In this document: piece by piece, positions 1-64,000 of the stretch | Numbering within the stretch: position 1 is the stretch's first letter | How the letters are laid out: the number at the start of each line of letters is the position of its first letter | Origin: a virus | Strand: one strand, 5' to 3' | DNA length: 64,000 nt | IMG/VR virus record: IMGVR_UViG_3300028394_000076 | Span: 1 to 64,000 of that record | Position numbers and translations under genes: made by a program | The notes under the pieces: generated by a model | Told to the model about the DNA's origin: nothing | The model's database searches: none | Seen by the model: only the letters and a program-made list of their open reading frames with translations

Positions 1-1374
1 GAAACACAGATATTATCTGCAATGTGTTTTGTGGTGTCAGGAATAGTAAAAGATCAATTGGTTTATATTAATAGTCCAAGTATTGGACTTAAAAATGGAA
101 GACCACATTATTTTTTACAATATGGTATACAAGAATTAGGTTATGTTTTTTGGAATGAAGCAACTCAAGAATGGTATTTTTGTCAAACTATAGAATGTCA
201 AACATCTCCCTACAATATATTAGGTTATGATGAATTTTACCCGACAGGAACTACTGGTAATTGGGTTATTGCCTCAGACACTGAAATTTTAATTCAAGAG
301 TCATATATTGGACCATGTCAGATACCTGTTATTCCAAAAAGTAGTTACGATTTATGTGTTAGTTTAGAGGTTATTGATTATAGTTTAGAAATACCGGCAA
401 TTTCTGTTGTTCAGATAGATTTACAACCCGGATTAATAATAAATGGAGAAGAAAGTTGGACTTCATCAACTAGTCAATACCTTTTATATTGGAATACAGG
501 GTCAACACCATCACAATGGACTTTAACGGGATACTCCCCAACAACAATTTTTATAAATAATGACCCATCTTATCCGCCTTTAAGTAATTGGCAGATTTTA
601 GGTCCTCCTAGTGTTGTATCTATTACAGTTATAGAAGGTAGTTGTGTTTCATCATATTTAGTAAGTGTTGGAGCTAGTGATAATGATGCTGTTTGTGGTG
701 GTTTTGGAAGTATATCGGTTACTGCCGCTGGTGGAACACCTCCATACACATTTTCTGTTGACGGAGGTTTATCTTATCAACCATCTCCTATGTTTAATAA
801 TCTTTTACCGGGAATATATTCTGTAACCGCTAAAGATTCTAACAGTATAGTTGGAAATTTTGGAAACGTAACAATTACCAATACTCCCCCAACAACATAC
901 ACATTAACATTGATTGTTAATTACGTAAACAACACATTTTCTATTACCGCACCAACATTACCAGGAGGAGTTACTTTTACTGTTAATTTAGTAATGATTT
1001 CAACTTTATCGTATTACCCAATACCATTAAACCCTAGCCCAAGTTATAATAACACAACCACAATTGATGGGTCGTACACTATGAATTTCATTAGTATAAC
1101 AACAAACACAATCCCACTTACAGGTCCTTGTACCGCCGACGGAGCTATAAATATAATACAATATCAAAGAACATACGAAAGATCGATAACCTTAGTTAGT
1201 AATCAAACTGTTACAGGATCAACAACTAATTTTATTATTAATCAACCAAGTGGTAATTGCGAAGACGCAATTGCATATTATACCATAAATATGGATAACC
1301 CAATCGTAAATGGATGTTCGTGTTGTGAGTTAATATTAATAAACCCAGTGACACCAAAACCACCAAGTTTTTAA
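1..1374 (+). CDS. Virion surface or adhesin-like protein with SprB-type repeat (5' partial)
   Basis: The frame is open from the first base of the window, so the true start lies upstream; the first Met is at 22. The visible 457 residues are rich in Ser, Thr, Asn, Gly and aromatics, typical of beta-rich tail or fibre proteins. A segment coded at about 690-880 (GTPPYTFSVDGG, then LLPGIYSVTAKDSN) matches the pattern of SprB repeats, which occur in gliding adhesins of Flavobacterium and relatives. C-terminal cysteines (CSCCE) precede a Pro-rich end. It sits 33 bp before another putative virion protein. A host-derived binding domain in a phage fibre is an inference. Confidence 0.6.
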   Translation, partial: ETQILSAMCFVVSGIVKDQLVYINSPSIGLKNGRPHYFLQYGIQELGYVFWNEATQEWYFCQTIECQTSPYNILGYDEFYPTGTTGNWVIASDTEILIQESYIGPCQIPVIPKSSYDLCVSLEVIDYSLEIPAISVVQIDLQPGLIINGEESWTSSTSQYLLYWNTGSTPSQWTLTGYSPTTIFINNDPSYPPLSNWQILGPPSVVSITVIEGSCVSSYLVSVGASDNDAVCGGFGSISVTAAGGTPPYTFSVDGGLSYQPSPMFNNLLPGIYSVTAKDSNSIVGNFGNVTITNTPPTTYTLTLIVNYVNNTFSITAPTLPGGVTFTVNLVMISTLSYYPIPLNPSPSYNNTTTIDGSYTMNFISITTNTIPLTGPCTADGAINIIQYQRTYERSITLVSNQTVTGSTTNFIINQPSGNCEDAIAYYTINMDNPIVNGCSCCELILINPVTPKPPSF

Positions 1375-1394
1375 ACATAAAAAACAATTTATAA

Positions 1395-1403
1395 TATTTA
1401 TTA
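1395..1403 (+). promoter_or_regulatory. TATTTATTA start-site box
   Basis: TATTTATTA ends 4 nt before the ATG at 1408. The same 9-mer or a one-base variant precedes about 20 genes in this window, mostly structural ones. It is probably the phage late promoter. Confidence 0.55.
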
Positions 1404-1407
1404 TTAA

Positions 1408-3930
1408 ATGGCATACATAATTAAAAATACTTCAGGTTTAGTTAACACACGAGTTACCGATACTGGTAGACAAAAATTGTCTGAGGGTAATTTTAATATT
1501 TCTTATTTTGCAATAGGGGATAGTGAAATTTCATACAACACATTACCACAAACATACAATCAATCTGATACGGTAATTTTAGAGCCACAATTTAATTCAC
1601 AAAATAACTCAGGGGTACCGGAATCAAATAGACAATATCTTAAATATCCTTATTTGGTGGATCAACAACAAACAAACATATATGGTATACCATTTATGGA
1701 TTCACAAGTAGAATCAGTTTTTAACCGAGCTGCCATGAGAGGTTTTTTTACTGGAAATACAAGCGCTACTACCGTAAATTGGAAAGTTTTAACGAATAAT
1801 CAATACGTATCAACACCAAACTATGTTGTGGATATGTATTCTTTAAGTGGTTCTAACGAAATTAATGTTTATAGAATTGATTGTAATCCATTAAATAATA
1901 CAACACCACAAATTGGAGATTTTATTACAATATATTATGATGGATTGGCCAAAAATGATTGTAATTGTGTTGGATTCCCAACCCCTACACCAACACCGAC
2001 ATCAGAGTTAACATCAACCCCTACGCCAACACCATCAGTAACACTATCGGATATTTGTGCATCATCAACACCAACACCAACACCAACAAGAACCCCTTGT
2101 TTAACCCCATCGCCAACTGCTGTTTGTCCTTTACCGGAACCACCAAGTTGTGAAAAAATGATGTTTAGTTGTTACCCAACACTTACATATAGAATTATAA
2201 ATGTTTGTCAAGATAAACTTACATTAGATAGACCAACACCTGATTATACAAATTTTTCAGTTGAGTGTATTGCAAGAGCATTAATTTATCCTCCAAAAAT
2301 GACACCACTTTATGATAGTTTTACCCCTGAACCTCATTGGAGTAAAAGTGTTATTGATTTTGAATCAGTTTGTGATACAGATCAATTTGATGTTAAAATT
2401 TGGAACATGAATATTCCTTGGACTGAAAATCCGGCCGGACTTATTTCAACAATATATGATGATTACACGAAATTTGGGTCAATTGCTTATATTGGGCAAA
2501 AAGAATATTTAGGGTATACCACAAGCGCTCAAACATCAACAGATGATGTTTATTATTATAATTCTTTTGGAGATAAAAAAGTTGTCACACCAAAAGAACA
2601 AAAAGCAATTGCCATTATTCATTATACTAATCAAACAATTGATTTCTTTTATGGTGAAAAATTCGCAATGCAACCTTACGATAGTCAAAATCCTGAAAAC
2701 ACACAAGGACAAGCAAGAAATTTTAAATTATATATACCAACTTTAATGTGGCATAAAAACACCGAATGTTGTTTTGGTCAAACATTCTATGTTGACCCAC
2801 CTAATTTTGATGGTAAAAATCTATTCCAAGTTCAATATACTAAATCGAATGTATCGTCAAACATGAATCAACCTGGTTTAAGATACTTTAACTTGTGGGA
2901 CACATTTGCACAATCAAATGGCTTACCAAGTAGAATTGGAAAAGTATATCCTGATTCTCAAATGATAGTTATTGATGATGAAGAAGTTGTTGCGGCTCTT
3001 TCATATAAATCAAATAGGAATTGGACATTACCGGCACCACAAATTTCTTTAATTACTCCAAACACTTGTGGGACCTCAAATACAACCGGGGTTTTAACTG
3101 GTGGTTCAGAAACACTTTGGATAACATATAGATTATCAAATAATTATGATTTTACAAATTCACTACATTGCAATTATTACAGTAGTTTAGTTGGAACCGA
3201 AAATGTTTGCACACCGGACACACCACAAAATGTTGCGGTTAGATTTGGCGGAGAATTTTATTGCTTGGTTCAACCAGGATACTCCCCAACAACAACTACA
3301 ACAACTTATAGTCCTGTTACAACAACTACAACAAACTATAGTCCGTTAACAACAACGACAACTAATAATCCTGTTACAACAACAACAACACATTGTCCAA
3401 CTTGTATTGTTCCAACAGGTTTTTACGCCACACAATTTGAAGTGTTGGCACAAAAGACGTTAAATGGCGTGAGACCTAACCCAACACAATGGAAACTTAT
3501 AGATTTTACAGACCAAATAAGTGGTATGTTTGTCAATGGATATGTGACACAAGAATCGTTAACGGCAACAACTTTTGTTATTACTTCAGAAAATTATTCG
3601 TCAGCCCCATATTATAATTTAAATAATTATATTGACTTAGTTCCTTTAAACACCACAACTCCAAAGTTAAATTTTGGTGATGAGTATTATTTTTACGGTA
3701 GTTTAGAAACTGATATTCAAGCAACAATTTATGAAATGAAATATAAAATAAATTTAAGCTCAACCGAGTTTTTAGTTTCTCAAAACCCAACATGGACTTT
3801 TGGAACAAAATCTTATGTTTCTGAAATTGCATTATTAGACGAAAATAAAGATATTTTGGTTATGTCAAAATTACAATCACCGGTTCTTAGACAAGGAATA
3901 CAACAATATGTCGTAAAACTTGATTTGTAA
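1408..3930 (+). CDS. Large virion structural protein with Pro-Thr stalks (tail fibre or baseplate type)
   Basis: This is an 840-residue protein. The N-terminus (NTRVTDTGRQKLSEG, FAIGDSEIS) looks like a conserved baseplate or tail attachment region. It is followed by a Thr-Pro stalk at about residues 190-235, a large globular middle, a second stalk of Thr runs spaced by YSP or NP at about residues 628-668, and a C-terminal domain. Alternating stalks and globules suggest an extended fibre. A TATTTATTA box lies just upstream of the ATG, as at other probable late genes here. The exact tail position cannot be told from sequence alone. Confidence 0.6.
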   Translation: MAYIIKNTSGLVNTRVTDTGRQKLSEGNFNISYFAIGDSEISYNTLPQTYNQSDTVILEPQFNSQNNSGVPESNRQYLKYPYLVDQQQTNIYGIPFMDSQVESVFNRAAMRGFFTGNTSATTVNWKVLTNNQYVSTPNYVVDMYSLSGSNEINVYRIDCNPLNNTTPQIGDFITIYYDGLAKNDCNCVGFPTPTPTPTSELTSTPTPTPSVTLSDICASSTPTPTPTRTPCLTPSPTAVCPLPEPPSCEKMMFSCYPTLTYRIINVCQDKLTLDRPTPDYTNFSVECIARALIYPPKMTPLYDSFTPEPHWSKSVIDFESVCDTDQFDVKIWNMNIPWTENPAGLISTIYDDYTKFGSIAYIGQKEYLGYTTSAQTSTDDVYYYNSFGDKKVVTPKEQKAIAIIHYTNQTIDFFYGEKFAMQPYDSQNPENTQGQARNFKLYIPTLMWHKNTECCFGQTFYVDPPNFDGKNLFQVQYTKSNVSSNMNQPGLRYFNLWDTFAQSNGLPSRIGKVYPDSQMIVIDDEEVVAALSYKSNRNWTLPAPQISLITPNTCGTSNTTGVLTGGSETLWITYRLSNNYDFTNSLHCNYYSSLVGTENVCTPDTPQNVAVRFGGEFYCLVQPGYSPTTTTTTYSPVTTTTTNYSPLTTTTTNNPVTTTTTHCPTCIVPTGFYATQFEVLAQKTLNGVRPNPTQWKLIDFTDQISGMFVNGYVTQESLTATTFVITSENYSSAPYYNLNNYIDLVPLNTTTPKLNFGDEYYFYGSLETDIQATIYEMKYKINLSSTEFLVSQNPTWTFGTKSYVSEIALLDENKDILVMSKLQSPVLRQGIQQYVVKLDL
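1975..2135 (+). repeat. Thr-Pro coding low-complexity stalk
   Basis: Imperfect 6-nt repeats (ACACCA-like) encode alternating Thr-Pro in the structural protein at 1408-3930. The same type of stalk is coded on the opposite strand at 4615-5886. Confidence 0.75.
3285..3395 (+). repeat. Poly-Thr repeat with YSP spacers
   Basis: Four imperfect units of about 11 codons encode Thr runs separated by YSPT, YSPV, NYSPL and NNPV. They form a second stalk in the protein at 1408-3930. Confidence 0.7.
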
Positions 3931-3964
3931 GATAAACTACATTTTTTTTTATAATGCCTTATAA

Positions 3965-3973
3965 TATTTAAAT
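3965..3973 (+). promoter_or_regulatory. Degenerate TATTTAAAT start-site box
   Basis: TATTTAAAT lies 12 nt before the ATG at 3986 and is a weaker match to the TATTTATnA box. Confidence 0.3.
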
Positions 3974-3985
3974 ACCATTAAATTT

Positions 3986-4591
3986 ATGAATAAAAATTTA
4001 AAAAACTCACCCAAAGTATTGGGATTAGACATCTCAACAAAAACGATTGGTTGGGCTTTATTTGACATTCAAACTAAAGAACTTTTAGAACTTACTCACA
4101 TATCTCCAAGACCTAAGTTAGATAATGACAAAGACAAATTAAAAGAATTATTAGTAAAATCTGAAATTTTTGCCGAAAAATTAAAAGAATATAAAAATCT
4201 TGGAATTGTTAGAATCGTAATAGAAGAGCCCCTTTTAAATTCAAATAATGTTTATACGGTTCAAACCCTATTAAGATTCAATAGTTTTGTTTTTAAAGAA
4301 ATATATAATATTTTAGGTATAGTTCCTGAATTCATATCTACGTATAATTCAAGAAAATATGCATTTCCTGATCTAATTAAGGAAAATGATAAAAATAAAT
4401 TTGTTTTATTTGGAGGATTACCAAAAAATATTGATAAAAAAATGATAATCTGGGAAAAAGTTGCTAAACTTGAACCACAAATAAAATGGTTATATACAAA
4501 AAATAATACCCTAAGAAAAGAAAATTTTGATCAAACAGATGCCTATACATGTGTATTGGGTCTTATGAGATTAAAAGAAATTTGGGTATAA
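3986..4591 (+). CDS. RuvC-like RNase H-fold nuclease (putative Holliday junction resolvase)
   Basis: This 201-residue protein keeps the acidic signature of the RuvC/RNase H fold. The first strand is VLGLDISTKTIGWAL with D15. The second acidic strand is IVIEEPLL (E80/E81). The C-terminal helix is DQTDAYTCVLG with D182 and D185. Members of this family resolve branched DNA during phage recombination and packaging, and that is the likely role here. It sits between virion genes rather than beside gp46/gp47. A different RNase H-fold nuclease activity is possible. The fold call is firm; the exact substrate is inferred. Confidence 0.75.
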   Translation: MNKNLKNSPKVLGLDISTKTIGWALFDIQTKELLELTHISPRPKLDNDKDKLKELLVKSEIFAEKLKEYKNLGIVRIVIEEPLLNSNNVYTVQTLLRFNSFVFKEIYNILGIVPEFISTYNSRKYAFPDLIKENDKNKFVLFGGLPKNIDKKMIIWEKVAKLEPQIKWLYTKNNTLRKENFDQTDAYTCVLGLMRLKEIWV

Positions 4592-4614
4592 ATTAATCTT
4601 TAAATTTCTTGTTT

Positions 4615-5886
4615 TTAACACACAAACGGTGATTGAATAAATGTAACATTCTGAGGATTGTTCGATGTTGGCGTTGTTGTTGAACATACTATTATAGATG
4701 AGTATGATGAAATTGATTTTGTCACAATACCATTACAATCTGTGTAACTAATGCTTACTTTGGATACGCTATTATTACTTGCGGTATATTCATATAACAC
4801 ACACGGGGTTGCACTTGGAGTTGGTGTTGGTGTTAGAGTTGGTGTCGGTGTTGGCGTTGGAGTTAGATTAGGAATACAATCTAAACAAGCTCCACTAACA
4901 CTAGAACCAATTTCAGTTATAAGGACAATTGAGTCAACACCACTAATATTTTCAAATAACCCATCGTAAATAACACAATAACCTTGACCATTTATAGTTG
5001 CGTTATAAACATATCCTTCTTTTGCTTGTGTGGTTCCTGAAACTAAAACAAGATCCGAAGTGTAATAGTCAATACCTGTGAAACAATCTTTGAATTTTTT
5101 ACTGTTAGCACATTGTATTATTTCATTAATGGAGTTAAATATTACTTCTCCTGAAAAATTACAACTATATGATAACATTGGTGTTGGTGTTGGGGTTGGT
5201 GATAGAGTTGGTGTTTGTGACGGTGATATATTTATCACAGAAACATTCATTGATAGTCCACCACAAATATTAGATACCGTTGGAGTTGGTGTTGGTGTTG
5301 GGGTCGGAGTATTTGTTGGTGTGACACTAGGTGTTGGAGGTATGTAACAATCAAATACGGCATCAAAATCAAAATTTTCACAAGGAGATGTTGTTGTGGT
5401 TGTTGTTATACATATACCACCATACATAACAGTGTCGTCAAAATCGGGACATACGGAAGAGCTACCATAAGGACCAAATTGGTCACAAGGGTTACTAAGA
5501 GTTTGGGATAAACACCACCTTGTTTCTACTGACGAATAGTAAATAAAATATACTGTGGTTTGTCCTGTAAAATAAGAATTAGCATTGTAAACTCCAGCAT
5601 ATTGATAAGTGTCGTTATAGGTGTTATCATTTTGAATACAATAAAATTGGGTGCAATCACATGCTTCTATAAATTCGATCTTACCAGTTAAATCAGTTCC
5701 ATATTTGGTTAAACCATCTGAAAAAGTTGCGGATATCACCTCAGTTCCTGTAGTACAAGCAACACTAGAATAAACTACTGTTCCTGATAACAAATCATTA
5801 CCATATAAGGTAGTTGTTAGTGCCGAAAAACACAGATTAACAAAATCAGTTCCAATTGAAAAAATACCTAAATTATTACAAGCCAT
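4615..5886 (-). CDS. Pro-Thr stalk virion protein (fibre-like), minus strand
   Basis: This is a 423-residue Cys- and Thr-rich protein with three Thr-Pro stalks: about residues 180-200, about residues 220-235, and again near residue 340. They separate small Cys-containing domains, such as a module with GLTKYGTDLTGKIEF near the N-terminus. The layout resembles the protein at 1408-3930 although it is on the other strand. Its start codon lies directly after the stop of the 72-residue gene upstream, so the two are probably co-transcribed from the box at 6112-6120. It may be an accessory or alternative receptor-binding protein (inference). Confidence 0.55.
   Translation of the reverse strand: MACNNLGIFSIGTDFVNLCFSALTTTLYGNDLLSGTVVYSSVACTTGTEVISATFSDGLTKYGTDLTGKIEFIEACDCTQFYCIQNDNTYNDTYQYAGVYNANSYFTGQTTVYFIYYSSVETRWCLSQTLSNPCDQFGPYGSSSVCPDFDDTVMYGGICITTTTTTSPCENFDFDAVFDCYIPPTPSVTPTNTPTPTPTPTPTVSNICGGLSMNVSVINISPSQTPTLSPTPTPTPMLSYSCNFSGEVIFNSINEIIQCANSKKFKDCFTGIDYYTSDLVLVSGTTQAKEGYVYNATINGQGYCVIYDGLFENISGVDSIVLITEIGSSVSGACLDCIPNLTPTPTPTPTLTPTPTPSATPCVLYEYTASNNSVSKVSISYTDCNGIVTKSISSYSSIIVCSTTTPTSNNPQNVTFIQSPFVC
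4812..4866 (-). repeat. Thr-Pro coding stalk (minus strand)
   Basis: Tandem GGTGTT-like 6-mers on the plus strand encode alternating Thr-Pro on the minus strand, in the C-terminal part of the gene at 4615-5886. Confidence 0.7.
5178..5340 (-). repeat. Two Thr-Pro coding stalks (minus strand)
   Basis: Two further blocks of 6-nt repeats encode the central stalks of the gene at 4615-5886, separated by a short Cys-containing domain. Confidence 0.7.
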
Positions 5887-5887
5887 A

Positions 5888-6106
5888 CTAACTAAAAGTT
5901 TCTGTTACCACACAATCATTATCATCCACAACTTTCACCTCAAAGGACGCCATACCATAAAAAACTGAAGGTAGGTCAAAAACATAAGGAATATCACCAC
6001 TATTGATAGTTGCAATATAAATACAAGTGGTAAAACCTGTATCGCAAGTATATACGTCAAATGGGCTTACCCCTGAGAGTCCGTTTAATGTTATTTGTGT
6101 TGGCAT
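5888..6106 (-). CDS. Small beta-rich protein upstream of the minus-strand fibre gene
   Basis: This 72-residue protein (LNGLSGVSPFDVYTCD, ending VVDDNDCVVTETFS) resembles a single small Ig-like or SprB-like module. The spacing (stop at 5888, next start at 5886) suggests translational coupling with the fibre-like protein. A perfect TATTTATTA box on the minus strand lies 5 nt before its ATG. The function is not recognised; a structural or chaperone role is inferred from position. Confidence 0.55.
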   Translation of the reverse strand: MPTQITLNGLSGVSPFDVYTCDTGFTTCIYIATINSGDIPYVFDLPSVFYGMASFEVKVVDDNDCVVTETFS

Positions 6107-6111
6107 ATCAG

Positions 6112-6120
6112 TAATAAATA
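6112..6120 (-). promoter_or_regulatory. TATTTATTA start-site box (minus strand)
   Basis: A perfect copy of the 9-mer on the minus strand, 5 nt before the ATG at 6106. It shows that the motif follows gene orientation. Confidence 0.6.
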
Positions 6121-6181
6121 TAAAAGAAACTAAAACTTTGTGTAGTTGATGTATTGAAACTTTATGATTATATTATAAGAG

Positions 6182-7081
6182 ATGGACGAGTTTGATACTA
6201 TTGTTGAAATTATTAGTGAATTTTTGGGTGAACCAAAAAAAGTTTATGAAAATACTTCACAGGTGTCTTGGAATTGTCCAGTGTGTGATGAAGGTGGGAA
6301 TAAAGGTAATTTAGAGGTTAATATAGAAAAGTCACTCTTTCATTGTTGGAGTTGTGGTGACTATGAGGGAACTCACGGGTCTTTGGGAAAGTTATTTGAT
6401 AAATTTGGCAATAAAAAACAAAAGAAATTATATCAGGTATTAAAACCTGAAACCATAGTAAAACGAGAGAGAAAGAAAAAAACATTAAAACTACCCGACA
6501 GATTTACACAATTTAAAGATTCAAGTAAGGTTTATCCAATTAGACGACAAGCAATGAATTACCTAAATGGTCGTGGTATCACAGATGATATGATTGAAAG
6601 GTATGGTATTGGTTTTTGTGATAATGGAGACCACGCTGGTCGTATTGTAATTCCATCATATAATAAAAAAGGAGAACTTAATTACTATATTGCAAGAAGT
6701 TGGGATCCAATGTCGAGAGCCAAATATAAAAATCCTGTGGCAGAAAAAGATAAAATTATATTTTGGGAAAATCTTATTGACTGGAACAAAGATATATTTT
6801 TGGTTGAAGGGGCATTTGATGGGTTATTTTTAGATAATGTAATTCCTATGTTAGGTAAACACATGTCCGAACTTTTATTTGAAACAATATATATGAATGC
6901 CAAAAGTAATATTATTATTTGTTTGGATGCTGATGCGTGGCAAAATGCGGTTAAACTTTACCACGAGTTAAATGGTGGTGAATTATGGGGTAGAATAAAA
7001 TTGGTTAAACTACCTGACAACAAGGATATCGCCGACCTAAGAGGTGAAATAAAAGATGAATATTATCATATAATAAAATAA
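6182..7081 (+). CDS. DNA primase, CHC2 zinc finger plus TOPRIM
   Basis: This 299-residue primase synthesises RNA primers at the replication fork. A zinc finger (CPVC at residues 32-35, HCWSC at 54-58) is followed by a primase core with a conserved GRIVIPSYN strand. The TOPRIM domain has the catalytic Glu in LVEGAFDGLF and the DAD motif in IICLDADAW. It is shorter than host DnaG and lacks an obvious helicase-interaction domain, as is usual for phage primases. Its stop overlaps the start of the nuclease gene at 7081, giving a replication-recombination operon. Confidence 0.9.
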   Translation: MDEFDTIVEIISEFLGEPKKVYENTSQVSWNCPVCDEGGNKGNLEVNIEKSLFHCWSCGDYEGTHGSLGKLFDKFGNKKQKKLYQVLKPETIVKRERKKKTLKLPDRFTQFKDSSKVYPIRRQAMNYLNGRGITDDMIERYGIGFCDNGDHAGRIVIPSYNKKGELNYYIARSWDPMSRAKYKNPVAEKDKIIFWENLIDWNKDIFLVEGAFDGLFLDNVIPMLGKHMSELLFETIYMNAKSNIIICLDADAWQNAVKLYHELNGGELWGRIKLVKLPDNKDIADLRGEIKDEYYHIIK

Positions 7082-7944
7082 TGGATTTAAAAAAAATTGC
7101 ACAAGAAATAAGAGACATCATCTCTGAAAGACAAAAAGAATTCCAACTCACATTTGAGGAGGAAAGTCATAAATATACCATGTTGGACAATAAAGGTGAT
7201 TTAAGAAGTGATTTCCCTTCTGTATCTAAAGTTATGAAACTTTTTTACGACGAGTTTCCAACTGAACAGGCAGCATTTAATAAGGCTGGTGGAGATCCCG
7301 ATGAGGCAGAAAGATTGGTTAATGAATGGGCGGAGTTAGGAAGAAAATCGGCTAACTTGGGGTCTCGTTGTCACTTCTTTTTAGAGGAACACACTCTTAA
7401 AGAGTTTGGGATTGATAAAGTGGTTAGACAACCAATATTTGATTGTGATGCCGAACAAATTATCAAAAGTGATACTATGATAATTGCTGGTAAAAGATAT
7501 ATTGAATTAATCAAAGAAAGAGGGTGCGTGTTGATTGATACTGAGATTGTTTTAGGACACCCTGAACTTGGATATACCGGTCAACCCGATAAGGTATGGT
7601 TGGTTATTGGAACCAACGGAAAGGTCGGTATTCTGATAACAGACTGGAAATCAAATAAGCCAAAAAACTTTGAGGTTACTCGTTATACAAAAAAAATGAA
7701 AAAACCTTTTGAAGATTTACCTGACAATGCATTGGGTCACTATAACACTCAATTGCCCTTTTATGGTAAATTAATTTTAAAAATGTTGGAAGGATCAAAA
7801 TATGAAGACATACAACTTTTAGGGTGTATTATTGTGTTAATAACAGAAGAAAGAGAGTATCACGAACATAGAGTTTCTAAAAAAACTATGAATAAAATTC
7901 TTGAAATGGATATAAAACAACATTTGACTAAACTTAAAAAATAA
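7081..7944 (+). CDS. PD-(D/E)XK exonuclease, RecB/Cas4-like
   Basis: This 287-residue protein has the motif order of the RecB-like nuclease superfamily: an N-terminal helical region with GSRCHFFLEEH, then the metal-binding part (GYTGQPDKVW, followed by ILITDWKSNK as the D..DxK core), then a downstream helix YNTQLPFYGKLI carrying the usual Gln and Tyr. Such phage nucleases resect double-strand ends for recombination. The ATG shares its A with the primase stop, so the two are translated together. Whether it acts as an exonuclease or a structure-specific nuclease is not decided by sequence. Confidence 0.8.
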   Translation: MDLKKIAQEIRDIISERQKEFQLTFEEESHKYTMLDNKGDLRSDFPSVSKVMKLFYDEFPTEQAAFNKAGGDPDEAERLVNEWAELGRKSANLGSRCHFFLEEHTLKEFGIDKVVRQPIFDCDAEQIIKSDTMIIAGKRYIELIKERGCVLIDTEIVLGHPELGYTGQPDKVWLVIGTNGKVGILITDWKSNKPKNFEVTRYTKKMKKPFEDLPDNALGHYNTQLPFYGKLILKMLEGSKYEDIQLLGCIIVLITEEREYHEHRVSKKTMNKILEMDIKQHLTKLKK

Positions 7945-7957
7945 ACTATTATTGAGT

Positions 7958-8047
7958 ATGGAAACTACAACAACACCAATTTGGTATGCCAACACAAGTT
8001 GGGACACCACAACAATTAAAATAAATGTAAATTATATTATAAAATGA
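7958..8047 (+). CDS. Possible 29-residue peptide
   Basis: A short frame starting METTTTPIWYANTSW fills the gap between the nuclease and the zinc-ribbon gene and ends in an ATGA overlap with the latter. Only the overlap supports translation. Confidence 0.25.
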   Translation: METTTTPIWYANTSWDTTTIKINVNYIIK

Positions 8048-8262
8048 GCGACGACATCATAAGACCAAAAATTAACTTGAAAGAACAAAAAACGATCAAG
8101 TGTGAAAAATGTGAATCAAAATACTTCAAAGAAGTAACAATGTTAAAGAAAGTTCCTAAATTATTAACAGGAAGTCATGAAGACACAATTGTGCCATTTC
8201 CTACATATATGTGTAATGAGTGTGGTTATGTGAATAAAGACTTTGAATTATTTATTGACTGA
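8044..8262 (+). CDS. Small zinc-ribbon protein
   Basis: A 72-residue protein with two Cys pairs (CEKC and CNEC) about 30 residues apart, forming a likely zinc ribbon. It is followed by GYVNKDFELF. Small ribbons of this type are frequent in phage replication operons, possibly as transcription or DNA-binding accessories. The function is not established. It overlaps the next small gene by one base. Confidence 0.6.
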   Translation: MSDDIIRPKINLKEQKTIKCEKCESKYFKEVTMLKKVPKLLTGSHEDTIVPFPTYMCNECGYVNKDFELFID

Positions 8263-8408
8263 TGAGATTAGGAGACATGACAATTAGTGAAGCTTACCCA
8301 CATCTTAAAATTGTGGCATTAGCTTATGATTTAAAATTAAACAGGGTTAAAGATTTTAAGTTTGCTAGACTTATCTTGGCCAATCTTTATAATAGAGAAT
8401 CATGTTAA
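8262..8408 (+). CDS. 48-residue helical protein
   Basis: A short gene starting MRLGDMTISEAYPHL. Its ATG overlaps the stop of the zinc-ribbon gene and its end overlaps the next start (8402), so it is fully embedded in the operon. No family is recognised. The chain of stop-start overlaps on both sides is the main evidence that it is translated. Confidence 0.5.
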   Translation: MRLGDMTISEAYPHLKIVALAYDLKLNRVKDFKFARLILANLYNRESC

Positions 8409-8638
8409 CATACAAAGAATTTTATATTTGGTTAGAGGGTTATCTTTATGGTAAACTTGAAAATAAACAGATTGATATATCACCAATTGTTGAAAAGATG
8501 AGCCATGTTAAGGAGGAAAAACATGAATCAATTAAAATCACACCATTTGAGAGAATACCAATTCCAATAAACCCAATTACAGTAAACCCATTTTCAGAAG
8601 ATGACGATTTGGGATATCCACCAAAAATAGTAATGTAA
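8402..8638 (+). CDS. Small acidic protein of unknown function
   Basis: A 78-residue protein starting MLTYKEFYIWLEGYL, with an aromatic N-terminal helix, a Pro-rich middle (RIPIPINPITVNPF) and an acidic tail. It looks like a small phage protein-protein adaptor, but I recognise no function. It overlaps the preceding gene by 7 nt and ends 2 nt before the next start. Confidence 0.55.
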   Translation: MLTYKEFYIWLEGYLYGKLENKQIDISPIVEKMSHVKEEKHESIKITPFERIPIPINPITVNPFSEDDDLGYPPKIVM

Positions 8639-8640
8639 TT

Positions 8641-9015
8641 ATGAAATCAAGTATAATATTAAACATCTTTTTGTTTTTTATTACATTCACATCTGTATCT
8701 CAGATAATAGGAGCGACATATAAGCTTGATAGTATAGAAATTGCACAATATGACTTACCGACAGAGGTAACATGGTATAATGCTAAAAGGGAGTGTAAAG
8801 AATTAGGTAAAGGTTGGAGACTACCGACTAAAGACGAATTAGAAAAAATGTATGAAAATAAGGACCTTATAGGTAATTTTGTTAACACTAATTATTGGAG
8901 TTCTACAGAGTATAATTCTGAATATACTTGGATGCAAGTGTTTACACACAAACTTATAGCAATAACCTTAAAAGAAGGACATATTAATGCTAGAGCGGTA
9001 AAAACAATAAAATAG
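8641..9015 (+). CDS. Secreted DUF1566/Lcl-type C-type-lectin-fold protein
   Basis: This 124-residue protein has a signal peptide at residues 1-20 (hydrophobic IILNIFLFFITF, then SVSQ). Next comes a domain with the DUF1566/Lcl signature: LGKGWRLPTKDEL, NYWSSTEY and a C-terminal ARAVKT. Such domains are found on bacterial cell surfaces. In a phage operon for recombination genes it is out of place, which suggests a host-derived moron that modifies the surface of the infected cell (inference). Confidence 0.65.
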   Translation: MKSSIILNIFLFFITFTSVSQIIGATYKLDSIEIAQYDLPTEVTWYNAKRECKELGKGWRLPTKDELEKMYENKDLIGNFVNTNYWSSTEYNSEYTWMQVFTHKLIAITLKEGHINARAVKTIK

Positions 9016-9024
9016 AAATAGAAT

Positions 9025-9804
9025 ATGATTAAAACTTTAGTTCACTTTTCTGATTTACATATCAGATTATATAAAGACCACGATTTATACCGTTCAATAT
9101 TAGAAACGGCAATCGGTCAATGGAAAGAATTGTCTCCTGACCGTATTATATTTACGGGCGATTTAGTTCATTCTAAAAACCAAATGACACCTGAACTTAT
9201 TGAGTTCGTTGCTTGGATTTTAACTGAATGTTCTAACATTGCTAAAACAATTATTATACCAGGTAATCACGATTTTTTGGTAAACAACACTGAAAGATTG
9301 GACGCACTTACACCAATTATTAATTCTTTGAATAACCCAAACATTGTGTATTATAGAGATAGGGGTGTGTATGAGGATGATAATGTTAGTTGGTGTGTGT
9401 ATTCACAATATCAAGGAAATATACCACCAGAAATTACTGAAGCAAATGGTAGGCGTATTGGATTATTTCATGGACCAATATCAGGATTAAAAACGGATCT
9501 TGGTTTTGAGTTTGGTGAAGAGGCTTACGAGATTGAAAAGTTTGATGATTTGGAAACGGTATTATGTGGTGATATTCATAAACGTGCTGAATTTCAAATT
9601 AAGGGAGGTAAAGGGTATATGATTGGATCCACAATCCAAAATAACATTGGTGAAAGTATTGGAAGACACGGATATGGAATTTATGATGTTGAAACTAAAG
9701 ATTATTCTTATGTGGATGTTCACAACCCAAAACCGTTTTTAAAGTTCACCATAAAATCTTTTGAAGATATTGAAAATGGAACCGAATTACTCAAAAATCT
9801 TTAA
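9025..9804 (+). CDS. 47: Recombination endonuclease subunit, gp47/SbcD/Mre11-like
   Basis: This 259-residue calcineurin-like phosphoesterase contains all metal-binding motifs of the Mre11 nuclease: SDLH (D10, H12), TGDLVH, GNHDF, FHGP and CGDIHK. It would form the nuclease half of the gp46-gp47 complex, which processes DNA ends for recombination-dependent replication in T4-like phages. It lacks the long C-terminal DNA-binding cap of cellular Mre11. Its partner gp46 is at 12086. Five genes lie between the two, including a homing nuclease. Confidence 0.9.
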   Translation: MIKTLVHFSDLHIRLYKDHDLYRSILETAIGQWKELSPDRIIFTGDLVHSKNQMTPELIEFVAWILTECSNIAKTIIIPGNHDFLVNNTERLDALTPIINSLNNPNIVYYRDRGVYEDDNVSWCVYSQYQGNIPPEITEANGRRIGLFHGPISGLKTDLGFEFGEEAYEIEKFDDLETVLCGDIHKRAEFQIKGGKGYMIGSTIQNNIGESIGRHGYGIYDVETKDYSYVDVHNPKPFLKFTIKSFEDIENGTELLKNL

Positions 9805-10564
9805 TAAAGAAACTCTCGGCAGTGTCGAGAGTTTTTGTAAACTCAATAATATTGATGATGTTGATAGTTTTATTAAAAACGTTTTTCAAGAAGGGTTTAA
9901 CATAAAGAAGTATGGTCTTTTGGGAAATACGGTTAATAAAGGTGAAAAACACTTAAAACCAAGTGTGATTGAAGAAAAACGAGTGGAAATTGAGGTAATC
10001 CGAGAAATACGGGTGGAAATACCGGTTGAGAAGATAGTTGAACGAATTGTTAATGTAACTGATGATACTAAAATAAATGAACTGTTGTTAAAAATACAAC
10101 AGTTGGAAAATAGACCACTTGAAATTGTTGAAGTGGTTAAAGAGGTTCCTGTTGATAGAGTGGTTGAGAAAATAATCTATACCACTGACGATATTCAAAT
10201 AAACGAACTTGGCGAAAAAATTGCCGAGTTGGAAGAAGAAAGACAAATATTTTCCACTAAAATTGCCGATTTGGAAGAAGAAAGACAAATATTTTCCACT
10301 AAAACTGAAGAAATGGAAAATAATTTCCAAAATGAAATATCTAAAAAGGATAAAGAGTTAGGTGATCTTAGACAAAAATTAGATGACCCTGTGACAAATG
10401 ATAAAATAAAACTCCTCCAAGAAACGCTCCAAAACTTGAGAGGTGAACTACAACAAAAGAACGAACAAATAGGGGAGATAGAAAAAATAAACCGAGACCT
10501 TTTGAATGGTAATCAAAATCAAGCATACCTTCTGAGGGGATCAAATTTAAATAAAAGAGTATAA
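9776..10564 (+). CDS. Coiled-coil protein with Ile/Val-Glu repeats
   Basis: About 262 residues. An N-terminal globular part (residues 1-60) is followed by a repetitive segment of EVIREIRVEIPVEKIVERIV type, a second copy ending EVPVDRVVEKI, and a long C-terminal coiled coil with a duplicated 14-residue unit. The start is ATG 9776, overlapping the gp47 gene by 29 nt; ATG 9761 in the same frame is possible. A strong terminator-like hairpin lies inside its first codons. The repeats resemble those of the membrane protein at 18177-19400, so the two may interact. The function is unknown. Confidence 0.6.
   Translation: MEPNYSKIFNKETLGSVESFCKLNNIDDVDSFIKNVFQEGFNIKKYGLLGNTVNKGEKHLKPSVIEEKRVEIEVIREIRVEIPVEKIVERIVNVTDDTKINELLLKIQQLENRPLEIVEVVKEVPVDRVVEKIIYTTDDIQINELGEKIAELEEERQIFSTKIADLEEERQIFSTKTEEMENNFQNEISKKDKELGDLRQKLDDPVTNDKIKLLQETLQNLRGELQQKNEQIGEIEKINRDLLNGNQNQAYLLRGSNLNKRV
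9811..9836 (+). terminator. Rho-independent terminator after gp47, inside the next coding frame
   Basis: Stem AACTCTCG (9811-9818) pairs perfectly with CGAGAGTT (9826-9833) around a 7-nt loop, and U residues follow. It comes just after the gp47 stop but lies within the 5' coding part of the next gene, so it may act as an attenuator. Confidence 0.65.
10217..10300 (+). repeat. Tandem 42-bp coding repeat
   Basis: Two nearly identical 42-nt units (one base difference, GAG/GAT) encode KIAxLEEERQIFST in the coiled coil. Confidence 0.9.
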
Positions 10565-10588
10565 TTTTACCAAAACATAGAATACATA

Positions 10589-10597
10589 TATTTATAA
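10589..10597 (+). promoter_or_regulatory. TATTTATAA start-site box
   Basis: TATTTATAA ends 17 nt before the ATG of the HNH nuclease at 10615. Confidence 0.45.
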
Positions 10598-10614
10598 ATG
10601 CAAATAAATTAATT

Positions 10615-11337
10615 ATGAAAAAGTGTAAAAAATGTTTAATAGAACAAGATGACTCTAATTTTTCTAAAAATAAAAATAACAAAGATGGGTTGGTAAATTA
10701 TTGTAAAAAATGTGAAAAAATAAGAACCTCTAATTATAGAATTAAAAATCGAGAAAAAATAAACTTAAAAAATAAAATTTATAGAAATAATAACCCTGAA
10801 AAATATAAAGAACAACAAAAAAAATATTTAGAAAAAAATCCACACATGACATCTAAGGAAAGAATGAGAAAATATAGAGAAAATCAAGAATGGATAGAGA
10901 AATTTAAAGAGTCTAGAAGAAAATATTATCTAAATAATGTATATGAAGAAAGAGAAAAAAGAAAAGAATATTATTATAAAAACAGGCAAACCGAAAGAAA
11001 AAAAAATGATCAATGGAGAAAAAATAAATTAAAAACCGATGGTTTTTTTAGAATGAAAAAGAGATTAAGAGAAAGAATCAGGGATTACATGAAAGGAAAC
11101 CATATTGGTAAAAAAACCAAAGAAATTGTGGGTCTTGATTATGAAGAATTTAAAACTTATATTTCTAATAAGTTCACTGAAAATATGGCTTGGGATAATT
11201 ATGGTGATTGGCATTTAGACCATATTATACCACTTTGTGAGGCTAAGACTGAAGAAGAACTATTTAAACTAAATCACTATACAAACCTTCAACCGTTATG
11301 GGCTGAAGATAATTTAAAAAAAAATAGAAAATTATGA
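10615..11337 (+). CDS. HNH homing-type endonuclease
   Basis: This 240-residue, very Lys/Arg-rich protein has an N-terminal zinc ribbon (CKKC, then CKKCEK), a long basic helical stretch rich in YRxxN, and a C-terminal HNH nuclease: WHLDHIIPL, NHYTNLQPLW, then DNLKKNRK. It is a free-standing homing endonuclease of the kind scattered through T4-like genomes. It lies between gp47 and gp46 and carries its own TATTTATAA box, consistent with insertion as a mobile unit. It overlaps the next start by 4 nt. Confidence 0.85.
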   Translation: MKKCKKCLIEQDDSNFSKNKNNKDGLVNYCKKCEKIRTSNYRIKNREKINLKNKIYRNNNPEKYKEQQKKYLEKNPHMTSKERMRKYRENQEWIEKFKESRRKYYLNNVYEEREKRKEYYYKNRQTERKKNDQWRKNKLKTDGFFRMKKRLRERIRDYMKGNHIGKKTKEIVGLDYEEFKTYISNKFTENMAWDNYGDWHLDHIIPLCEAKTEEELFKLNHYTNLQPLWAEDNLKKNRKL

Positions 11338-11684
11338 CACAATTGATACTATGGATTATTATTGCTTACGGATTAAGTAATATTGTTGTTTACGGAAGTA
11401 TTTTTAACGGACCAAGAAATAAAATTAATAAGTTGGCGGAAAATGAATGGACATCATTTAATGGTATTTGGGTTTTTATATCTAATATGATTAAATGTAT
11501 GATGTGTTTTGGGTTTCATTGTGGGTGGTTCCTATCAATTACAATTTACTCACCAACATACCAAATATTGGAAGTTACTCCTTGGGCATCTTGGTTCTTC
11601 GATGCTTTTTTATCTTCAGGTGCTGTATGGGCGATAAATGGTATAATAGAATGGTTTGAAGAGAATAGACCAAGTAATAAATAA
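11334..11684 (+). CDS. Small membrane protein, DUF1360-like
   Basis: A 116-residue protein with three hydrophobic segments: residues 3-22; 45-70, which holds CMMCFGFHCGW; and 80-105. The CxxCxGxHxGW pattern resembles the short phage and Bacillus membrane proteins grouped as DUF1360, but that assignment is tentative. It would sit in the host inner membrane. It overlaps the HNH gene by 4 nt. Its role is unknown. Confidence 0.5.
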   Translation: MTQLILWIIIAYGLSNIVVYGSIFNGPRNKINKLAENEWTSFNGIWVFISNMIKCMMCFGFHCGWFLSITIYSPTYQILEVTPWASWFFDAFLSSGAVWAINGIIEWFEENRPSNK

Positions 11685-11700
11685 AATAAAATAAATAAAA

Positions 11701-12084
11701 ATGGGGATTAGAAAAAAAGAACACAGAGCAAAGGTTGCAAAAAGAAATGCAAAAGTAAAAGAACAAAAATCAGGAATGCAAAAAGCCTTTGATTTGTTGA
11801 TGAAACAACAAATTGATGCTATGGCAAACGAAGAAAATCTTAAGGCACAAATTGGTGATCAAGAGTTAAATTTTGAAGTTGTTGAAGAAAAAACAATTGA
11901 TCACGCATTTAAATTTACTCCAAACGAAGAAGAATCTCAAAAAATTAACAAAGAATTTGAAGGTAACGTCTCATTTAAAGAAGAAAATCCTGAATTTATG
12001 TCTATAAATCAAATTACAATAGATGATTTTGAATCTGACAATAACGAACCTATTGAAGACCAAATTTCTGAGATAGAAAAATAA
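11701..12084 (+). CDS. Charged protein of unknown function upstream of gp46
   Basis: This 127-residue protein has a basic N-terminal helix (IRKKEHRAKVAKRNAKVKE) and a very acidic C-terminal half. No domain is recognised. It ends 1 nt before the gp46 start, so the two are probably co-translated. An accessory role in DNA-end processing is possible but only from position. Confidence 0.5.
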   Translation: MGIRKKEHRAKVAKRNAKVKEQKSGMQKAFDLLMKQQIDAMANEENLKAQIGDQELNFEVVEEKTIDHAFKFTPNEEESQKINKEFEGNVSFKEENPEFMSINQITIDDFESDNNEPIEDQISEIEK

Positions 12085-12085
12085 A

Positions 12086-14458
12086 ATGGATTTGTTTAAT
12101 CCGCCAAAATTATTCAATTATAATATAATGATAAAAGATTTAGATTTTTCCAAATTTGAAAACCCAACTATACAGGTCGTATGGGAGGATTTACCGGAAA
12201 ACTTTACACAAGATAAAATCAAAAGTGTGAAACATTACTTCCAAAAGAAGTATAATACCACTAATGTAAATGTTTTGACTAAGTCAAAGAATGTTGAAAC
12301 GGATGAGATACAAAGTATTGATGTATCTGTTAACATATCTGATTCAAATTATCAACTTGATTTACTGAAGAAGTTTGTTGATGCCAAAGGGTATTCTAAC
12401 TACCAAGATGATGTTTTATCGATCAATAAAATGGTTGATAATAAAATGTTGGAAGAAGAAGGCAATCAGGCTCAGTTTAAGAAATGGTATATTAGAAATA
12501 TAGAATTCTCTAATTTCTTATCGTATGGTGAGAACCAAAAATTAGATTTTGATAAGTTGAGCGGTATTGTGGTGGTTGAATCAGATCCACCAAATTTTGG
12601 CGGTAAAACAATTTTAAGTGTGGACCTTCTAATGTTCTTATTCTTTAATGAAACCACAAAAACAACAAAGGCGGAAGAAATATTTAATCGATTTACGGAT
12701 AAAGATAAAGTAACGGTTAAAGGTGAAATTACAATTGACGGTGAGGATTATATTATTATTAGAAACATTGAAAGAAAGTTATCCAAGAAGAACGAATGGA
12801 ATGTTAAAACCGAATTGGACTTCTTTAAGAAGTTATCTGACGGTAGCTTACAGAACTTTACTGGTGAACAAAGAAGGGAGACGGAAGCCTTCATTAAAAC
12901 GTCCATAGGAACAAAAGAAGACTTTCTAATGACAATCCTAACGACGGGATCAAATCTTGAGGAGTTGTTGGAATCAAAACCAACCGCAAGAGGTCAGGTG
13001 TTGTCTCGTTTTATGGGTCTTGAATTCTTAAAAAGAAAAGAGGAAGTTGCCAAAGAAATTTACTCTGAGTTTTCAAAACAAAAGATATCAAACATATATT
13101 CGTCAGAGTCATTAAAATCCGATAATGAAGGTTATGAAACCAAAATTACAGAGTTAAGTGGGGAAATTGTGAAATTTAACACAGATTTGGTAGTTATTGA
13201 TGCGTCAATTTTAAAGGGGAAAGAATACCGTGATGATATTATAAAGAAAAAACACGGCAATATTGATAAGGAAATTAGCCTATTGGATCCAGAAAAAACT
13301 AAACAAACAATAAATGGTATTGGTTTTGAAAAATCTGAATACATTACCAAAATGAATGAAATTAAGGTGGTTAAACCATCTGAGTTTTATCATGAGGATA
13401 AACACGATGAAGTAAAAGAACAATACAAAGAGGTTTATCAAGAGAAAGTTCAAATAGACACAAATATTAAATCAATAGAAGAACTTAAAAGTTCTGTTGA
13501 GGGTGGAATCAAATGTGAACATTGTGGCATTGAATTAATGAACGCCGCAATTACTAACGCAAAGATTGCCGAACTTGATGGTTATATCATGCATAAAAAC
13601 CAAAAAGAGGGTTTAATGCAGGTTTTAACAATCAAAGAACAGTCATTTGTGCAACTTAAGAAAGACTTTGATGAATATGAAAAAAACAAACTTATCAAAG
13701 AGAAATATGAGTTGAGTGTTGAGAGTTGTGACCTTAAAATTGGTGGGTTAAAAGACAAACTTAAAAGGTGGGAGGAAGTTCAGGATAAAATTAAAGAGAA
13801 TACCTCAATAGAATCAATGTTGATTAAAGCGGATCTTAGGTTGGAAGAGTTGGAAATAAAAAAGAAAGGAGTAAACGCAAGTATTTCCGGAAATGAGTTT
13901 AACATTAAAAACTTGGTTGAAAAGATTGATAACAACAAAAAGATGATTGTTAAAATCAAAGAAGAAGACGAGAAAGAAAAGATATATAAAATATATTTGG
14001 AGGCATACGGTAAGAATGGGGTGACCAAAATCATTATGAAGACTATGATGCCAATCATTAACTCGGAACTCCAAAGGTTAATGGAAGATAGTTGTTACTT
14101 TAAATTGGAAATCAGAATCAACGATAAGAATGAGGTTGAGTTTATGATGGTTGACAATGGTACTGGTATTGAAAAACTAATGACTTCAGGGTCTGGATAT
14201 GAGAAGACAATTGCGTCTTTGGGATTAAGGGCTGTCATGACTAAGATAAGTACACTTCCCGCTCCCAACCTTGTGATCATGGATGAGGTATTTGGAAAAG
14301 TATCTTCTGACAACTATGACATGTTGTATGAATTCTTTATTAAGATCAAAGAGTATTTTGAGAAAGTGTTCATTATTTCCCACTCAAATCTAATAAATCA
14401 ATGGGGGGAACATGTTGTAAAAATCACAAAAGAAAATAATATTTCAAAAGTTTTGTAA
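12086..14458 (+). CDS. 46: Recombination ATPase subunit, gp46/SbcC/Rad50-like
   Basis: This 790-residue SMC-type ATPase is the partner of gp47. An unusual N-terminal extension of about 130 residues precedes the ABC head (WYIRNIEFSNFLSYGE). Walker A is NFGGKTIL (G173-T175), without the usual GxxGxGKS spacing. Two coiled-coil arms flank a zinc hook CEHC (C477, C480). The signature region SGSGYEKTIASLGLR, Walker B NLVIMDEVFG (D733, E734) and the H-motif ISHSN follow. It couples ATP hydrolysis to end resection in recombination-dependent replication. The extension is not part of standard gp46 and may hold a phage-specific interaction domain. Confidence 0.9.
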   Translation: MDLFNPPKLFNYNIMIKDLDFSKFENPTIQVVWEDLPENFTQDKIKSVKHYFQKKYNTTNVNVLTKSKNVETDEIQSIDVSVNISDSNYQLDLLKKFVDAKGYSNYQDDVLSINKMVDNKMLEEEGNQAQFKKWYIRNIEFSNFLSYGENQKLDFDKLSGIVVVESDPPNFGGKTILSVDLLMFLFFNETTKTTKAEEIFNRFTDKDKVTVKGEITIDGEDYIIIRNIERKLSKKNEWNVKTELDFFKKLSDGSLQNFTGEQRRETEAFIKTSIGTKEDFLMTILTTGSNLEELLESKPTARGQVLSRFMGLEFLKRKEEVAKEIYSEFSKQKISNIYSSESLKSDNEGYETKITELSGEIVKFNTDLVVIDASILKGKEYRDDIIKKKHGNIDKEISLLDPEKTKQTINGIGFEKSEYITKMNEIKVVKPSEFYHEDKHDEVKEQYKEVYQEKVQIDTNIKSIEELKSSVEGGIKCEHCGIELMNAAITNAKIAELDGYIMHKNQKEGLMQVLTIKEQSFVQLKKDFDEYEKNKLIKEKYELSVESCDLKIGGLKDKLKRWEEVQDKIKENTSIESMLIKADLRLEELEIKKKGVNASISGNEFNIKNLVEKIDNNKKMIVKIKEEDEKEKIYKIYLEAYGKNGVTKIIMKTMMPIINSELQRLMEDSCYFKLEIRINDKNEVEFMMVDNGTGIEKLMTSGSGYEKTIASLGLRAVMTKISTLPAPNLVIMDEVFGKVSSDNYDMLYEFFIKIKEYFEKVFIISHSNLINQWGEHVVKITKENNISKVL

Positions 14459-14485
14459 CTAATTACACTAATATGCGTATATTTG
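14452..14485 (+). promoter_or_regulatory. Bacteroidota-type promoter (TTTG / TATATTTG)
   Basis: TTTG at 14452-14455 and TATATTTG at 14478-14485, spaced by 22 bp. The -7 box ends exactly 4 nt before the ATG at 14490, implying a leaderless transcript. Confidence 0.65.
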
Positions 14486-14489
14486 TTAT

Positions 14490-15395
14490 ATGAAAACACA
14501 ATTAATTGATTTTATTACAAAAAAAATATCAAAAGACTTAAAGGCGGAAAAGTCAATTTTACAATGCATTTTAGGTATAATTTTAGATTTAAACATACCT
14601 AATAGTTTAATAATCAATTGGATTGACGATGCAAAAAATGATAAAATTTTCAAAACTTTAGATTTTATCAATGGGGGTAACTGGCAAGAAAATGTAATAA
14701 ATAAAGATTATCTCCCATTTATGTGTGAATTATTTGGTTGTAGACCGGTTGGACTTGGAACCCCAAATGCTGCATGTGGTGAAGGTGAGTTGATGTTAAT
14801 TTTGTCATCCACTAAAATTAATAGACCAACAAAAAATGATATTAAGATTGGAGACGAAGTTTTTAATCTTAAAAATGATACCCCTAGATTTTTTGGTGAG
14901 ATATCTGGCAAAAAATTAAATAAAAAGTTATTGGAAGTTTGTGATAGATTAGGGTTTACCCCAAATTATTATAAGTCAGTCAAATCTGTTCAGTTAGTAA
15001 ATAAAAATTATGTTGAAAATCATTGGAATAAACAATTTGTTGAATCGGACATTTCAACCGTAAAAGAACTATTATTTAGTTTTTTAGTTAATTTATTTCC
15101 TGAAAAAAAAGTTAGTGACACAAGTATTAACCACATTATAAGTAAAGTTCTGATTGAAAAATCTTTAATATGGGATTTATGGATAAAAGAGTTAATTATT
15201 TTTTTATATACCTATGGTGATGAAAAAAAAGAAAATTTAGTTTTAATGAATGTTGGTGGGTTAGTTAATAAAATCCCAACAAATTTGAAAGATTTTACTA
15301 ATTTAGTGAGAAAAAACATTATTGTATTTACATTGGATTATTTTAGGATGAATCAAAATAATAAAGTTGGGGTATATGTTAAATTTGTAAACTAA
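14490..15395 (+). CDS. Putative PD-(D/E)XK restriction-type endonuclease
   Basis: This 301-residue protein has no clear family, but it carries a nuclease-like core. GEGELMLIL supplies an early Glu, KNDIKIGDEVFNLKND resembles the D..xLK strand pair, and RFFGEISGKKL follows. This order (GxGE, then GDhxh, then hxhK) recurs in phage and restriction PD-(D/E)XK enzymes. It is directly followed by an adenine methyltransferase (48 bp gap) and has its own host-type promoter, so the pair looks like a type II restriction-modification unit used to degrade competing DNA. Nuclease activity is inferred, not shown. Confidence 0.45.
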   Translation: MKTQLIDFITKKISKDLKAEKSILQCILGIILDLNIPNSLIINWIDDAKNDKIFKTLDFINGGNWQENVINKDYLPFMCELFGCRPVGLGTPNAACGEGELMLILSSTKINRPTKNDIKIGDEVFNLKNDTPRFFGEISGKKLNKKLLEVCDRLGFTPNYYKSVKSVQLVNKNYVENHWNKQFVESDISTVKELLFSFLVNLFPEKKVSDTSINHIISKVLIEKSLIWDLWIKELIIFLYTYGDEKKENLVLMNVGGLVNKIPTNLKDFTNLVRKNIIVFTLDYFRMNQNNKVGVYVKFVN

Positions 15396-15420
15396 GTTTA
15401 CATTTAACTAAACCTACTTA

Positions 15421-15429
15421 TATTTATTA
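15421..15429 (+). promoter_or_regulatory. TATTTATTA start-site box
   Basis: A perfect TATTTATTA ending 14 nt before the methyltransferase ATG at 15444. Confidence 0.5.
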
Positions 15430-15443
15430 AAAAAGAATAAGAT

Positions 15444-16616
15444 ATGGATAAGATAAAAAATTGGGGTCAAGTATTTACTCCTGAAAATATTGTAAATAAA
15501 ATGTTTGAACTATCTAAAAAAGATGGTAAGATTTTAGAACCGAGTTCTGGTGATGGGGCTTTCACAAAAGAAATTAAAAAAAAATCTAAAAGACAAATAA
15601 TGTCAATTGAAATTGATGAAATTTATAGTTGTGAAGATAACATAATAATGGATTTTTTTGATTTATCATTGGACATGGAGTTTGATACTATAATTGGTAA
15701 CCCACCTTACGTGGCATTTAAGAATATAACGCATAGCACCTTAGAAAAAATTAGAGATATAGATTTTTTGAATAGTTTTGATAATCGAAGTAATTTGTTT
15801 CTTTATTTTGTTAGAAAATGTGTTGAACATTTAACTGAAAATGGTGAAATGATTTTTATCACACCTAGAGAATTTATAAAATTAACATCATCAATCAAAC
15901 TTAATAAATTTTTATATGAAAATGGTACCATAACTGACTGGTATGAATATGGGGATGAAACTTTATTTAAAGGGTATTCACCAAATGTGGTGGTTTGGAG
16001 ATATGAAAAAAATAATTTTAAAAGAGAAACTAACACATTGAAAGGTGTAAAAAAATTTACAATAAATGATGGTCAAATATTTTTTAGTCATAATGATTTA
16101 AGTGTTAAATTTGGTGATATATTTTCGGTAAAAGTTGGTGCGGTTAGTGGTAACGATAAAGTCTTCACAAACGAATTAGGTAATAAAAATTTTGTATGTT
16201 CATTTACTAAAAAAACAGGGGAATTAAAAACTATGTATTATGATGTAATAAACGAATATTTAGAGAATAATAAAGATAAATTATTGGTTAGAAAAATAAA
16301 AAAATTTGATAATACTAATTGGTGGAAATGGGGAAGAGGATTTTACGAAAGTAATGTAGATAGAATTTATGTTAATTGTAAAACAAGAGACCAAAAGCCT
16401 TTTTTTACTAATGAATGTAAAAGCTATGATGGATCAGTTTTGGCAATATTCCCTAAAGTAAATATTGATATTGAAAACATGGTTGAATTATTAAATTCTG
16501 TTGATTGGGATGATTTAGGGTTTAAAGTTGGTGGTAGATTATGTTTTACTCAAAAATCTTTAGAAAATACATTCCTTCCTGAGAATTTTAAACAGTTTTC
16601 TAAAAAAATAGGGTAG
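15444..16616 (+). CDS. N6-adenine DNA methyltransferase (TaqI/Eco57I-like)
   Basis: This 390-residue protein has gamma-type order. The SAM-binding motif I is LEPSSGDGAF (residues 31-40) and follows GQVFTP. Motif IV is the catalytic NPPY (86-89). A C-terminal target-recognition region has ends such as GGRLCFTQKSL. It methylates adenine in a specific DNA site, protecting phage DNA from the partner nuclease or from host restriction. It has its own start-site box, separate from the promoter of the upstream nuclease. Allowing methylation to be timed apart from cutting would fit a self-protecting module. Confidence 0.85.
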   Translation: MDKIKNWGQVFTPENIVNKMFELSKKDGKILEPSSGDGAFTKEIKKKSKRQIMSIEIDEIYSCEDNIIMDFFDLSLDMEFDTIIGNPPYVAFKNITHSTLEKIRDIDFLNSFDNRSNLFLYFVRKCVEHLTENGEMIFITPREFIKLTSSIKLNKFLYENGTITDWYEYGDETLFKGYSPNVVVWRYEKNNFKRETNTLKGVKKFTINDGQIFFSHNDLSVKFGDIFSVKVGAVSGNDKVFTNELGNKNFVCSFTKKTGELKTMYYDVINEYLENNKDKLLVRKIKKFDNTNWWKWGRGFYESNVDRIYVNCKTRDQKPFFTNECKSYDGSVLAIFPKVNIDIENMVELLNSVDWDDLGFKVGGRLCFTQKSLENTFLPENFKQFSKKIG

Positions 16617-16632
16617 ATTCCAATTTTATCCG

Positions 16633-16640
16633 TATATTTG
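16633..16640 (+). promoter_or_regulatory. Bacteroidota-type -7 box TATATTTG
   Basis: TATATTTG lies 23 nt before the ATG at 16664. It would drive the 16664 gene and the sigma factor gene. Confidence 0.5.
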
Positions 16641-16663
16641 TAAAAACAATTAAAAACACACAT

Positions 16664-17179
16664 ATGAATTACTTACTTTTTGTATATTACGACAACACCG
16701 TAGAAAACTCAGAAGAGAAAACAAATGAAATTGGAGGATCAATTTCTGATCAAATGACTTCTAATGAAGTTAAATACATGTTTGGGGATAAACATGCGAT
16801 ATTTCACTTCGCATCAGGGTTAACCATTGATGAAATGGCGGGATGGATAGACATTATCGTAGATGACTTGGATTGTTTTGAGTATTTTTTAATACCAAAA
16901 CCAAGAAATTCAGCATCAAATCTTGATAAAGACAACTTAGATCACCTTCTTTCGTTAAAGAAGACTATTAAGAAAAAACTTACACCAAAATTAAGAACAA
17001 AAAACCTAAAAGATGGTGAATCATTTATGGATATTGCAGATCTAATTTTTAATTTTAAAAAGAAGGAAGTTTGTAATATGACACTTGATGATTTACTTGA
17101 TAAGATAGGTGAAGAAGGCCTCGGTTCCTTAACAGAACTTGAAAAACAAAAATTAGACGAATATTCAAAATCAATTTAA
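16664..17179 (+). CDS. Unknown protein with DUF6576-like C-terminus
   Basis: This 171-residue protein begins with a beta-rich domain (LLFVYYDNTVE, then KHAIFHFASGLTIDEM). It ends with a short helical motif, LDDLLDKIGEEGLGSLTE followed by EKQKLDEYSKS. That last motif resembles the C-terminal helix-loop of Bacteroidota rhomboid-type proteins (DUF6576). It is co-transcribed with the sigma factor 9 bp downstream. A role in regulating transcription is only suggested by position. Confidence 0.45.
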   Translation: MNYLLFVYYDNTVENSEEKTNEIGGSISDQMTSNEVKYMFGDKHAIFHFASGLTIDEMAGWIDIIVDDLDCFEYFLIPKPRNSASNLDKDNLDHLLSLKKTIKKKLTPKLRTKNLKDGESFMDIADLIFNFKKKEVCNMTLDDLLDKIGEEGLGSLTELEKQKLDEYSKSI

Positions 17180-17188
17180 TTAAAATAT

Positions 17189-17989
17189 ATGAAAGACAAA
17201 AACACAGGATCACACATTAATCAAGAAGAAATATCCCATTACCTTAAAGATATTAGAAAAATTAAGGTAATGACTGTAGATAGAGAAAAAGAGTTGGCAA
17301 AAAAAATAAAATCTGACAACACAACACTCTTAGAAAGAAAACGAATTGAAAGAGAATTAATTGAAGGGAATCTTCGTTTTGTTATTACTGTTGCGAAACA
17401 ATATCAAAATCAAGGGTTAGATTTATCTGATCTTATTGCGGAAGGAAATTTAGGGTTAATGAAAGCAATTAAAAACTTTGACTGGAATAAAGACCTTCGT
17501 TTTATTTCTTATGGTGTTTGGTGGGTCAAACAATCTATTATCCAATCATTAAACGATAACTCAAGAACTATTAGACTTCCGGTTAATGTTGTCCAAGATT
17601 TGCAAAAAGCAAAAAAAGAAGTTGAACAACACGGGAAGAAACTTTCTGACAAGTTCTCAACTCTTCCATCAATTATAGATCTTGATATGTTTATAAACGA
17701 AGATGGTGACACATTATTGGATATGATTGAAAACAAAGACGCAGAACGACCAGATGCGGCATTTGACACTAAAGATATTTTGAAAAAAAAACTTATTGAT
17801 CTTTTAGATGTTTTAGATGAAAGAGAAAAAGTTATTGTTGGCGATTATTTTGGACTAACAGGAACACCCAGAACATTGGAAGATATTGGTTCAGATTTTG
17901 GGTTAACAAAAGAAAGAGTTCGTCAGATTAAAGAAAAGGCATTAAGAAGATTGAGAAATGACTCTTCAGAATTGTTTGATTATTTATAA
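17189..17989 (+). CDS. Sigma-70 family factor of Bacteroidota primary type
   Basis: This 266-residue protein contains sigma region 1.2, region 2 (NLRFVITVAKQYQNQGLDL, DLIAEGNLGLMKAI, ISYGVWWVKQSI for -10 binding) and region 4 with a helix-turn-helix (TLEDIGSDFGLTKERVRQ). Spacing and wording resemble the short primary sigma of Bacteroidota, not T4 gp55. The region 3 helix-turn-helix seems eroded: the chain runs from the end of region 2 to GDTLLDMIEN with few matching residues. The factor probably redirects host RNA polymerase to one of the two promoter types seen here. It was plausibly acquired from a host. Confidence 0.85.
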   Translation: MKDKNTGSHINQEEISHYLKDIRKIKVMTVDREKELAKKIKSDNTTLLERKRIERELIEGNLRFVITVAKQYQNQGLDLSDLIAEGNLGLMKAIKNFDWNKDLRFISYGVWWVKQSIIQSLNDNSRTIRLPVNVVQDLQKAKKEVEQHGKKLSDKFSTLPSIIDLDMFINEDGDTLLDMIENKDAERPDAAFDTKDILKKKLIDLLDVLDEREKVIVGDYFGLTGTPRTLEDIGSDFGLTKERVRQIKEKALRRLRNDSSELFDYL

Positions 17990-17995
17990 AAAAAA

Positions 17996-18139
17996 GTTGA
18001 GTTAAGGGTTGAACCGAGATTACCCTTACAACTCGGCGGAATGAGACACGATGTTCTCTAGGTGAGAATCCTCAATCATATCTATATGGTGTGATGAAAC
18101 TACACTCCCCCATTGGTACCAGTGGGGGTTTTATTTTTT
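17996..18139 (+). ncRNA. Structured RNA A with 5' pseudoknot and terminator
   Basis: A non-coding gap after the sigma gene. TAAGGGT (18003-18009) pairs with ACCCTTA (18022-18028). The loop bases CCGAG (18014-18018) can pair with CTCGG (18032-18036), giving an H-type pseudoknot. Further hairpins follow (for example TTCTC/GAGAA and CATAT/ATATG), then the terminator at 18107. No promoter is obvious, so it may be a processed 3' end of the sigma mRNA. It is not a recognisable tRNA. Confidence 0.45.
18107..18139 (+). terminator. Rho-independent terminator
   Basis: CCCCCA (18107-18112) pairs with TGGGGG (18123-18128), with more pairing inside the loop, followed by TTTTATTTTTT. Confidence 0.85.
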
Positions 18140-18151
18140 CTTTATCTTTTA

Positions 18152-18160
18152 TATTTATCT
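18152..18160 (+). promoter_or_regulatory. TATTTATCT start-site box
   Basis: A variant box, TATTTATCT, 16 nt before the ATG at 18177 and just downstream of a terminator. It is placed as an independent promoter. Confidence 0.45.
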
Positions 18161-18176
18161 ATTATAGTTTATTAAT

Positions 18177-19400
18177 ATGAAAGAAAAATTTTTGCCTTGG
18201 TTTTTATTGTTTTGCGCTCTTGGTTTGTCAGGAACTGCCGCGTATTATAGTGTTGTTGGTTTATCAATAGTGTTTGTTGGTGTAGCGTTACCCGTTATTA
18301 TTATGGGATCATTTCTTGAGATATCTAAAATTGCGATTGCAACATACCTTCACGATAAATGGAAAGAGACGTATGGTATTTTAAAGATATATATGTCAAT
18401 CGCCCTAGTAACATTATCTATTATCACATCACTTGGAATATACGGACTTCTAAGCACAGGATTTCAAGGGAATATTGCAAAACTTGAAATTAATGAAAAA
18501 AAAATTAAAAATGTTGAAGTAAAAAAGAAAAGGTTTGAAGATATTAAAGACGAACTAACAAAAGAAAAAAACACTTTAGACGGAGACATCACTAAGTTAA
18601 GAGACGGAGTATCTAATAATACAACAACACAATCTGTGGATAAAAAAACCGGACAGGTAATTACAAGAGCCAACGACGGTAATAGAAAATTATTTGAATC
18701 TCAACTATCACAAGCACAAGTAAGAAGGGATACAATAGCAAAAAGAATTGATAGTATGAATGATAGTATCACTAATCTTGATATTGAAATTTTAAATATG
18801 GAATCAAAAGAAATTTCGGGAAGTGAGTTGGGGGCTTTAAAGTATGTTAGCGAACTACTTGATTGGGACATTAAACGAACCGCAAATCTTTTTATATTAA
18901 TTTTAATATTTGTATTTGATCCGTTGGCAATTACGTTAGTTATTGCAACAAACCAAGCATTTAAAGGAAAAAGAAAAAAAGATGATGATGAGGATGTTAA
19001 ACCTGAATACGAGAAACACCCATTCCAAGACGAAGTTGAGATTCCTGAAAGTTATTTAACGCATTATACTGATCACAATACCATACATGATACCATACAT
19101 GATACCATACAAGTAGAACCTGAAATTATTGAAAGAATTGTTGAGGTTCCTGTTGAAGTAATAAGAGAGGTTGAAAGAATTGTTGAGGTTCCCATTGAGG
19201 TAATTAGAGAAGTTCCTGTTGATAGAATTATAGAAATAATTAGAGAAATACCGGTAGAAACTACTATTGAAGTTCCATTTAAATATTACATAAATGATTT
19301 GGGACAAGTTTTTGATGAAGAAGGTATTGAGATAGAAAATCTTTTATTCAATAAAAAAATTGAAGAAATTGAAAGAAAAATTTTAAAATACAAAAAGTAA
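18177..19400 (+). CDS. Membrane protein with coiled coil and Val-Pro-Val repeats
   Basis: This 407-residue protein has three N-terminal transmembrane helices (about residues 7-25, 27-48 and 72-95), a periplasmic or cytoplasmic coiled coil (100-225), a further helix (about 240-262) and a cytoplasmic tail. The tail has repeats of the type ERIVEVPVEVIREV, similar to those in the protein at 9776-10564. Proteins with this topology occur in several large phages, but I know of no function. It starts the operon that includes the amidase, so a lysis or membrane-remodelling role is possible. Confidence 0.6.
   Translation: MKEKFLPWFLLFCALGLSGTAAYYSVVGLSIVFVGVALPVIIMGSFLEISKIAIATYLHDKWKETYGILKIYMSIALVTLSIITSLGIYGLLSTGFQGNIAKLEINEKKIKNVEVKKKRFEDIKDELTKEKNTLDGDITKLRDGVSNNTTTQSVDKKTGQVITRANDGNRKLFESQLSQAQVRRDTIAKRIDSMNDSITNLDIEILNMESKEISGSELGALKYVSELLDWDIKRTANLFILILIFVFDPLAITLVIATNQAFKGKRKKDDDEDVKPEYEKHPFQDEVEIPESYLTHYTDHNTIHDTIHDTIQVEPEIIERIVEVPVEVIREVERIVEVPIEVIREVPVDRIIEIIREIPVETTIEVPFKYYINDLGQVFDEEGIEIENLLFNKKIEEIERKILKYKK
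19132..19275 (+). repeat. Val-Pro-Val-Glu coding repeats
   Basis: Imperfect repeats of 24-33 nt encode (E)xIVEVPVEVIREV in the tail of the membrane protein. Confidence 0.7.
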
Positions 19401-19403
19401 AAT

Positions 19404-19997
19404 ATGGAAGTGATTGAAACTCTAATACCATCAAACTTAAAAAAAACTAAAGATAAAAAACAAATTGTTTTAAGTCACACTTCTAGAAACATATTTGATT
19501 ATGTAACATCTTTAAAATTAAGATTTAACGGTGACCCAATAAAACTACCACATTATTTAGTCTCAAGAGATGGTAAAGTTATAAGAACAATTGATGATTT
19601 AACAAATAGTAATTTTACAATTAATAAGGTTGTTAATGACAAATCTATCATTATTTGTTTAGAAAATTTAGGTTGGTTAGAAAAAGTTTTATTAAAAAAT
19701 CATCACACTAATTGGATTGGTAATATTTATAAAGAGAAAGTTTTTGATCGTAAGTGGAGAGATTACTTTTTTTGGCAACCATATACGGATATTCAGTTGG
19801 AAAAAACCGCAGAATTATGTAAGCAGTTGTGTAAAAAACATAAAATAAAGTTGAAATTTATTGGTCATAATACCAAAGTAAAAGGTGTTGAGTCTTTTTT
19901 AGGTATTATCACCAAATCCAACTTTGACGATTTTGTAACGGACTTAAGTCCGGCATTTGATTTTGAAAAGTTTAACAAATTATTGGATTATGAATAA
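19404..19997 (+). CDS. N-acetylmuramoyl-L-alanine amidase (endolysin, Amidase_2-like)
   Basis: This 197-residue protein follows the Amidase_2/PGRP pattern: IVLSHTS (H25, zinc ligand), LPHYLVSRDGKVIRTID, IICLENLGWL, the helix TDIQLEKTAELCKQL, FIGHN (second His) and a closing DLSPAFDFEKF. The usual third ligand (Cys or Asp after GH) is not obvious in HNTKVKG, so the metal site may differ. It would cut the bond between the glycan and peptide in peptidoglycan. It has no signal peptide and is followed by spanin-like genes, which supports an endolysin role. Confidence 0.75.
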   Translation: MEVIETLIPSNLKKTKDKKQIVLSHTSRNIFDYVTSLKLRFNGDPIKLPHYLVSRDGKVIRTIDDLTNSNFTINKVVNDKSIIICLENLGWLEKVLLKNHHTNWIGNIYKEKVFDRKWRDYFFWQPYTDIQLEKTAELCKQLCKKHKIKLKFIGHNTKVKGVESFLGIITKSNFDDFVTDLSPAFDFEKFNKLLDYE

Positions 19998-20574
19998 ATA
20001 CGATGAAATACAATCTCTTTTAAGGGCTTCAAGAAGGGCTCTTGGTGGAAATTTACAAGAAAGTCAAAATATAGACATTCTAAAAAAATATAGTCTTTTA
20101 ACAGAACAATCTTTTGAAAAAGAATTGGACCAAGAATTTGAAGAAGAGAAAAAAGATGAAACCGAAAAAAAAGATTCTGAAGATATCGGTAAACCAAAAG
20201 ACAAACAAAAAATGTTTAAAATACAAGGAAATGTATTAGTGCTTCATGGAAACGACAAATCAGACATACAACTTACAACTGACGAAAAAAATGCCTTTAT
20301 TGAAAGTGTTGATGAGTTTAGAACTAATGTTGCGGAACTTGTTGAGTTTGATAAAATGAATGTATTTCCTGAAAATGTTGAGTGGAAAGGAAAAATATTA
20401 GAATTAAATATAAATTTTTTTTATACAATAAATGAACCACATGGAATTTATTTAAATGGTGATATGGTAAAGATAGATGAGGAGTATTTAGAAATAGTCG
20501 GAAAACTACAATCAAATTATGAAAAATTTAAAACTAAATGGGGTAAAATAGTATCATCAAGACAAAAAACATGA
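19990..20574 (+). CDS. Probable virion or assembly protein of unknown function
   Basis: I place the start at ATG 19990 (MNKYDEIQSLLRASRRALG) because it gives the typical 8-nt stop-start overlap with the amidase gene. The 194-residue product has an amphipathic N-terminal helix, a charged Glu/Lys linker (residues 45-75) and a C-terminal domain with INFFYTINEPHGIYLNG. The N-terminus resembles the putative prohead-targeting leaders found later in the window. The function is not recognised. Confidence 0.45.
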   Translation: MNKYDEIQSLLRASRRALGGNLQESQNIDILKKYSLLTEQSFEKELDQEFEEEKKDETEKKDSEDIGKPKDKQKMFKIQGNVLVLHGNDKSDIQLTTDEKNAFIESVDEFRTNVAELVEFDKMNVFPENVEWKGKILELNINFFYTINEPHGIYLNGDMVKIDEEYLEIVGKLQSNYEKFKTKWGKIVSSRQKT

Positions 20575-20924
20575 AAAACATTTTAAAAGATAATTGGAAA
20601 ATAATTACCCTTAGTGTATTAGGGGTTATATTTATTTATTTATTAATTAGAGTTTTTACTCCAATACCAGATAGATCTGAACTTAATAAATATAAATTAG
20701 ATCAGATTAACAAAAACATTGAGGGAATGAAAAAACTTCAAAAAAGTCTAAGTGATTCTATTCAAGTCTACCAACACAAAATAGATCAAATTGATAAAAA
20801 TATTTCAAACATAAAGATTGAAAAAAAAGAAGTTAATAATTACTATACCCAAAAAAAAGAAGAAATAAAAACCGCGGACAAAAAACAAATAGACAGTCTG
20901 TTTAAAACTAGATACAATTTTTAA
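20571..20924 (+). CDS. Spanin-like inner-membrane coiled-coil protein
   Basis: This 117-residue protein has one transmembrane helix at about residues 11-29 (IITLSVLGVIFIYLLI) followed by a long coiled coil, the layout of an inner-membrane spanin (Rz-like). It lies after the amidase and before a second membrane-anchored coiled coil, a typical lysis arrangement. Its ATG overlaps the preceding stop. A holin role is less likely because there is one helix and a long periplasmic part. Confidence 0.55.
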   Translation: MKNILKDNWKIITLSVLGVIFIYLLIRVFTPIPDRSELNKYKLDQINKNIEGMKKLQKSLSDSIQVYQHKIDQIDKNISNIKIEKKEVNNYYTQKKEEIKTADKKQIDSLFKTRYNF

Positions 20925-20925
20925 T

Positions 20926-21342
20926 ATGAAAAAAATAATATTTATAATTTACTTTATTTTAATTGGTTTTGTTGCCGAAACCCAAGTTAAAAAAACGACA
21001 GATACAACACAACTATGTATTCCTTATAATGTTGCTCAAAAAATGTTATTAGATTTAAATGATTATGATAAATTAAAAGAATTGTCAAAGTTAGATAAAG
21101 AAGAAATTAATGAGTTAAATAATAAAATTAATTTATTAGAAAAAACTAATAATGTTTGGTCTGAAAAAGATTCTTTAAGTGACAGAATAATAAAAAGTAA
21201 TGAAGAAAAATTTAACATAGTTGAAACTGAAAATAAAGATTTAAGAAAAGAAAATAAAAGACTAAAAACAAAAAACGGTTTGTTTAACATAATTTCTGCG
21301 GCAATTATTGCCCCATTAACCTATTTACTTATTATTAAATAA
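20926..21342 (+). CDS. Spanin-like exported coiled-coil protein with C-terminal membrane helix
   Basis: This 138-residue protein has an N-terminal signal or anchor (IIFIIYFILIGFVAE), a Cys-containing segment (TTQLCIPYNVAQ), a coiled coil, and a C-terminal hydrophobic helix (NIISAAIIAPLTYLL). Anchors at both ends of a coiled coil fit a membrane-spanning lysis protein. Together with the gene at 20571 it could form the spanin step after peptidoglycan is cut. It starts 1 nt after the preceding stop. Confidence 0.5.
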   Translation: MKKIIFIIYFILIGFVAETQVKKTTDTTQLCIPYNVAQKMLLDLNDYDKLKELSKLDKEEINELNNKINLLEKTNNVWSEKDSLSDRIIKSNEEKFNIVETENKDLRKENKRLKTKNGLFNIISAAIIAPLTYLLIIK

Positions 21343-21587
21343 TGGCTTTAACACAATCAGATAAAAAAGAAATTGAAGTTTTGATTAGAAAAGAAATTAA
21401 AGATTTTTTTAATTCTTCAACATCAAAACAATTTGAAAATAAACTTATGGATAAAATACACGACGATTTAAAAAAAGGAAAACTAAGAGGTGAGGTAAAA
21501 GAAGTTATTCTCAAATCATTCCAAGAGTATTTTACAGTTATGTATCAACAAAGAGGATTTTGGGAACAAAAATTTAGAAACGTATAA
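21342..21587 (+). CDS. Small helical protein of unknown function
   Basis: An 81-residue charged helical protein (SDKKEIEVLIRKEIKDFF, ending YQQRGFWEQKFRNV). It shares its first base with the preceding stop codon. Its place between lysis genes and head-type genes and its small size suggest an assembly factor or virion component, but nothing in the sequence decides. Confidence 0.45.
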   Translation: MALTQSDKKEIEVLIRKEIKDFFNSSTSKQFENKLMDKIHDDLKKGKLRGEVKEVILKSFQEYFTVMYQQRGFWEQKFRNV

Positions 21588-21621
21588 TAAAAAAAATAGT
21601 TAAGTTTTAATTTATAAAATT

Positions 21622-22272
21622 ATGGAAAAGCGTAGTAATGAAAATACATCCAGAGGCTATTTAGAATATTTAAAAAATAAAAACGATATTTTAGAAATCT
21701 ATAATTTAATAAGAAGTAAAAAATATTCTAAAAACCAAATAAGAACAAAATTACGCAACTATTTAAATAATCCCGAAGATTTAAATGAATTTTTACATTC
21801 AATCTTAAACAGTAATCCCACAAAAAAAGAAGAACCTAAAGAAACTGGTGCGATATCTGCTGGTGCATATTCAGGAGGTCAACTTTTTTCGCCCCAAGCG
21901 TTCTCAACAAAAGAAAATGTTATAAAAACCGTTAGAGAAAGTCTTAAAGAAATACAAAAAGTTGAAACTAAAGAAGCCACATCATCTTCCTCATCAGGAC
22001 AATATAGTCAACCGGCTATTTGGGCAAAATCTACAAAGAAAAAAGATTGGAAAGGAGCGTCAACAAAATATATGCCAGGAGCAAAAAGAGTCCAAGTTAG
22101 AAGTAAGTGTAAAAAATTTCCATATTGTAATCAAGGAGATATAAAAGCGTTAAAAATATTTGAAAGTGAGACCGTACAAAATGCGATAGATAGTGTCTCG
22201 AGTAGTTATGGGTATAATAAAGACTATATTTCAAAAATTGTGTTTAGTGAAATTGAAAAAAGACAAAACTAA
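21622..22272 (+). CDS. Probable head-assembly protein (CKKFPYCNQGDIKAL motif)
   Basis: This 216-residue protein has a charged N-terminal domain, a Gly/Ser-rich linker (GAISAGAYSGGQLF, SSSSSGQYSQP), then a basic segment ending in CKKFPYCNQGDIKAL and a C-terminal helix. The Ser-Gly-Gln-Tyr and FPYCNQG segments look like those of conserved phage virion proteins with no assigned role. It lies directly before the large gene at 22299, with which it may work. Confidence 0.45.
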   Translation: MEKRSNENTSRGYLEYLKNKNDILEIYNLIRSKKYSKNQIRTKLRNYLNNPEDLNEFLHSILNSNPTKKEEPKETGAISAGAYSGGQLFSPQAFSTKENVIKTVRESLKEIQKVETKEATSSSSSGQYSQPAIWAKSTKKKDWKGASTKYMPGAKRVQVRSKCKKFPYCNQGDIKALKIFESETVQNAIDSVSSSYGYNKDYISKIVFSEIEKRQN

Positions 22273-22275
22273 AGA

Positions 22276-22284
22276 TATTTATAA
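22276..22284 (+). promoter_or_regulatory. TATTTATAA start-site box
   Basis: TATTTATAA ends 14 nt before the ATG at 22299. Confidence 0.45.
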
Positions 22285-22298
22285 TAAAAAAACAAAAA

Positions 22299-23909
22299 AT
22301 GAATAAAGAGCAATATATCAGATCAAGATTTAAAGATTTACTTAACGAAACTTTAGAGGAAAGGGCGAATGACATTAAAATGAATCTTTCTAAAAAAGTT
22401 AGGCTTAACCCCAAAAATGAATTTGATTACATAGAAGAAGGTAAAGGTATGTGTGAATCGTGTGGTGGAATGATGTCGGAAGGTAAATGTAATGAGGGGT
22501 GTAATCTAGAAGAAAATAAAAGTATGTGTGAATCATGTGGTGGAATGGTGAATGAAGGTGAGGCATGTGAAGAATGTGGAAGTATGTACAAGGGAGACAT
22601 TAGAGAACTTGGTGGTATGGATGACGGACACCCAAGATTTGGAAAAGAAAATTTTAACCAAATGACTAAATCTGAAGTTGAAAGACTTCTTAGAGGTGAT
22701 TACGATGACTATGAGGATGACGATGAGGATGACGATGATGATGACGATGAAATGGGATTTGAAACTCCTGTGAGAGATGCGATCAGATCTCATAAAGGTA
22801 GATTTAAAACTCCTGTGAGAGATGCAATTAGATCTCATAAAGGTAAATTTGAAACACCAATGAGGGATGCAATCAGATCTCGTGGAAATAGATCTAGAGA
22901 TCTTGAAGATGACATGAGCGAAGGTGTTAATTTTGAAATAGATGAAAAACTATATGGTAATCAAAGTAGAATAGACAAAAACAAGAACAACAGAATTGAT
23001 AGTGAAGATTTCAAAATGTTAAGAAAACAACAAGATGAAGAACAACTTTATGAAATTGATTTTGAAAAAGAAGAAAAGACCGAAGGTAATGCTTTCACAG
23101 GAGCTTTGTCTAACGCTAAAAAACACAACAAAGATGACTTTGAAGTTGACGGTAAAAAATTTAAGGTTAAAGAATCAATACTATATACTGAATCTGATTT
23201 ACTTGATCTTATTGAAAATTTAGTGATTGAAGAAAAGAATACATTTAAGAAATCAGAACCAAAAGGATACAAAGAATATGAAAGAGTGCATAATGCAGAT
23301 AAAAAAGAAAATGATAATTATCTAAAAAGCGTTGCTAAAAAAATGACTGATTATTTAAAAGGATCGTCAGATTCAGGATCTAAGTATGAAATGAAAGAAA
23401 CCAAAAAATTTCCAACTGAAAATGGTGGAATGAAAAAAGGAATTAGAAAAAAATATACACCATCAGACGCTGTTGATGAATATATTGAATCTTTTTCTTA
23501 TCCAGGACAAACTAACTTGGTTTATGATGAAATCAAACCTAATGATGAAAAAATTAAAGGTCAATTAGTTGGAAGTAGTACTAATGGAAACGCACAAGTT
23601 GATAAAGACGGCAAGGCTTTAGGTAATGTTGTACCAAGTGAAGTAGGTGAGAGATTCTATAAGAACTTCAAAGATAACTTATATGGTCAAGAACAGATGA
23701 ATGCTTCTTATAAGAGACAACCACAACCTATTGATCAAGCTGGTGAAGAAACTGAAAGAGGAACACTTAAGTCTAAAAAAGGTAAAAAAACATCTCAAAG
23801 TATTTTAAACAAGTTGGAAGAAAGTAAAAACATTAAACAGGAAAATAAATTAAATGAAGAGTTTGGTAGAATGCAAGAGTTAATGGGATATAGTAGAAAA
23901 ACCCAATAA
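22299..23909 (+). CDS. Large multidomain acidic virion-type protein with zinc knuckles and EF-hand-like loop
   Basis: This 536-residue protein has a leader-like amphipathic N-terminus (YIRSRFKDLLNETLEE). It then has three CxxC-type knuckles (MCESCGGM twice, ACEECGSM), a poly-Asp stretch, three tandem 15-residue repeats (FETPVRDAIRSHKGR type), and an EF-hand-like calcium loop, DKNKNNRIDSEDF. The C-terminus ends with LNEEFGRMQELMGY, echoing the leader motifs of other genes here. The mix of acidic and metal-binding parts suggests a scaffold or internal head protein. No enzymatic domain is seen. Confidence 0.5.
   Translation: MNKEQYIRSRFKDLLNETLEERANDIKMNLSKKVRLNPKNEFDYIEEGKGMCESCGGMMSEGKCNEGCNLEENKSMCESCGGMVNEGEACEECGSMYKGDIRELGGMDDGHPRFGKENFNQMTKSEVERLLRGDYDDYEDDDEDDDDDDDEMGFETPVRDAIRSHKGRFKTPVRDAIRSHKGKFETPMRDAIRSRGNRSRDLEDDMSEGVNFEIDEKLYGNQSRIDKNKNNRIDSEDFKMLRKQQDEEQLYEIDFEKEEKTEGNAFTGALSNAKKHNKDDFEVDGKKFKVKESILYTESDLLDLIENLVIEEKNTFKKSEPKGYKEYERVHNADKKENDNYLKSVAKKMTDYLKGSSDSGSKYEMKETKKFPTENGGMKKGIRKKYTPSDAVDEYIESFSYPGQTNLVYDEIKPNDEKIKGQLVGSSTNGNAQVDKDGKALGNVVPSEVGERFYKNFKDNLYGQEQMNASYKRQPQPIDQAGEETERGTLKSKKGKKTSQSILNKLEESKNIKQENKLNEEFGRMQELMGYSRKTQ
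22758..22892 (+). repeat. Three tandem 45-bp coding repeats
   Basis: Units at 22758-22802, 22803-22847 and 22848-22892 encode FxTPxRDAIRSxxxx. The third unit is the most diverged. Confidence 0.9.
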
Positions 23910-23958
23910 TTTACAATAAAATACCTTAACTTATTATTATCCATAGTTAGTAACAGCT

Positions 23959-24426
23959 ATGGATAATTTTTTTAACTACATCACAAAAAACTTAGAAATC
24001 GAAGAAGTTGATATATGGTTTAAAGCCAACAACATAATTCCTGAAAAAATGGAACTGTATTATGATTTGTCTTATAGTTTGTATTTATTAATTCAAAAAA
24101 CCTATTTGGGTAATGGAGAAAATAATAAAGAAACTAAAGTCGAAATGTCCGAAGAAGATAATACAAAACATTTCAATTGGTGCTGGAACAAAACAATTAA
24201 AAATTTTAATAAAGAAAATATAAAATTCCAAAATGATGGAGATCATTACGACTATTTTTTTTCTCTATTTAATGAGTTATATTATAAACAAAACAAAGAA
24301 ATAATAAGAAATTCTATAGACGTTTTTTTCCTTGATTTATTTAATCGTGAAAAACCATTCACACAAGTAGATTTAGATTTGATTTACAATATTTATAAAA
24401 CTTTGGATAAAAATTTGGTGATGTAA
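23959..24426 (+). CDS. Acidic helical protein of unknown function
   Basis: This 155-residue protein is rich in aromatics and acidic residues (YYDLSYSLYLLIQKTYLG, EEDNTKHFNWCWNKTI, HYDYFFSLFNELYY). No domain is recognised. It lies 50 bp after the large acidic protein and before the histone-like gene, within the probable head gene block. A role in head maturation is inferred from position only. Confidence 0.45.
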   Translation: MDNFFNYITKNLEIEEVDIWFKANNIIPEKMELYYDLSYSLYLLIQKTYLGNGENNKETKVEMSEEDNTKHFNWCWNKTIKNFNKENIKFQNDGDHYDYFFSLFNELYYKQNKEIIRNSIDVFFLDLFNREKPFTQVDLDLIYNIYKTLDKNLVM

Positions 24427-24486
24427 TATTTACAAACTAGAAAATATGATTAATTTAATCTAAATAAACTATTAATAAAATAAAAC

Positions 24487-24657
24487 ATGGACACGTTAAA
24501 TAAAATTAATGAATTAACAGAACAATTGGTCTTAGACGGTAAAAAGTTTTTTGACGGAAACAAAAGTGCTGGAACAAGAACAAGAAAAATTGCTCAAGAA
24601 TTAAAATTGTTATTACAAGAATTAAGAACTGAAATTTTAACAGAAAAGAAAAAATAA
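24487..24657 (+). CDS. Histone H1-like protein (Hc1 family, Bacteroidota type)
   Basis: This is a 56-residue protein: KINELTEQLVLDGKKFF, then GNKSAGTRTRKIAQELK, then LLQELRTEILTEKKK. The NKSAGTRTRKxxQEL core and overall length match the small Hc1-like DNA-binding proteins common in Bacteroidota. It may condense phage DNA or compete with host nucleoid proteins. It begins an operon of small genes. Its presence supports a Bacteroidota host or past gene exchange with one. Confidence 0.7.
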   Translation: MDTLNKINELTEQLVLDGKKFFDGNKSAGTRTRKIAQELKLLLQELRTEILTEKKK

Positions 24658-24659
24658 TT

Positions 24660-24854
24660 ATGGATCAAATGAATATTTTCTTCTTATTTGTGTTTATACT
24701 TTCTTTAGTTTTTGTGATTAATAATATATTAAAAGTTATTAAAAATATATTAAGTTCAGATCCACATAGAATTACATACTCAACATGGGAGAAAATATTC
24801 AATTATTTTTTTATAACTTATTTAATAACATATATAATAACTTTAACAACATAG
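24660..24854 (+). CDS. Small two-helix membrane protein
   Basis: A 64-residue protein with hydrophobic segments at residues 5-26 (IFFLFVFILSLVFVINNIL) and 45-62, so it probably spans the membrane twice. It lies 2 nt after the histone-like gene and 1 nt before the next. The function is unknown. Confidence 0.5.
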   Translation: MDQMNIFFLFVFILSLVFVINNILKVIKNILSSDPHRITYSTWEKIFNYFFITYLITYIITLTT

Positions 24855-24855
24855 A

Positions 24856-25284
24856 ATGTATAACGAATTTAAAGACATATTTCAATTTCTAATTTCAGTT
24901 AGAAAACTTAAAACATATATTAGTATTGATGTTGAATTTCCATTGACTTGGAAAATCCCAAAAAGATTTGTTCAAGAAGACAAGATTATAGAAAATCAAA
25001 AAGTTAACGATAACGCACGATTTTTTTCTTTTGTCAGTGAATTTAATGAAGTAATTCTTAATCAAACGGTAGAAAATATTAAAAATATTATTTCATATAA
25101 TAAAGAAATTGAAATGAAAGAAAGACTTTTAAAACAAAAAATAGACGAACTTAAAAGAATTTTTGAATCAGAAGATTTAGAACATTTACAAACTCTTAAA
25201 TTTGAATTGCTAGAAGAAAAATTAAACGATGGAGAAGAAGATTTTAACGAAAGAAGAACAAACCATAAATTGGTTGAAGAGTGA
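24856..25284 (+). CDS. Unknown protein with C-terminal coiled coil
   Basis: This 142-residue protein has an N-terminal domain with DVEFPLTWKIPKRFVQ and a C-terminal charged coiled coil. Its last 56 nt overlap the next gene in another frame. No family is recognised. It sits in a run of tightly packed genes (24487-25743) that are probably expressed together. Confidence 0.5.
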   Translation: MYNEFKDIFQFLISVRKLKTYISIDVEFPLTWKIPKRFVQEDKIIENQKVNDNARFFSFVSEFNEVILNQTVENIKNIISYNKEIEMKERLLKQKIDELKRIFESEDLEHLQTLKFELLEEKLNDGEEDFNERRTNHKLVEE

Positions 25285-25426
25285 ATTTGAAAAAGATAAG
25301 ATTGAGTTAGAAAATCAAAAACAAAAATTTGCAGACTCAATTAAAAGCTTAGACAAAAAAGACATAATCAAACCCACCGCAAAACTTACAATATGGCAGA
25401 AGATCAAGAAAGTGCTCCTAGCGTAA
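25229..25426 (+). CDS. Small coiled-coil protein overlapping both neighbours
   Basis: This 65-residue protein (EEQTINWLKSEFEKDK, then a basic C-terminus LTIWQKIKKVLLA) overlaps the preceding gene by 56 nt and the next by 34 nt. The amphipathic C-terminal helix could touch a membrane. Long overlaps on both sides make it less certain than its neighbours, but the composition is protein-like. Confidence 0.45.
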   Translation: MEKKILTKEEQTINWLKSEFEKDKIELENQKQKFADSIKSLDKKDIIKPTAKLTIWQKIKKVLLA

Positions 25427-25743
25427 TAGAAAATTTAGCGTTGGTCACAGATGCCATACAAACTATGTTCCCTGATGGAAAAATAATTTGTGTATACGAA
25501 TTAAACGACCAAGACTTCAAAAAAGTTCAAGAAAATTTTAGAAAAATAGATAATCAACACAAAAGGTTTTCAATAGACATGTCAGGTTTAGAACACGTAT
25601 TTATTCATGAGGATATAGGACTAACATTATTAACCCCTGATATTAATAATGTTGACAAAAAACCAAATAATGAAAGTTTTTTTTTAAAAATAAAAACAAA
25701 AATATCATCTTGGTTTAAAAGTGGTGGATCTTCTATAAAGTAA
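25393..25743 (+). CDS. Unknown protein at the end of the small-gene operon
   Basis: This 116-residue protein (NLALVTDAIQTMFPDG, IICVYELNDQDFKKVQ, then HVFIHEDIGLTLL) looks like a compact alpha/beta domain with a basic tail. No family is recognised. Its 3' end overlaps the convergent gene at 25705-26343 by 39 bp. Confidence 0.5.
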   Translation: MAEDQESAPSVIENLALVTDAIQTMFPDGKIICVYELNDQDFKKVQENFRKIDNQHKRFSIDMSGLEHVFIHEDIGLTLLTPDINNVDKKPNNESFFLKIKTKISSWFKSGGSSIK

Positions 25744-26343
25744 TTTTTTATCAATACCCAAATTTTCTAAAATACTATACAAATATTTTTTTTGTGGTTT
25801 TGATGTTTCAGAAACAACAATACAATTATAAATTGACTTATCTTTTAAAAATTCATTTAAAACGTCTAAAAATCTTTTAGATTCATTTTCATTCTTTAAT
25901 GAAAATAAATAAACATTATTATCTTCCTGTAAAACTACTTTATTATTTAGTTTAGAAATTAAAATTACACCTTTCTTAAAGATATAATTTTCATAAAATT
26001 TATTTAGTGTGATCTTTTCTTTTTTTGTTACATCGTATATAGTTTCCTCTATTTTGTAATTAGAAATTTCCATGATTTTATAATCTAAATCATCAAGTTC
26101 TATTTTTATTTGCCTACCAAGATCATCTCTAACAAATAAAGGATTAAACGTAGTATTTTTTTTTTCTAAAATACACAACTCAAAATCACAATCTTTTGCA
26201 TTCTCAACATCTTTTTTGAAATAAATGCTTTTGTTGTTATTAATTTTGGTGTCAAAAAATTCTTTAGCCTTAACAAAAGTAACAAACTTGTTTATTATTT
26301 TCTTTCTTACTTTATTTTTAAATAAAACCACTAAATAATTCAT
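25705..26343 (-). CDS. Unknown basic protein on the minus strand
   Basis: This 212-residue Lys-rich protein starts MNYLVVLFKNKVRKKIINKF and ends RRSTTFKPR, with a beta-rich middle (YIFKKGVILISKL). It is one of few minus-strand genes in this region and overlaps the convergent neighbour. Neither start-site motif is found upstream. No domain is recognised. Confidence 0.45.
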   Translation of the reverse strand: MNYLVVLFKNKVRKKIINKFVTFVKAKEFFDTKINNNKSIYFKKDVENAKDCDFELCILEKKNTTFNPLFVRDDLGRQIKIELDDLDYKIMEISNYKIEETIYDVTKKEKITLNKFYENYIFKKGVILISKLNNKVVLQEDNNVYLFSLKNENESKRFLDVLNEFLKDKSIYNCIVVSETSKPQKKYLYSILENLGIDKKLLYRRSTTFKPR

Positions 26344-26372
26344 AAAAAAATAATAATAATAAAATTGAATAA

Positions 26373-27296
26373 ATGAATAATACTAATTATTACGACATTC
26401 TAAAAGTTGAAGAAACTGCGACTCAAGACGATATTAAAAAAAAATATAGAAAGTTAGCAAAAGAAAATCACCCTGACATTGGAGGTGACGAAGAAACTTT
26501 TAAAAAAATATCAACAGCTTATGATGTTTTAAGTGATGAACAAAAAAGACACAGATATGATCAAGAAAGAAAAGGTGTTTTCGGATCATCTAACAATTTT
26601 AACGATATTTTTAATAGTATGTTTGGTAAAGGGCAAAGTAATGGTAATAGAGCCGCTCATACGTCAAATATCACAGTAAGTATCGGGACAATAAATTCAT
26701 ATAAAGGAGGAAAACATAGTCTATCATATAGAAGACAATCTAGTTGTGATCCATGTAATGGGACTGGTGGAGAAAAAAAAGTTTGCAATTTTTGTGGCGG
26801 AACAGGTAATGTTGTTAGACAATTTGGAAATGGATCATTTCTTCAACTCATGCAAGTTGTTTGTGAGACATGTCATGGAAAAGGATTCTTTATGATTAAC
26901 GCATGTTTTTTATGTAATGGTGGTGGAACTAAAACAGAAATGAAAACTTTAGACATTTCATTACCACACGGTATTGATAATGGTCAGTTTTTAAGGGTCA
27001 CCGGTATGGGTGATTTTAAAAATGGGTCTTATGGTGATTTGGTTGTTAGAGTTGATTTAAAACCCCAAGATGGTTTTACTAAAGTTGGAAATCATTTAGT
27101 TTATGACTCATTCATTACTTTGGAAGATTTAAAATTAGGGACTGTAAATGTTCCCCATCCTGATGGAGAACTAAATATTAAATTACCAAAAAATATTGAT
27201 ACATCAATACCTTTAAGAATTAAGTCAAAAGGATTTAAATTAGAAAGTGTTGGGGATCTTATAGTAAATCAATATATAAAATATAGTAGGGATTAA
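26373..27296 (+). CDS. dnaJ: DnaJ-type co-chaperone (full J, zinc centre and C-terminal domains)
   Basis: This 307-residue type I DnaJ would stimulate the ATPase of host DnaK and may help fold virion proteins. It has a J domain with HPD (residues 33-35), a short Gly-poor linker, four zinc motifs of CxxCxGxG type (CDPCNGTG, CNFCGGTG, CETCHGKG, CFLCNGGG) and a C-terminal substrate domain (DISLPHGIDNGQFLRVTGMG). It is shorter than host DnaJ because the G/F region and C-terminus are trimmed. A full J protein in a phage is uncommon. Confidence 0.9.
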   Translation: MNNTNYYDILKVEETATQDDIKKKYRKLAKENHPDIGGDEETFKKISTAYDVLSDEQKRHRYDQERKGVFGSSNNFNDIFNSMFGKGQSNGNRAAHTSNITVSIGTINSYKGGKHSLSYRRQSSCDPCNGTGGEKKVCNFCGGTGNVVRQFGNGSFLQLMQVVCETCHGKGFFMINACFLCNGGGTKTEMKTLDISLPHGIDNGQFLRVTGMGDFKNGSYGDLVVRVDLKPQDGFTKVGNHLVYDSFITLEDLKLGTVNVPHPDGELNIKLPKNIDTSIPLRIKSKGFKLESVGDLIVNQYIKYSRD

Positions 27297-27472
27297 AATA
27301 AGGATATTAAATCTTTAATTGCCACTATAAATCCGTATATGGCAAAAAACGTAAAAATTCCACCAAATATTAAAACAAATGTTTGTGTATTCTTAACTTG
27401 TTTGCTCTCTCTACATGTTGGACATTTAACTTGTGTTGGCTCTGTTTTGTTGTTGTATATTTCTTCTTCCAT
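27293..27472 (-). CDS. Small zinc-ribbon membrane protein (minus strand)
   Basis: This 59-residue protein has an N-terminal CPTC pair (a half ribbon) and one C-terminal transmembrane helix (TFVLIFGGIFTFFAIYGFIV). It is convergent with dnaJ and its stop overlaps the end of that gene. The frame and composition are protein-like, while the antisense frame is not. The function is unknown. Confidence 0.5.
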   Translation of the reverse strand: MEEEIYNNKTEPTQVKCPTCRESKQVKNTQTFVLIFGGIFTFFAIYGFIVAIKDLISLF

Positions 27473-27529
27473 AATTTGTTATAATAATAATTATACATTA
27501 AAACAATTTATAAGTGAATAATTTTTGAA

Positions 27530-27558
27530 TTGACATATCAACATAGAATTCGTATATT
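27530..27558 (+). promoter_or_regulatory. Sigma-70 consensus-like promoter (TTGACA / TATATT)
   Basis: TTGACA at 27530-27535 and TATATT at 27553-27558, spaced by 17 bp, 15 nt before the Dam ATG. The same -10 is also TATATTTC, one base off the TAnnTTTG box. Confidence 0.5.
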
Positions 27559-27573
27559 TCTAATAAAAAAACT

Positions 27574-28413
27574 ATGTTATCATATATTGGGGGAAAAAGT
27601 AAGATAGGAAAGTGGATAGTTCCTTTCTATGATAAAAATATGGAAATATATGTCGAAATATTTGGGGGCATGTTTTGGTGTTTCTTTAATATGGACCTAA
27701 AACAGTTTCCCAACCTGAAGAAAGTTGTTTACAACGATTTTAATCCACTAAATTATAATTTATTTAAGTGTATTCAAAACCCAACGGAGTTATTGAAAGC
27801 AATCAACTTAATTGATTGCCAAAAATTTGGTGTGGAAATTACACCATCAATATATAAAGAACAATTTATCAGCTTTCAGGCTGAAATATTTGCCGAAAAT
27901 TTCAGGGTAGAACCTGGTGATTATGATGTTGCCGCAAAATATGTTTATATTTTAACTCAAGTATTCAGTGGATCAAAACCTGAGACAAGTTCTTTTATTG
28001 ACCTTAAAGGTAAGTACAAGTCAAAGTATTTGACGTTTAGAGATAAACTATTAAAACCGGATTGGATAGAACATTTTTTAAAGATAACTCACGTTGAGAA
28101 TATGGATTTTGCTGATGTCATTGAAAAGTATGATTCACCTAACACTTATTTTTATGTAGATCCTCCGTATTGGAAAACAGAGAACTATTACTCCAACCAT
28201 GACTTTGATCGTCAAGACCACGAAAGACTTTCAAAATCTTTAATAAGTATGGAAGGTAAATTCAGTTTATCATATTATGATTTTCCTTTATTATCCGAAT
28301 GGTTTCCAAAAGATACATATACATGGAAGAAAAAAGAGTTTGCTAAAGCGGCTGCGGCTAAAAAGGGTAAGACTCAAACTATGGGTGAGGAGTTATTAAT
28401 AATGAATTATTAA
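27574..28413 (+). CDS. dam: DNA adenine methylase, Dam-like
   Basis: This 279-residue alpha-type N6-adenine methyltransferase begins with YIGGKSKIGKWIVP (FxGxK-type SAM motif) and has the catalytic DPPYW. A middle recognition domain lies between them (FNPLNYNLFKCIQNP and onward). T4 Dam and many phage enzymes share this order. It likely modifies phage DNA against host restriction. A gene-proximal sigma-70 consensus-like promoter suggests early expression. Confidence 0.85.
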   Translation: MLSYIGGKSKIGKWIVPFYDKNMEIYVEIFGGMFWCFFNMDLKQFPNLKKVVYNDFNPLNYNLFKCIQNPTELLKAINLIDCQKFGVEITPSIYKEQFISFQAEIFAENFRVEPGDYDVAAKYVYILTQVFSGSKPETSSFIDLKGKYKSKYLTFRDKLLKPDWIEHFLKITHVENMDFADVIEKYDSPNTYFYVDPPYWKTENYYSNHDFDRQDHERLSKSLISMEGKFSLSYYDFPLLSEWFPKDTYTWKKKEFAKAAAAKKGKTQTMGEELLIMNY

Positions 28414-28431
28414 TTTTTTCAATTAATCTAA

Positions 28432-28440
28432 TATTTATTA
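28432..28440 (+). promoter_or_regulatory. TATTTATTA start-site box
   Basis: A perfect 9-mer ending 12 nt before the ATG at 28453. Confidence 0.5.
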
Positions 28441-28452
28441 TAAAATTACATT

Positions 28453-29832
28453 ATGTCTTTAAGATTTACCAACCTATTAAGGGACCTTATTGTTGAAAGT
28501 TCAAGATTTCAAGTATTGTTCGATAAATTTGTTAAACCAAAAGAAAAAGGACAAAGAGGATTCATGCCTTTTGAAACTTTATTCGCACTTATTGTTGCCG
28601 ACCCAACTACAAAAGTTCCTGAAGGAATGGATATTGATAATGTTAAACCTGATCAAATGGAAAAGGTAAAAATTGGAAAATATGCTCAGTGGTTAATCAA
28701 AAACTTTATGACACCTAAGTTACCGGCAGATCATCCTTTAATGATTAGTGATCCACAATCAAGCCAATACAAACAAGCATTGACGCAATTTCAATCTCTT
28801 TTCATGGAAGATTTATATAAGGTCACAATAAATCTTCAAAAATATGAAAGATTTAAAAATAGGTTAGCACAAGAATATAGGGATATAAATAAATTAAGTA
28901 TTGAGACTTTACAAGATCAAGTCAAAGATTTTAGTTTAGAAAAAACTAAAGCAACCGCTGACGAGAAAAAAGAGGCGTCTGTAACATATGCTCACCCTGG
29001 AGCTAACATTGTTTATAGAGGTCAAGATTGGACTGTTGCTAAAATTTCAGACAAAGGCCCATTAGGTAAAGAAGCGGCATGTTTCTATGGTGGATCCCAT
29101 AATGAAGGAAGACGAGGGGAAACTACTTGGTGCACATCATCACCTGGTCTTAGTTGGTTTGATAGATACATTGGTAGAGGACCATTATATGTTGTAATTC
29201 CAAACAAAGCAAGATCATTCAAATCTTACGGAAAAGAAACAGGTGAAGTTTCAGGTTTACCGGCTGACAGATACCAATTCCACTTCCCTGATAATCAGTA
29301 TATGGATGCGGATGACAGACCAATTAATTTAATTGACTTTTTAAATACAAACGAAGAAGGTTTAAAACAATTCTTTAAGCCTGAATTTATGTCATCATTG
29401 TCTGGTGAAAAAGGAGAAAAAGTGGCCATTGACTATCCTAGTGATTCAGCTTCTAAATTTATTGCATTATATGGATTTGACGAATTCTTCGCAACTTTAC
29501 CACAAACACTAAAAAGATTTACATTTAAAAACACATCAAAAGATAAACTTTCTTTAAATATTCCAAACGACATTGGTAGATTTAAAGAATTAACCGCAAT
29601 TAATTTTGTTGGTTGTATTGCTTCTTTACCTGAATCAATTTGCGAACTACAAAATTTACAATATTTATCTTTGGTTAATAATCCAGACCTTCAGATGTTA
29701 CCAGAGTGTATCGGAAACATGCCAAACCTTATGGTATTAAACCTTTCAGGGTCTGATCGTAACAAAGTTCTACCCCAATCAATCTTAACTAGAGAAGAAG
29801 AAGATGAGGATTTTAACTTATTTACACATTAA
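28453..29832 (+). CDS. Putative virion-packaged protein with leucine-rich repeats
   Basis: This 459-residue protein has a leader-like N-terminus (MSLRFTNLLRDLIVESSRF). It contains a conserved-looking middle domain (ACFYGGSHN, TTWCTSSPGLSWFDRYI, GPLYVVIPN) that resembles a domain seen in other large phages without known function. The C-terminus has three to four leucine-rich repeats (LPESICELQNLQYLSL, then MPNLMVLNLSG). LRR domains bind proteins. With the leader this suggests a head-packaged protein that acts on a host target after injection (inference). Confidence 0.5.
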   Translation: MSLRFTNLLRDLIVESSRFQVLFDKFVKPKEKGQRGFMPFETLFALIVADPTTKVPEGMDIDNVKPDQMEKVKIGKYAQWLIKNFMTPKLPADHPLMISDPQSSQYKQALTQFQSLFMEDLYKVTINLQKYERFKNRLAQEYRDINKLSIETLQDQVKDFSLEKTKATADEKKEASVTYAHPGANIVYRGQDWTVAKISDKGPLGKEAACFYGGSHNEGRRGETTWCTSSPGLSWFDRYIGRGPLYVVIPNKARSFKSYGKETGEVSGLPADRYQFHFPDNQYMDADDRPINLIDFLNTNEEGLKQFFKPEFMSSLSGEKGEKVAIDYPSDSASKFIALYGFDEFFATLPQTLKRFTFKNTSKDKLSLNIPNDIGRFKELTAINFVGCIASLPESICELQNLQYLSLVNNPDLQMLPECIGNMPNLMVLNLSGSDRNKVLPQSILTREEEDEDFNLFTH

Positions 29833-29856
29833 AGTAGATTATTTAAAACATTATAA

Positions 29857-29865
29857 TATTTATTA
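29857..29865 (+). promoter_or_regulatory. TATTTATTA start-site box
   Basis: A perfect 9-mer ending 13 nt before the ATG at 29879. Confidence 0.5.
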
Positions 29866-29878
29866 ATAAAATAAAAAT

Positions 29879-30742
29879 ATGAATAGAAGAATTTTAATAT
29901 CGGAAAATGAAAGATCTAGAATTTTAGGTCTACACGAAAATCGTAGAATGAAAGAATGGGGATTGATTAACGAACAAATGAAATACATTAAGAATACCAC
30001 AACGGGTAAAGCTACTATGCTCCCCGCTGGTTCAATTGTTCCGGCCGGTTCGGTTGAAATACAAAAAATTGAATTTGACGCTTTAAATAATCAATTAGGG
30101 ACTGGAGAAGCACCTGTTACTCCGGCACCTGTTACTCCGGCACCTGTTACTCCGGCACCGGTAAAATTTGTCCCAAACGGTTATGAATCTGTTGAAGCTT
30201 GTAAGGCGGCATACAATACTACGTATTTAAGTGGTGTTTCTATGAAGGTATTCGGGCAGATTTGGACAATTATTCAGAAAAAATGGTTAGAAGCCAAATG
30301 TACTGGTAAAACACCGTGTGATAAAAGTGGAGCATCAAATAAAAATTTGGCAATGGCAATATGTGAGGGAACCTTTAATATGGATGGACCTGTGGTTGCC
30401 AAAGCAATAGAACCGCCAATTGATGTGGCGAATACTCGAACCCCAACATCAGTATCGTCAACCGCAACACAATTAGCTTTATCGGGAACATCAGGAACAA
30501 CAGCTATATCAGGGACGACACCACTTCAGGGAGTTGTTGATACTACTAATATGGCATCAAGAAGCGACATTCGTCAACAATATAGACAAGGAAAAAGAGA
30601 TGTTAGAGAACTTGAGAAAGAATTAAGACAAAATCAAAACACATTACAAAGAATGGCGAATAAAATGACGCCAGAACAAAAGAAACAATACGAAACTAAA
30701 ATAGCTCAATTACAAATCCAAATAAATCAATCTGCAGCGTAA
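29879..30742 (+). CDS. Putative virion-packaged protein, leader type ILxSExERxRI
   Basis: This 287-residue protein starts with the module RILISENERSRILGLHEN and reaches LINEQ by residue 33. A Pro-Ala-Val-Thr linker (APVTP repeated) lies at about residues 78-97. A Cys-containing domain follows (ACKAAYNTTY, AKCTGKTPCDKSG, AMAICEGTF), and the C-terminus is a basic coiled coil. The Cys domain resembles that of the protein at 46823. It is probably an internal virion protein; no enzymatic motif is seen. Confidence 0.45.
   Translation: MNRRILISENERSRILGLHENRRMKEWGLINEQMKYIKNTTTGKATMLPAGSIVPAGSVEIQKIEFDALNNQLGTGEAPVTPAPVTPAPVTPAPVKFVPNGYESVEACKAAYNTTYLSGVSMKVFGQIWTIIQKKWLEAKCTGKTPCDKSGASNKNLAMAICEGTFNMDGPVVAKAIEPPIDVANTRTPTSVSSTATQLALSGTSGTTAISGTTPLQGVVDTTNMASRSDIRQQYRQGKRDVRELEKELRQNQNTLQRMANKMTPEQKKQYETKIAQLQIQINQSAA
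30111..30166 (+). repeat. 15-bp tandem repeats (Pro-Ala-Pro-Val-Thr linker)
   Basis: About three and a half units of GCACCTGTTACTCCG encode APVTP in the linker of the gene at 29879. Confidence 0.9.
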
Positions 30743-30752
30743 TATAAAAAAA

Positions 30753-30974
30753 ATGATTATTTCAGAGCAACAAATTAGAAAAATAATTAAAAGAGTAATT
30801 TTTGAAGATAGAAAAGAATCTATGTTAGAAAAAATGAAAAGAAAATTAAAAGGAATATCCGACGATAAATTAATTTATAATATGGAAAATGATTTACCTT
30901 GGGATTGGAAAGGATCAAAAGAAGCATACATTGAAAAATACGAAGATAGAAAATTTTCAAAAGGATCAAACTAA
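30753..30974 (+). CDS. Small basic protein with IISEQQ leader motif
   Basis: This 73-residue protein (MIISEQQIRKIIKRVIFEDR) is a leader-like amphipathic helix followed by a charged tail with ENDLPWDWKGSKEAYIEKY. The first residues match the IIITExQ module of other genes here. It lies 10 nt after the preceding gene, in the same orientation. The function is unknown. Confidence 0.5.
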   Translation: MIISEQQIRKIIKRVIFEDRKESMLEKMKRKLKGISDDKLIYNMENDLPWDWKGSKEAYIEKYEDRKFSKGSN

Positions 30975-30992
30975 TATGTGTAATATATAATT

Positions 30993-31583
30993 ATGAAAAA
31001 CAAACTATTTTTAACGGAATCTGAAAAATCAAGAATTAGTGATTTACACAGAATAGCAATTGTTACTGAAGGTAAAAACACTTTAAATGAGGCTAATTTA
31101 GTAGACATTCAAAATTTACTAATAAAAAAAGGAATGTTGGGACAAAAAGTTGCTGACAATAAATTAGGTCCATTAACTTTAAATGCGATCTATTCTGCAT
31201 TAACACAAACTCAGCCAACACAAACTCAACCAACAGGTGCTCAAGGAACGGGAACTCAAGAAACAGGAACTCAAGGAACTGGAGCTCAAGTACCACCAAC
31301 TCAAGTATCACCAATATATTATCCTTGGGTAAAAGAAGGTGGAAAACCTGTTCAAAACATAATAGATGCTAAAAAAGCCGACCCAAATTTTCAAACTTGG
31401 TTAAGTGGATTAAAAAAACTCACTACAGAACAATTGACCAAAATTCAACAAGACCTTAAAGCGGCTTTTTTAGAATCAGCTATAGGTGTTAAATTGGATA
31501 GCACCGAGGCATATCAACCATACATGGTTGCACTACAAACAATTAGGACTGCAATGGAAATGGTTAAAAAACCTCTGGTTTAA
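30993..31583 (+). CDS. Putative virion-packaged protein with peptidoglycan-binding-like domain
   Basis: This 196-residue protein has a leader FLTESEKSRISDLHRIA ending near TLNE (residue 33). Next comes a segment LVDIQNLLIKKGMLG with NKLGPLTLNAIYSAL, which has the rhythm of a PG_binding_1 domain. A Gln-Thr-Pro-Gly repeat linker and a C-terminal helical domain follow. The combination could bind the cell wall during DNA entry. The domain match is short, so the binding role is tentative. Confidence 0.45.
   Translation: MKNKLFLTESEKSRISDLHRIAIVTEGKNTLNEANLVDIQNLLIKKGMLGQKVADNKLGPLTLNAIYSALTQTQPTQTQPTGAQGTGTQETGTQGTGAQVPPTQVSPIYYPWVKEGGKPVQNIIDAKKADPNFQTWLSGLKKLTTEQLTKIQQDLKAAFLESAIGVKLDSTEAYQPYMVALQTIRTAMEMVKKPLV
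31206..31306 (+). repeat. Gln-Thr/Gly-Thr linker repeats
   Basis: Imperfect repeats of ACTCAAxxAACxGGA type encode TQPTQ and GTQxTG stretches in the gene at 30993. Confidence 0.7.
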
Positions 31584-31643
31584 ACAACACCAATAACACA
31601 TGTGTAACCTAAATAGTGGTAATAAATAAAACTTAAAACATAA

Positions 31644-31667
31644 CCCTCACTTCGGTGGGGGTTTTTT
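31644..31667 (+). terminator. Rho-independent terminator with TTCG tetraloop
   Basis: CCCTCAC pairs with GTGGGGG (one G-T pair) around TTCG, followed by six T residues. It closes the operon ending at 31583. Confidence 0.85.
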
Positions 31668-31678
31668 ATTTAACAAAG

Positions 31679-31687
31679 TATTTATCT
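31679..31687 (+). promoter_or_regulatory. TATTTATCT start-site box after terminator
   Basis: TATTTATCT ends 3 nt before the ATG at 31691. The stretch TTTAACAAAGTATTTATC is identical to that at 61466-61483, which also follows a terminator. Confidence 0.55.
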
Positions 31688-31690
31688 TAT

Positions 31691-32233
31691 ATGAAAATAG
31701 TTATATCTGATAACCAATATAGTCTTTTAAAAGAATCAGTTGCCATTAAAAATATTGAGGGAATTAAAAAGTATTGGAAAAACAAACTAAAAAAAGGTGA
31801 ACAAATTAGATTTGATAAAGATGATCTTGAGTATTGGGGTATTACTAAAACTTCAGATAGAATTCGCACCCAAATAGCGTTTCAAGAAATAGTTGGTGAT
31901 GAGGTTTTTGCTAAAAATCTTATTAAACCATTGTTAAATAAAACATTTTCAACAAAAGAGTTTAACGATAGAATTGTTGGTGGTTATGATTTTGAGTGGA
32001 TAATAACTCAAATGGTATATAATAATTTTGATTTCCATTTATATGGGAAAATTTTACCTGGTGGGTCTGTTACTCTTATAGATGGTAGGTATTTATCTTT
32101 AAATGATGCTTTAGAGGATGGGGATATGTGGTGGGAAATTGAAAGTGAAGTTAAGGATGTTGCTGAAGATTGTATGAACGAAATAATTTTACCTTTTACA
32201 GGTTATCAGGTAGAAGTGTCATTAATAAATTAG
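31691..32233 (+). CDS. Unknown protein with MKIVISDNQ leader
   Basis: I place the start at ATG 31691. An upstream ATG in the same frame (31655) lies inside the terminator. The 180-residue protein begins MKIVISDNQYSLLKES, the leader module seen in several genes downstream, followed by an alpha/beta region (GGYDFEWIITQMVYNN, LPGGSVTLIDGRYLSL) and an acidic C-terminus. It heads a four-gene operon (31691-33526) whose members all share the leader but not the body. Confidence 0.5.
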   Translation: MKIVISDNQYSLLKESVAIKNIEGIKKYWKNKLKKGEQIRFDKDDLEYWGITKTSDRIRTQIAFQEIVGDEVFAKNLIKPLLNKTFSTKEFNDRIVGGYDFEWIITQMVYNNFDFHLYGKILPGGSVTLIDGRYLSLNDALEDGDMWWEIESEVKDVAEDCMNEIILPFTGYQVEVSLIN

Positions 32234-32241
32234 ACGAGGAA

Positions 32242-32646
32242 ATGAAAATAATAATAACGGAACAACAATATGTAATGTTATCTGAGTCAAAATTAGATCC
32301 AATGCAAAATCTTATTAACATGGCTTTTGATGAGGTAAAAGAAAATTGTGATCGAGGTTTTTATATAAGGTCACACCACAATTACATATGTGACCCAATA
32401 AAAATGATTGAAGAAATAAAGGTGGTAGATGTATCAAAAACAACGTCTATGAATTACCTTGAAAAAAAAGAATTATCTCAAATACATATTACCGTTAATA
32501 TTCATCTTGAATCTATATATTTATTTTACGATTTAGATAATTTTATTTATCAGTTACAGGGGGAAGCAAGAAACATATTAGGTGGAAGTATTGTATCTAT
32601 ATCAATAGGAGAAGTAATCAATATAAGAAAAGAATTTAACTGGTGA
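32242..32646 (+). CDS. Unknown protein with MKIIITEQQ leader
   Basis: The start is at ATG 32242, which has a Shine-Dalgarno-like GAGGA just before it. Starting further upstream would overlap the previous gene and hide the leader. The 134-residue protein has MKIIITEQQYVMLSES followed by a region with ENCDRGFYIRSHHNYI and a beta-rich C-terminus. Function unknown; probably a virion-associated paralogue by leader. Confidence 0.5.
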   Translation: MKIIITEQQYVMLSESKLDPMQNLINMAFDEVKENCDRGFYIRSHHNYICDPIKMIEEIKVVDVSKTTSMNYLEKKELSQIHITVNIHLESIYLFYDLDNFIYQLQGEARNILGGSIVSISIGEVINIRKEFNW

Positions 32647-32942
32647 TGAAAATAATAATAACAGAAAACCAAGCGTCGTTAATAAGAAGGTTAAGTGAGT
32701 TAGAACGAATTCTTGATAAAATTATTAAGGTATTAAATGATGATATAAACGATAGTGGTCCGGGTTATAAACCTGATAATTTTGGTGTTTATGAAAGGTG
32801 GGTGATGGATAGAGTCAAAAGAGAGTTTAAAAATGATAATCCAAAGATTGAATTTCCAAATCACGATTTTATGATGTTAATGTCGGGACAATTTAACGAT
32901 AAAATTAGAAAAGGTTTTAATAAAGTTAAAAAGAGAAGATGA
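32646..32942 (+). CDS. Small protein with MKIIITENQ leader
   Basis: This 98-residue protein begins MKIIITENQASLIRRLSELE and ends with a basic tail. ATG 32646 shares a base with the preceding stop; an in-frame GTG one codon upstream (32643) is a weaker choice. The body (YERWVMDRVKREFK) is helical and basic. The function is unknown. Confidence 0.5.
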   Translation: MKIIITENQASLIRRLSELERILDKIIKVLNDDINDSGPGYKPDNFGVYERWVMDRVKREFKNDNPKIEFPNHDFMMLMSGQFNDKIRKGFNKVKKRR

Positions 32943-33526
32943 AAATAATATTAACAGAAAGACAACAGAACTTAATAACGGAAAACTTAACAGATGAGAA
33001 TCTTCGTAAGTTTTGTTATCAAATTTGGAATAAACAAAAAAAGATGGGAGAAGAGCCTAATCTTGATGATGTGATTTATGATATTACGGACATAAAAAAA
33101 AATACAAGAGAAGATTTAGATACTATTAGACCAATTTGGTATGAATACAATGGAGGTTATGATGTATTATTTGAAAAACTTAAAGATGAAATTGATACTA
33201 AGGAATATAAGTTAGTTGAGGCTGAATTTGATTTGGAAACCAAAATAAAGGTTGTCCATCTTGATAGACAAGGACATTTTGTTGAAATTATGGTTGATGT
33301 TGATCCTCGTGGAACTATAGAATTTCATGGTTGGGATGAAGAAACTGAGGAAGAATACGTGGTTAACGACACAATAGATGCCGCTTATCATGAGGCGTTA
33401 CTTAATTATGAAGGTGCTGATTTCGAAGGAATGATTAGAAGTTCAGTATATGATTTCTTTTATGATTTATTAGAAAAATACGGAATCCCAATTGATGTGG
33501 ATATTGACTTACAAGAAATTTATTAA
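32939..33526 (+). CDS. Unknown acidic protein with MKIILTERQ leader
   Basis: This 195-residue protein has the leader MKIILTERQQNLITENL followed by an acidic alpha/beta domain (VVHLDRQGHFVEIMVDVD, then IEFHGWDEETEEEY). It overlaps the preceding gene by ATGA. The same leader on four consecutive genes with unrelated bodies points to a shared targeting signal. No enzyme motif is evident. Confidence 0.5.
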   Translation: MKIILTERQQNLITENLTDENLRKFCYQIWNKQKKMGEEPNLDDVIYDITDIKKNTREDLDTIRPIWYEYNGGYDVLFEKLKDEIDTKEYKLVEAEFDLETKIKVVHLDRQGHFVEIMVDVDPRGTIEFHGWDEETEEEYVVNDTIDAAYHEALLNYEGADFEGMIRSSVYDFFYDLLEKYGIPIDVDIDLQEIY

Positions 33527-33538
33527 TACTTTTTAAAT

Positions 33539-33778
33539 ATGGGACCAATCGAAAAAAAAATCTTAGAATTATCAAAAACAGAAGGACTTTCTGAAGAAAC
33601 TTTAATGACTTTAACTATTTTGAAAAATCAAGTTAAAGATGATGAACGAAGACTTGCAAACAATGCGTATGAAAAAGGTTTTCACGATAAAGAAATGAAT
33701 AGAAAACCTACTTGGAATTACTTTGAAAATAATTATAGTAGTTATTTGTCAAATATTAAATTTGGTCAGATAAGTTAA
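33539..33778 (+). CDS. Small helical protein of unknown function
   Basis: This 79-residue protein (IEKKILELSKTEGLSEETL, then ERRLANNAYEKGFHDKEM) lacks the leader. It ends just before a host-type promoter, so it is probably the last gene of the preceding operon. No family is recognised. Confidence 0.5.
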   Translation: MGPIEKKILELSKTEGLSEETLMTLTILKNQVKDDERRLANNAYEKGFHDKEMNRKPTWNYFENNYSSYLSNIKFGQIS

Positions 33779-33792
33779 TTTTTGTATCTTTG
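33761..33792 (+). promoter_or_regulatory. Bacteroidota-type promoter (TTTG / TATCTTTG)
   Basis: TTTG at 33761-33764 and TATCTTTG at 33785-33792, spaced by 20 bp. The -7 box ends 4 nt before the ATG at 33797. Confidence 0.75.
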
Positions 33793-33796
33793 TGAT

Positions 33797-34081
33797 ATGG
33801 AAGACTTAACTAAACTTGAATTACCCGAAATTAAAATTCTTTGTAAACAATACGGAATAAGTATTGTTGGAGATCAAAAATCTTTAATCAAAAAACTCAA
33901 ATATTTCTTAGAACCTATTGGAGATGTGTTAAACACGCATCCTGGAAGAAAATTAACTAATGGTAAAAAAATTGTTGGAGTTAAAGTTAACAACCAAGAA
34001 GAAATTAATTCTATTAATAAGAAAAAGGGCCAATTTTTATATTATTCTTTGGGTTATCACTATTATATTGTGACAGAATAA
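33797..34081 (+). CDS. SAP-domain protein
   Basis: The start is at ATG 33797, 4 nt after a strong host-type -7 box; an ATG at 33782 lies in the promoter. The 94-residue protein begins with a SAP-like helix-turn-helix motif (LTKLELPEIKILCKQYGI, then KKLKYFLEP), which usually binds DNA. A second small domain (KIVGVKVNNQEEI, ending YYSLGYHYYIVTE) follows. It is probably an early DNA-binding protein. Confidence 0.6.
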   Translation: MEDLTKLELPEIKILCKQYGISIVGDQKSLIKKLKYFLEPIGDVLNTHPGRKLTNGKKIVGVKVNNQEEINSINKKKGQFLYYSLGYHYYIVTE

Positions 34082-34092
34082 TAAAACCATGA

Positions 34093-34101
34093 TATTTATT
34101 A
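34093..34101 (+). promoter_or_regulatory. TATTTATTA start-site box
   Basis: A perfect 9-mer ending 12 nt before the ATG at 34114. Confidence 0.5.
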
Positions 34102-34113
34102 AATAAAATTGAT

Positions 34114-34494
34114 ATGAAAAAACAAATACTTGAAGAACTAAAAGAGATGAGGTATCTTTTTAATTACGATAGAGGAAAAATTATTTCTGAACAAAATCAA
34201 AACCTTAATGAAATGATTGATTTAGAAAAAGGGTCTTTTGGTTATGATTTAGAAGAAGACGCTTTTGGTGCTTATGAAGATGAATTAGAAGAAGAAATTG
34301 ATTTTGAAGTTCCTACTATGGAGCCAGGAACAAAAGAAAAAGAAAGGACAATTACAAAACCTGGAACCAAACCCGATAAGGATTCACCATACAAACCTAA
34401 ACCTGGACCAAAGAAAAAACCAAAAGCTAAAAAAGGTGATATGCCTGATTGGTTAAGTTTTGATGAACTTGGAATTAATCTTAAACGAAAATGA
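34114..34494 (+). CDS. Acidic protein with leader-like N-terminus
   Basis: This 126-residue protein has a leader-type start (ILEELKEMRYLFNYDRGK, ending IISEQN), an acidic middle and a Pro/Lys-rich tail (KPKPGPKKKPKAKKGD). It overlaps the next gene by ATGA, so the two are co-translated. The leader and its position before a conserved virion protein suggest a head or scaffold component. Confidence 0.5.
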   Translation: MKKQILEELKEMRYLFNYDRGKIISEQNQNLNEMIDLEKGSFGYDLEEDAFGAYEDELEEEIDFEVPTMEPGTKEKERTITKPGTKPDKDSPYKPKPGPKKKPKAKKGDMPDWLSFDELGINLKRK

Positions 34495-35738
34495 GGAATA
34501 TTAAAAAAAGACTATATACGGAAGTAATCTCCAAAAAAGATTTATTAAGGATTATGGAAGCACCAATTGACTACGAAGGACCTGAAAGAATGGCTGGAGA
34601 TGTTGAGAGAAAAATTACGGGAAGAGAAACCCCGTATCATGGATTTTCTGCAATTCCAAATATGGATAGAGACTTTATCGAGTTAATATCTTCAAAAAGA
34701 TTCAAGGACTCAGTTGATAAAGTTAGAACGGCAATGGGGGACACAAGAACAATTCAAGGTTCAAACGCTCTTATGCAATTGATGGGGACTGTTGGTCAGG
34801 CAATGCAAAAACTTGTTATGATTCAAAATCAAAGCAAAAAACAACTTGAAGATTTGGCCATTGAGTTGGTTAAAAATGAGTTAGGTATACCTGATGATGC
34901 AATGCAATTCAAAGCTGAACTTGTATCGCAACCTATGGGAGCAGCTGAAGGGATGCAAAGTGAGTCTGAAATGCCAAGTGAGGAAGAGGTTGAAGAATTA
35001 ATGGGAGATATGGAAAACTTTAATTTGGAAAGAGAAAAAAGAAGATTCATTAATTCACTTATTCAAGGGGCCGCTTTTAAAGGGGGACACATGTATAATC
35101 TTGTTAAAAATGAGATCAATGACATTAATCCACAACTTATGAACCTATACGCTGTGACACAATCTTTAATGGAACACGCATATTGGATATTTCCTAACAT
35201 GGAAGGAATGGCCGGTGGTGGTGGTGGACAAATGGGACAATCAGAAGTTGATGAAGAAACAGATCCACCAACAGTAAGTGCTAAGGCAGTTACATTCCCA
35301 TTATTGGTTCATGAATTAGTAAAGGGAGTATATGAGATTTTTGGAACACACGGATTACCTGACGACCCAAGACAACAAGAAATGATATTAAACGCTGAAG
35401 ATACCTTACCAGCGGAAATATGGGACTCAAGGTTGGGTCCTATTTTTTGGGAAAAGTTTATGGCTTCATATCCAATTGAATTGTTTGATGAAGACAAAAA
35501 ACACATACAACATTATTTGTTTATGCGATTCTCGGCATTAAATGCGGAAGAGTTCATGAAGGTATCAAAAATGATTTTAAAAGGAGATCCATTAGGACAA
35601 CAATTTATTCAAGGAATGGTCAATGAGATTGTTAAAGATCTAAAAGATAAAGACTATAACGATGCCATGGGTTATGATGAAGATGATGAAGATGATGATG
35701 ATTTGAGTGGGGTTGACTTTAGTGATTTGGGACTTTAA
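34491..35738 (+). CDS. Conserved large-phage virion-type protein of unknown function
   Basis: This 415-residue protein has a basic leader-like start (RNIKKRLYTEVISKKDLLRI). The body looks conserved: KRFKDSVDKVRTAMG, QLEDLAIELVKNELGIP, EKRRFINSLIQGAAFKG, then FPLLVHELVKGVYEIF and IWDSRLGPIFWEKF. I recall proteins of this pattern in marine phage genomes, without a role. A poly-acidic C-terminus follows. It is probably structural. Its stop codon lies within the loop of a perfect terminator. Confidence 0.5.
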   Translation: MRNIKKRLYTEVISKKDLLRIMEAPIDYEGPERMAGDVERKITGRETPYHGFSAIPNMDRDFIELISSKRFKDSVDKVRTAMGDTRTIQGSNALMQLMGTVGQAMQKLVMIQNQSKKQLEDLAIELVKNELGIPDDAMQFKAELVSQPMGAAEGMQSESEMPSEEEVEELMGDMENFNLEREKRRFINSLIQGAAFKGGHMYNLVKNEINDINPQLMNLYAVTQSLMEHAYWIFPNMEGMAGGGGGQMGQSEVDEETDPPTVSAKAVTFPLLVHELVKGVYEIFGTHGLPDDPRQQEMILNAEDTLPAEIWDSRLGPIFWEKFMASYPIELFDEDKKHIQHYLFMRFSALNAEEFMKVSKMILKGDPLGQQFIQGMVNEIVKDLKDKDYNDAMGYDEDDEDDDDLSGVDFSDLGL

Positions 35739-35755
35739 TAAGTCCCATTTTTTTT
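35728..35755 (+). terminator. Rho-independent terminator overlapping a stop codon
   Basis: TGGGACTT (35728-35735) pairs with AAGTCCCA (35740-35747). The loop TAAT contains the TAA stop of the preceding gene, and eight T residues follow. Confidence 0.9.
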
Positions 35756-35794
35756 ATAAGGAATTTTTTCCTATAATTATTAAAAATGTGAAGT

Positions 35795-36091
35795 ATGAAA
35801 AATATTGATTGTGAAATTTACATAAAACAACTTATTACTTTTTTTGAAAAAAATCCAGGTGATTTAATGATGCTAATAGGGGATGTTCAAAAAGAAGAGT
35901 TTTATAAAAAGTTAAGGGAAAAATGTGAAAAAAATGTTGATGATGGAATTGACCATAGTTTAAATAAACAACAAATTATTGATATTGTTATGGAATTAAA
36001 AATTCCTGAACTATTTGAAAAACCAAATCCTAAGTTAGTTGTGGAAGGATATGTTCAAAAAACAAAATGGGGTAAAATAATTTTAAATTAA
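35795..36091 (+). CDS. Small unknown protein
   Basis: This 98-residue helical protein (EIYIKQLITFFEKNPGDL, then FYKKLREKCEKNVDDG) has a basic C-terminus, GYVQKTKWGKIILN. It stands alone between a terminator and a strong host-type promoter. No family is recognised. Confidence 0.5.
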   Translation: MKNIDCEIYIKQLITFFEKNPGDLMMLIGDVQKEEFYKKLREKCEKNVDDGIDHSLNKQQIIDIVMELKIPELFEKPNPKLVVEGYVQKTKWGKIILN

Positions 36092-36105
36092 TTCTTTAAA
36101 AAAGT

Positions 36106-36135
36106 TTTGTATTTAATAAAAAACGCATATCTTTG
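36106..36135 (+). promoter_or_regulatory. Strong Bacteroidota-type promoter (TTTG / TATCTTTG)
   Basis: TTTG at 36106-36109 and TATCTTTG at 36128-36135, spaced by 18 bp. It serves the small gene at 36159 and the DUF932 gene. Confidence 0.75.
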
Positions 36136-36158
36136 TAATGTGATAAACGAGAAACAAA

Positions 36159-36281
36159 ATGAAAACAATAGAACTTACTATGAATGAGATATGGATGGCA
36201 ACTAGGCCAACCATTCAAAAAAGTAAGAAATCCTATACTCGTAAAACCAAACACAAAAACAAAGAAAATTATAAACTATGA
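36159..36281 (+). CDS. 40-residue basic peptide upstream of DUF932 gene
   Basis: A short gene starting MKTIELTMNEIWMATRP with a very basic tail. It is the first frame after a strong promoter, and its stop overlaps the DUF932 start (ATGA). It may be a small regulator or a leader whose translation couples to the next gene. Confidence 0.45.
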   Translation: MKTIELTMNEIWMATRPTIQKSKKSYTRKTKHKNKENYKL

Positions 36282-37036
36282 TATACACTCCAGAATTAAT
36301 CAAATCAATTGCTCCGGCAGTATTCGCAACATCACCATCTCCCAAAATGACGAACAAATATGAGTTCGTTCCAACCAACGAGGTAATGGATATGTTCGAC
36401 CGTGAAGGATGGCAATTATCGTCAGTAAAACAATCAGGTCGTGGGATTCACGGAGTCCACGAACTTAAGTATCGCAACGGACAACTACCAAAAGTTGGGG
36501 ACACAGTTGTTGAAGCAATCATCCGTAACTCTCACGATGGATCGGCAACTTTCTCAATGGGAGCAGGGTTATTTAGGGTTTGTTGTTCAAACGGACTTAC
36601 AGTTCCTACATCAGTGGCAGAACGATTCTCAATTAGACACAATCACTTTTCATTTGACGATGTTAGAGCTTTGGCCGAGGACTTCTCTAAGAAACTCCCA
36701 AGAATAGAACAATCGGTTACTAGAATGATGGAAAAGGAGTTAACTGAAAAAGAAAAACTTCGTTTAATCAAAGAAGCTATTAAGATTCGTTGGACTGTTG
36801 GAAATAGTCCTGAATCAATTGACATTACAGACCTTCTAACACCGTTTAGACCTGAGGATGAGGGAAGTGATCTTTGGACAGTGTTTAACGTGATTCAAGA
36901 GAAGATGACTAAAGGTGGGTTCACTTACAAAACACCAAGAGGGAGACAAACAACTCTTCGTGGTATTAAGAGTATCCAAGCGACAAATCGTTTAAACACT
37001 AAACTTTGGGAAGCAGCAGAATTAATGTTGGTTTAA
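36278..37036 (+). CDS. DUF932 protein
   Basis: This 252-residue protein matches the DUF932 (phage/plasmid-like, TIGR03299-type) pattern: EFVPTNEVMDMFDREGW, IRNSHDGSATFSMGAGLF, RVCCSNGLTVPT, then a helical C-terminus. Such proteins are common on plasmids and phages and probably act on nucleic acids, but their reaction is unknown. It is followed by a perfect terminator, forming a two-gene early-type unit. Confidence 0.8.
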   Translation: MIYTPELIKSIAPAVFATSPSPKMTNKYEFVPTNEVMDMFDREGWQLSSVKQSGRGIHGVHELKYRNGQLPKVGDTVVEAIIRNSHDGSATFSMGAGLFRVCCSNGLTVPTSVAERFSIRHNHFSFDDVRALAEDFSKKLPRIEQSVTRMMEKELTEKEKLRLIKEAIKIRWTVGNSPESIDITDLLTPFRPEDEGSDLWTVFNVIQEKMTKGGFTYKTPRGRQTTLRGIKSIQATNRLNTKLWEAAELMLV

Positions 37037-37043
37037 AAACTAT

Positions 37044-37066
37044 GGGGACATTAAAGTCCCCTTTTT
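37044..37066 (+). terminator. Rho-independent terminator
   Basis: GGGGAC (37044-37049) pairs with GTCCCC (37056-37061), followed by five T residues. Confidence 0.85.
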
Positions 37067-37071
37067 GTATT

Positions 37072-37419
37072 ATGGAAAAATTTAAACACGAAGAAAGATT
37101 TTTAGAAAATATATTTAAAACAAATGAAAATTTATTTTCAATTATGGAATTATCTGAAGGTCATGGATTGTCCCCAAATGAGTTGAAATCAAAAACAAAG
37201 TTCACAGAGTTTTTTTCTGATTCTATACAATATTTAGACGGAACAACTAATTTAGATTCCATTTATATGTTTGATAGTGACATTTACATATATTTATCTA
37301 AAAGTGATCCAACAATCTCTTCTTTTTCTTGTAAAATTTATTATCCTATAAGAAAGAAAAAAGATGTTGAGTTTTTTATATTAAACTTAAAAAAATTAAA
37401 AAAAAATTATGGAAATTAG
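37072..37419 (+). CDS. Unknown protein upstream of thioredoxin
   Basis: The start is at ATG 37072, just after the terminator; upstream in-frame Met codons lie in the terminator or the previous gene. The 115-residue protein begins MEKFKHEERFLENIF and contains DSIYMFDSDIYIYLSKSD. It overlaps the thioredoxin gene by 11 nt. The function is unknown. Confidence 0.45.
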   Translation: MEKFKHEERFLENIFKTNENLFSIMELSEGHGLSPNELKSKTKFTEFFSDSIQYLDGTTNLDSIYMFDSDIYIYLSKSDPTISSFSCKIYYPIRKKKDVEFFILNLKKLKKNYGN

Positions 37420-37726
37420 TGGTATAGATTTAAAAGAAAAAATTAAAAATGGTGAAAAATTAATTGTTGAGTTTTGGGCTGAGTGGTGTGGACCATGTAG
37501 AGTAATGAAACCTATATTTGAAAGAGTTGCGAATAGTAATGAAAATGATGGCGTTAAAATGTATACAATGGATATTGACCTTAATAAAGAGGTTGCTATT
37601 GGATTTGGCGTTAGAAGTATTCCTACAATTAAAGTTTTTAATGGTGGATCAGTTATTGGAACCAAAGTTGGAGTGTTAAATGAAACATCCATAAAAGATT
37701 TAGTAAAAGAATTAATAAATGAATAA
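37409..37726 (+). CDS. trxA: Thioredoxin
   Basis: This 105-residue protein has the classic active site WCGPC (C27, C30) in FWAEWCGPCRVMKPI, the cis-Pro loop RSIPTIKVF and a full thioredoxin fold length. It is a likely electron donor for ribonucleotide reductase. It overlaps both neighbours and pairs with the glutaredoxin-like gene just downstream, a combination that suggests dNTP supply. Confidence 0.9.
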   Translation: MEISGIDLKEKIKNGEKLIVEFWAEWCGPCRVMKPIFERVANSNENDGVKMYTMDIDLNKEVAIGFGVRSIPTIKVFNGGSVIGTKVGVLNETSIKDLVKELINE

Positions 37727-38006
37727 GATTGCAGTTATTTTTACAATGAAAGGGTGTCCCCATTGTGTTATTCTTAAAGAAATGTTAGAAGACGAAAATA
37801 TTGATTATGTTGATAGAGACATTTATGAATTTGAGGAAGAATATAATATGTTTGTGGAGGCAACAGGAAGTGACTATGTTCCCGCATTTATGTTAGTTGA
37901 AGATTTTGAAAGTGAAAACCCAACGACAGATTTATTTGCTCCAGACAGAGACTTTCAAGATATTCACGAAGGATTAACAATAATCAAAGAGTTTTACGAA
38001 AGATAA
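37719..38006 (+). CDS. Glutaredoxin-like protein
   Basis: This 95-residue protein begins IAVIFTMKGCPHCVILKEML, a CPHC active site (C13, C16), and has a VPAF cis-Pro motif. The CPHC form is unusual compared with CPYC. It overlaps the thioredoxin gene by 8 nt. It probably reduces disulfides in ribonucleotide reductase or virion proteins. Confidence 0.8.
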   Translation: MNKIAVIFTMKGCPHCVILKEMLEDENIDYVDRDIYEFEEEYNMFVEATGSDYVPAFMLVEDFESENPTTDLFAPDRDFQDIHEGLTIIKEFYER

Positions 38007-38012
38007 TAAAAT

Positions 38013-38037
38013 CCCCTCTTAACGGAGGGGTTTTTTT
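38013..38037 (+). terminator. Rho-independent terminator between convergent genes
   Basis: CCCCTC (38013-38018) pairs with GAGGGG (38025-38030), followed by seven T residues. The hairpin can also serve the minus-strand gene that ends at 38036. Confidence 0.85.
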
Positions 38038-38731
38038 ATAATAATACCACATCTTTTAGTCGATCTTGAACCAAGTATGGTTTATTTTTTGTTTGATCAA
38101 AAACATCGTGGAAAAACTCGTAATCGGCAAATCTTTCATTAAAGGACTCCAAGTCCATATCAAACACATCTAAAACCAAACTTTCAATTTTATCGTTATC
38201 GACATATGAATTACAAGATACTTTAATTTTGCGATCCCCATCTTCATTTTCTTCATTAGTATAGTATAAATAAACTTGATCTACATTAAGTAATGAATAC
38301 ATATGGTTAAACATATATTGTGAGTAATAAACAATTGATCTACCGCACCCTAAACTATGTCCATATGGAAACTCTGAACTACAAGTTAGTTCAGAAATCG
38401 GTTCGTCTTCAATGGTGTATACATCCTTATGTGTTGAAATCCATTTATTATCAAAATTCTTAATATCTTGATCGTATTTGATAATATCAATTACGTTTAA
38501 ATTTTTTCTGTTAACTTCTGTTAACACATCATCAAACCAATTTGAAAAATCAGTTTTTATTTCATTTAAATCCAACACTTCTTTACTCGTTGTTTGGCCA
38601 TTTACGACCACAAAGGTTTCACAATCTGTTACTTGGATTACTGTGTTGTCCTTCTTATCAAATTTAGAAAGGATGTAGTCGGCAAATAGATTCACAAAGT
38701 ATCTTCGTGTGTTTTTTTCTAATTTTCTCAT
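38036..38731 (-). CDS. Unknown acidic protein, faintly SAM-synthetase-like
   Basis: This 231-residue protein has an N-terminal part with ADYILSKFDKKD and CETFVVVNGQTTSKEVLD. That recalls the first domain of S-adenosylmethionine synthetase (CETxxxxGxVxVxGEITT), but catalytic His, Lys and Asp motifs are missing or degenerate. The rest (KVSCNSYVDNDKIESLV, VFDMDLESF) is acidic. It is either a degenerate paralogue or unrelated. It follows the 38781 gene on the minus strand. Confidence 0.35.
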   Translation of the reverse strand: MRKLEKNTRRYFVNLFADYILSKFDKKDNTVIQVTDCETFVVVNGQTTSKEVLDLNEIKTDFSNWFDDVLTEVNRKNLNVIDIIKYDQDIKNFDNKWISTHKDVYTIEDEPISELTCSSEFPYGHSLGCGRSIVYYSQYMFNHMYSLLNVDQVYLYYTNEENEDGDRKIKVSCNSYVDNDKIESLVLDVFDMDLESFNERFADYEFFHDVFDQTKNKPYLVQDRLKDVVLL

Positions 38732-38770
38732 ATTTTTTATTTTTATAATTAATATGAGTTTTATTTGGAT

Positions 38771-38779
38771 TTATAAATA
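38771..38779 (-). promoter_or_regulatory. TATTTATAA box (minus strand)
   Basis: TATTTATAA on the minus strand, about 40 nt before the ATG at 38731. The distance is longer than usual. Confidence 0.3.
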
Positions 38780-38780
38780 G

Positions 38781-39911
38781 TTAGATATAATCATCAAACA
38801 TTTCGTTTATATATTTTTGAGTTGTGGACCAATCTGGATAATCAGGGGTTGTAAAATTTATACATTCATAATCCTGATCGTAGATTAATTGTTTCATCAA
38901 AGTAGTATACCTACCAAAATGGTCTAAATATGAATCTGAATACGATTGACCTTTATTTAATTCTAAAAATAAAGTGATGTTCCCAACAAAATCTCTAATT
39001 TTAATATAATTTAAGTATGTGGTTACTTTTTTACCATCCGATTTGGTGGTTTCTTTTGGGACCTCATCAATTTTTCCTTCAAAGTATTCGTCTAAACCAT
39101 TATATACTAATTCATATATTTCATTTTCATATGCAGAATTATAAGCGTTCCAGTAAATATTTCTTAATTCTTGACCTAATTCACTTAAATCATTTTTACA
39201 TAGTTCATTTATTGCGTCGGAATCTTTAATTAATTCATTTAAGTCTTCAGCTTGAATTTTAAAATAACCTTCAGTTCCCTGTTCTTCTGATAAACTTTCA
39301 AAAAAATCAGAGTTATAATCCTCTAAAGATAACTCAACATTACCAATTTCTTTAAAAATGGCATCTTTTAAATTAATGGTATTTTTTTCATTTAAATCGT
39401 CAATAACATCAGATGGTTTTGTATCAACATCAAAATACCAATCGTGACCTAAACCATCTTCACTAAATATTTGTTTTGCAACATCTTCAGGAGAACTATC
39501 ACGACGGGAGTAACCACAAAAGAAATCAGATAACTCATCTCTATCATTACCTAAATATAGATAGAACCCATCAGGTCTAATTTCAACATCACCTAAAATG
39601 TTGCTTGTAATATATTTAACGGTATTTTCATAGTTATATTCTAAACCATGTAGTAGATAATTATTCGTAAACTCTTCTGGAACAGACTTATAGTCTAAAT
39701 TATCCATAATACCATTCTCAACCAAATAATCAAACAATTCATTACTAAAATCATCAGGAGGAATTTCTCTTAAATCAATATCCTCTAAAAGATTGTATCT
39801 TTTTATAAGTTTAAAAAAATTTATTAATGTATTGAAATATGGTTTTATCTCATCTTCATACTCACCATCATTAAATGATTCTATTAAATTTTTTACCCTC
39901 GCTAAACTCAT
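38781..39911 (-). CDS. Acidic protein with leader-like N-terminus
   Basis: I place the start at ATG 39911 (MSLARVKNLIESFNDGE). It lies 3 nt after a TATTTATAC box and is preferred over ATG 39935, which is upstream of the box. The 376-residue protein is strongly acidic and mostly helical, with no recognised domain. The N-terminus resembles the leader of the gene at 28453 (MSLRFTNLLRDLIVES). It may be an acidic internal virion protein. Confidence 0.45.
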   Translation of the reverse strand: MSLARVKNLIESFNDGEYEDEIKPYFNTLINFFKLIKRYNLLEDIDLREIPPDDFSNELFDYLVENGIMDNLDYKSVPEEFTNNYLLHGLEYNYENTVKYITSNILGDVEIRPDGFYLYLGNDRDELSDFFCGYSRRDSSPEDVAKQIFSEDGLGHDWYFDVDTKPSDVIDDLNEKNTINLKDAIFKEIGNVELSLEDYNSDFFESLSEEQGTEGYFKIQAEDLNELIKDSDAINELCKNDLSELGQELRNIYWNAYNSAYENEIYELVYNGLDEYFEGKIDEVPKETTKSDGKKVTTYLNYIKIRDFVGNITLFLELNKGQSYSDSYLDHFGRYTTLMKQLIYDQDYECINFTTPDYPDWSTTQKYINEMFDDYI

Positions 39912-39914
39912 ATT

Positions 39915-39923
39915 GTATAAATA
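39915..39923 (-). promoter_or_regulatory. TATTTATAC start-site box (minus strand)
   Basis: TATTTATAC on the minus strand, 3 nt before ATG 39911. It decides the start of that gene. Confidence 0.5.
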
Positions 39924-39933
39924 TCTATTAAGC

Positions 39934-39958
39934 AAAAAAGGTGCCCCAACGGAACACC
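39934..39958 (-). terminator. Rho-independent terminator (minus strand)
   Basis: On the minus strand GGTGTTCC pairs with GGGGCACC (two G-T pairs) around GTT, followed by six T residues. It ends the 51-residue gene at 39983-40138. Confidence 0.7.
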
Positions 39959-39982
39959 CTTATCTCGATGATACAAAAAATA

Positions 39983-40138
39983 TTATCTTCTATAATATTT
40001 GTTGATGATTTTTTTCACATTCTCTTGAACATTTGAACCATTTGATGGTTGTTGAGGTTGTGCTTGAGGTTGTGCTTGAGGTTGTGCTTGAGGTTGTTGA
40101 GCCTGTTGATTAGCTTTGTTTTTACATCCGCAACTCAT
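39983..40138 (-). CDS. 51-residue Gln/Pro repeat protein
   Basis: A short minus-strand gene starting MSCGCKNKANQQ, with four PQAQ-type repeats and a basic C-terminus, NVKKIINKYYRR. It has its own upstream box (40167-40175) and a downstream terminator, so it forms a complete unit. The Cys pair may bind a metal. The function is unknown. Confidence 0.5.
   Translation of the reverse strand: MSCGCKNKANQQAQQPQAQPQAQPQAQPQQPSNGSNVQENVKKIINKYYRR
40053..40098 (-). repeat. 12-bp tandem repeats (Gln-Ala-Gln-Pro)
   Basis: Four near-identical 12-nt units (GAGGTTGTGCTT on the plus strand) encode the Gln-Pro repeats of the gene at 39983-40138. Confidence 0.9.
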
Positions 40139-40166
40139 GATAAGTATTTTTAAGTGGTTTATTTAT

Positions 40167-40175
40167 CTATAAATA
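40167..40175 (-). promoter_or_regulatory. TATTTATAG box (minus strand)
   Basis: TATTTATAG on the minus strand, 28 nt before the ATG at 40138. Confidence 0.4.
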
Positions 40176-40232
40176 GTATACAAACAAACTTTAGTCCAAA
40201 AAAAATAAAAATCAATTATTTTTCTTTTGTTA

Positions 40233-40241
40233 TATTTATAA
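40233..40241 (+). promoter_or_regulatory. TATTTATAA start-site box
   Basis: TATTTATAA ends 4 nt before the ATG at 40246. Confidence 0.55.
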
Positions 40242-40245
40242 AAGT

Positions 40246-41460
40246 ATGTCAATAAAGAAGTTTTTTAAAAATTATATTGTAGAACAAGATGAAAACCTTG
40301 TTTCAATTTCTCCTGAGGATTATTTGGAATTATTAGAAAATGTTGGAGGAATTGCCGAAAGAATATCAAACCTAAAACCATATAGAGGTAAAGGTATTGT
40401 TATTACTGGATCAATAAATGTTACCAATTATAAAAATATTGGACCACTTACAGGTGTTGTAAGAGTAATGGGTAGATTAGATATTTCTCATACCAATGTT
40501 TCAAACCTTAATGGTATTACCATAGATGGTTATGTTAGTGATTATGGATCTTCTATGTGGAAGATTAAAATGCAACAAAAATTAAATGAAAAACTTTCAG
40601 ATTTGGATGAAAAAAGAAGAGAAGATGAGTGGAATGTTGAAAACCAAGATGATGAATCTGAAAGAACTGAAGCTGTATACAAATATTTAAATCAACATGG
40701 TGATGTGGATATGGTTGAAGACGACGAAGGAAATGAAGTTCCTGAAGATAAGTATTATATCAATCCTAATGGAAGGGCAACCTATGGTTACGGAAAACAA
40801 TATGAATGGTTAGGAGGTGGTAATGGGTTTAATCCCAATGAATATGATGTTTATACTGAAGATGAGGCAGATAGTGCCGCAAGACAAGCTGTTGAAAATT
40901 TAGTTGATGATTCAGGAATGGATGCGTTTAGTTCGTGGGCATTCAATGATGCTTTAAATGATAGACAATGGTATGATTGGTTATATGATTACTACGATGA
41001 TTATATTAGATCATCTCCTGAGGATTTTGATATACCTTTAGAACTATCAAATCAACAAATGACACAAGTTCAACAACTACAATCAAACATAGATTCACTT
41101 AATAAAAGATTAGAAAGTGAAGATTTACCTGATGAAAAATATGAAGAAATTGAAATAAAAATTGAAGGGTTGGAAGAAATAATTCAAGAAATCAATGATG
41201 ACCCACAAGGTGAATATGATGAAAGTTCAATTGAAAATGAAATTACAGGTAGAGTTGATGAATACAAAGACGACATTTTCGGGTTTATTGATCATTATGG
41301 TGAAGATAAAGACTTTATCATGGATTTTATTGATTTAGATAAACTAACGGAAATAGTCGTAAGTTCTGACGGATATGGTAGTATGTTAAATTCTTACGAT
41401 GGTGATTATGATACTTTTAATATAAATGGAACTGAGTATTACGTAATGAGGGTCAATTAG
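40246..41460 (+). CDS. Large acidic protein with leader-like N-terminus
   Basis: This 404-residue protein starts MSIKKFFKNYIVEQDENLV, a short basic amphipathic helix ending in VEQ. Residues 30-90 have a repeated beta pattern (GIVITGSINVTNYKNI, then LTGVVRVMGRLDISHT) that resembles a leucine-rich-like solenoid. The rest is acidic with a coiled coil at about residues 265-310. It resembles the minus-strand acidic proteins nearby in composition. It is probably a late virion protein. Confidence 0.45.
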   Translation: MSIKKFFKNYIVEQDENLVSISPEDYLELLENVGGIAERISNLKPYRGKGIVITGSINVTNYKNIGPLTGVVRVMGRLDISHTNVSNLNGITIDGYVSDYGSSMWKIKMQQKLNEKLSDLDEKRREDEWNVENQDDESERTEAVYKYLNQHGDVDMVEDDEGNEVPEDKYYINPNGRATYGYGKQYEWLGGGNGFNPNEYDVYTEDEADSAARQAVENLVDDSGMDAFSSWAFNDALNDRQWYDWLYDYYDDYIRSSPEDFDIPLELSNQQMTQVQQLQSNIDSLNKRLESEDLPDEKYEEIEIKIEGLEEIIQEINDDPQGEYDESSIENEITGRVDEYKDDIFGFIDHYGEDKDFIMDFIDLDKLTEIVVSSDGYGSMLNSYDGDYDTFNINGTEYYVMRVN

Positions 41461-41500
41461 CCCTTTATTTGTTTTATATTTTGCATTATTTTTATTTTTA

Positions 41501-42277
41501 ATGACACGAAGAAAAAAAATACAATTTTTAATGAACACCGATTGGATGTTTGAAAAACCAATTGATCAAGAATACAAAGAATACAAACTACTTTCTTACT
41601 TTCAAAAGATGGGAGAAAAACTGGACAAGTTAGAGTTATACCCAAGCTTTATTGAGTTATCTTTACATTTAATGAATGTACAAGCGCTTGTTAGAGATCA
41701 TAAGATTGTTTATACCGACAAAAAACTTACAAACGTAGATGATGAAATACTGGTAAAAGATCTTAAAGTTAGGGAACTTCCAGAAATGTCAAATGAGGAA
41801 TTACAAGAGTTTCAAAAAATATTATCATATTCTGCCCCAAGAATGATGGAATATTTTAATGTTGCAAAATCTGTTTGGACAATAGTGTTTGATTCTTTAG
41901 ATATGGTAATAAAAAGAAATAAAAAAAATGTATTACATCAAAAAGGTTTTTTTTATTATATTGACAATGAAAAAAAATATTATGTTTGGGAATATATCAT
42001 GAAAAAAGAAACCAAACAAAATCCACAACAAATGATAAAAATTGAATTAATTTATGATAATTTAATAAATGATTTGACAATTTCTAAAATAATTAATAAA
42101 TTTTCTTCGTTCGATAGTATTGATAAGAAAATGGGGCCTATTTTTTATATGATATCAAGTGGGATATTCCCAATTCAAGAAACGTTACTTCCAATGTTTA
42201 AACGAAGAATTGCGGGGCACATTTCACAAACAAAAAAATACGAACAAGTAATGCAAAATAAAAATGGGATTCAATAA
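41501..42277 (+). CDS. Unknown helical protein
   Basis: This 258-residue protein (FLMNTDWMFEKPIDQEYKEY, KIVYTDKKLTNVDDEIL, then GPIFYMISSGIFPIQETL) has a clear protein-like profile, but I recognise no family. It starts a run of plus-strand genes that includes glutamine synthetase. No start-site motif is seen upstream. Confidence 0.45.
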   Translation: MTRRKKIQFLMNTDWMFEKPIDQEYKEYKLLSYFQKMGEKLDKLELYPSFIELSLHLMNVQALVRDHKIVYTDKKLTNVDDEILVKDLKVRELPEMSNEELQEFQKILSYSAPRMMEYFNVAKSVWTIVFDSLDMVIKRNKKNVLHQKGFFYYIDNEKKYYVWEYIMKKETKQNPQQMIKIELIYDNLINDLTISKIINKFSSFDSIDKKMGPIFYMISSGIFPIQETLLPMFKRRIAGHISQTKKYEQVMQNKNGIQ

Positions 42278-42316
42278 AATTTTGACAAATAAGGTTTAAT
42301 TGTTTAAATTAATGGT

Positions 42317-42445
42317 ATGATAGAAATAGATGTATATAAAATAATTAAAGAATTAATTGCACAATACCCAAATGATACAGAATTAGGTAAAAAGGTTAGA
42401 GATTTGGTTTATGGAATTAAAAAAATAAAACAAAGTGGGATTTAA
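42317..42445 (+). CDS. 42-residue helical peptide
   Basis: A short frame starting MIEIDVYKIIKELIAQYP, overlapping the next gene (GTG 42435) by 11 nt. It is the only frame in a 160-bp gap and has typical codon use. The function is unknown. Confidence 0.4.
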   Translation: MIEIDVYKIIKELIAQYPNDTELGKKVRDLVYGIKKIKQSGI

Positions 42446-42617
42446 TAAAAGAACAATTTCTAAAAAACATATCCTTAATAATTTGGATAACATAATGAAA
42501 TATCTAGACGCTGATGCGGTATTTACCACCGACGAATTCTCACTCAACGTTTATCGACTATTCAATCAAGGAAAATCAGAAGAAGAAATATTGGAATACA
42601 TAAATAATAATATATGA
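42435..42617 (+). CDS. Small unknown protein with GTG start
   Basis: This 60-residue protein (NIMKYLDADAVFTTDEFSL, then EEEILEYINNNI) reads as a compact helical domain. The start is GTG 42435. It overlaps both neighbours and ends 4 nt inside the glutamine synthetase start. The function is unknown. Confidence 0.5.
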   Translation: MGFNKRTISKKHILNNLDNIMKYLDADAVFTTDEFSLNVYRLFNQGKSEEEILEYINNNI

Positions 42618-43735
42618 AAATTAAATTGGAATACGTTTGGCTAGATGGATATAAACCAGAGCCAAACCTTAGAAGTAAAGTTAAGATTGTTGAATACAAT
42701 TCAGTTAGAAACGCATTTTTAGATGGGAATTTTCCTATGTGGAATTTTGATGGGTCATCAACTAACCAAGCTGAAACTGGAAACTCAGATCTTATTTTAA
42801 AACCTGTTAGACATTATATGAAAGACATGTCATCAACGGTTTATGTTTTATGTGAGGTATTAAATCCTGATGGGACAACACACGAGTCAAATAAAAGATC
42901 AAGTATTGGTGAAGGTTTTGAAGACCTTTGGTTTGGTTTTGAACAAGAGTATTTTATCTACGATAGAAAAAATAAATGTGTTTTAGGTCACGATGAAAAC
43001 AACTTAAAACCACAGGGTAAATATTATTGTGGTGTTGGTGAATATGTTGTGGGTAGAGATTTTGTTGAAGAACATACAAATATTTGTTTGAACTATGGTA
43101 TTGATATTACCGGAACAAACGCTGAGGTTGCGTTAGGTCAGTGGGAATATCAAGTATTCTCTCAAGGTAAATTAAAAGGTGGTGATGACCTTTGGATGAC
43201 AAGATACTTTTTATATAAAATCTCTGAAAAATATGAGTATCGTATTGAACTTCACCCTAAACCAATAAAATACGGTGAATGGAATGGATCAGGTCTTCAC
43301 ACAAATTTATCAACAGACATTATGAGACTTGATGGGAACGAAGAATACTTCATGGCATTATTCAACGCATTTGAATCAAGACATGAAGATCATATTAAGG
43401 TTTATGGATCAAACAACAATCTAAGATTAACAGGTGAATATGAAACTCAGGCAATTGATAAATTCAGTTGGGGTGTATCTGATCGTGGAGCTTCAATTAG
43501 AGTTCCTCAGGACACAGCAAAAGAATGGAAGGGTTATATTGAAGATCGAAGACCAGGATCAAATGCCGATCCTTATAAGATCATACGTGAGATTGTTAAA
43601 TCACTTGAGTTTACAGAACAAATATATAATACAAAACATATGATGACATCATTTGTTGATATAGATGGTCTTAATGGTAAATACGGAACAATGTCCAACG
43701 ATGAGTTATTAAAAGAATATAGAGAAGAAGAATAA
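42614..43735 (+). CDS. glnII: Glutamine synthetase, type II (GSII)
   Basis: This 373-residue protein carries the full GSII set: WNFDGSST, the metal-binding pair in WFGFEQEYF, the nucleotide loop KPIKYGEWNGSGLHTNLST, SDRGASIRVP, and EDRRPGSNADPY. No key residue appears lost. GSII is the eukaryote-like, octameric or decameric type, seen in some bacteria. Phage-encoded glutamine synthetases are rare. It could supply glutamine for nucleotide synthesis or alter nitrogen status in the infected cell. Confidence 0.9.
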   Translation: MKIKLEYVWLDGYKPEPNLRSKVKIVEYNSVRNAFLDGNFPMWNFDGSSTNQAETGNSDLILKPVRHYMKDMSSTVYVLCEVLNPDGTTHESNKRSSIGEGFEDLWFGFEQEYFIYDRKNKCVLGHDENNLKPQGKYYCGVGEYVVGRDFVEEHTNICLNYGIDITGTNAEVALGQWEYQVFSQGKLKGGDDLWMTRYFLYKISEKYEYRIELHPKPIKYGEWNGSGLHTNLSTDIMRLDGNEEYFMALFNAFESRHEDHIKVYGSNNNLRLTGEYETQAIDKFSWGVSDRGASIRVPQDTAKEWKGYIEDRRPGSNADPYKIIREIVKSLEFTEQIYNTKHMMTSFVDIDGLNGKYGTMSNDELLKEYREEE

Positions 43736-44016
43736 TGGATAATGAATGTGTATGTGGAGGAACCGGACTTTGTCAGTGTCCACCGATAAAAATAGAACAA
43801 GTTAATCACCCTAACCATTATGGGGGAGAAAATAATGAATACGAGGCAATCAAAGTTATTGATGCTTGGGATTTAGGATTTAGTTTAGGAAATACAGTAA
43901 AATATATTAGTCGTGCAGGAAAAAAAGGAAAATACAACGAACTCGAGGATCTCAGAAAAGCCCTATGGTATCTCGAACACCACATCAAAAAAATTGAAGA
44001 AAAAAACAGGTTTTAG
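43735..44016 (+). CDS. DUF3310 protein with N-terminal Cys motif
   Basis: This 93-residue protein starts with a Cys cluster (ECVCGGTGLCQCPP) and then the DUF3310 motifs VNHPNHYGG, EAIKVIDAWDLGF, LGNTVKYISRAGKKG and DLRKALWYLEHH. DUF3310 proteins are widespread in phages and are often called nucleotide kinases, though the reaction is unproven. Its ATG shares a base with the glutamine synthetase stop. Confidence 0.75.
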   Translation: MDNECVCGGTGLCQCPPIKIEQVNHPNHYGGENNEYEAIKVIDAWDLGFSLGNTVKYISRAGKKGKYNELEDLRKALWYLEHHIKKIEEKNRF

Positions 44017-44308
44017 TAAAGAAATCTCAGTTTTAGACGCAATCACAACACCAAATGAATTACTACGAGAAACTCTCATAAATTTTATGTGGGGGTTTCT
44101 TGGGAACTCTATTGTTGTGTTTGTAGCAAAGGAACTGGACTTTTTAGTTTTAATAAACTATATTGTTTATTACGTTCTAATTTCGTATATTGTAAATAGG
44201 AAAAAGTATGACACAATTTTAGGTAAGTTTATAGTTCTTCCTGGTTCAGCGGCAGCAGGAGCATTTGCAGGATATAAATTAGCACAGATAATTACAGAAA
44301 TAGTTTAA
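43994..44308 (+). CDS. Small membrane protein
   Basis: A roughly 104-residue protein with three hydrophobic segments (IVVFVAKELDFLVLI, NYIVYYVLISYIV and GSAAAGAFAGYKLAQII). The frame is open from an ATG at 43913, but that start would overlap DUF3310 by about 100 nt. A TTG at 43994 (KKKTGFSKEISVL) gives a shorter overlap and is preferred here. The function is unknown. Confidence 0.45.
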   Translation: MKKKTGFSKEISVLDAITTPNELLRETLINFMWGFLGNSIVVFVAKELDFLVLINYIVYYVLISYIVNRKKYDTILGKFIVLPGSAAAGAFAGYKLAQIITEIV

Positions 44309-44313
44309 ATAAG

Positions 44314-45162
44314 ATGATAGAAACAGGAAAAATAATAAATGGGGATTGTATTGAGGTAATGAAAACTTTACCTGAAGGTAGTGTTGATTTGGTTGTGACA
44401 TCACCACCATATAATTGCGGGATTAATTATGATACCCATATCGATACTTTACCTATGGATGATTATTGGGGTTGGACAAAAGAATGGTTAGGGGAGGCTT
44501 ACCGATTACTTAAAGATGATGGAAGAGTTTCAATTAATATACCTTACGAAACAAATGTTCAAGGTAGAGGAGGAAGAGTATTTTTTGTTTCAGAATTTTA
44601 TCAAATAATGAAACAGGTTGGTTTTAAATTTTTTGGGGTCGTTGATCTTGAGGAACAATCACCACATAGATCTAAGACTACGGCTTGGGGTTCTTGGATG
44701 AGTCCGTCTAGCCCTTATATTTATAACCCGAAAGAGTGTGTAATATTGGCTTATAAAAAACAACACATTAAAAAAATTAAAGGAGAACCACAATGGAAGG
44801 GAACACCTACTGAAATTGAACAGGAGGATGGAACCATAAAAAAGAAAGTGGTGTATGAGGAGAAGGATAAGAAAGAGTTTATGGAACTTGTGTTTGGTCA
44901 GTGGAATTATTTTGCAGATACTAAATCATTAACCAAGGCGACCTTTAGTTTAGACATCCCTTCAAAAGCGATTAAGATATTGTCCTACAAAAATGATGTG
45001 GTTTTGGATCCATTTGCGGGGTCAGGAACTAGTATGGTAGCGGCAGAGATTTTAGATCGTCGTTGGTTAGGTGTTGAATTGTCTGAAAATTATTGTGATG
45101 TTGCAAGAAAACGAGTTCAATCATTTGTTGATGATAAAAAACAATTAAATTTTGATTTATAG
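44314..45162 (+). CDS. DNA methyltransferase, beta class (N4/N6)
   Basis: This 282-residue protein has the beta order: the catalytic TSPPYN (residues 29-34) comes first, and the SAM motif DPFAGSGTS lies near the C-terminus, followed by WLGVELSENYCDVA. It is the third methyltransferase in the window, after those at 15444 and 27574, and the three are of different classes, so several DNA sites may be modified. It probably protects against host restriction. Confidence 0.85.
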   Translation: MIETGKIINGDCIEVMKTLPEGSVDLVVTSPPYNCGINYDTHIDTLPMDDYWGWTKEWLGEAYRLLKDDGRVSINIPYETNVQGRGGRVFFVSEFYQIMKQVGFKFFGVVDLEEQSPHRSKTTAWGSWMSPSSPYIYNPKECVILAYKKQHIKKIKGEPQWKGTPTEIEQEDGTIKKKVVYEEKDKKEFMELVFGQWNYFADTKSLTKATFSLDIPSKAIKILSYKNDVVLDPFAGSGTSMVAAEILDRRWLGVELSENYCDVARKRVQSFVDDKKQLNFDL

Positions 45163-45168
45163 TATTTT

Positions 45169-45513
45169 TTATTTAAAATCTATAAAATCACCATCATTTA
45201 TATTATATTTCTTACAAGTTCCACCTGGTAATTCTAAAACCAAATCACCATAACCTTCATAATTTGGACATTCTTCAGTTTTACATGGCTTACATTGGTG
45301 TTGTATCACGTTAATTTTGTTTTCATCAATAAATATAATATCTAAAGAGACCAAACAATTTTTCATCCAAAAAGAATGAGGACCTTTATCCATAAAAAAT
45401 AACATACCGTCAAAACTACCGTCAAATTTTTTTCTCATCATGCCTTGTTGAATATCTTTTGATGTAAACAATGGTATTACTTTAAAAATGTTATTATTTA
45501 TAACTACGTTCAT
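45169..45513 (-). CDS. DUF192 protein
   Basis: This 114-residue protein fits DUF192 (COG1430): GMMRKKFDG, MLFFMDKGPHSFWMKNCLVS, LDIIFIDE, then LELPGGTCKKYNI. Most cellular members are exported; this one has no signal peptide. The function is unknown. It is divergent from the NUDIX gene, and both start from one 14-bp palindrome. Confidence 0.75.
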   Translation of the reverse strand: MNVVINNNIFKVIPLFTSKDIQQGMMRKKFDGSFDGMLFFMDKGPHSFWMKNCLVSLDIIFIDENKINVIQHQCKPCKTEECPNYEGYGDLVLELPGGTCKKYNINDGDFIDFK

Positions 45514-45525
45514 ATTTATAAATAT
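45512..45525. promoter_or_regulatory. Divergent palindromic TATTTATAA box
   Basis: ATATTTATAAATAT holds one TATTTATAA copy on each strand: plus 45513-45521 toward ATG 45528, minus 45516-45524 toward ATG 45513. The two start codons are only 14 bp apart, so this palindrome must hold both start signals. Confidence 0.65.
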
Positions 45526-45527
45526 CT

Positions 45528-45944
45528 ATGATTAAATTTAAAAAATGGGCCGGTGTTATTCTTAGAAATAAAGATGAAGTTTTACTTTGTAAAAGATCTC
45601 CAAAAAAACCATTACCAAATACTTGGTCCATACCATCTGGTAAAATAGAAGATGGTGAATCACCAGGACAAGCGGCCATTAGAGAATTTTACGAAGAGAC
45701 AAATATTGAATTGAGCACAAAAATAGATTTTGTTGGATTTATAAATAAATTAAAAGAAGACGGAACAAAAAAAGGTCATATGTTTGTTTTTTATATAGAA
45801 AGTAAAACAAAGATGGAACCTGATTTGGAAAATGCTAAAGACGGATTTGAACATACTGAGTGTAAATATTTTAACAAAGAAACCCTACCCCAACAAAAAA
45901 ATAATGAAGAACTAATGGATTTATTAAAAAAAATTTTAAAATAG
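45528..45944 (+). CDS. NUDIX hydrolase
   Basis: This 138-residue protein has a full Nudix box (G38KIEDGESPGQAAIREFYEETNI, residues 38-60, with the REFYEE core). It hydrolyses nucleoside diphosphate linkages such as those of oxidised dNTPs, NAD or capped RNA. The substrate is not evident. It starts just after the divergent palindrome and may belong to nucleotide-pool or RNA-end metabolism. Confidence 0.85.
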   Translation: MIKFKKWAGVILRNKDEVLLCKRSPKKPLPNTWSIPSGKIEDGESPGQAAIREFYEETNIELSTKIDFVGFINKLKEDGTKKGHMFVFYIESKTKMEPDLENAKDGFEHTECKYFNKETLPQQKNNEELMDLLKKILK

Positions 45945-45967
45945 TTTTTAGTTAAGTATATTATTTG

Positions 45968-45975
45968 TATATTTG
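45968..45975 (+). promoter_or_regulatory. Bacteroidota-type -7 box TATATTTG
   Basis: TATATTTG lies 16 nt before the ATG at 45992. Confidence 0.5.
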
Positions 45976-45991
45976 TATTAAATAAAAACAT

Positions 45992-46267
45992 ATGATAAAA
46001 AACACCTTTAAACATACTATCAATATTCTAAATGAAAATTTTGGAACCTTACTTAGCGAATCTTTTGTTGACCAAGTGCAGTTTAAAATTTTTTTAAAAA
46101 TGGTTGATGGAGCATTAAATTTAAATCAAGATTTATCTTTTTATGATGGGAATACTTTTTTGGTTCACATTCCTCATAGAATATTAAAAGACTCTGTAAT
46201 ATTAACAAACGTTAAAGAGGTAACGATTGGAGAACAAGTTAGAAACAAAATTGAAACATTAGTATAA
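45992..46267 (+). CDS. Small unknown protein
   Basis: This 91-residue protein (NTFKHTINILNENFGTLL, then DGNTFLVHIPHRILKDSV) appears to be a compact alpha/beta domain. It is followed 1 nt later by the lipoprotein gene. It has a host-type promoter, so it is probably early. No family is recognised. Confidence 0.5.
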   Translation: MIKNTFKHTINILNENFGTLLSESFVDQVQFKIFLKMVDGALNLNQDLSFYDGNTFLVHIPHRILKDSVILTNVKEVTIGEQVRNKIETLV

Positions 46268-46268
46268 T

Positions 46269-46703
46269 ATGAAAAATATTTTTTATTTATTGGTTAGCAT
46301 TATGTTATTATCTTCTTGTTATAAGGAAGATATTACTCCTCAAATACCTTTAGACCCACAACCAATTATAACTGACACCACTACGGTTGACAATGTGGTT
46401 TCATTTAAAAATACTACTTGGGTTATTAAAAAGGTTTTGAATACAAACTTTGATCAAGAATTAAGATCAGATACAATTGTTTTTATATCTAACAATGTTT
46501 ATAGTTTTAATGGGGTTCAGTCAACTTATAATTTTTATCCAAATAATTTAAACTATACCTTGACATTAAATAACACTCCTTGGGGACATATAAGTGCGGG
46601 TATTTATGAATACAATATAACACAAGGTGAAATTATAAATTGTCAATTTAATAATTATTTTACAGGACAAAATGTTTTGAAAATTTGGATGTATAAAGAA
46701 TAG
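46269..46703 (+). CDS. Lipoprotein with lipocalin-like domain
   Basis: This 144-residue protein has a lipoprotein signal peptide (YLLVSIMLLSSC, lipobox LSSC, with KED after the Cys). A beta-rich body follows (TTWVIKKVLN, NNVYSFNGVQSTYNFYPN, LTLNNTPWGHI), typical of Bacteroidota lipocalin-like lipoproteins. It would be anchored in a membrane of the infected cell and might block superinfection (inference). Confidence 0.65.
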   Translation: MKNIFYLLVSIMLLSSCYKEDITPQIPLDPQPIITDTTTVDNVVSFKNTTWVIKKVLNTNFDQELRSDTIVFISNNVYSFNGVQSTYNFYPNNLNYTLTLNNTPWGHISAGIYEYNITQGEIINCQFNNYFTGQNVLKIWMYKE

Positions 46704-46761
46704 TTTCTTTGTTTATCTTTAAAACAAAGTGGTGGAGTTTTTGATTAAATTCAATGTCAAC

Positions 46762-46796
46762 AAAAAAAAGGTGGAGAAATTCACCTTTTTTTGTTT
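46762..46796 (+). terminator. Rho-independent terminator
   Basis: AAAAAAGGTG (to 46773) pairs with CACCTTTTTT (from 46782) around GAGAAATT. Confidence 0.75.
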
Positions 46797-46803
46797 TTTA
46801 TTA

Positions 46804-46812
46804 TATTTATTA
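46804..46812 (+). promoter_or_regulatory. TATTTATTA start-site box
   Basis: A perfect 9-mer ending 10 nt before ATG 46823, just after a terminator. Confidence 0.5.
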
Positions 46813-46822
46813 TAAAACATTT

Positions 46823-47533
46823 ATGAAAAAAAATCTATTTGTAATTAATGAAAATGAGAAGGACCGTATTATAAATATGCATAAAAACGCAACTAAAAAT
46901 TTATATATACCTGAAAACAAAATATTGACAGAAGAAAAACTTCAAACGGTGAAAGTACAACTACCCGATGGACCATATCTTGGTAGCGGACAAGGATATG
47001 AATATAAACTTCTTACGCCAGATAAAAAAGATACGGGATATACCGTAATGTCTGCCACACCTTTTAGAGGAACCGTTACAGACGATCCGGTAACAGTTTC
47101 AAGTGGAATAACAACATCAAAAACTTGGGGTGTTGGAGGTGATTATTATTATGAAGCACCTATTTCTAATGCTGGATCAACTCAACAAGAGAAACCAACT
47201 AGGTATAAACGAGGGGCTTGTGAAACAGGGACCATTCAAGACTGTGCATTAGCGGTTCAAATGAGGATGAACGATGAATGTAAACCCGATATTTTAAACG
47301 CGGCTTTAGTTAATTTCCCTACCGCAAGAACGGGAACAGAAGGAAACTTTAAATTAAAAGAAGATAGTAAACTTGGATCAGGAACAAAGGCAGTTATTGC
47401 CGCTTGTAATTTACCAAAATTAGCTAAAGTTGGTGCCACAACCGCAACATCACAAGTATCTGGATTAAACGCAACAATACCTGTTGGAGGAACTTTAACC
47501 AATAATGACATAATGACTTTAATGCAACAATAA
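46823..47533 (+). CDS. Putative virion-packaged protein, leader type FVINENEKDRI
   Basis: The start is at ATG 46823, downstream of the TATTTATTA box; an in-frame ATG at 46754 lies in the terminator. The 236-residue protein has the leader FVINENEKDRIINMHKNA reaching KILTEE by about residue 39. A Gly/Ser-rich beta domain follows, then a Cys domain with TIQDCALAVQMRMNDECKPD that resembles the C-terminal region of the protein at 29879. It is probably an internal virion protein. Confidence 0.45.
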   Translation: MKKNLFVINENEKDRIINMHKNATKNLYIPENKILTEEKLQTVKVQLPDGPYLGSGQGYEYKLLTPDKKDTGYTVMSATPFRGTVTDDPVTVSSGITTSKTWGVGGDYYYEAPISNAGSTQQEKPTRYKRGACETGTIQDCALAVQMRMNDECKPDILNAALVNFPTARTGTEGNFKLKEDSKLGSGTKAVIAACNLPKLAKVGATTATSQVSGLNATIPVGGTLTNNDIMTLMQQ

Positions 47534-47541
47534 AAAAAGAT

Positions 47542-48519
47542 ATGGGAAAAATAATTTTAACTGAAAGACAATATAGGAATTTGAATCAAATTTTAATTGG
47601 CAAAGAAGTAGAAAACAACAAGGGTCGATTAAATGAATCTGTTTCTGAAGAACGAAAAATAGATCTTAATGGTGCTGCTATAAAACTTAGTAAATTAAAT
47701 AAATCAGTTAGTTCTTATACATTTGATTACCCAGTGGCTGGGGATATTTCAAAATTTGTTACACTTATGACGATTCCCCAAAATTGTGAAGAAGCGGCCA
47801 TACAATTTAAATCATGGCCTAATGGGCCTAATCAAATTGCAAATGCGTTTATTAATAATTTTAGGTTAGGTAATTTTTTACATATAACCGTCATGGGTTT
47901 TAAATCAAATGTAGATAAAATATTAAATCATTTTAAAAAAATAGGATATACAGGAGCTTCTGCTATTTTTACAAACGACAATAATGGTGAAAAAACTTAT
48001 AAATTATCTCCGTTTAGTTTTGGTTCTTGTAATACAAAACCAGCAGCAGCAACACCAGCGGCAGCAAATCTAAATTGGGGTGGTACAGGAACGGATCCTG
48101 ATTTATATTGGAATGGTTTGTTTGAAAAATTAAAACCATATGGAATTAAATTAGATGCTGGAGACGCCAAAACTGGACCATATATGTATTTTGGTAAATT
48201 TATGGTTTACAAAAATTATTCATATAATAATGGTTGTACTGTTATTGATTATCCTACCGAAGCATATAAATTTACAGGTTATGATGGAAAATACGTAGGT
48301 CAAACTTTAGACAAAATAGTGTTAACACCGTGTATTGGTAAGGGAGCACCCATAGATATGAAAACATTATTAGGAACAAAAAAATCAGGAACAGATAAAA
48401 AAACAGGAACTGAAGATAAAAAAGTATATGATAAACCAGTTGTAGGCGGTGGAGGCACAGGTGGAGGCACAGGTGGAGGTGGAGCACCATTTGGTGGTCA
48501 ATATGCTGATTTGGTTTAA
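47542..48519 (+). CDS. Putative virion-packaged protein, leader MGKIILTERQ
   Basis: This 325-residue protein starts GKIILTERQYRNLNQIL, an IIITExQ-type leader reaching RLNES by residue 33. The body has a repeated Ala/Pro linker (AAATPAAAN), a domain with FEKLKPYGIKLDAGDAKTG, and a Gly-rich C-terminus (GGGGTGGGTGGGG). It lies 8 nt after another leader-bearing gene. The function is unknown. Confidence 0.45.
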   Translation: MGKIILTERQYRNLNQILIGKEVENNKGRLNESVSEERKIDLNGAAIKLSKLNKSVSSYTFDYPVAGDISKFVTLMTIPQNCEEAAIQFKSWPNGPNQIANAFINNFRLGNFLHITVMGFKSNVDKILNHFKKIGYTGASAIFTNDNNGEKTYKLSPFSFGSCNTKPAAATPAAANLNWGGTGTDPDLYWNGLFEKLKPYGIKLDAGDAKTGPYMYFGKFMVYKNYSYNNGCTVIDYPTEAYKFTGYDGKYVGQTLDKIVLTPCIGKGAPIDMKTLLGTKKSGTDKKTGTEDKKVYDKPVVGGGGTGGGTGGGGAPFGGQYADLV

Positions 48520-48522
48520 TAA

Positions 48523-48963
48523 TTATATTTTTTTATAAAAAAAATCATAATCGTTGTCAGATTTAAGAATTTTATATTCTAATTTTTTATTAATTTTTTG
48601 TGAAAAAATATTGTTTTTTTTTGTTATTGATGATAAATAATCATACCCATATTTTTTTCCTAAATTTTCGGTATATGATCTGATTGTTTTTCCTAACCCC
48701 AAATTTCTATATTCTTTTTGAATATACAAATTATGTAAAAACAATGTTACAGTTTCTTTTAAAAAATCATAAGTTGTATAATTTTCTATGGTTTCTAAGA
48801 TTTTTTTTATTTTAACGTCATGATCATACATTACATCAATATCTAAAATAAATATTCTTCCAATTTCATTATTATTTGTTTTATCATTAATTGTTAATTT
48901 AATTCCTGGCCAAATAGTTATATTTCCCTCTACCTTATAATAATAATTTTCATTTAATGTCAT
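48523..48963 (-). CDS. GNAT-family acetyltransferase
   Basis: This 146-residue protein shows the GNAT core: FLHNLYIQKEYRNLGLGKTI (motif A acetyl-CoA loop, with RxxGLGK in place of the canonical Q/RxxGxG/A), KYGYDYLSSIT, then a C-terminal FSQKINKKLEYKIL. It transfers an acetyl group to an unknown target. It overlaps the 3' end of the NUMOD3 nuclease and is read from the minus strand. Confidence 0.65.
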   Translation of the reverse strand: MTLNENYYYKVEGNITIWPGIKLTINDKTNNNEIGRIFILDIDVMYDHDVKIKKILETIENYTTYDFLKETVTLFLHNLYIQKEYRNLGLGKTIRSYTENLGKKYGYDYLSSITKKNNIFSQKINKKLEYKILKSDNDYDFFYKKI

Positions 48964-49835
48964 ATTTTATATTTCCACTTATTTGTTAAAACAACATCAC
49001 CATTTGAAATTAACTCAAGTAAATATGGTTTTTTAATTTTAGATATATCTGTAATTTTGAATATTAAATTATTTTTATTACAAAAATCTTTAGCAAATTT
49101 AAATTTAATGTTGTTTATTTTTATTTTCCATAATTTTTTTGGTTTACATTCTATTACGTATTTACCGCCTATTACAAAATCGGGGAAATAGTTTCTTTTT
49201 ACACCATCAATTTCATATGGTATTTTATATTTTTCAGATTCACCATTTTCCCAAGTCAAATTAAACCTTTCTATTACAGATATCATATAACTTAATTCCA
49301 ATAAACTCCTAAAAAACCAACCTTTATACCAACCACAAATCCCATTACCTGAGTTTTTAGGTGGGGGTTTACCATACATTGAATTATTTTCTCCTGATTT
49401 AAGTTTGGATTGTAATTTTTTAAAATTGGACATTTTTATTTCCGCAATATCCTTTCCATACTTTTTAACCCATACATCATAAACATTTTTACCGTACATT
49501 GGGTTACTTTTTCCTTTAACTAATTTTGAAATTTTTTGTCTAAATTCATCAGTTTTATAAACACTATAGTCACGACCCTCAACTATTTTCTTTTTTGATT
49601 CATCACTATGTTTTTTACCAAAAAAAGGGTTCAATTTACCAAACTTACCATACATTGGATTATTTTCTCCTTTAAATCTTTCTGACATTCTTTTTTTAAC
49701 TTCTTCTGTCATTACTTCTTTTAGTCCACAACTTTTACATTTAGATTGTTTTTTTTCCGCATTTAACATATTATATTTGTTTGTATATGTTATTTCACAT
49801 TCACATTTTGGGCACTCTCTTTTAAAACTTGTCAT
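48960..49835 (-). CDS. Homing-type endonuclease with NUMOD3 motifs and PD-(D/E)XK fold
   Basis: This 291-residue protein has an N-terminal zinc ribbon (CPKCECE, CKSCG), at least four NUMOD3-like motifs (GENNPMYGKF, LNPFFGKKHSDE, KSNPMYGKN, ENNSMYGKP), and a C-terminal nuclease with FPDFVIGGKYVIECKPKK, a typical D..ExK core. NUMOD3 modules recognise DNA in homing enzymes. It lies on the minus strand, divergent from the kinase gene at 49895, which is itself disrupted; the two facts may be linked. Confidence 0.7.
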   Translation of the reverse strand: MTSFKRECPKCECEITYTNKYNMLNAEKKQSKCKSCGLKEVMTEEVKKRMSERFKGENNPMYGKFGKLNPFFGKKHSDESKKKIVEGRDYSVYKTDEFRQKISKLVKGKSNPMYGKNVYDVWVKKYGKDIAEIKMSNFKKLQSKLKSGENNSMYGKPPPKNSGNGICGWYKGWFFRSLLELSYMISVIERFNLTWENGESEKYKIPYEIDGVKRNYFPDFVIGGKYVIECKPKKLWKIKINNIKFKFAKDFCNKNNLIFKITDISKIKKPYLLELISNGDVVLTNKWKYKI

Positions 49836-49851
49836 TATAATATTTTTTTAC

Positions 49852-49859
49852 TATATTTG
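49852..49859 (+). promoter_or_regulatory. Bacteroidota-type -7 box TATATTTG
   Basis: TATATTTG lies 35 nt before the ATG at 49895; a TTGT about 20 nt upstream is a weak -33. Confidence 0.45.
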
Positions 49860-49894
49860 TATTTGGTATCAAGAATACCTCTAATAATAAATAT

Positions 49895-50317
49895 ATGGAT
49901 AATAAAAAAAATACAGCGCCCTCCGAAAAGATTTTGTTTCTTGTTAGGGGGGTGCCTTGACCGGGTTCAGGCAAGACAACTTTTGCAAAACAATTAACAC
50001 GAAATGTATTTGAGGCAGACCATTATTTTTATGATAATGATGGAAACTACAATTTTATTGCGTCTGAAATAAAAGAAGCACATAAAGAGTGTCAACAATA
50101 TGTTGGATATGCTATGGAGTCAAACACACCAAAAATTGCTGTATCAAACACATTTACACAAGAGTGGGAACTCCAACCATATTATGAGTTGGCAATTAAG
50201 TATGGTTATTATGTGACATCTATTATTGTTGAGAATAGACACGGAGGAACAAACAAGCATGGAGTTCCTGAAGATAAGATTCAATTAATGAAAGATAGGT
50301 TTGAAATTAAAATATAA
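49895..50317 (+). pseudogene. P-loop kinase, N4BP2-like, with in-frame TGA inside Walker A (possible translational bypass)
   Basis: The frame runs from ATG 49895 to the stop at 50315-50317 with one internal stop, TGA 49958-49960. Around it the reading is RGVP, stop, then PGSGKTT. Skipping TGACCG (49958-49963) would give GVPGSGKT, a perfect Walker A. Reading through the TGA would not. Downstream residues fit N4BP2-like kinases: DHYFYDNDGNY, SNTFTQEWELQPYYELA, KHGVPEDKIQLM. The product may come from a hop between the Pro codons CCT and CCG, or the gene may be dead, or the six bases may be an error. It lies upstream of a phosphoesterase gene. Confidence 0.75.
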
Positions 50318-50320
50318 GAA

Positions 50321-50974
50321 ATGAAATTTGATAAAATATTAACTAGTGGTAGGGTATGGATTACTTCAGATACGCACTATTCGCACAAAAACATATGTCG
50401 TGGAGTTACGGTTTGGAGAACCATAGATGGTGATATTCCAATTGATGCGACCAGAGATTTTCCTAATTTGGATGTAATGAATAGTGTTATTGTTGATAAC
50501 ATTAATGAGAAGGTTGGTCCTGATGATACTTTAATTCACTTGGGTGACGTAGCTTTTGGTGGTGTTGAAAAGATAGGACAATTTTTGGATCGTTTGGTTT
50601 GTAAAAACGTTCACCTTGTTTTGGGTAATCACGATCATAACATAAAAAAAAATAGAGAGAACACCAAAGATAAATTTTTATCTATTCAAAACTACTTGGA
50701 GGTTAATATTGGTGGTGCAGACTTTGTATTATCTCACTATCCATTATCAAGTTGGAACCAACTAAATAAAGGTTCGATTCACCTTCATGGGCACGTACAC
50801 CTACCAAGAAGTAAAAGATTTGGTAAAGGTAAAAAAATGGATGTTGGTATGGATGGTAATAATCTTTATCCGTATAGTATAAGTGAGATCGTTCATATGA
50901 TGGATAAACGATGTGTTGAGTCAGAGATGAATGGAGATCACCACTTAGATGTTATTATTGATCTTGTGGGTTAA
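50321..50974 (+). CDS. Metallophosphoesterase (calcineurin-like)
   Basis: This 217-residue protein carries all five motifs: SDTHYSH (D17, H19), HLGDVAFGG, LGNHDHN, SHYPLSSW and HGHVHLP. It cleaves phosphate esters; the substrate is unknown. It starts 3 nt after the kinase stop, so the two form an operon. A kinase with a phosphoesterase recalls the end-healing half of bacterial Pnkp, with the ligase gene at 57902 as the possible sealing part. Confidence 0.8.
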   Translation: MKFDKILTSGRVWITSDTHYSHKNICRGVTVWRTIDGDIPIDATRDFPNLDVMNSVIVDNINEKVGPDDTLIHLGDVAFGGVEKIGQFLDRLVCKNVHLVLGNHDHNIKKNRENTKDKFLSIQNYLEVNIGGADFVLSHYPLSSWNQLNKGSIHLHGHVHLPRSKRFGKGKKMDVGMDGNNLYPYSISEIVHMMDKRCVESEMNGDHHLDVIIDLVG

Positions 50975-50989
50975 ACCATAACTCCAATA

Positions 50990-50998
50990 TATTTATAA
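50990..50998 (+). promoter_or_regulatory. TATTTATAA start-site box
   Basis: TATTTATAA ends 2 nt before the ATG at 51001, the shortest spacing in this window. Confidence 0.55.
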
Positions 50999-51000
50999 AT

Positions 51001-52248
51001 ATGAAAATTATTATAACAGAATCACAACTTAATTTAATTAACGAAGCTTTAGGGGTTCCTGATAATATTTTGGACGCTGCCGATATGTTATATGATATTG
51101 TTGAAAGAGACATCAAATCAATAAGAGACATTCAAGATGAGTATAACTTTGATGGTGAATTAGAATTTGAATTAGGTGATAAGAAAAAAATCAAAATTGA
51201 TTCATATACTCTTACAGTAAAAATTGAGGAGATTGATAATGAAGAAGGGGTCTTAGATATTGTCTCAATGGGAATGGGAGGTGCTTTTGCATTTAATAGG
51301 GATGTTTATATGAAAGAAAACGAATCTTCAACAATTTTGGGATTAACAATAACATTTGCTGTTGGTGAAAATTGGAAACCTGAAGGTCTTATTGAAAAAA
51401 TGGAAGAAGACAAAGACGAACATGTTGCATCTTTAGCTCATGAAATAAAACACAAATACGATAAACAATCAAAACAATTTGGTTTAATTGGTCAAGACGC
51501 TGAATATCAAGCAACACAAAGAAGAGGTATTTTTGGAATACCGGTAATTGATAGAGTTTTTTTTAGATACTTGTATTATATTTCTGGTATTGAAAATCTT
51601 GTAAGACCAACTGAAGTGGCTTACAAATTAAAAAGAAAAAATATTACAAAGTCACAATTCAAAGAATTTTTAGAAAATAATGTAGTTTATAAAGAACTTG
51701 TTGAAATTAAAAACTTCACATTTGAAGACTTCATCAATCAATTAAAAGAAAGTGAAGATAGATTAGATGCTCTTATTGAACACATTGGTGATGACCCATC
51801 CGACATGACAATAGATGAAAAAATTAAGATAGTATTAGAAGTAAGTTATATTGATTTAGTTAATAATAGAATGCAAATGTTTATGACAATGACGGAACAT
51901 GGGATGGATGATGTTATAAAATTTGGAACTCAACTTGGCATTTTACCTTCAGAATTAAAAGGAAATTTGGAGGGAATTCAAAAGACAGACGCAATTAGAC
52001 AAAAGTTTTTAAAATATGCGATGAAATATGAAAAGAACCCAACCAAATTTTTTGAAGATGAAATTGAAAACTTCCAATATGTTGCAAATAAAATGTTAAA
52101 GAAAATATCAAAATTATATGCTATGGCAAAAGACGATGAACAAGTTAGTGAATCAATTATCAATTGGGAACTTCATCAACAAATCATGGAAAAAAAATAT
52201 GGAAAAAGAAAAATTGAAACAAAATACAAAAATTGGAATCTTAAATAA
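51001..52248 (+). CDS. Putative virion-packaged zinc metallopeptidase, leader MKIIITESQ
   Basis: This 415-residue protein begins MKIIITESQLNLINEAL, the shared leader. Residues 147-151 are HEIKH, a zincin HExxH motif in SLAHEIKHKYD, preceded by an acidic domain with a beta core. A third ligand is not certain; E168 or E210 are candidates. The rest is helical. A packaged protease could act on the cell envelope or on a host protein during DNA entry (inference). It is the one leader protein with a recognisable catalytic motif. Confidence 0.55.
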   Translation: MKIIITESQLNLINEALGVPDNILDAADMLYDIVERDIKSIRDIQDEYNFDGELEFELGDKKKIKIDSYTLTVKIEEIDNEEGVLDIVSMGMGGAFAFNRDVYMKENESSTILGLTITFAVGENWKPEGLIEKMEEDKDEHVASLAHEIKHKYDKQSKQFGLIGQDAEYQATQRRGIFGIPVIDRVFFRYLYYISGIENLVRPTEVAYKLKRKNITKSQFKEFLENNVVYKELVEIKNFTFEDFINQLKESEDRLDALIEHIGDDPSDMTIDEKIKIVLEVSYIDLVNNRMQMFMTMTEHGMDDVIKFGTQLGILPSELKGNLEGIQKTDAIRQKFLKYAMKYEKNPTKFFEDEIENFQYVANKMLKKISKLYAMAKDDEQVSESIINWELHQQIMEKKYGKRKIETKYKNWNLK

Positions 52249-52392
52249 TAATCTAAAATCATAGTTTGCTCAATACGTAAATTTAATGACCACTAATTCC
52301 AATTATATTCGTATTTATTGGTGAACTCAACCTGCCCGTGGAATATGGGGGTTTCCTAAAAAGATTCTTCAAGAGAGTAAATAATTTTATTT

Positions 52393-52401
52393 TATTTATT
52401 T
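52393..52401 (+). promoter_or_regulatory. TATTTATTT start-site box
   Basis: TATTTATTT ends 5 nt before ATG 52407, the start used for the secreted protein. Confidence 0.4.
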
Positions 52402-52406
52402 TTACT

Positions 52407-55154
52407 ATGAAGAATATATTAATTGGATTTTTTGTTTTATTTTCATCTTTCTTATTTTCTCAATCATGTACACACACTATTAAACGAACAGATACCTTTG
52501 GTGATGGGTGGAATGGAGGAACAGTCGCAGTTTCCGTTAACGGAGTAACCGTTTTATCTAATTTAAGTTGTGTTGGATTAGGTCCTACTAATTCTACATT
52601 TACTGCATCTGTTGGGTCAACCATTAGAGTATACCGAACACTCGCAGGGTCTTACCCTTCCGAAATGCGTATACAGGTTCTTAATGGTGCTGGGTCTATA
52701 ATAATCAATACTATTCAACCGGTTGCCGGAACAGCAACTACGGGAGGACAAACAGTGTTAGGTAGTTGTGCCGCAGTTGCTGCCGGTCCATGTACTAATA
52801 CTTCATCATATGGGTCGGCAACTGCACCATCAACACCAACAACTGTAACCATTAGTACTTGTCAATATCAAACTGAATATAATACAATTTATTCTTGTAT
52901 TGCAGGACAAACATATCAATCATATTACAATTTAGGTGGATACATAACGGTTAGGTCGGGAACATATAATGGTACTGTAGTAACTAGTGGAAACTCTCCA
53001 CTAAATTGGGTTTGTCCGTCCTCAGGAACATATTTTGTTCATTACAACACAAATAATACTTGTGGTACCGCTATGGGTTGTGGAACATCATCCATTTCTT
53101 GTCTAACTTGTTTGGCACCACCCCCACCATCCAACGATTTAGTATGTAACTCAACTCCAATTACTTGTGGTCAAACACTATCAGGAACCACCGTAAATGC
53201 AACTAACTCTGGAACGGGTGAAAATGGTTTATGTTCTGTTAGTCAAACACAACCCGGTGTTTGGTATGTTATTTCAGGAAACGGACAAATTATGACCGCA
53301 AATCTTTGTGCTACAGCATGGGATAGTAAAATGTCTGTATTTAGTGGTCCTAATTGCTCAACATTATCATGTGTTGGAGGTAATGATGATTTTGGGCCCG
53401 CTTGTTCTAGTTCATCAGCCTCATTTTCATGGACTTCGTCAATTGGAACAAATTACTATATATTAGTTCATGGGTATAGCGCAAGTAGTAGTTTTTCTAT
53501 TGGTCTAACTTGTATATCTCCCCCGCCAGCAGACCCAACATCAATATCTGCGACACAAAATACTATTTGTAATGGATCATCTACCACTCTAACCGCAAAT
53601 GGTGCTGTGGGTGTGGTTTATTGGTATATAGGAGGTTGTGCCTCCACTTTCGTGTCAACTGGAAATTCCATCTCGGTAAGTCCTGCGTCAACCACTACAT
53701 ACTATGCGAGAAATCTAAACGGAGGTCTTTTTAGTAGTGGGTGCGCTTCAACAACAATAACAGTTAACCCTAATCCCACTGTAACTATAAGTGCGGCAAC
53801 CAATACAATATGTAACGGATCAAATACCCAATTGATATCTAACATTAGTGGAGTGTCATCACCAGGAAATCTTGTTGTAACCATCTCCACCAGTGGATTC
53901 TTAGACGAAAGTTCTTGGACTTTAACAAATAGTTTAGGGACTGTAATTGGTTCAGGTGGACCTTATGGTTTAGGGTCAACAAATATAATTCCAATCGGTT
54001 CATCGGCAAATGACCCATATACATTTAATGTGGAAACTCAAGGAATATGGAATGACAACACGGCAAATTATTTGGTAACTTGTAACGGAACAACGGTCCT
54101 AAGTGGAAGTTTAGTTGGTGGACAGAGCATAACACAATCAATATCATCTTGTGGGTCTTCTCCCGGTGTAACATATCTATGGACACCTTCAAACGGACTT
54201 ACAAATGCAAGTGCTCCAAGTCCATTTGCTTCTCCTACGACTACACAGACCTATCAATTAACCGCAACGGCAAATGGATGTTCGGCATCAACTTCAACAA
54301 CAATAACCGTAAATCCTTCTGTTGGTTTTGTGTCTACAATATCTGGTAATAATACCATAATTGCCGGAACCCAAGAAAGTTATTCAATAACACCGGTAGC
54401 AAACTCAAATTACCAATGGGCATACACCGAGTCCGTAACTGCACCACTATGGATAAACGTTCCGAATTCTAACTCTCCATCAATTACATTTACTTGGCCA
54501 CAGACAACAACTAATGGTTCGGCTAGAGTTATTATCAGTAATGCTTATGGGTGTGGGACTCAAACCAGATTTTTTAATATTGTCACTAATGGTGCTCTTC
54601 CTGTCGAACTATTAAGTTTTGTTGGAGTGTGTGATAATAATTTAATATCATTAACTTGGAAAACGGCAAGTGAACATAATTCTGATTATTTTGAAGTTCT
54701 TAAATCAAGAGATGGTATTAATTGGTCAATATTAGCCACTTTAAATTCGGCTGGTAATTCTACAGAAGAATTAACTTATACCACAAAAGATGAAAACGCA
54801 ATTGACGGGAATAACTATTATAAACTTCTTCAATATGATATTGATGGACAATCAAAAGAGTATGGACCAATAAATGTTACGTGTAACAAAAACACAAAAG
54901 GTTACTTTTCAATATTTCCTAATCCAAGTTCAGGTTCATTTCAAGTTGTGTTAAACAATAAAAATATGGTTGGTGATGGAAAACTAATAATTAAAGACAC
55001 AAAAGGATCTGAAATACTTAATAAAGAAATTAATATTGTTTCAGGAATTAATTTATATAATATTATTGATTTAAATGTGGTGGATGGAATTTATTATGTT
55101 CAGGTAAGTAACGGAAATTTTTCAACACAAGTAATAAAACAAATAATAAAATAA
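52407..55154 (+). CDS. Secreted multi-domain protein with T9SS C-terminal sorting domain
   Basis: The start is at ATG 52407 because it opens a clean signal peptide (IGFFVLFSSFLFSQS, Cys next). The 915-residue product has an N-terminal DGWNGG-type domain, several Cys-rich beta domains, Ig-like domains (ISATQNTICNGSSTTLTANG and later copies), a LSWKTASE-like C-terminal module (LTWKTASEHNSDYFEVLKS) and a final sorting domain with FSIFPNPSSGSF and ending in YYVQVSNGNFSTQVIKQIIK. The end pattern is that of type IX secretion cargo. A phage gene with such a tag would be exported and attached to the host surface by the host T9SS. Confidence 0.8.
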   Translation: MKNILIGFFVLFSSFLFSQSCTHTIKRTDTFGDGWNGGTVAVSVNGVTVLSNLSCVGLGPTNSTFTASVGSTIRVYRTLAGSYPSEMRIQVLNGAGSIIINTIQPVAGTATTGGQTVLGSCAAVAAGPCTNTSSYGSATAPSTPTTVTISTCQYQTEYNTIYSCIAGQTYQSYYNLGGYITVRSGTYNGTVVTSGNSPLNWVCPSSGTYFVHYNTNNTCGTAMGCGTSSISCLTCLAPPPPSNDLVCNSTPITCGQTLSGTTVNATNSGTGENGLCSVSQTQPGVWYVISGNGQIMTANLCATAWDSKMSVFSGPNCSTLSCVGGNDDFGPACSSSSASFSWTSSIGTNYYILVHGYSASSSFSIGLTCISPPPADPTSISATQNTICNGSSTTLTANGAVGVVYWYIGGCASTFVSTGNSISVSPASTTTYYARNLNGGLFSSGCASTTITVNPNPTVTISAATNTICNGSNTQLISNISGVSSPGNLVVTISTSGFLDESSWTLTNSLGTVIGSGGPYGLGSTNIIPIGSSANDPYTFNVETQGIWNDNTANYLVTCNGTTVLSGSLVGGQSITQSISSCGSSPGVTYLWTPSNGLTNASAPSPFASPTTTQTYQLTATANGCSASTSTTITVNPSVGFVSTISGNNTIIAGTQESYSITPVANSNYQWAYTESVTAPLWINVPNSNSPSITFTWPQTTTNGSARVIISNAYGCGTQTRFFNIVTNGALPVELLSFVGVCDNNLISLTWKTASEHNSDYFEVLKSRDGINWSILATLNSAGNSTEELTYTTKDENAIDGNNYYKLLQYDIDGQSKEYGPINVTCNKNTKGYFSIFPNPSSGSFQVVLNNKNMVGDGKLIIKDTKGSEILNKEINIVSGINLYNIIDLNVVDGIYYVQVSNGNFSTQVIKQIIK

Positions 55155-55202
55155 GAAAATATCTTTGTAATATTAAATTAAAGTCATAAAAAGAATATAA
55201 AG

Positions 55203-55228
55203 CCCCCAAATAAAAAATGGGGGTTTTT
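55203..55228 (+). terminator. Rho-independent terminator
   Basis: CCCCCA (55203-55208) pairs with TGGGGG (55218-55223) and five T residues follow. It closes the T9SS-type gene. Confidence 0.85.
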
Positions 55229-55258
55229 GTTTTTATTAGAAAAATTTTATTATCTTTG
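55226..55258 (+). promoter_or_regulatory. Bacteroidota-type promoter (TTTG / TATCTTTG)
   Basis: TTTG 55226-55229 and TATCTTTG 55251-55258, spaced by 21 bp. The -7 box ends 6 nt before ATG 55265. Confidence 0.65.
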
Positions 55259-55264
55259 TCTTAT

Positions 55265-55465
55265 ATGATAAATCCATGCAAAGAATGTCCGCACGTTATT
55301 AAAAATCGTCATAATGATACGATTGTTGAATTTGGTCAAAGGACTGGTAAAAAACATAATTGTCATATGACCGAAGGGGTTAAAGATTTATGGAATGTTA
55401 AAAATATAAAATTAGAATGTTATGGATCAAAAAGACAAAAAGTTCAGATTACCGAGAAAACTTAA
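55265..55465 (+). CDS. Small Cys-containing protein
   Basis: The start is at ATG 55265, after the -7 box; an upstream ATG at 55217 lies in a terminator. The 66-residue protein has MINPCKECPHVIKN and later HNCHMTEG, which may form a zinc site. It overlaps the next small gene. The function is unknown. Confidence 0.5.
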   Translation: MINPCKECPHVIKNRHNDTIVEFGQRTGKKHNCHMTEGVKDLWNVKNIKLECYGSKRQKVQITEKT

Positions 55466-55595
55466 AAAAAAATTAAAAAACGATTTTTTCACTTATCCAA
55501 AGAGTGAAAGAAACACTTATTTAATTGCTTGGCCATATAAGTATGAGAAAGATTACATGGATTATAAAAAAGGATTGTTAAGAAGTATAAGATAA
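55422..55595 (+). CDS. 57-residue basic protein
   Basis: A short gene starting MDQKDKKFRLPRKLKKKLK, with aromatic residues near the end (LIAWPYKYEKDYMDYKKG). It overlaps the preceding gene by 44 nt in another frame. The product is very basic and might bind nucleic acid. Confidence 0.4.
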   Translation: MDQKDKKFRLPRKLKKKLKNDFFTYPKSERNTYLIAWPYKYEKDYMDYKKGLLRSIR

Positions 55596-55610
55596 TAATT
55601 TAAAAAAAAG

Positions 55611-55832
55611 ATGAAAGAAAGAGAAGTAATTTACGGAGTGTGTGATAAGATGGGTTCATGTGATTCTTATTTTGGTTTTTTTAAAACAGAAAAAGATGCT
55701 GAACACGAGGTTGAAGTTCAAGCTAATAGACTCAAGGAAGACTTGGGTATGATGGATATTGACATTCAAACGGACCGGGCATTATTCGATGGTAAATTGG
55801 TAATAGTAATTCACAGACATGTATTAAGATGA
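55611..55832 (+). CDS. Small unknown protein
   Basis: This 73-residue protein (IYGVCDKMGSCDSYFGFFKT, then ALFDGKLVIVIHRHV) appears as an alpha/beta domain. It overlaps the start of the repeat gene at 55829 by 4 nt, so the two are co-translated. The function is unknown. Confidence 0.5.
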   Translation: MKEREVIYGVCDKMGSCDSYFGFFKTEKDAEHEVEVQANRLKEDLGMMDIDIQTDRALFDGKLVIVIHRHVLR

Positions 55833-56737
55833 TAAATCCAACAGGAAAAAAATTAGAAAAAATTATCTTTAAATTGTTTGACGATGCAAGTCAAGGGGTT
55901 GATAGATATAATCACAATGGCAGTCTATGGGCTATATTCACCAATGAAATGAGATGGGTTGTTGAATACACTAAAGACCAAACTCTATGGTATAACTATA
56001 GCTTCTTTAAAGATGAGATGGAGTTAATTGGTTTGGATTGTGTTGAAGATAAAGACCTAATTAAAAAGTGGTTTGAATCAAGATTTTTGGATATGCCAAA
56101 GGTTGAAGATGCTTTTGACCCATTTTTCGATCAAGATCAATATGTTGAAGACGTTATTCAAAATGGGGTGAGACACACCGCTCCAGACGCATCAACAATC
56201 GTATATGCGGTTGAAGACACCATTCAAAATGGGGTGAAAGATATCTCTAGTGTATTATATAAGGAGTTACTCAGCGTTGAAGACACCATTCAAAATGGGG
56301 TGAAACACACCAACGCTGCATACACGCTGTCAATCTTGGATGTTGAAGACACCATTCAAAATAAGGTGAAAAACACCTACTCAGACAAAATTCCTCATGA
56401 ATATGATTGGTCTGACGAATTCACAGAAGAAATTGAAGACACCATTCAAAATGGAATAAAGGATACCAAAAGTATGTGTGGAAAACGTGGTGGTAGAGTT
56501 GGTAATACCATTCAAAATGGGGTGAAACTTACCAAAAGTACAATAATGAGTCAAGATTCTAAAATTGAAAACACCATTCAAAATGGAGTGAAAGAGACTA
56601 TTGGCACACTACGGCGTACTTGTAAGTGGGGCGTTGATGATATTATAAAAAATGGTGTAAAGGAAACTCATGATGATTGTTCAAATAACATTGCAAGAGT
56701 TGAAGGTATAGTTAGAATAGGTGAAAAATTAAATTAA
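55829..56737 (+). CDS. Protein with CRISPR-like in-frame 36-nt repeats and variable spacers
   Basis: This 302-residue protein has an N-terminal domain of about 105 residues (KKLEKIIFKLFDDASQG, LWAIFTNEMRWVVEY, TLWYNYSFFKDEMEL). The rest is eight repeats of VEDTIQNGVKxT separated by unrelated segments of 10, 10, 10, 18, 10, 10, 11 and 10 residues, then a degenerate ninth repeat. The repeat DNA is nearly identical at all codon positions while spacers share nothing. I recall VED.IQNGVK.T-like repeats in other phage proteins, but no function. Variable segments between fixed repeats could present changing surfaces. Confidence 0.65.
   Translation: MINPTGKKLEKIIFKLFDDASQGVDRYNHNGSLWAIFTNEMRWVVEYTKDQTLWYNYSFFKDEMELIGLDCVEDKDLIKKWFESRFLDMPKVEDAFDPFFDQDQYVEDVIQNGVRHTAPDASTIVYAVEDTIQNGVKDISSVLYKELLSVEDTIQNGVKHTNAAYTLSILDVEDTIQNKVKNTYSDKIPHEYDWSDEFTEEIEDTIQNGIKDTKSMCGKRGGRVGNTIQNGVKLTKSTIMSQDSKIENTIQNGVKETIGTLRRTCKWGVDDIIKNGVKETHDDCSNNIARVEGIVRIGEKLN
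56144..56737 (+). repeat. Nine 36-nt direct repeats with mainly 30-nt spacers
   Basis: Repeats start at 56144, 56210, 56276, 56342, 56432, 56498, 56564, 56633 and 56699 (last one degenerate, contains the stop). Spacer lengths are 30, 30, 30, 54, 30, 30, 33 and 30 nt. The core GACACCATTCAAAATGGGGT holds a CCATT/AATGG inverted repeat. The unit resembles CRISPR spacing, but the reading frame is open throughout and no cas genes are seen nearby. Confidence 0.85.
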
Positions 56738-56773
56738 GAATAGAAGTAGTGAACATTATTATAAAATAATACG

Positions 56774-56781
56774 TATATTTG
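56774..56781 (+). promoter_or_regulatory. Bacteroidota-type -7 box TATATTTG
   Basis: TATATTTG ends 5 nt before ATG 56787, implying a leaderless transcript. Confidence 0.6.
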
Positions 56782-56786
56782 TAAAG

Positions 56787-57092
56787 ATGAAAACAATAGA
56801 AACTAAATTTGGAACATATATAGATATGGAAACAGAAACAAGCACAAAATTAACTGGTAATAAAATCACGGTATTTGTGGAAAGATTAAAAAAAATTGGT
56901 ATTGATGTAAAACTATCAGGAAACTTTCCTTGGGTATATATTACTGAAATCTGTGGTAAAAGAGTAACTGAAAAGTTTGAAGGAAATCACGGGTTTACAA
57001 TAATATTTTTACCAGGTAGAAATGATAGTCCACCATCTGAATTTACAGACATTACAGAGATATTCAAACTAATAAGAAAATACGCAAAATGA
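56787..57092 (+). CDS. Small conserved-type phage protein
   Basis: This 101-residue protein (VERLKKIGIDVKLSGNFPWVY, GNHGFTIIFLPGR) is a compact alpha/beta domain with a clear beta-hairpin pattern. It overlaps the next gene by 4 nt (ATGA). The host-type -7 box 5 nt before its ATG suggests early expression. The function is unknown. Confidence 0.5.
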   Translation: MKTIETKFGTYIDMETETSTKLTGNKITVFVERLKKIGIDVKLSGNFPWVYITEICGKRVTEKFEGNHGFTIIFLPGRNDSPPSEFTDITEIFKLIRKYAK

Positions 57093-57613
57093 ATTTAGAC
57101 AAATTAACAATGGATGAACTTATTTCATTAAGAAATGAAATTCAAGGAAAAATACATTCCCACACAGATGGGTATTTGTATATCTGTTCTGTTCGTCAGT
57201 TCGGTAGCGTGTGGGAAGAAAAACCAAGTAGTTTATATGGTTTAAAAGAACTTTGTGATTCATATTATGGTGACAATGGTATTGTTGATGTTTATACCAA
57301 CAACCCAAATTTGGAATTTCCTGAAATGGAGTTTGAAAACTATGGTGACGTTATGTTTATTAAATCAGAAGATGATTACCGTGACTGGGTTAAATACAAC
57401 AAAGAAAAAAACTTTATTGATGATGTAACACAACGACTTGATGAGTGGGATGAAAGTAAAAATTCACCATTTAAATATCGCCCTTCTTTTGCGCCAATTT
57501 GGACAAGAGAAGATCTTAATGAATGGGTTACAGAGTTTGAAAGTAAGACATGGGATTTTACTGAACCAAAATCTATGAAGGTAAAATATTCTGAAGAAGA
57601 TGGTGAAGATTAA
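57089..57613 (+). CDS. Unknown acidic protein
   Basis: This 174-residue protein (KLTMDELISLRNEIQGKIHS, LYICSVRQFGSVWEE, then APIWTREDLNEWVTEFES) is acidic and rich in aromatics. It is co-transcribed with the gene at 56787. No domain is recognised. Confidence 0.5.
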   Translation: MNLDKLTMDELISLRNEIQGKIHSHTDGYLYICSVRQFGSVWEEKPSSLYGLKELCDSYYGDNGIVDVYTNNPNLEFPEMEFENYGDVMFIKSEDDYRDWVKYNKEKNFIDDVTQRLDEWDESKNSPFKYRPSFAPIWTREDLNEWVTEFESKTWDFTEPKSMKVKYSEEDGED

Positions 57614-57625
57614 AAAAATAATTAA

Positions 57626-57633
57626 TATATTTG
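57626..57633 (+). promoter_or_regulatory. Bacteroidota-type -7 box TATATTTG
   Basis: TATATTTG ends exactly 4 nt before ATG 57638. Confidence 0.6.
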
Positions 57634-57637
57634 TGAT

Positions 57638-57898
57638 ATGGAATTAGAAAAATTTGAACAAGCAAAAAAAGTTAAAGAAAACCTTGAAAGGTTAAAAACA
57701 CGTAAACATAAATTGGAATCCGCACTTAAATCTTGTAGTTTGGGGGTTACGATTAAGTATACGTATGGTGGTAAATTCCAAACGCCAGGTGAAGTCGGAT
57801 TATATGATAAAGAGATTATAAAAGAAATGATGGTCAAAGAACTTGAAAAGTTGGATGAAGAAATAAATTTAGTTAAAGAAGAATTTGAAAAAGTATAA
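57638..57898 (+). CDS. Small coiled-coil protein upstream of RNA ligase
   Basis: This 86-residue protein has two helical arms (KKVKENLERLKTRKHKLE, then ELEKLDEEINLVKEEFE) around a beta loop (GVTIKYTYGGKF). It ends 3 nt before the RNA ligase start and may be a partner of that enzyme. Confidence 0.5.
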   Translation: MELEKFEQAKKVKENLERLKTRKHKLESALKSCSLGVTIKYTYGGKFQTPGEVGLYDKEIIKEMMVKELEKLDEEINLVKEEFEKV

Positions 57899-57901
57899 GA
57901 A

Positions 57902-59020
57902 ATGGAAAATTTAAATAGTGTATGTTATGTTGGTGCAATCGGAGAGGTTAAGCCAATAGAAGGGGCTGACAACATAGAACTTGTTATGGTTAATGGTTGG
58001 AATGCCATAACTAAAAAAGGAGAATATAAAGTTGATGATTTAGTTGTTGTTGCAACCACCGATGCGGTTATACCACAAAAACTTTCTGATGGGTTAAATG
58101 TTACAAGTTATCTTCGTAAAGGTCAGAGAGTAAGAACTATAAAACTTCGTAAGGTTTACTCCGAATGTTTAATAATACCAATAGAGTTTGTTCCAGAAAA
58201 ATATAGATACGATGGTTCTGACTGCATGGAGTTACTTGAAGTGTTCAAATACGAACCACCTGTTAAGATGGTTCAGTTAAGTGGGGGTAGAAAATTCAAA
58301 TACCACCAAAACCCTAACTTTCATGTTTATTACAAGTTTCCTAACTTGAAGAATGCCCCCGAAATGTTCAACGAAGAAGACATAGTCACTATCACTCGTA
58401 AACTTCACGGAACAAATGCTCGTTATGGTATCGTTAAAAAGAAAAGATTATCCTTGTGGGATTATGTTAAAAAGTTCTTTGGAGATAAATGGGCTGGGTA
58501 TGAATATGTTTATGGATCTCACAACGTAGAGAAAGGTTCTGACTCTCAAGGGTTTTACAAATCGGACGTATGGAAAACAATCGCAGATAATTATAAAATA
58601 AAAGATAAACTATGGGATTATGTTAAGACATATAGTCGTCCTGACTATTTGGGTGATGGGTTAATCATCTATGGTGAGATATATGGTCATGGTATACAAA
58701 AAAATTATGATTATGGTTTAACTGATGTTAAATTTGCTGGTTTTGATCTTGAGTTAAATGGTAATTACCGACCTTATCACGATGAAAAGAACGTCTTCAA
58801 ATCTTTGGGTTTACAAAGAGTTGAGGTTCTTTATTTGGGAACTTGGTCCAAAGAAAAACAAGATAAATACGTATTCAATAACAATATAGATGGAACCAAA
58901 GTTCCTCACGAAGGTGTGGTTGTTAAATCCGTTACCGGTGATAGACACAAAGTAGGTAAAGTGATCAACCCTGATTATATTATATTCTGTGAAAAAAATA
59001 ATGTAGGTGACTCCCATTGA
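57902..59020 (+). CDS. RNA ligase, Rnl5/DraRnl-like with N-terminal OB domain
   Basis: This 372-residue ATP-dependent ligase has an N-terminal OB-like domain (residues 1-110) and a nucleotidyltransferase domain: motif I TRKLHGTNARYG with the adenylated Lys at 167, motif III LIIYGEIYGHGI, motif IV HEGVVVKS, and motif V near VGKVINPDY. OB domain first is the DraRnl (Rnl5) order, different from T4 Rnl1 and Rnl2. It would seal broken RNA, for instance tRNA cut by host defences. It is preceded by a promoter and closed by a terminator. Confidence 0.8.
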   Translation: MENLNSVCYVGAIGEVKPIEGADNIELVMVNGWNAITKKGEYKVDDLVVVATTDAVIPQKLSDGLNVTSYLRKGQRVRTIKLRKVYSECLIIPIEFVPEKYRYDGSDCMELLEVFKYEPPVKMVQLSGGRKFKYHQNPNFHVYYKFPNLKNAPEMFNEEDIVTITRKLHGTNARYGIVKKKRLSLWDYVKKFFGDKWAGYEYVYGSHNVEKGSDSQGFYKSDVWKTIADNYKIKDKLWDYVKTYSRPDYLGDGLIIYGEIYGHGIQKNYDYGLTDVKFAGFDLELNGNYRPYHDEKNVFKSLGLQRVEVLYLGTWSKEKQDKYVFNNNIDGTKVPHEGVVVKSVTGDRHKVGKVINPDYIIFCEKNNVGDSH

Positions 59021-59033
59021 TGGGGTCACTTTT
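59006..59033 (+). terminator. Rho-independent terminator overlapping the ligase stop
   Basis: GTGAC and CCCAT (59007-59017, with one bulged T) pair with ATGGG and GTCAC (59020-59029), then four T residues. The ligase stop codon lies in the hairpin. Confidence 0.75.
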
Positions 59034-59077
59034 ATTCGTTACTATCAAATTAAAAAAAATTAACACATATTAAGATA

Positions 59078-59269
59078 ATGGAAAATAAAAAAAAAATACC
59101 TAAATTAATTTTAAACTCTGAAGAACATGAACTTATTGGGTTTTATATATCCGAACTTGGATTTTTAATGATGTCAATATGTTCACAATCAGGTAAACGA
59201 ACTAACTATAATTTGGGTGAATACAACACAGAACAAAATGTTTTTATTGATTTAATTAAAAAAAATTAA
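59078..59269 (+). CDS. Small unknown protein
   Basis: This 63-residue protein (IPKLILNSEEHELIGFYI, then GEYNTEQNVFIDLIKKN) appears compact and alpha/beta. It stands between the ligase and the AAA+ gene with short gaps. No family is recognised. Confidence 0.45.
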   Translation: MENKKKIPKLILNSEEHELIGFYISELGFLMMSICSQSGKRTNYNLGEYNTEQNVFIDLIKKN

Positions 59270-59306
59270 ATTGATTAGTTCACTTTTTTAATTACATTTA
59301 AATAAA

Positions 59307-59501
59307 ATGAAACAAGATTTAAACAAATTTGCATTCTTTTCAAAAAACTTTTTGTGGTATTCCATAATGTTAGTGATTGAGAATGATTATAATCCACTTA
59401 ATTGGTGGTTATTTAGTGGGTTTTTTCCTATAATGATTACTATATTTTTTGAACTATTAATACTTGGTTCTTCATTAAACGAAATAGAAACAGAAACATA
59501 A
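59307..59501 (+). CDS. Small membrane protein
   Basis: This 64-residue protein has two hydrophobic stretches (FLWYSIMLVIE and WWLFSGFFPIMITIFFELLIL). It precedes the AAA+ ATPase gene by 20 nt. The function is unknown; the two may act together at the membrane. Confidence 0.45.
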   Translation: MKQDLNKFAFFSKNFLWYSIMLVIENDYNPLNWWLFSGFFPIMITIFFELLILGSSLNEIETET

Positions 59502-59521
59502 AATTAAAAAAATATTATACA

Positions 59522-60505
59522 ATGAGAGAAGACGAAATTGATGACTATATTGAAGAGTTAAAAATGATTGAAGAAATGGATAATATAGAAATACCAAGAA
59601 ATAGATTTATTAAAAACGATGACACAAAGACACCAACTAATTCACCAACATGTTGGGGAACTTTACAAGACGAAGAATTTGCACCAGCATTTACATCCGT
59701 TCCAAAAGTGCCGGCTGGAATTTATGAAATCATTTACAATAGACAATTAAATTGTAATACAATAAAAAAACAACCATTTAAAACAGATGAATTATACCAG
59801 TTACCTTCATATGAGATCCAAGATATCCTCAAGGATATCCAAAATTTTTGGGATCGTCGTGACAAATATAGAGAATATAATTTTGTTCATAAGCGTGGGA
59901 TTCTAATGTATGGTGAACCAGGATGTGGTAAGTCTGGAATCATTCAGTTAATTTCAAAACAACTAATTGAAAATGATGGGATTATTCTAAACATTAAAGA
60001 TCATGACGATGTTGAATACTTTATTGATTTCATCGCAACATTTAGAAAAATTGAAACCAACAGACCTTTAATTGTTTTGTTAGAAGATATTGATTCAATT
60101 GCTGGAGAAAATAATCATGCGACAAGTAAGTTATTAAACATTCTTGACGGTGTGAAACAAATTGAAGATGTTGTTTATATTGCAACAACAAACTATCCTG
60201 AGAAACTACAAGACCGTATAACAAACAGACCATCTCGTTTTGATAGACGATACAAAGTGGAACTTCCAAACGAAGAGATTAGAGACGCTTATATTCGTCA
60301 CAAATTAACAGAAGATGATTTGAAAAATGTTAATATTGATGAATGGGTAAAAAGAACTGAAGGAATGTCTCTTTCACACTTGAAAGAAGTTGTAATTTCA
60401 ACTATAGTTATGGGAAGAGAATTTGAGGAAGTGATGGATAACCTCGAAGGATTAAAAAAAGCACCAACAATTAAAGAATTTAAAAAAGTAGGATTTGGAA
60501 AATGA
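59522..60505 (+). CDS. AAA+ ATPase, BCS1/FtsH-like
   Basis: This 327-residue protein has an acidic N-terminal region (1-110), then a classical AAA module: Walker A MYGEPGCGKSGI, Walker B LIVLLEDIDSIAG, sensor 1 VYIATTNYPEKL, and an arginine region NRPSRFDRRYKVELP. Its closest known pattern is the AAA domain of BCS1 or FtsH type. Lacking a protease domain, it is probably an unfoldase or remodeller. The partner is unknown. It overlaps a small membrane protein gene at its 3' end. Confidence 0.8.
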   Translation: MREDEIDDYIEELKMIEEMDNIEIPRNRFIKNDDTKTPTNSPTCWGTLQDEEFAPAFTSVPKVPAGIYEIIYNRQLNCNTIKKQPFKTDELYQLPSYEIQDILKDIQNFWDRRDKYREYNFVHKRGILMYGEPGCGKSGIIQLISKQLIENDGIILNIKDHDDVEYFIDFIATFRKIETNRPLIVLLEDIDSIAGENNHATSKLLNILDGVKQIEDVVYIATTNYPEKLQDRITNRPSRFDRRYKVELPNEEIRDAYIRHKLTEDDLKNVNIDEWVKRTEGMSLSHLKEVVISTIVMGREFEEVMDNLEGLKKAPTIKEFKKVGFGK

Positions 60506-60654
60506 AAAAAGGAATTTATTATATACCGTTATTTTTAATATTATTATTTATAATGGTCTGGACATTTTATGTTAGTAATTATTTAGGGTTTGTAATGTCG
60601 ACAATATCAATGTTATTATTAGGTGAAGTTTATTATTTAAGATTTATAAAATAA
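60502..60654 (+). CDS. 50-residue two-helix membrane protein
   Basis: A short gene starting MKKGIYYIPLFLILLFIMVW with a second hydrophobic stretch (FVMSTISMLLLGEVYY). It overlaps the ATPase stop by 4 nt (ATGA), so the two are co-translated. The function is unknown, but the pairing suggests that the ATPase works at a membrane. Confidence 0.5.
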   Translation: MKKGIYYIPLFLILLFIMVWTFYVSNYLGFVMSTISMLLLGEVYYLRFIK

Positions 60655-60693
60655 TTTATAAAAATTTCTCTATCTCAAAAAGGTGGGGTTTTA

Positions 60694-60702
60694 TATTTAT
60701 AG
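60694..60702 (+). promoter_or_regulatory. TATTTATAG start-site box
   Basis: TATTTATAG ends 3 nt before the ATG at 60706. Confidence 0.5.
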
Positions 60703-60705
60703 AAT

Positions 60706-61224
60706 ATGAAAACATTAATAGAAAGAATTGTCAGAGAATATCTTTTGGAGGAAAGAAAATTTCCTAAACAAAAAGGTAGTGAAGTCTATGATAAAATGTT
60801 ATATAATATAATATCCACATACCATCAGTGGTTTGATCGACATGGGGATAATTCGTATAAGGAAAATATTGATTTGTTTTATGAAAAAAATAATTCAGAT
60901 AACGATTATAGGATTGGTGTTAGTGATAAGTTATTGATACCGATAATTAAAAAAGATATTGGTAAGATTATTGATAGTTTCAAAACGCACAATCCTTGTA
61001 ATAAAAGAATCATATTTACAAAAAGAATGGTTAATAATGAAGATGAGGAATACTTTGATGTTATTGAATTTCTCATACAAAAAGATAGTAATGAATTAAA
61101 AATTGTTAGTTCTGCATTTTCTGATGACGGTAACTTTTTATATTTTGGTGTTAGACCAAGAAGTAAAAAAGAAAATTTAAAAGAAAATTCATGTAAAAGT
61201 GGAGATATAGTTGTAGAATTGTAA
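60706..61224 (+). CDS. Unknown protein with leader-like N-terminus
   Basis: This 172-residue protein starts MKTLIERIVREYLLEERK, an amphipathic helix ending in LLEE that resembles the T4-type prohead leader, such as that of internal protein III. The body is alpha/beta (FDVIEFLIQKDSNELKIV, FLYFGVRPRSKKENLK). It is followed by the RNA gene at 61246. It is probably a virion protein by leader and promoter. Confidence 0.5.
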   Translation: MKTLIERIVREYLLEERKFPKQKGSEVYDKMLYNIISTYHQWFDRHGDNSYKENIDLFYEKNNSDNDYRIGVSDKLLIPIIKKDIGKIIDSFKTHNPCNKRIIFTKRMVNNEDEEYFDVIEFLIQKDSNELKIVSSAFSDDGNFLYFGVRPRSKKENLKENSCKSGDIVVEL

Positions 61225-61232
61225 AAAAGTAT

Positions 61233-61240
61233 TATCTTTG
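61233..61240 (+). promoter_or_regulatory. Bacteroidota-type -7 box TATCTTTG for RNA B
   Basis: TATCTTTG follows the stop of the upstream gene by about 8 nt and precedes the structured RNA. No start codon lies nearby, which fits a non-coding transcript. Confidence 0.6.
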
Positions 61241-61245
61241 TAAGA

Positions 61246-61375
61246 CAATTGATTGTTATTGGTTCAATCATTAAAAAATACCAATCGTAGGGTGTCTGGC
61301 GTAATCCGACACAGGTTGAAAATCCCACCCCTAGGTAAAATTGATCCCCACTGAAATATGTGGGGATTTTTTTTT
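61246..61375 (+). ncRNA. Structured RNA B with 5' pseudoknot and terminator
   Basis: TGATTG pairs with CAATCA around a loop containing ATTGGT, which can pair with the later ACCAAT, an H-type pseudoknot as in RNA A. A closed domain follows (TAGGGTG with CACCCCTA, inner hairpin around GGCGTAATCC), then the terminator at 61344. It has its own promoter and terminator, so it is a free-standing RNA of about 130 nt. There is no clear match to a known class. Confidence 0.55.
61344..61375 (+). terminator. Rho-independent terminator of RNA B
   Basis: ATCCCCAC (61344-61351) pairs with GTGGGGAT (61360-61367), followed by eight T residues. Confidence 0.9.
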
Positions 61376-61380
61376 AAGAG

Positions 61381-61464
61381 ACCCCATCTTAATTGATGGG
61401 CTTTAGGGCCGTTATCCGTTAGGGTAACGATTTAAAGGGGGAATTCGCTACTCCCCCTTTTTTT
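61381..61464 (+). ncRNA. Structured RNA C, three hairpins ending in a terminator
   Basis: Hairpin 1 is CCCATC/GATGGG. Hairpin 2 is CGTTATCC/GGGTAACG with loop GTTA. Hairpin 3 is the terminator at 61434. There is no open frame. It may be a second RNA or a 3' extension of RNA B when its terminator is bypassed. Confidence 0.4.
61434..61464 (+). terminator. Rho-independent terminator of RNA C
   Basis: AAAGGGGG (61434-61441) pairs with CCCCCTTT (61453-61460) around an 11-nt loop, followed by more T residues. Confidence 0.85.
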
Positions 61465-61475
61465 ATTTAACAAAG

Positions 61476-61484
61476 TATTTATCA
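61476..61484 (+). promoter_or_regulatory. TATTTATCA start-site box after terminator
   Basis: TATTTATCA ends 3 nt before the ATG at 61488. The 18 bases TTTAACAAAGTATTTATC are identical to those before 31691. Confidence 0.55.
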
Positions 61485-61487
61485 TAT

Positions 61488-61958
61488 ATGAAAATCATAA
61501 GACTTACCGAATCTGATCTAACTAATATTGTTAAAAAAGTTATTAAGGAAAACTCATTGAGACAAGACCTAATTCAACAGATTAAAGAATACGGTTGGAA
61601 AGAAACTTCCGAATTGGTTGGAGGTAGAGTAAATTTAAAAAAACTTCTTGGAATTGAATCACCAATAGATTTTCTTAATTTATTTAATGATTTGGATGTT
61701 ATTGATAGTGAAGAAAACCCTAATTTGACTTTATTTAGATATAAAATAGGAAATAATCTAATGGTTCACGACGATGAATTTGATTTTGTTTACATCAATT
61801 ATGGTAAAATTTGGTCATTTTTAGAAAAAGTTTTTGGACTTAACTACTCTGAAATTCAGGAACTAACAAAGGAGTGGTTGGGTGAGGTCTACGATTTAAA
61901 GGGAGTTTATACGGATGAGATAGATGATGAAGATGATGAGTGGGTTGCCACAATTTAA
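61488..61958 (+). CDS. Acidic protein with MKIIRLTESDL leader
   Basis: This 156-residue protein starts MKIIRLTESDLTNIVKKVI and reaches KEN by residue 22. The rest is acidic, with domains LVGGRVNLKKLLGIESP and NNLMVHDDEFDFVYINYG, and an Asp/Glu tail. It is another member of the leader family and stands alone between terminators. Confidence 0.5.
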   Translation: MKIIRLTESDLTNIVKKVIKENSLRQDLIQQIKEYGWKETSELVGGRVNLKKLLGIESPIDFLNLFNDLDVIDSEENPNLTLFRYKIGNNLMVHDDEFDFVYINYGKIWSFLEKVFGLNYSEIQELTKEWLGEVYDLKGVYTDEIDDEDDEWVATI

Positions 61959-61984
61959 GGGGAATTTTTTATTCCCCTTTTTTT
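61957..61984 (+). terminator. Rho-independent terminator
   Basis: GGGGAAT (61959-61965) pairs with ATTCCCC (61971-61977), followed by seven T residues. Confidence 0.85.
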
Positions 61985-62000
61985 ATTTAATTATTTTACT

Positions 62001-62008
62001 TATCTTTG
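62001..62008 (+). promoter_or_regulatory. Bacteroidota-type -7 box TATCTTTG
   Basis: TATCTTTG ends exactly 4 nt before ATG 62013. Confidence 0.6.
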
Positions 62009-62012
62009 TGTT

Positions 62013-62093
62013 ATGTTAATTATGCCCATATTGTTTATTGTTTTAATCCTATGTATTGGGATATGGGGTAAACACGGAAAACACTTTAAATAA
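62013..62093 (+). CDS. 26-residue membrane peptide
   Basis: A short frame starting MLIMPILFIVLILCIGIWG, one hydrophobic helix with a basic tail (KHGKHFK). Its ATG is at the expected leaderless position after the -7 box, and its stop overlaps the HAD gene start. Confidence 0.4.
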   Translation: MLIMPILFIVLILCIGIWGKHGKHFK

Positions 62094-62692
62094 TGAAAGT
62101 AATATTTTTAGATCATGATGGAGTAATTTGTCTATCCAATAATTGGGGTGGACGAGCAAAGAAATGGGCAAATTTTCATAAGGATAATCCTGATGTTGAA
62201 TTTACAAATCGTCCTATTGATTGTAGGTTCGATAACTTTGATGAGAAGGCAATTAAGGTCCTTAATGAAATACTTGAAAAAACCGGTGCTGAAATAGTTG
62301 TAAGTTCAGATTGGAGATACAATGCAACACTTGAGGAACTTGGCGATTACTACATAAGTCAAGGAATCATCAAACGACCAATTGCGGTAACAGATATGTT
62401 CAAAGACATATTTCCAAGAGAATGGAATGCGTTTAGGTTTCGCGCTGATTTAGAAATAGAACGAAGTATGGAGATTGGACACTGGTTAAAAAACCATCCC
62501 GAAGTTACACATTGGGTTGCAATTGACGATCTTAATATGAGTGTTGAGTTTTTATCTAAAAACTTTTCACATAGTAAAGATAAAGATAAAAACCCCGGTC
62601 TATCTAATTTTGTTCTAACACCAAAAGAAAGTGAGGGAATCAAACAAAGTGGTATTAAAGAAAAAATATTAAAGTTTTTGAAGGATGAGTAG
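62093..62692 (+). CDS. HAD-like phosphatase of RNA-repair type
   Basis: This 199-residue protein has FLDHDGVICLSNNWGG (D7 and D9, the nucleophile motif), a helix with FDEKAIKVLNEILEKTGAEI, the motif VVSSDWRYNATLEELG, and a distal HWVAIDDLN. The order matches the HAD domains found in Swiss-Army-Knife RNA-repair proteins. It probably removes terminal phosphates from RNA or nucleotides. It is translated right after a tiny membrane peptide. Confidence 0.7.
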   Translation: MKVIFLDHDGVICLSNNWGGRAKKWANFHKDNPDVEFTNRPIDCRFDNFDEKAIKVLNEILEKTGAEIVVSSDWRYNATLEELGDYYISQGIIKRPIAVTDMFKDIFPREWNAFRFRADLEIERSMEIGHWLKNHPEVTHWVAIDDLNMSVEFLSKNFSHSKDKDKNPGLSNFVLTPKESEGIKQSGIKEKILKFLKDE

Positions 62693-62768
62693 AATGATTA
62701 AAAAGTTTATGTTGTGGTTATCACTCAAGTTCCCAAAGAAAGGTAAAAAAAGTATTTGGGATTTATAA
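62685..62768 (+). CDS. Possible 27-residue basic peptide
   Basis: A short frame starting MSRMIKKFMLWLSLKFP, overlapping the HAD gene by 8 nt. An amphipathic basic helix is the only feature. Confidence 0.3.
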   Translation: MSRMIKKFMLWLSLKFPKKGKKSIWDL

Positions 62769-62775
62769 AATTAAT

Positions 62776-63090
62776 ATGAAGAACGTAAACCAAATATTCA
62801 AAAATAATACACATCTAATGGATCAACCTGAAGTAATTGAATTGATAGAATATTGTCAAGAATTGGAGGGTGAAGTCCTTGAAAAGAAAATTGATAATAC
62901 TTATAATAAAGAGCACATGTTAAAAACCATGTTATCTGATATACTTTCAAGTTGTAGAGAATATGAAGAAAATAAAATTCTTAAAGATAGATATCCTGAG
63001 TTATATAACGAATTAGATGCTAATTCTTTAGTTAAAAACTTAATGGATTATATTATAACTATGAATAATAAAAATAATTTAAGACTTTAA
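62776..63090 (+). CDS. Unknown helical protein
   Basis: This 104-residue protein (VIELIEYCQELEGEVLEKK, then LKTMLSDILSSCREYEENK) is helical and acidic. No family is recognised. It lies at the start of a run of three small genes. Confidence 0.45.
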   Translation: MKNVNQIFKNNTHLMDQPEVIELIEYCQELEGEVLEKKIDNTYNKEHMLKTMLSDILSSCREYEENKILKDRYPELYNELDANSLVKNLMDYIITMNNKNNLRL

Positions 63091-63092
63091 AT

Positions 63093-63410
63093 ATGGACGA
63101 AAATAAAAAACAAAAAGTTAAACTCATTATGGTAGAAGAAAAACCATATATCATTTCTTTAGATAAAATAGAGATAGGAGATAAAGTTATTGTTACGGTT
63201 GGGGGTCAATATCCATCAATCGTTAATTGTGAAAATGAAACAATTTTTAATTTATTAACTGAGTCAAAACTATCTTTAACTCAGGCTAATAAAATTTTTA
63301 TGGAGCCTGAATATATAAAATTTACATCTGAACAAATTGAAAAAATAATTGAAAATGGTGGAACATTAGATGTCGAACTAGAAGATGGGATTTATAAATA
63401 TACTTTATAA
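63093..63410 (+). CDS. Unknown beta-rich protein
   Basis: This 105-residue protein (VKLIMVEEKPYIISLDKIE, GDKVIVTVGGQYPSIVNCE) has the look of a small beta-barrel followed by a helix (LSLTQANKIFMEPEYI). It starts 2 nt after the previous stop. The function is unknown. Confidence 0.5.
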   Translation: MDENKKQKVKLIMVEEKPYIISLDKIEIGDKVIVTVGGQYPSIVNCENETIFNLLTESKLSLTQANKIFMEPEYIKFTSEQIEKIIENGGTLDVELEDGIYKYTL

Positions 63411-63429
63411 TTTTAAATGATTTTTTAAT

Positions 63430-63750
63430 ATGAGAAAATTCAAAAAAAAAATAATTGAAGAGGATTTAATTATTGAAAGTAACATAGAAAATACAGAAGA
63501 AAAAGAAGATATTGAAACAGAACACAGTTTTTATATTAGCGATGAAAAATTTTCAATAAGTTGGGATCAACCAACAAACAAATGTAATAGAGCAAACCTA
63601 TATCAAACATTGGAAATAAAAACAGAAAATTGTGAAAATAAAAATTTTTTAGTTTTAAAAACCGAAAAATGGGATTTTGAAAATTTTGACGATTTAATTT
63701 TTATTTTATTACAGTTTAAAAAAAGACATGAAATTATGAAAAAATCTTAG
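63430..63750 (+). CDS. Unknown acidic protein
   Basis: This 106-residue protein has a Lys-rich start, an acidic linker and a C-terminal domain with FSISWDQPTNKCNRANLY and DFENFDDLIFILLQF. It is the last complete gene of the window before a host-type promoter. The function is unknown. Confidence 0.45.
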   Translation: MRKFKKKIIEEDLIIESNIENTEEKEDIETEHSFYISDEKFSISWDQPTNKCNRANLYQTLEIKTENCENKNFLVLKTEKWDFENFDDLIFILLQFKKRHEIMKKS

Positions 63751-63769
63751 TTATTTTATAATTTTTTTG

Positions 63770-63777
63770 TATCTTTG
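63770..63777 (+). promoter_or_regulatory. Bacteroidota-type -7 box TATCTTTG
   Basis: TATCTTTG ends exactly 4 nt before ATG 63782. Confidence 0.6.
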
Positions 63778-63781
63778 TTTT

Positions 63782-64000
63782 ATGTTAGAAGTAGAAGGTA
63801 AAGTATTTCATAAGTTAGTTGAGAAAAAAAGTTATAGGACTCAACTATATCATAATTTTTGCGACATATATCAAAAAGATACAAATAGTCTTGGATATAA
63901 AAATTTAATAAACTTATTTATTACCAAAAATGGTGATAGGTTTTTTTCTGATACACAATGTTTTACAGAAGAAGATTTTGTTAAAAATTTTGGAAATCCA
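63782..64000 (+). CDS. Unknown protein, 3' partial
   Basis: A frame starting MLEVEGKVFHKLVEKKSYR, open to the window end (73 codons). It contains YHNFCDIYQKDTNSLGY and NGDRFFSDTQCFTEEDF. The leaderless-type promoter position supports the start. No family is recognised. Confidence 0.45.
   Translation, partial: MLEVEGKVFHKLVEKKSYRTQLYHNFCDIYQKDTNSLGYKNLINLFITKNGDRFFSDTQCFTEEDFVKNFGNP

Follow-up and report, generated by a model that had tools for sequence, protein, structure and literature searches.

A candidate structured leader RNA linked to predicted type IX secretion cargo in large phages of Bacteroidota

Phage-encoded cargo of the type IX secretion system (T9SS) was reported in 2020 for Cryophage (Nat Commun, PMC7468147), and the accessible text of that paper proposes a hijack of the host T9SS, with superinfection exclusion among its effects. 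The locus described here is similar in that genes of Bacteroidetes phages carry type A sorting domains and vary between near-identical phages; however, Cryophage is a phage of 76 kb whose cargo comprises an endoglucanase, a GH39 protein and a PA14 protein, and no leader RNA is described in the accessible text. T9SS sorting domain proteins are also present in crAss-like phages, close to BACON proteins, but there the BACON-domain proteins lie near head genes, and the accessible part of the paper describes no comparable leader or tail swap (PMC6949934). Among bacterial proteins, NucA, RemZ and RemA of F. johnsoniae share the type A C-terminal sorting domain (CTD), a seven-stranded beta-sandwich with a near-invariant lysine close to the C terminus (PMC10994853), but these are encoded by host genes, whereas the phage cargo has its own leader and promoter. 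The giant protein GhpA of Aureispira was the best Foldseek match of the cargo protein studied here, P0001 (E 1e-11), and the Ig-like repeats are 18-22% identical over the aligned parts; however, GhpA is a bacterial protein of about 5000 residues, and similar repeats do not imply the same function. As for the leader, the riboswitches and ribosomal protein leaders of Rfam 15 likewise combine a three-way-junction 5' leader, conserved junction strands and a start-proximal hairpin, but the phage leader accompanies an exported cargo, not genes of metabolism or of the ribosome, and has no family match. Neither the leader nor the swapping of tails was described in the literature searched. The cargo can thus be placed as a new family within the already known phage-encoded T9SS cargo, and the leader as a candidate new RNA class.

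The window, i.e., the whole stretch of 64,000 nucleotides that was analysed, comes from a 66,450-base IMG/VR contig (IMGVR_UViG_3300028394_000076). For most of its genes, relatives were found in a largely conserved order in G012, the record of a 292-kb T4-like jumbo phage that encodes a T4-like portal (PF07230), a sheath and a tube; T4-like portals were found in 4 of 21 records. A T4-type portal and a contractile tail were not found within the 66-kb record, which is a fragment, and both are present in the collinear G012. The sequence-only reading, which proposed a phage gene for a T9SS cargo protein, had named contamination from a bacterial contig as a danger to that proposal; we rejected it because the window is collinear with the 292-kb phage and the gene is found in the same slot of many viral contigs. 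A Flavobacterium-like host seems likely because, in the comparisons of primase and portal, the Flavobacterium phages vB_FspM_immuto rank with the nearest cultured relatives (33-38% identity), although for the portal a Microcystis phage outscores them.

Several other genes of the window deserve mention. A phage glutamine synthetase, with both Pfam domains over the cut-off, is encoded at 42614-43735, and its copy in G012 is 72% identical. At 46269-46703 and 8641-9015, there are two further exported phage proteins, one of which is a lipoprotein with C-Y-K-E-D at the lipobox cysteine, which could be a surface export signal, while the other has a signal peptide and an Lcl_C domain. An N-terminal stretch like M-K-I-I-I-T-E-S-Q-x-x-L-I is common to many otherwise unrelated proteins (29879-35738, 46754-48519, 51001, 60706 and 61488), is frequent in G012 as well, and looks like a capsid-targeting propeptide that would be cut by a prohead protease. 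The features of the cargo locus are collected in Table 1.

Table 1. Features of the cargo locus, in coordinates of the window
Feature	Position	Strand	Basis
TATTTAT promoter-like (-10) motif, probably late	52312..52318	+	recurrence before the leader and enrichment in G012
Structured leader RNA core, three-way junction P1/P2/P3	52324..52381	+	R1 73.2 bits, E 4e-20; same fold by RNAalifold; covariation
P4 hairpin between leader core and start codon	52373..52403	+	stem kept, mean z -2.5 over 31 unique regions
Exported T9SS cargo gene P0001 (915 aa)	52407..55154	+	ORF reading; dN/dS 0.20-0.22 against relatives
Sec signal peptide, residues 1-19, MKNILIGFFVLFSSFLFSQ	52407..52463	+	sequence pattern; model helix 2-17
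PPC-like (pre-peptidase C-terminal) domain, residues 241-369	53127..53513	+	VIA-align Z 11.5 to 5sv5, rmsd 2.9, 102 aligned; fold match only
Ig-like domain Ig_7 (CHU_C associated), residues 374-455	53526..53771	+	PF19081, 2.9e-9, over cut-off
FN3-like LPVELLSF domain, residues 731-828	54597..54890	+	model strands and FN3 matches
T9SS type A C-terminal sorting domain, residues 833-915	54903..55151	+	TIGR04183 27.1 bits; seven strands; PorU and 8GLK_D matches
Terminator-like hairpin GCCCCC(loop)GGGGG-TTTTT after the gene	55202..55229	+	read from sequence

The open reading frame with its Sec signal peptide and the Ig-like domains were as the sequence-only reading had claimed (Table 1); that reading had missed the folded leader RNA in front of the gene, the promoter motif and the variants with a short tail, all of which are described below. 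Apart from the CTD, the domains of P0001 are beta-sandwiches (PPC-like, Ig-like and FN3-like), and region 371-915 resembles the GhpA grappling hook according to Foldseek and VIA-align. The AlphaFold2 model on which the structural comparisons rest is of moderate confidence (mean pLDDT 65.6), and a sequence search of the PDB with the whole protein gave no significant match. The best reading of P0001 would be that of an adhesin-like protein because no catalytic domain was found in it.

Relatives of P0001 were found in 32 other viral loci, and the slot between the homologues of the genes at 51001 and 55217 holds many of them, while in G012 this slot is closed and the cargo gene is located elsewhere. 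The Sec signal peptide pattern is present in the window protein and in all of the complete relatives. Across the family, the whole-gene dN/dS was 0.12-0.37, which signifies purifying selection. The domain modules of P0001 match diverse secreted proteins of Bacteroidota at roughly 27-60% identity, and its LPVELLSF domain is common to bacterial secreted proteins. Such matches would suit a recently acquired bacterial hitchhiker without a function for the phage, but we found no full-length close bacterial homologue, the gene is under purifying selection and conserved across the phages, and the leader in front of it was found only in phages. Moreover, the comparison of codon use that had been proposed for detecting a recent transfer gave no sign of one, as the gene resembles its neighbours (GC3 of 0.20 vs 0.21 in the other genes). 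A functionless passenger is therefore very improbable.

The synonymous divergence varied several-fold among the segments of one gene pair, and the cargo gene is thus a mosaic. At 48960-49835 on the minus strand, 2.5 kb from the cargo gene, the window encodes a protein with NUMOD3 repeats and a TnsA-like endonuclease N-terminal domain, a probable homing endonuclease that possibly drives the exchange of cargo genes. The gene at 55829-56737 encodes repeated V-E-D-T-I-Q-N-G-V-K motifs and varies among the sister phages (59-68% identity vs more than 90% for most neighbours); its protein had no Pfam match.

The C-terminal sorting domain had been proposed from the sequence alone, and the outcome of the profile check with PF18962 and TIGR04183 differed between the searches. 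In the whole-protein scan, residues 836-914 scored below both cut-offs (19.2 bits against 27 for PF18962 and 20.8 against 23 for TIGR04183), while in a six-frame search the scores were 25.4 and 27.1 bits, respectively, of which only that of TIGR04183 was over its cut-off. The CTDs of the relatives scored up to 36 bits, over the cut-offs, and both models matched all nine family members that have a full CTD. The CTD profile of the family also matched chain D of PDB 8GLK, named Endonuclease I (E 0.0021). This entry is cited in the paper on the F. johnsoniae translocon that describes the NucA-bound complex (PMC10994853), and the name of the chain fits that complex. The resemblance of the P0001 CTD thus appears to exceed chance, given the TIGR04183 score in the frame search, the higher-scoring relatives, the nine members matching both models and the 8GLK match. 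Furthermore, seven strands are predicted at residues 833-914 in the AlphaFold2 model, these match the C-terminal residues 1059-1156 of PorU in 6za2 (VIA Z 9.9, rmsd 2.2, 81 aligned), and the lysine K81 near the C terminus is invariant in 9 of 9 sequences (alignment A4). Together with the phage context, the CTD matches support the earlier view of a phage-encoded T9SS cargo.

Nine family members in the alignment have the full CTD; the remainder end in the FN3-like domain followed by a short tail of about 35 aa, e.g., INLAGQEVNENATGIIIEIYEDGSIKRIIR. This tail had no match to the curated sorting-domain models (PF18962 and TIGR04183), three strands are predicted in it, and Foldseek with the short-tail model returned weak FN3-like matches only. 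It also terminates secreted-type proteins of one bacterial genome, G033 (locus title: Fluviicola). We infer from these sequences that the short tail may be a minimal T9SS signal and that its bearers are exported by the T9SS. The full CTD and the short tail were found to be swapped between phages in which most of the neighbouring genes are 95-99% identical (L018 vs the window). The exchange of domains and of the export tail, either the full CTD or the short one, between otherwise near-identical phages looks new.

Export of the product by the host T9SS would be expected because it combines a Sec signal peptide with a type A CTD or a short CTD-like tail. A display of P0001 on the infected cell would be the likely outcome, but cargo of this system may be either anchored or released (PMC10202324). 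It could be argued instead that P0001 is a part of the virion, i.e., a tail fibre or a capsid decoration, and that its CTD resemblance is incidental: Ig-like domains are frequent in phage virions, tail proteins are among the fold matches of P0001, and the cargo cluster in the 229-kb record G020 is 7-8 kb from the portal and terminase. However, virions are assembled in the cytoplasm, from which the Sec signal peptide of all of the complete relatives would remove the protein; 31 of 32 products have kept the CTD or tail, and the cargo gene is distant from the tail-like genes at the start of the window. Mainly because of the signal peptides, we consider a virion role to be quite unlikely.

Export is also predicted for other proteins of these phages. 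In G020 (L146:629-7546), a run of five signal-peptide genes near the terminase and portal encodes a subtilase with SprB repeats and a T9SS CTD, a 275-aa SprB-repeat protein with a CTD, a 198-aa protein, a 318-aa protein with the short tail and, closing the run, a relative of P0001. In G012 (L140:2147-9550), a cohesin-domain protein with a T9SS CTD, a C-type lectin that matches dockerin weakly (below the cut-off) and a secreted NS-type nuclease are neighbours, and these genes possibly provide a phage-encoded cohesin-dockerin pair on the host surface. G012 also encodes a type B CTD protein. Such type B proteins (TIGR04131) were found at L136:2755-5214 and in 8 of the 9 searched leader-bearing records of at least 150 kb, and in some leader-bearing records a protein of about 195 aa is located near the leader-linked cargo.

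The upstream alignment revealed a GC-rich block that was conserved in every relative with upstream sequence, down to 37% protein identity. It folds into P1 (CTC/GAG), P2 (GACC-bulge-CCCAU/AUGGGGGUU) and P3, which are followed by P4 that ends beside the start codon; the RNAalifold structure was the same as the one drawn manually. In 30 distinct sequences, 98% of the cells pair, both sides have changed in 5 of 15 pairs, and none of 500 shuffles reached the observed value on any measure, while pairing in the slid controls was 32-57%. The covariation support should be considered good but not overwhelming because the shuffles keep the relatedness among the sequences and because P1, P2 and one P3 pair each owe their changes to a single sequence. 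The P2 helix and the junction strands are near-invariant. With a conserved, covarying fold at a fixed place before one class of genes, the leader has the properties expected of a structured RNA.

An alternative is that the leader is not a working RNA but a DNA anchor for the homologous exchange of cargo genes. The mosaic downstream genes with their strong differences in synonymous divergence between segments of one pair, the differing N-terminal halves of the cargo and the relocated gene of G012 with its closed slot would all agree with this. Evidence against an anchor comes, however, from the compensatory changes in P1, P2 and P3 and from P4, whose stems persist while sequence identity falls to 22-55% in most of the distant relatives. 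Pair 6-30 is G-U in 27 of 30 sequences, so that pairing is possible on the mRNA strand only, and the leader lies directly behind the promoter motif. We consider an anchor in place of an RNA to be rather unlikely, but both roles could coexist. Far less probable is a coding role of the leader, in which it would act through a short regulatory peptide, M(V/E/A)(D/Y)GG(F/S), instead of as an RNA. All 37 sequences have an ATG (GTG in the clade of the window) at the corresponding place, but GGG GGT shows no synonymous change, the variable sites of codons 2 and 3 are hairpin loop positions, and neither the length nor the frame relative to the cargo (0, 1 and 2) is constant. An upstream reading frame was accordingly disfavoured on its frame and substitution pattern.

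A pattern scan located the leader in 62 viral stretches, many of which are near-duplicate contigs; this first pattern fixed the P2 sequence, and the E-values of R1 are rough. All of the readable downstream genes start 35-70 nt after the leader and encode signal-peptide proteins, a few contigs ending before the gene. The 32 unique complete products comprise 15 with the full CTD at their end, 16 with the short tail and one (L013) that stops close to the end of its contig, while their N-terminal parts differ and are of several unrelated kinds. Looser scans added four divergent leaders (R1 56-63 bits), all before signal-peptide proteins, of which three products are complete and each end in a CTD or tail; one of the four leaders has a compensatory P2 pair. 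Other than these four, confirmed by R1, the hits of the relaxed patterns were mostly chance, and three hits of a loosened P2 pattern (L300-L302) were dismissed as they look like unrelated sequence. In the 635-kb huge phage LR745206.1, a leader of 72.8 bits precedes a secreted protein of 117 aa that is mostly CTD (PF18962, E 1.5e-5, 25.6 bits against a cut-off of 27). In total, 35 of 36 distinct complete leader-linked products end in a T9SS CTD or the short tail, and exactly one leader per record was found in 18 of 18 records of up to 436 kb. The families of Rfam 15 gave chance-level matches at the leader, none at the gathering score. The leader was not found in the plasmids searched, the exact-type pattern occurred in none of 395 bacterial genomes, and in a partly overlapping set of 399 genomes there were seven weak hits only (25-27 bits), which we judged to be spurious since they are unlike the phage leader and apparently lie inside coding DNA. 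So far, the leader is confined to phages.

Of 33 unique upstream regions, 24 have the TATTTAT motif 12-15 nt ahead of the leader, compared to 2% of random 40-mers. It is also the most enriched heptamer upstream of the genes of G012 (99 of 301, 7.6-fold), those of the sheath and tube included, but it is not limited to structural genes, as about a third of all G012 genes have it. From its position and its sharing with the sheath and tube genes, it is likely that the cargo gene is expressed late and that its transcript begins with the leader. The hairpin after the gene was not called by a terminator scan with loops of up to 8 nt.

Based on these observations, we propose, as a probable though by no means assured reading, that the locus is a late unit with just one gene, carried by a large T4-like phage whose host belongs to the Bacteroidota, and that it consists of a promoter, a 5'-terminal folded leader RNA, a T9SS cargo gene and a terminator. 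The comparison shows that its transcribed strand carries the conserved three-way-junction RNA and then the hairpin that ends next to the start codon. Acting in cis, the leader may control how the cargo mRNA is translated or how stable it is, and the near-invariant P2 helix and the junction strands would then form a putative binding site for a ligand or a protein. The product, with its Sec signal peptide and type A CTD (or, in sister phages, the short CTD-like tail), would be exported by the host T9SS. Late in infection, the adhesin-like protein would then be anchored on or released from the infected cell and could change how the cell binds neighbours, surfaces or further phages, and its domains may be swapped among phages to keep pace with partners that change.

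The short tail offers a natural experiment for the minimal T9SS signal, and the leader is a testable candidate RNA family, which marks exported phage cargo of unrelated architecture in phages of up to 635 kb. These results suggest that, late in infection, large phages of Bacteroidota remodel the surface of the cells they infect. The wider claim, whose chances we see as evenly balanced, is that these phages have a new class of structured leader RNA that is reserved in each genome for a single interchangeable gene of exported T9SS cargo and acts both as a late control element of host-surface remodelling and as a fixed platform for exchanging cargo domains and sorting tails. If lytic phages do use the host T9SS late, the infected cell would gain a surface chosen by the phage, which would bear on superinfection exclusion, aggregation and spread among Bacteroidota.

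Follow-up and report, generated by a model that had tools for sequence, protein, structure and literature searches.

Spacers of fixed 30-nt size, copying of the repeat, a 3′ motif and growth at the 5′ end are the joint marks of type II CRISPR adaptation. Viruses carry mini-CRISPR arrays without cas genes, which are probably served by host adaptation modules (PMC6858448), and in the CRISPR arrays of huge phages some of the spacers target host genes (PMC7162821). In phage-carrying Campylobacter jejuni, which has a minimal type II-C system, all new spacers were host-derived during phage association (PMC4283603).

We analyzed a 64,000-nt stretch of a phage record (the window) that contains an array of CRISPR-like repeats, together with related arrays in other viral contigs. 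These arrays resemble the mini-CRISPR arrays (PMC6858448) and the huge-phage loci (PMC7162821) in being viral and without cas1; those arrays, however, are non-coding and have host-like repeats and leaders, whereas the phage array is protein-coding, under selection as protein, and up to 28 units long. In C. jejuni, the new spacers go into the array of the host, and a Cas4-like protein of the phage is implicated; here they enter a gene of the phage, and Cas4 was not found in the phage records searched. RNA anti-CRISPRs, or solitary repeat units (PMC10651486), are also phage-borne CRISPR-like repeats, but they are small non-coding RNAs, and the phage array is a protein gene of many units that has acquired its spacers. 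Diversity-generating retroelements (PMC6199706) likewise give phages variable protein segments by a dedicated mechanism. Their variable repeat arises from a template by adenine mutagenesis, whereas here the spacers share no template, no template repeat is mutated and each new unit brings in an entire foreign 30-mer.

Like bacterial type II-C arrays, the phage array has 30-nt spacers, a repeat copied for each spacer, the newest spacers at one end and a 3′ motif. Unlike them, it lies inside a translated protein gene, in which bacterial chromosomal spacers are kept as peptides, and searches of phage records for Cas1 and Cas4 gave nothing. Among the features that define a CRISPR array, we observed near-identical direct repeats, unique spacers of fixed length (old units being degenerate), spacers of foreign DNA, repeat duplication, a 3′ protospacer-adjacent motif and the newest units at the leader end. 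Neither an associated cas1 or cas4 gene nor a host array with the same repeat was found, and the array is not non-coding. Because of these last points, we do not file it as a CRISPR immunity array despite its CRISPR-like growth.

An array inside one reading frame

The first-pass annotation had described a CRISPR-like repeat-spacer pattern inside one open reading frame of the window, and its coordinates, its spacer lengths (30, 30, 30, 54, 30, 30, 33 and 30 nt, in order) and its degenerate ninth repeat all proved to be right. The ATG of the gene overlaps the stop of the upstream gene (ATGA), an operon-like arrangement, and a linker joins the 88-residue N-terminal domain to the repeat units. Each unit comprises 12 conserved residues (VEDTIQNGVKxT) and a variable part of 10, 10, 10, 18, 10, 10, 11 and 10 residues, in order. 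All repeats listed below are 36 nt long.

55829..56737, + strand: array gene, a 302-aa ORF with an N-terminal domain, eight repeat units and a degenerate ninth repeat
55829..56092, + strand: conserved N-terminal domain, residues 1-88 (alignment, AlphaFold2), at the DNA position that a CRISPR leader would take
56144..56179, + strand: repeat 1 (VEDVIQNGVRHT)
56180-56209: spacer 1, APDASTIVYA, a cassette common to L010, L034 and L041
56210..56245, + strand: repeat 2 (VEDTIQNGVKDI)
56246-56275: spacer 2, SSVLYKELLS, common to L053, L062 and L010
56276..56311, + strand: repeat 3, identical to the family consensus GTTGAAGACACCATTCAAAATGGGGTGAAACACACC
56312-56341: spacer 3, NAAYTLSILD, private to the window phage, GC 0.47; no other match in IMG/VR and none in host-family genomes
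56342..56377, + strand: repeat 4
56378-56431: long spacer 4 (YSDKIPHEYDWSDEFTEE), an old cassette under purifying selection, pN/pS 0.22
56432..56467, + strand: repeat 5
56468-56497: spacer 5, KSMCGKRGGR, a cassette in approximately 10 arrays
56498..56533, + strand: repeat 6
56534-56563: spacer 6, KSTIMSQDSK, a shared cassette, pN/pS 0.23
56564..56599, + strand: repeat 7
56600-56632: spacer 7, IGTLRRTCKWG, 33 nt, a shared cassette
56633..56668, + strand: repeat 8, degenerate as DNA, protein motif conserved
56669-56698: spacer 8, HDDCSNNIAR, the 3′-end cassette of the window phage's clade
56699..56734, + strand: degenerate ninth repeat (VEGIVRIGEKLN), the C-terminus of the protein

The array protein matched no Pfam family and no convincing PHROG, and an Rfam search of the array was also empty. 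Elsewhere in the window, positions 52338-55154 encode a protein of 938 aa and of secreted type, in which an Ig-like domain (PF19081) and, below the cut-off, a type IX secretion tail domain (PF18962) were recognized. This is the design of a bacterial surface protein on a phage, and it fits a Bacteroidota host. A similar short start motif (MKIIITESQ, MGKIILTERQ, MKFIITENR) was found on many otherwise different genes of array-bearing phages, as if a shared leader peptide had been attached (window 47542 and 51001; L048, L067, L271 and L278).

Homologues were found by protein search at 19 IMG/VR loci. The 19-nt repeat core ACCATTCAAAATGGGGTGA was present in at least 119 viral stretches, with up to 14 copies apiece among the matches listed, vs. 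four isolated single places in bacteria and archaea (84,980 species, GTDB r220); thus, the pattern is not a product of chance. Further arrays were added by two profile scans with the N-terminal domain. After the removal of copies, the set held 99 arrays of at least two units, with 839 spacers, 521 clusters and 389 singletons. The architecture was the same throughout (approximately 100 arrays in IMG/VR phage contigs), with one N-terminal domain followed by 2-28 units. Most spacers were exactly 30 nt long (517/695, 74%), and the other lengths were always multiples of three. N-terminal domains were as low as approximately 43% identical across the family, and the DNA of recent repeats was nearly unchanged among them. 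The glycine codon of the repeat was GGG in 316 of 372 recent repeats, compared with 39 of approximately 250 old ones, where GGT prevailed.

The proposal that the spacers are read as protein was borne out, with 630 of the 635 distinct repeat cores of the family in one long frame. Spacer pN/pS was 0.38 over 82 clusters (cut at 25% DNA difference) and 0.42 for recent spacers. Old units had lost the DNA repeat but kept the protein motif V..[IV]..G[VI]K.T. Because the spacer peptides are under purifying selection, the array product is, as judged from sequence, a protein selected as such. The alignment of homologues that the first-pass annotation had called for gave both a common N-terminal domain and a common unit design, along with the pN/pS value above.

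The structure prediction that it had also proposed succeeded for one part of the protein. The AlphaFold2 model of the N-terminal domain was confident (pLDDT approximately 90 over residues 10-80) and consisted of a helix, four strands and two helices; it had no PDB relative at E ≤ 1e-3, Pfam and PHROGs gave nothing reliable, and its BFVD relatives were all uncharacterized proteins of uncultured phages. Five repeat units were modeled weakly (pLDDT 65 in the best of five models), with one β-hairpin per unit around the NG turn, and these models gave no reliable fold match. We take the units to be a β-hairpin scaffold that may present random 10-residue segments, as the models suggest.

Several phages had at least two array genes, some of them adjacent (L018, at 1204-4580; L041, L063, L088, L092 and L108; also L042). 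One spacer was present in both arrays of the L041 record, which indicates that units also move within a genome. No conserved integrase was found in the neighborhood of the arrays, and the frequent neighbors were unknown small proteins and an I-TevI-like GIY-YIG endonuclease. The endonuclease was located approximately 1 kb from the array in 14 loci (L104:4195-4947 and 13 others), and it could aid array recombination.

Recent spacers are pieces of bacterial chromosome

Composition was analyzed in 182 recent singleton spacers, using the purine share at codon position 1 (R1). Recent spacers showed no codon phase: R1 was 0.535 ± 0.012, vs. 0.545 in random-frame and 0.648 in in-frame phage DNA. Their CpG odds were foreign (1.07 vs. 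0.68 in the phages), and an EM procedure on codon models agreed with this result. Old spacers were in coding phase and phage-like in composition.

In a set of 395 Bacteroidota genomes, three spacers had matches that spanned their 30 nt and no more; for one of them the match lay in rpoB, one frame off, in four genomes. When 198 recent spacers were compared with 200 genomes of a single Bacteroidota family, that of the matched genome G086, matches were found at 67 places in 51 genomes (E ≤ 3e-4), and seven distinct spacers matched at 30 of 30 positions. The same search with 68 of these spacers reversed gave matches in 0 of 200 genomes, as did approximately 80 old spacers. Because the wide searches scored two candidates per genome, the number of matched spacers is a lower bound; when all candidates were scored in 14 genomes, matches were found in every genome, with seven in one of them.

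We read out 36 distinct protospacers, with identities of 27-30 of 30 along the spacer length, and one more (L379). Nearly all came from one Bacteroidota family and lay within ordinary chromosomal genes; of the 36, 17 were in sense (6, 3 and 8 in the three frames) and 19 in antisense orientation (4, 8 and 7). From the translated ORFs, we take these genes to include rpoB (two sites), ftsH, leuS, dnaG, aroE, pyruvate kinase, lysS, ung, thioredoxin reductase and a PBP1A. Recent spacers are thus pieces of bacterial chromosome, taken from either strand and in any frame, and the spacer matches themselves suggest that the matched family contains the hosts of these phages. They also tie many uncultured phages to a host family by means of short sequence tags.

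The search of spacers against bacterial genomes, likewise proposed in the first pass, therefore succeeded for recent spacers of the family; the tested spacers of the window itself had no match in 240 genomes of the host family. Sister arrays that share the window's cassettes did match (L053 unit 1 at 30/30; L075 units 1, 2 and 5), and by this homology the window's own spacers would be of host origin as well. Other sources were considered and rejected. An origin in the phage's own genome was not supported by searches, and the 13-nt match between spacer 56468-56497 and positions 22517-22529, which the first-pass annotation had pointed out, was at chance level, since shuffled peptides scored equally against the window. 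Regarding other phages, no match was found in 50,697 phage records, and two spacers searched elsewhere in IMG/VR gave no match outside arrays.

The 3′ flanks of the 36 protospacers shared a purine-rich motif, approximately NRRWYT, the exact form of which is approximate. Purines were present at both +2 and +3 in 24 of the 36 (null mean 9.6), and information over eight 3′ positions was 1.29 bits vs. 0.49 ± 0.14 (0/2000 randomizations). No motif was found in the 5′ flank (P = 0.12). The L379 protospacer, which was found later, fits the 3′ motif (t-A-A).

When the arrays were written as strings of spacer types, they resembled CRISPR spoligotypes, with shared 3′ ends, variable 5′ ends and deletions, as well as some reordering and one exact unit duplication (L110). 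Repeat identity to the consensus decreased from 5′ to 3′ (Spearman -0.48). Neighboring repeats were identical over 36 nt in 25 pairs with unrelated spacers (0/500 permutations as extreme), and the spacers flanking identical or near-identical neighbors differed at 57-90% of sites. In L074, units 1-4 carried four consecutive, identical and private repeat copies, each with a different singleton spacer. Neighboring units are thus not alike along their whole length, as they are in tandem-duplicated repeats. Host-matched spacers were mostly located in units 1-3 (27/36), and their mean unit was 2.8, vs. 4.1 for queried spacers and 5.4 when every unit of these arrays is counted (0/5000). The newest spacers are therefore found toward the 5′ (N-terminal) end, which is a strong tendency and not a strict rule. 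Some host-matched spacers were at units 5-7, so that either insertion is not strictly terminal or recombination moves units.

Growth and use of the array

The reading that we prefer, with a probability of roughly 0.75, is that the array gene is a translated, CRISPR-style array that turns host DNA into protein diversity. The first-pass annotation had listed a modular binding protein, a captured array and a sequence-diversifying locus as options; the last of these was supported, in combination with the other two, given the turnover of spacers and the origin of recent ones in 30-nt stretches of bacterial DNA, inserted irrespective of frame. As the family shows, the array grows by whole units, in each of which a copy of the 36-nt repeat comes with a fresh 30-nt spacer. 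The added spacers are chromosome fragments from the presumed host family; both strands and all frames are represented, and the purine-rich motif (~NRRWYT) follows the source sites on their 3′ side. Because 36 + 30 = 66 nt, or 22 codons, the frame is kept at each gain if the spacer is free of stops. A captured spacer is then read as approximately 10 new residues and kept by purifying selection; with age it comes to resemble phage coding sequence, and as a cassette it passes from phage to phage. The function is probably exerted by the protein, whose units may display random peptides in an ever-changing selection and might serve, for instance, as a multivalent binder or as a decoy of host or defense proteins.

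The insertion machine is probably a CRISPR adaptation complex that belongs to the host and works on host DNA while the phage infects, most likely one of type II-C, with Cas1-Cas2 and with Cas9 choosing the motif. Cas1 was not found in 31 phage records and Cas4 was not found in 27, some of them longer than 200 kb and possibly fragments. In the host family, Cas1 was present in 31 of 120 genomes, and most of the Cas1 loci read had arrays with GTTG-type repeats, mostly 46-58 nt long, and 30-nt spacers. The phage repeat differs in sequence from these host repeats, but its first 22 nt agree with them in register (P = 0.0002 by shuffling), with identity at positions 1-4 (GTTG) and 14-21 (TTCAAAAT); one host array (L366) also has 36-nt repeats. 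We rejected the idea that the repeat was borrowed from a bacterial CRISPR array, as it was not found in arrays of 200 host-family genomes or of 84,980 species. A likeness to Cas13b repeats was considered and dropped; the likeness tested was that to the host-family II-C-like repeats. Because no host array with the phage repeat was found, the host II-C machinery is a best guess rather than a result. We give even odds to the more specific proposal that the phage uses CRISPR adaptation for protein evolution, such that host Cas1-Cas2(-Cas9) writes random fragments of host DNA into the gene, the repeat acts as both integration site and β-hairpin scaffold, and selection keeps useful peptides, which would yield a heritable, adaptive repertoire at the protein level.

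A phage-borne CRISPR array that chiefly makes guide RNAs from host sequences, the open frame being secondary, appears unlikely. Such guides might direct host Cas9 to cleave or silence the chromosome of its own cell, or might keep Cas9 occupied to no effect. In favor of this reading, the spacer matches on the host chromosome include genes for transcription and translation; spacer length, 3′ motif and polarity are those of type II arrays; and phage arrays with host-targeting spacers and without cas1 are known (PMC7162821). A guide array needs no frame, however, and yet 630 of 635 cores are in frame. In addition, purifying selection acts on the spacer peptides, the DNA repeat decays in old units while the protein motif is kept, and a conserved protein domain forms one gene with the array. 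A double use of the array, as protein and as RNA guides, is possible, as is an unknown Cas effector in the phages.

It is very improbable that the array is an ordinary protein repeat, in which 22-aa units are tandemly duplicated, loops diverge fast and phages recombine. Shared and reordered cassettes and the exact duplication in L110 would be expected of such a gene, and old units behave accordingly. The first-pass annotation had named whole units duplicated or conserved together, with no spacer turnover, as the sign of this kind of evolution; cassettes of repeat plus spacer are indeed shared between phages and one unit was duplicated, but spacer turnover is clear. Ordinary repeat evolution cannot account for spacers that match bacterial genes at 30/30 but in another frame or on another strand, for identical neighboring repeats with unrelated spacers or for the missing coding phase of recent spacers. 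It is thus refuted as the origin of recent spacers and holds for their later shuffling.

Spurious translation of a true non-coding array, which would be open by chance because repeat plus spacer is 66 nt, is the least probable reading of all: such proteins are documented in databases as annotation errors (PMC7673337) and a 36/30 array stays in phase, but a spurious protein would be free of selection and would have cas genes nearby, whereas here the N-terminal domain is conserved across approximately 100 arrays, every spacer that is not 30 nt long still has a length divisible by three, the spacers are under purifying selection, no cas1 or cas4 was found in the phage records examined, and stops or frameshifts at neutral frequency were not seen in related arrays.

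No report of a selected protein-gene array fed with host DNA was found in the open-access literature. CRISPR adaptation is known for writing RNA guides, whereas in these phages a process that writes in a CRISPR-like way yields amino-acid sequence. Foreign DNA, in whatever frame it lands, becomes a new protein segment in a single step, and selection then acts on it. The arrays are a natural and roughly dated series of newborn peptides, with known source genes and with ages ordered along the array, in which the passage from random to functional sequence can be tested directly. The results also suggest that host immunity may be put to use by phages as a means of diversifying phage proteins.

Two further observations concern the repeats of the host family and the spacers of the phages. 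The II-C-like arrays of the host family have unusually long repeats (46-58 nt), and a few other arrays have AATTTCTACTATTGTAGAT repeats typical of type V-A (II-C-like arrays read: L352, L355, L357, L359-L366 and L368; type V-A-like: L349-L351, L369 and L370). A few phage spacers hold near-perfect palindromes, as would terminators or other hairpins from a source genome (GAAGTCGAAAATTTCGACTTCATTAAAAGC; AAAGTGGTTGAATTTGACCACTTTAAAACG, L108+7278 unit 8).
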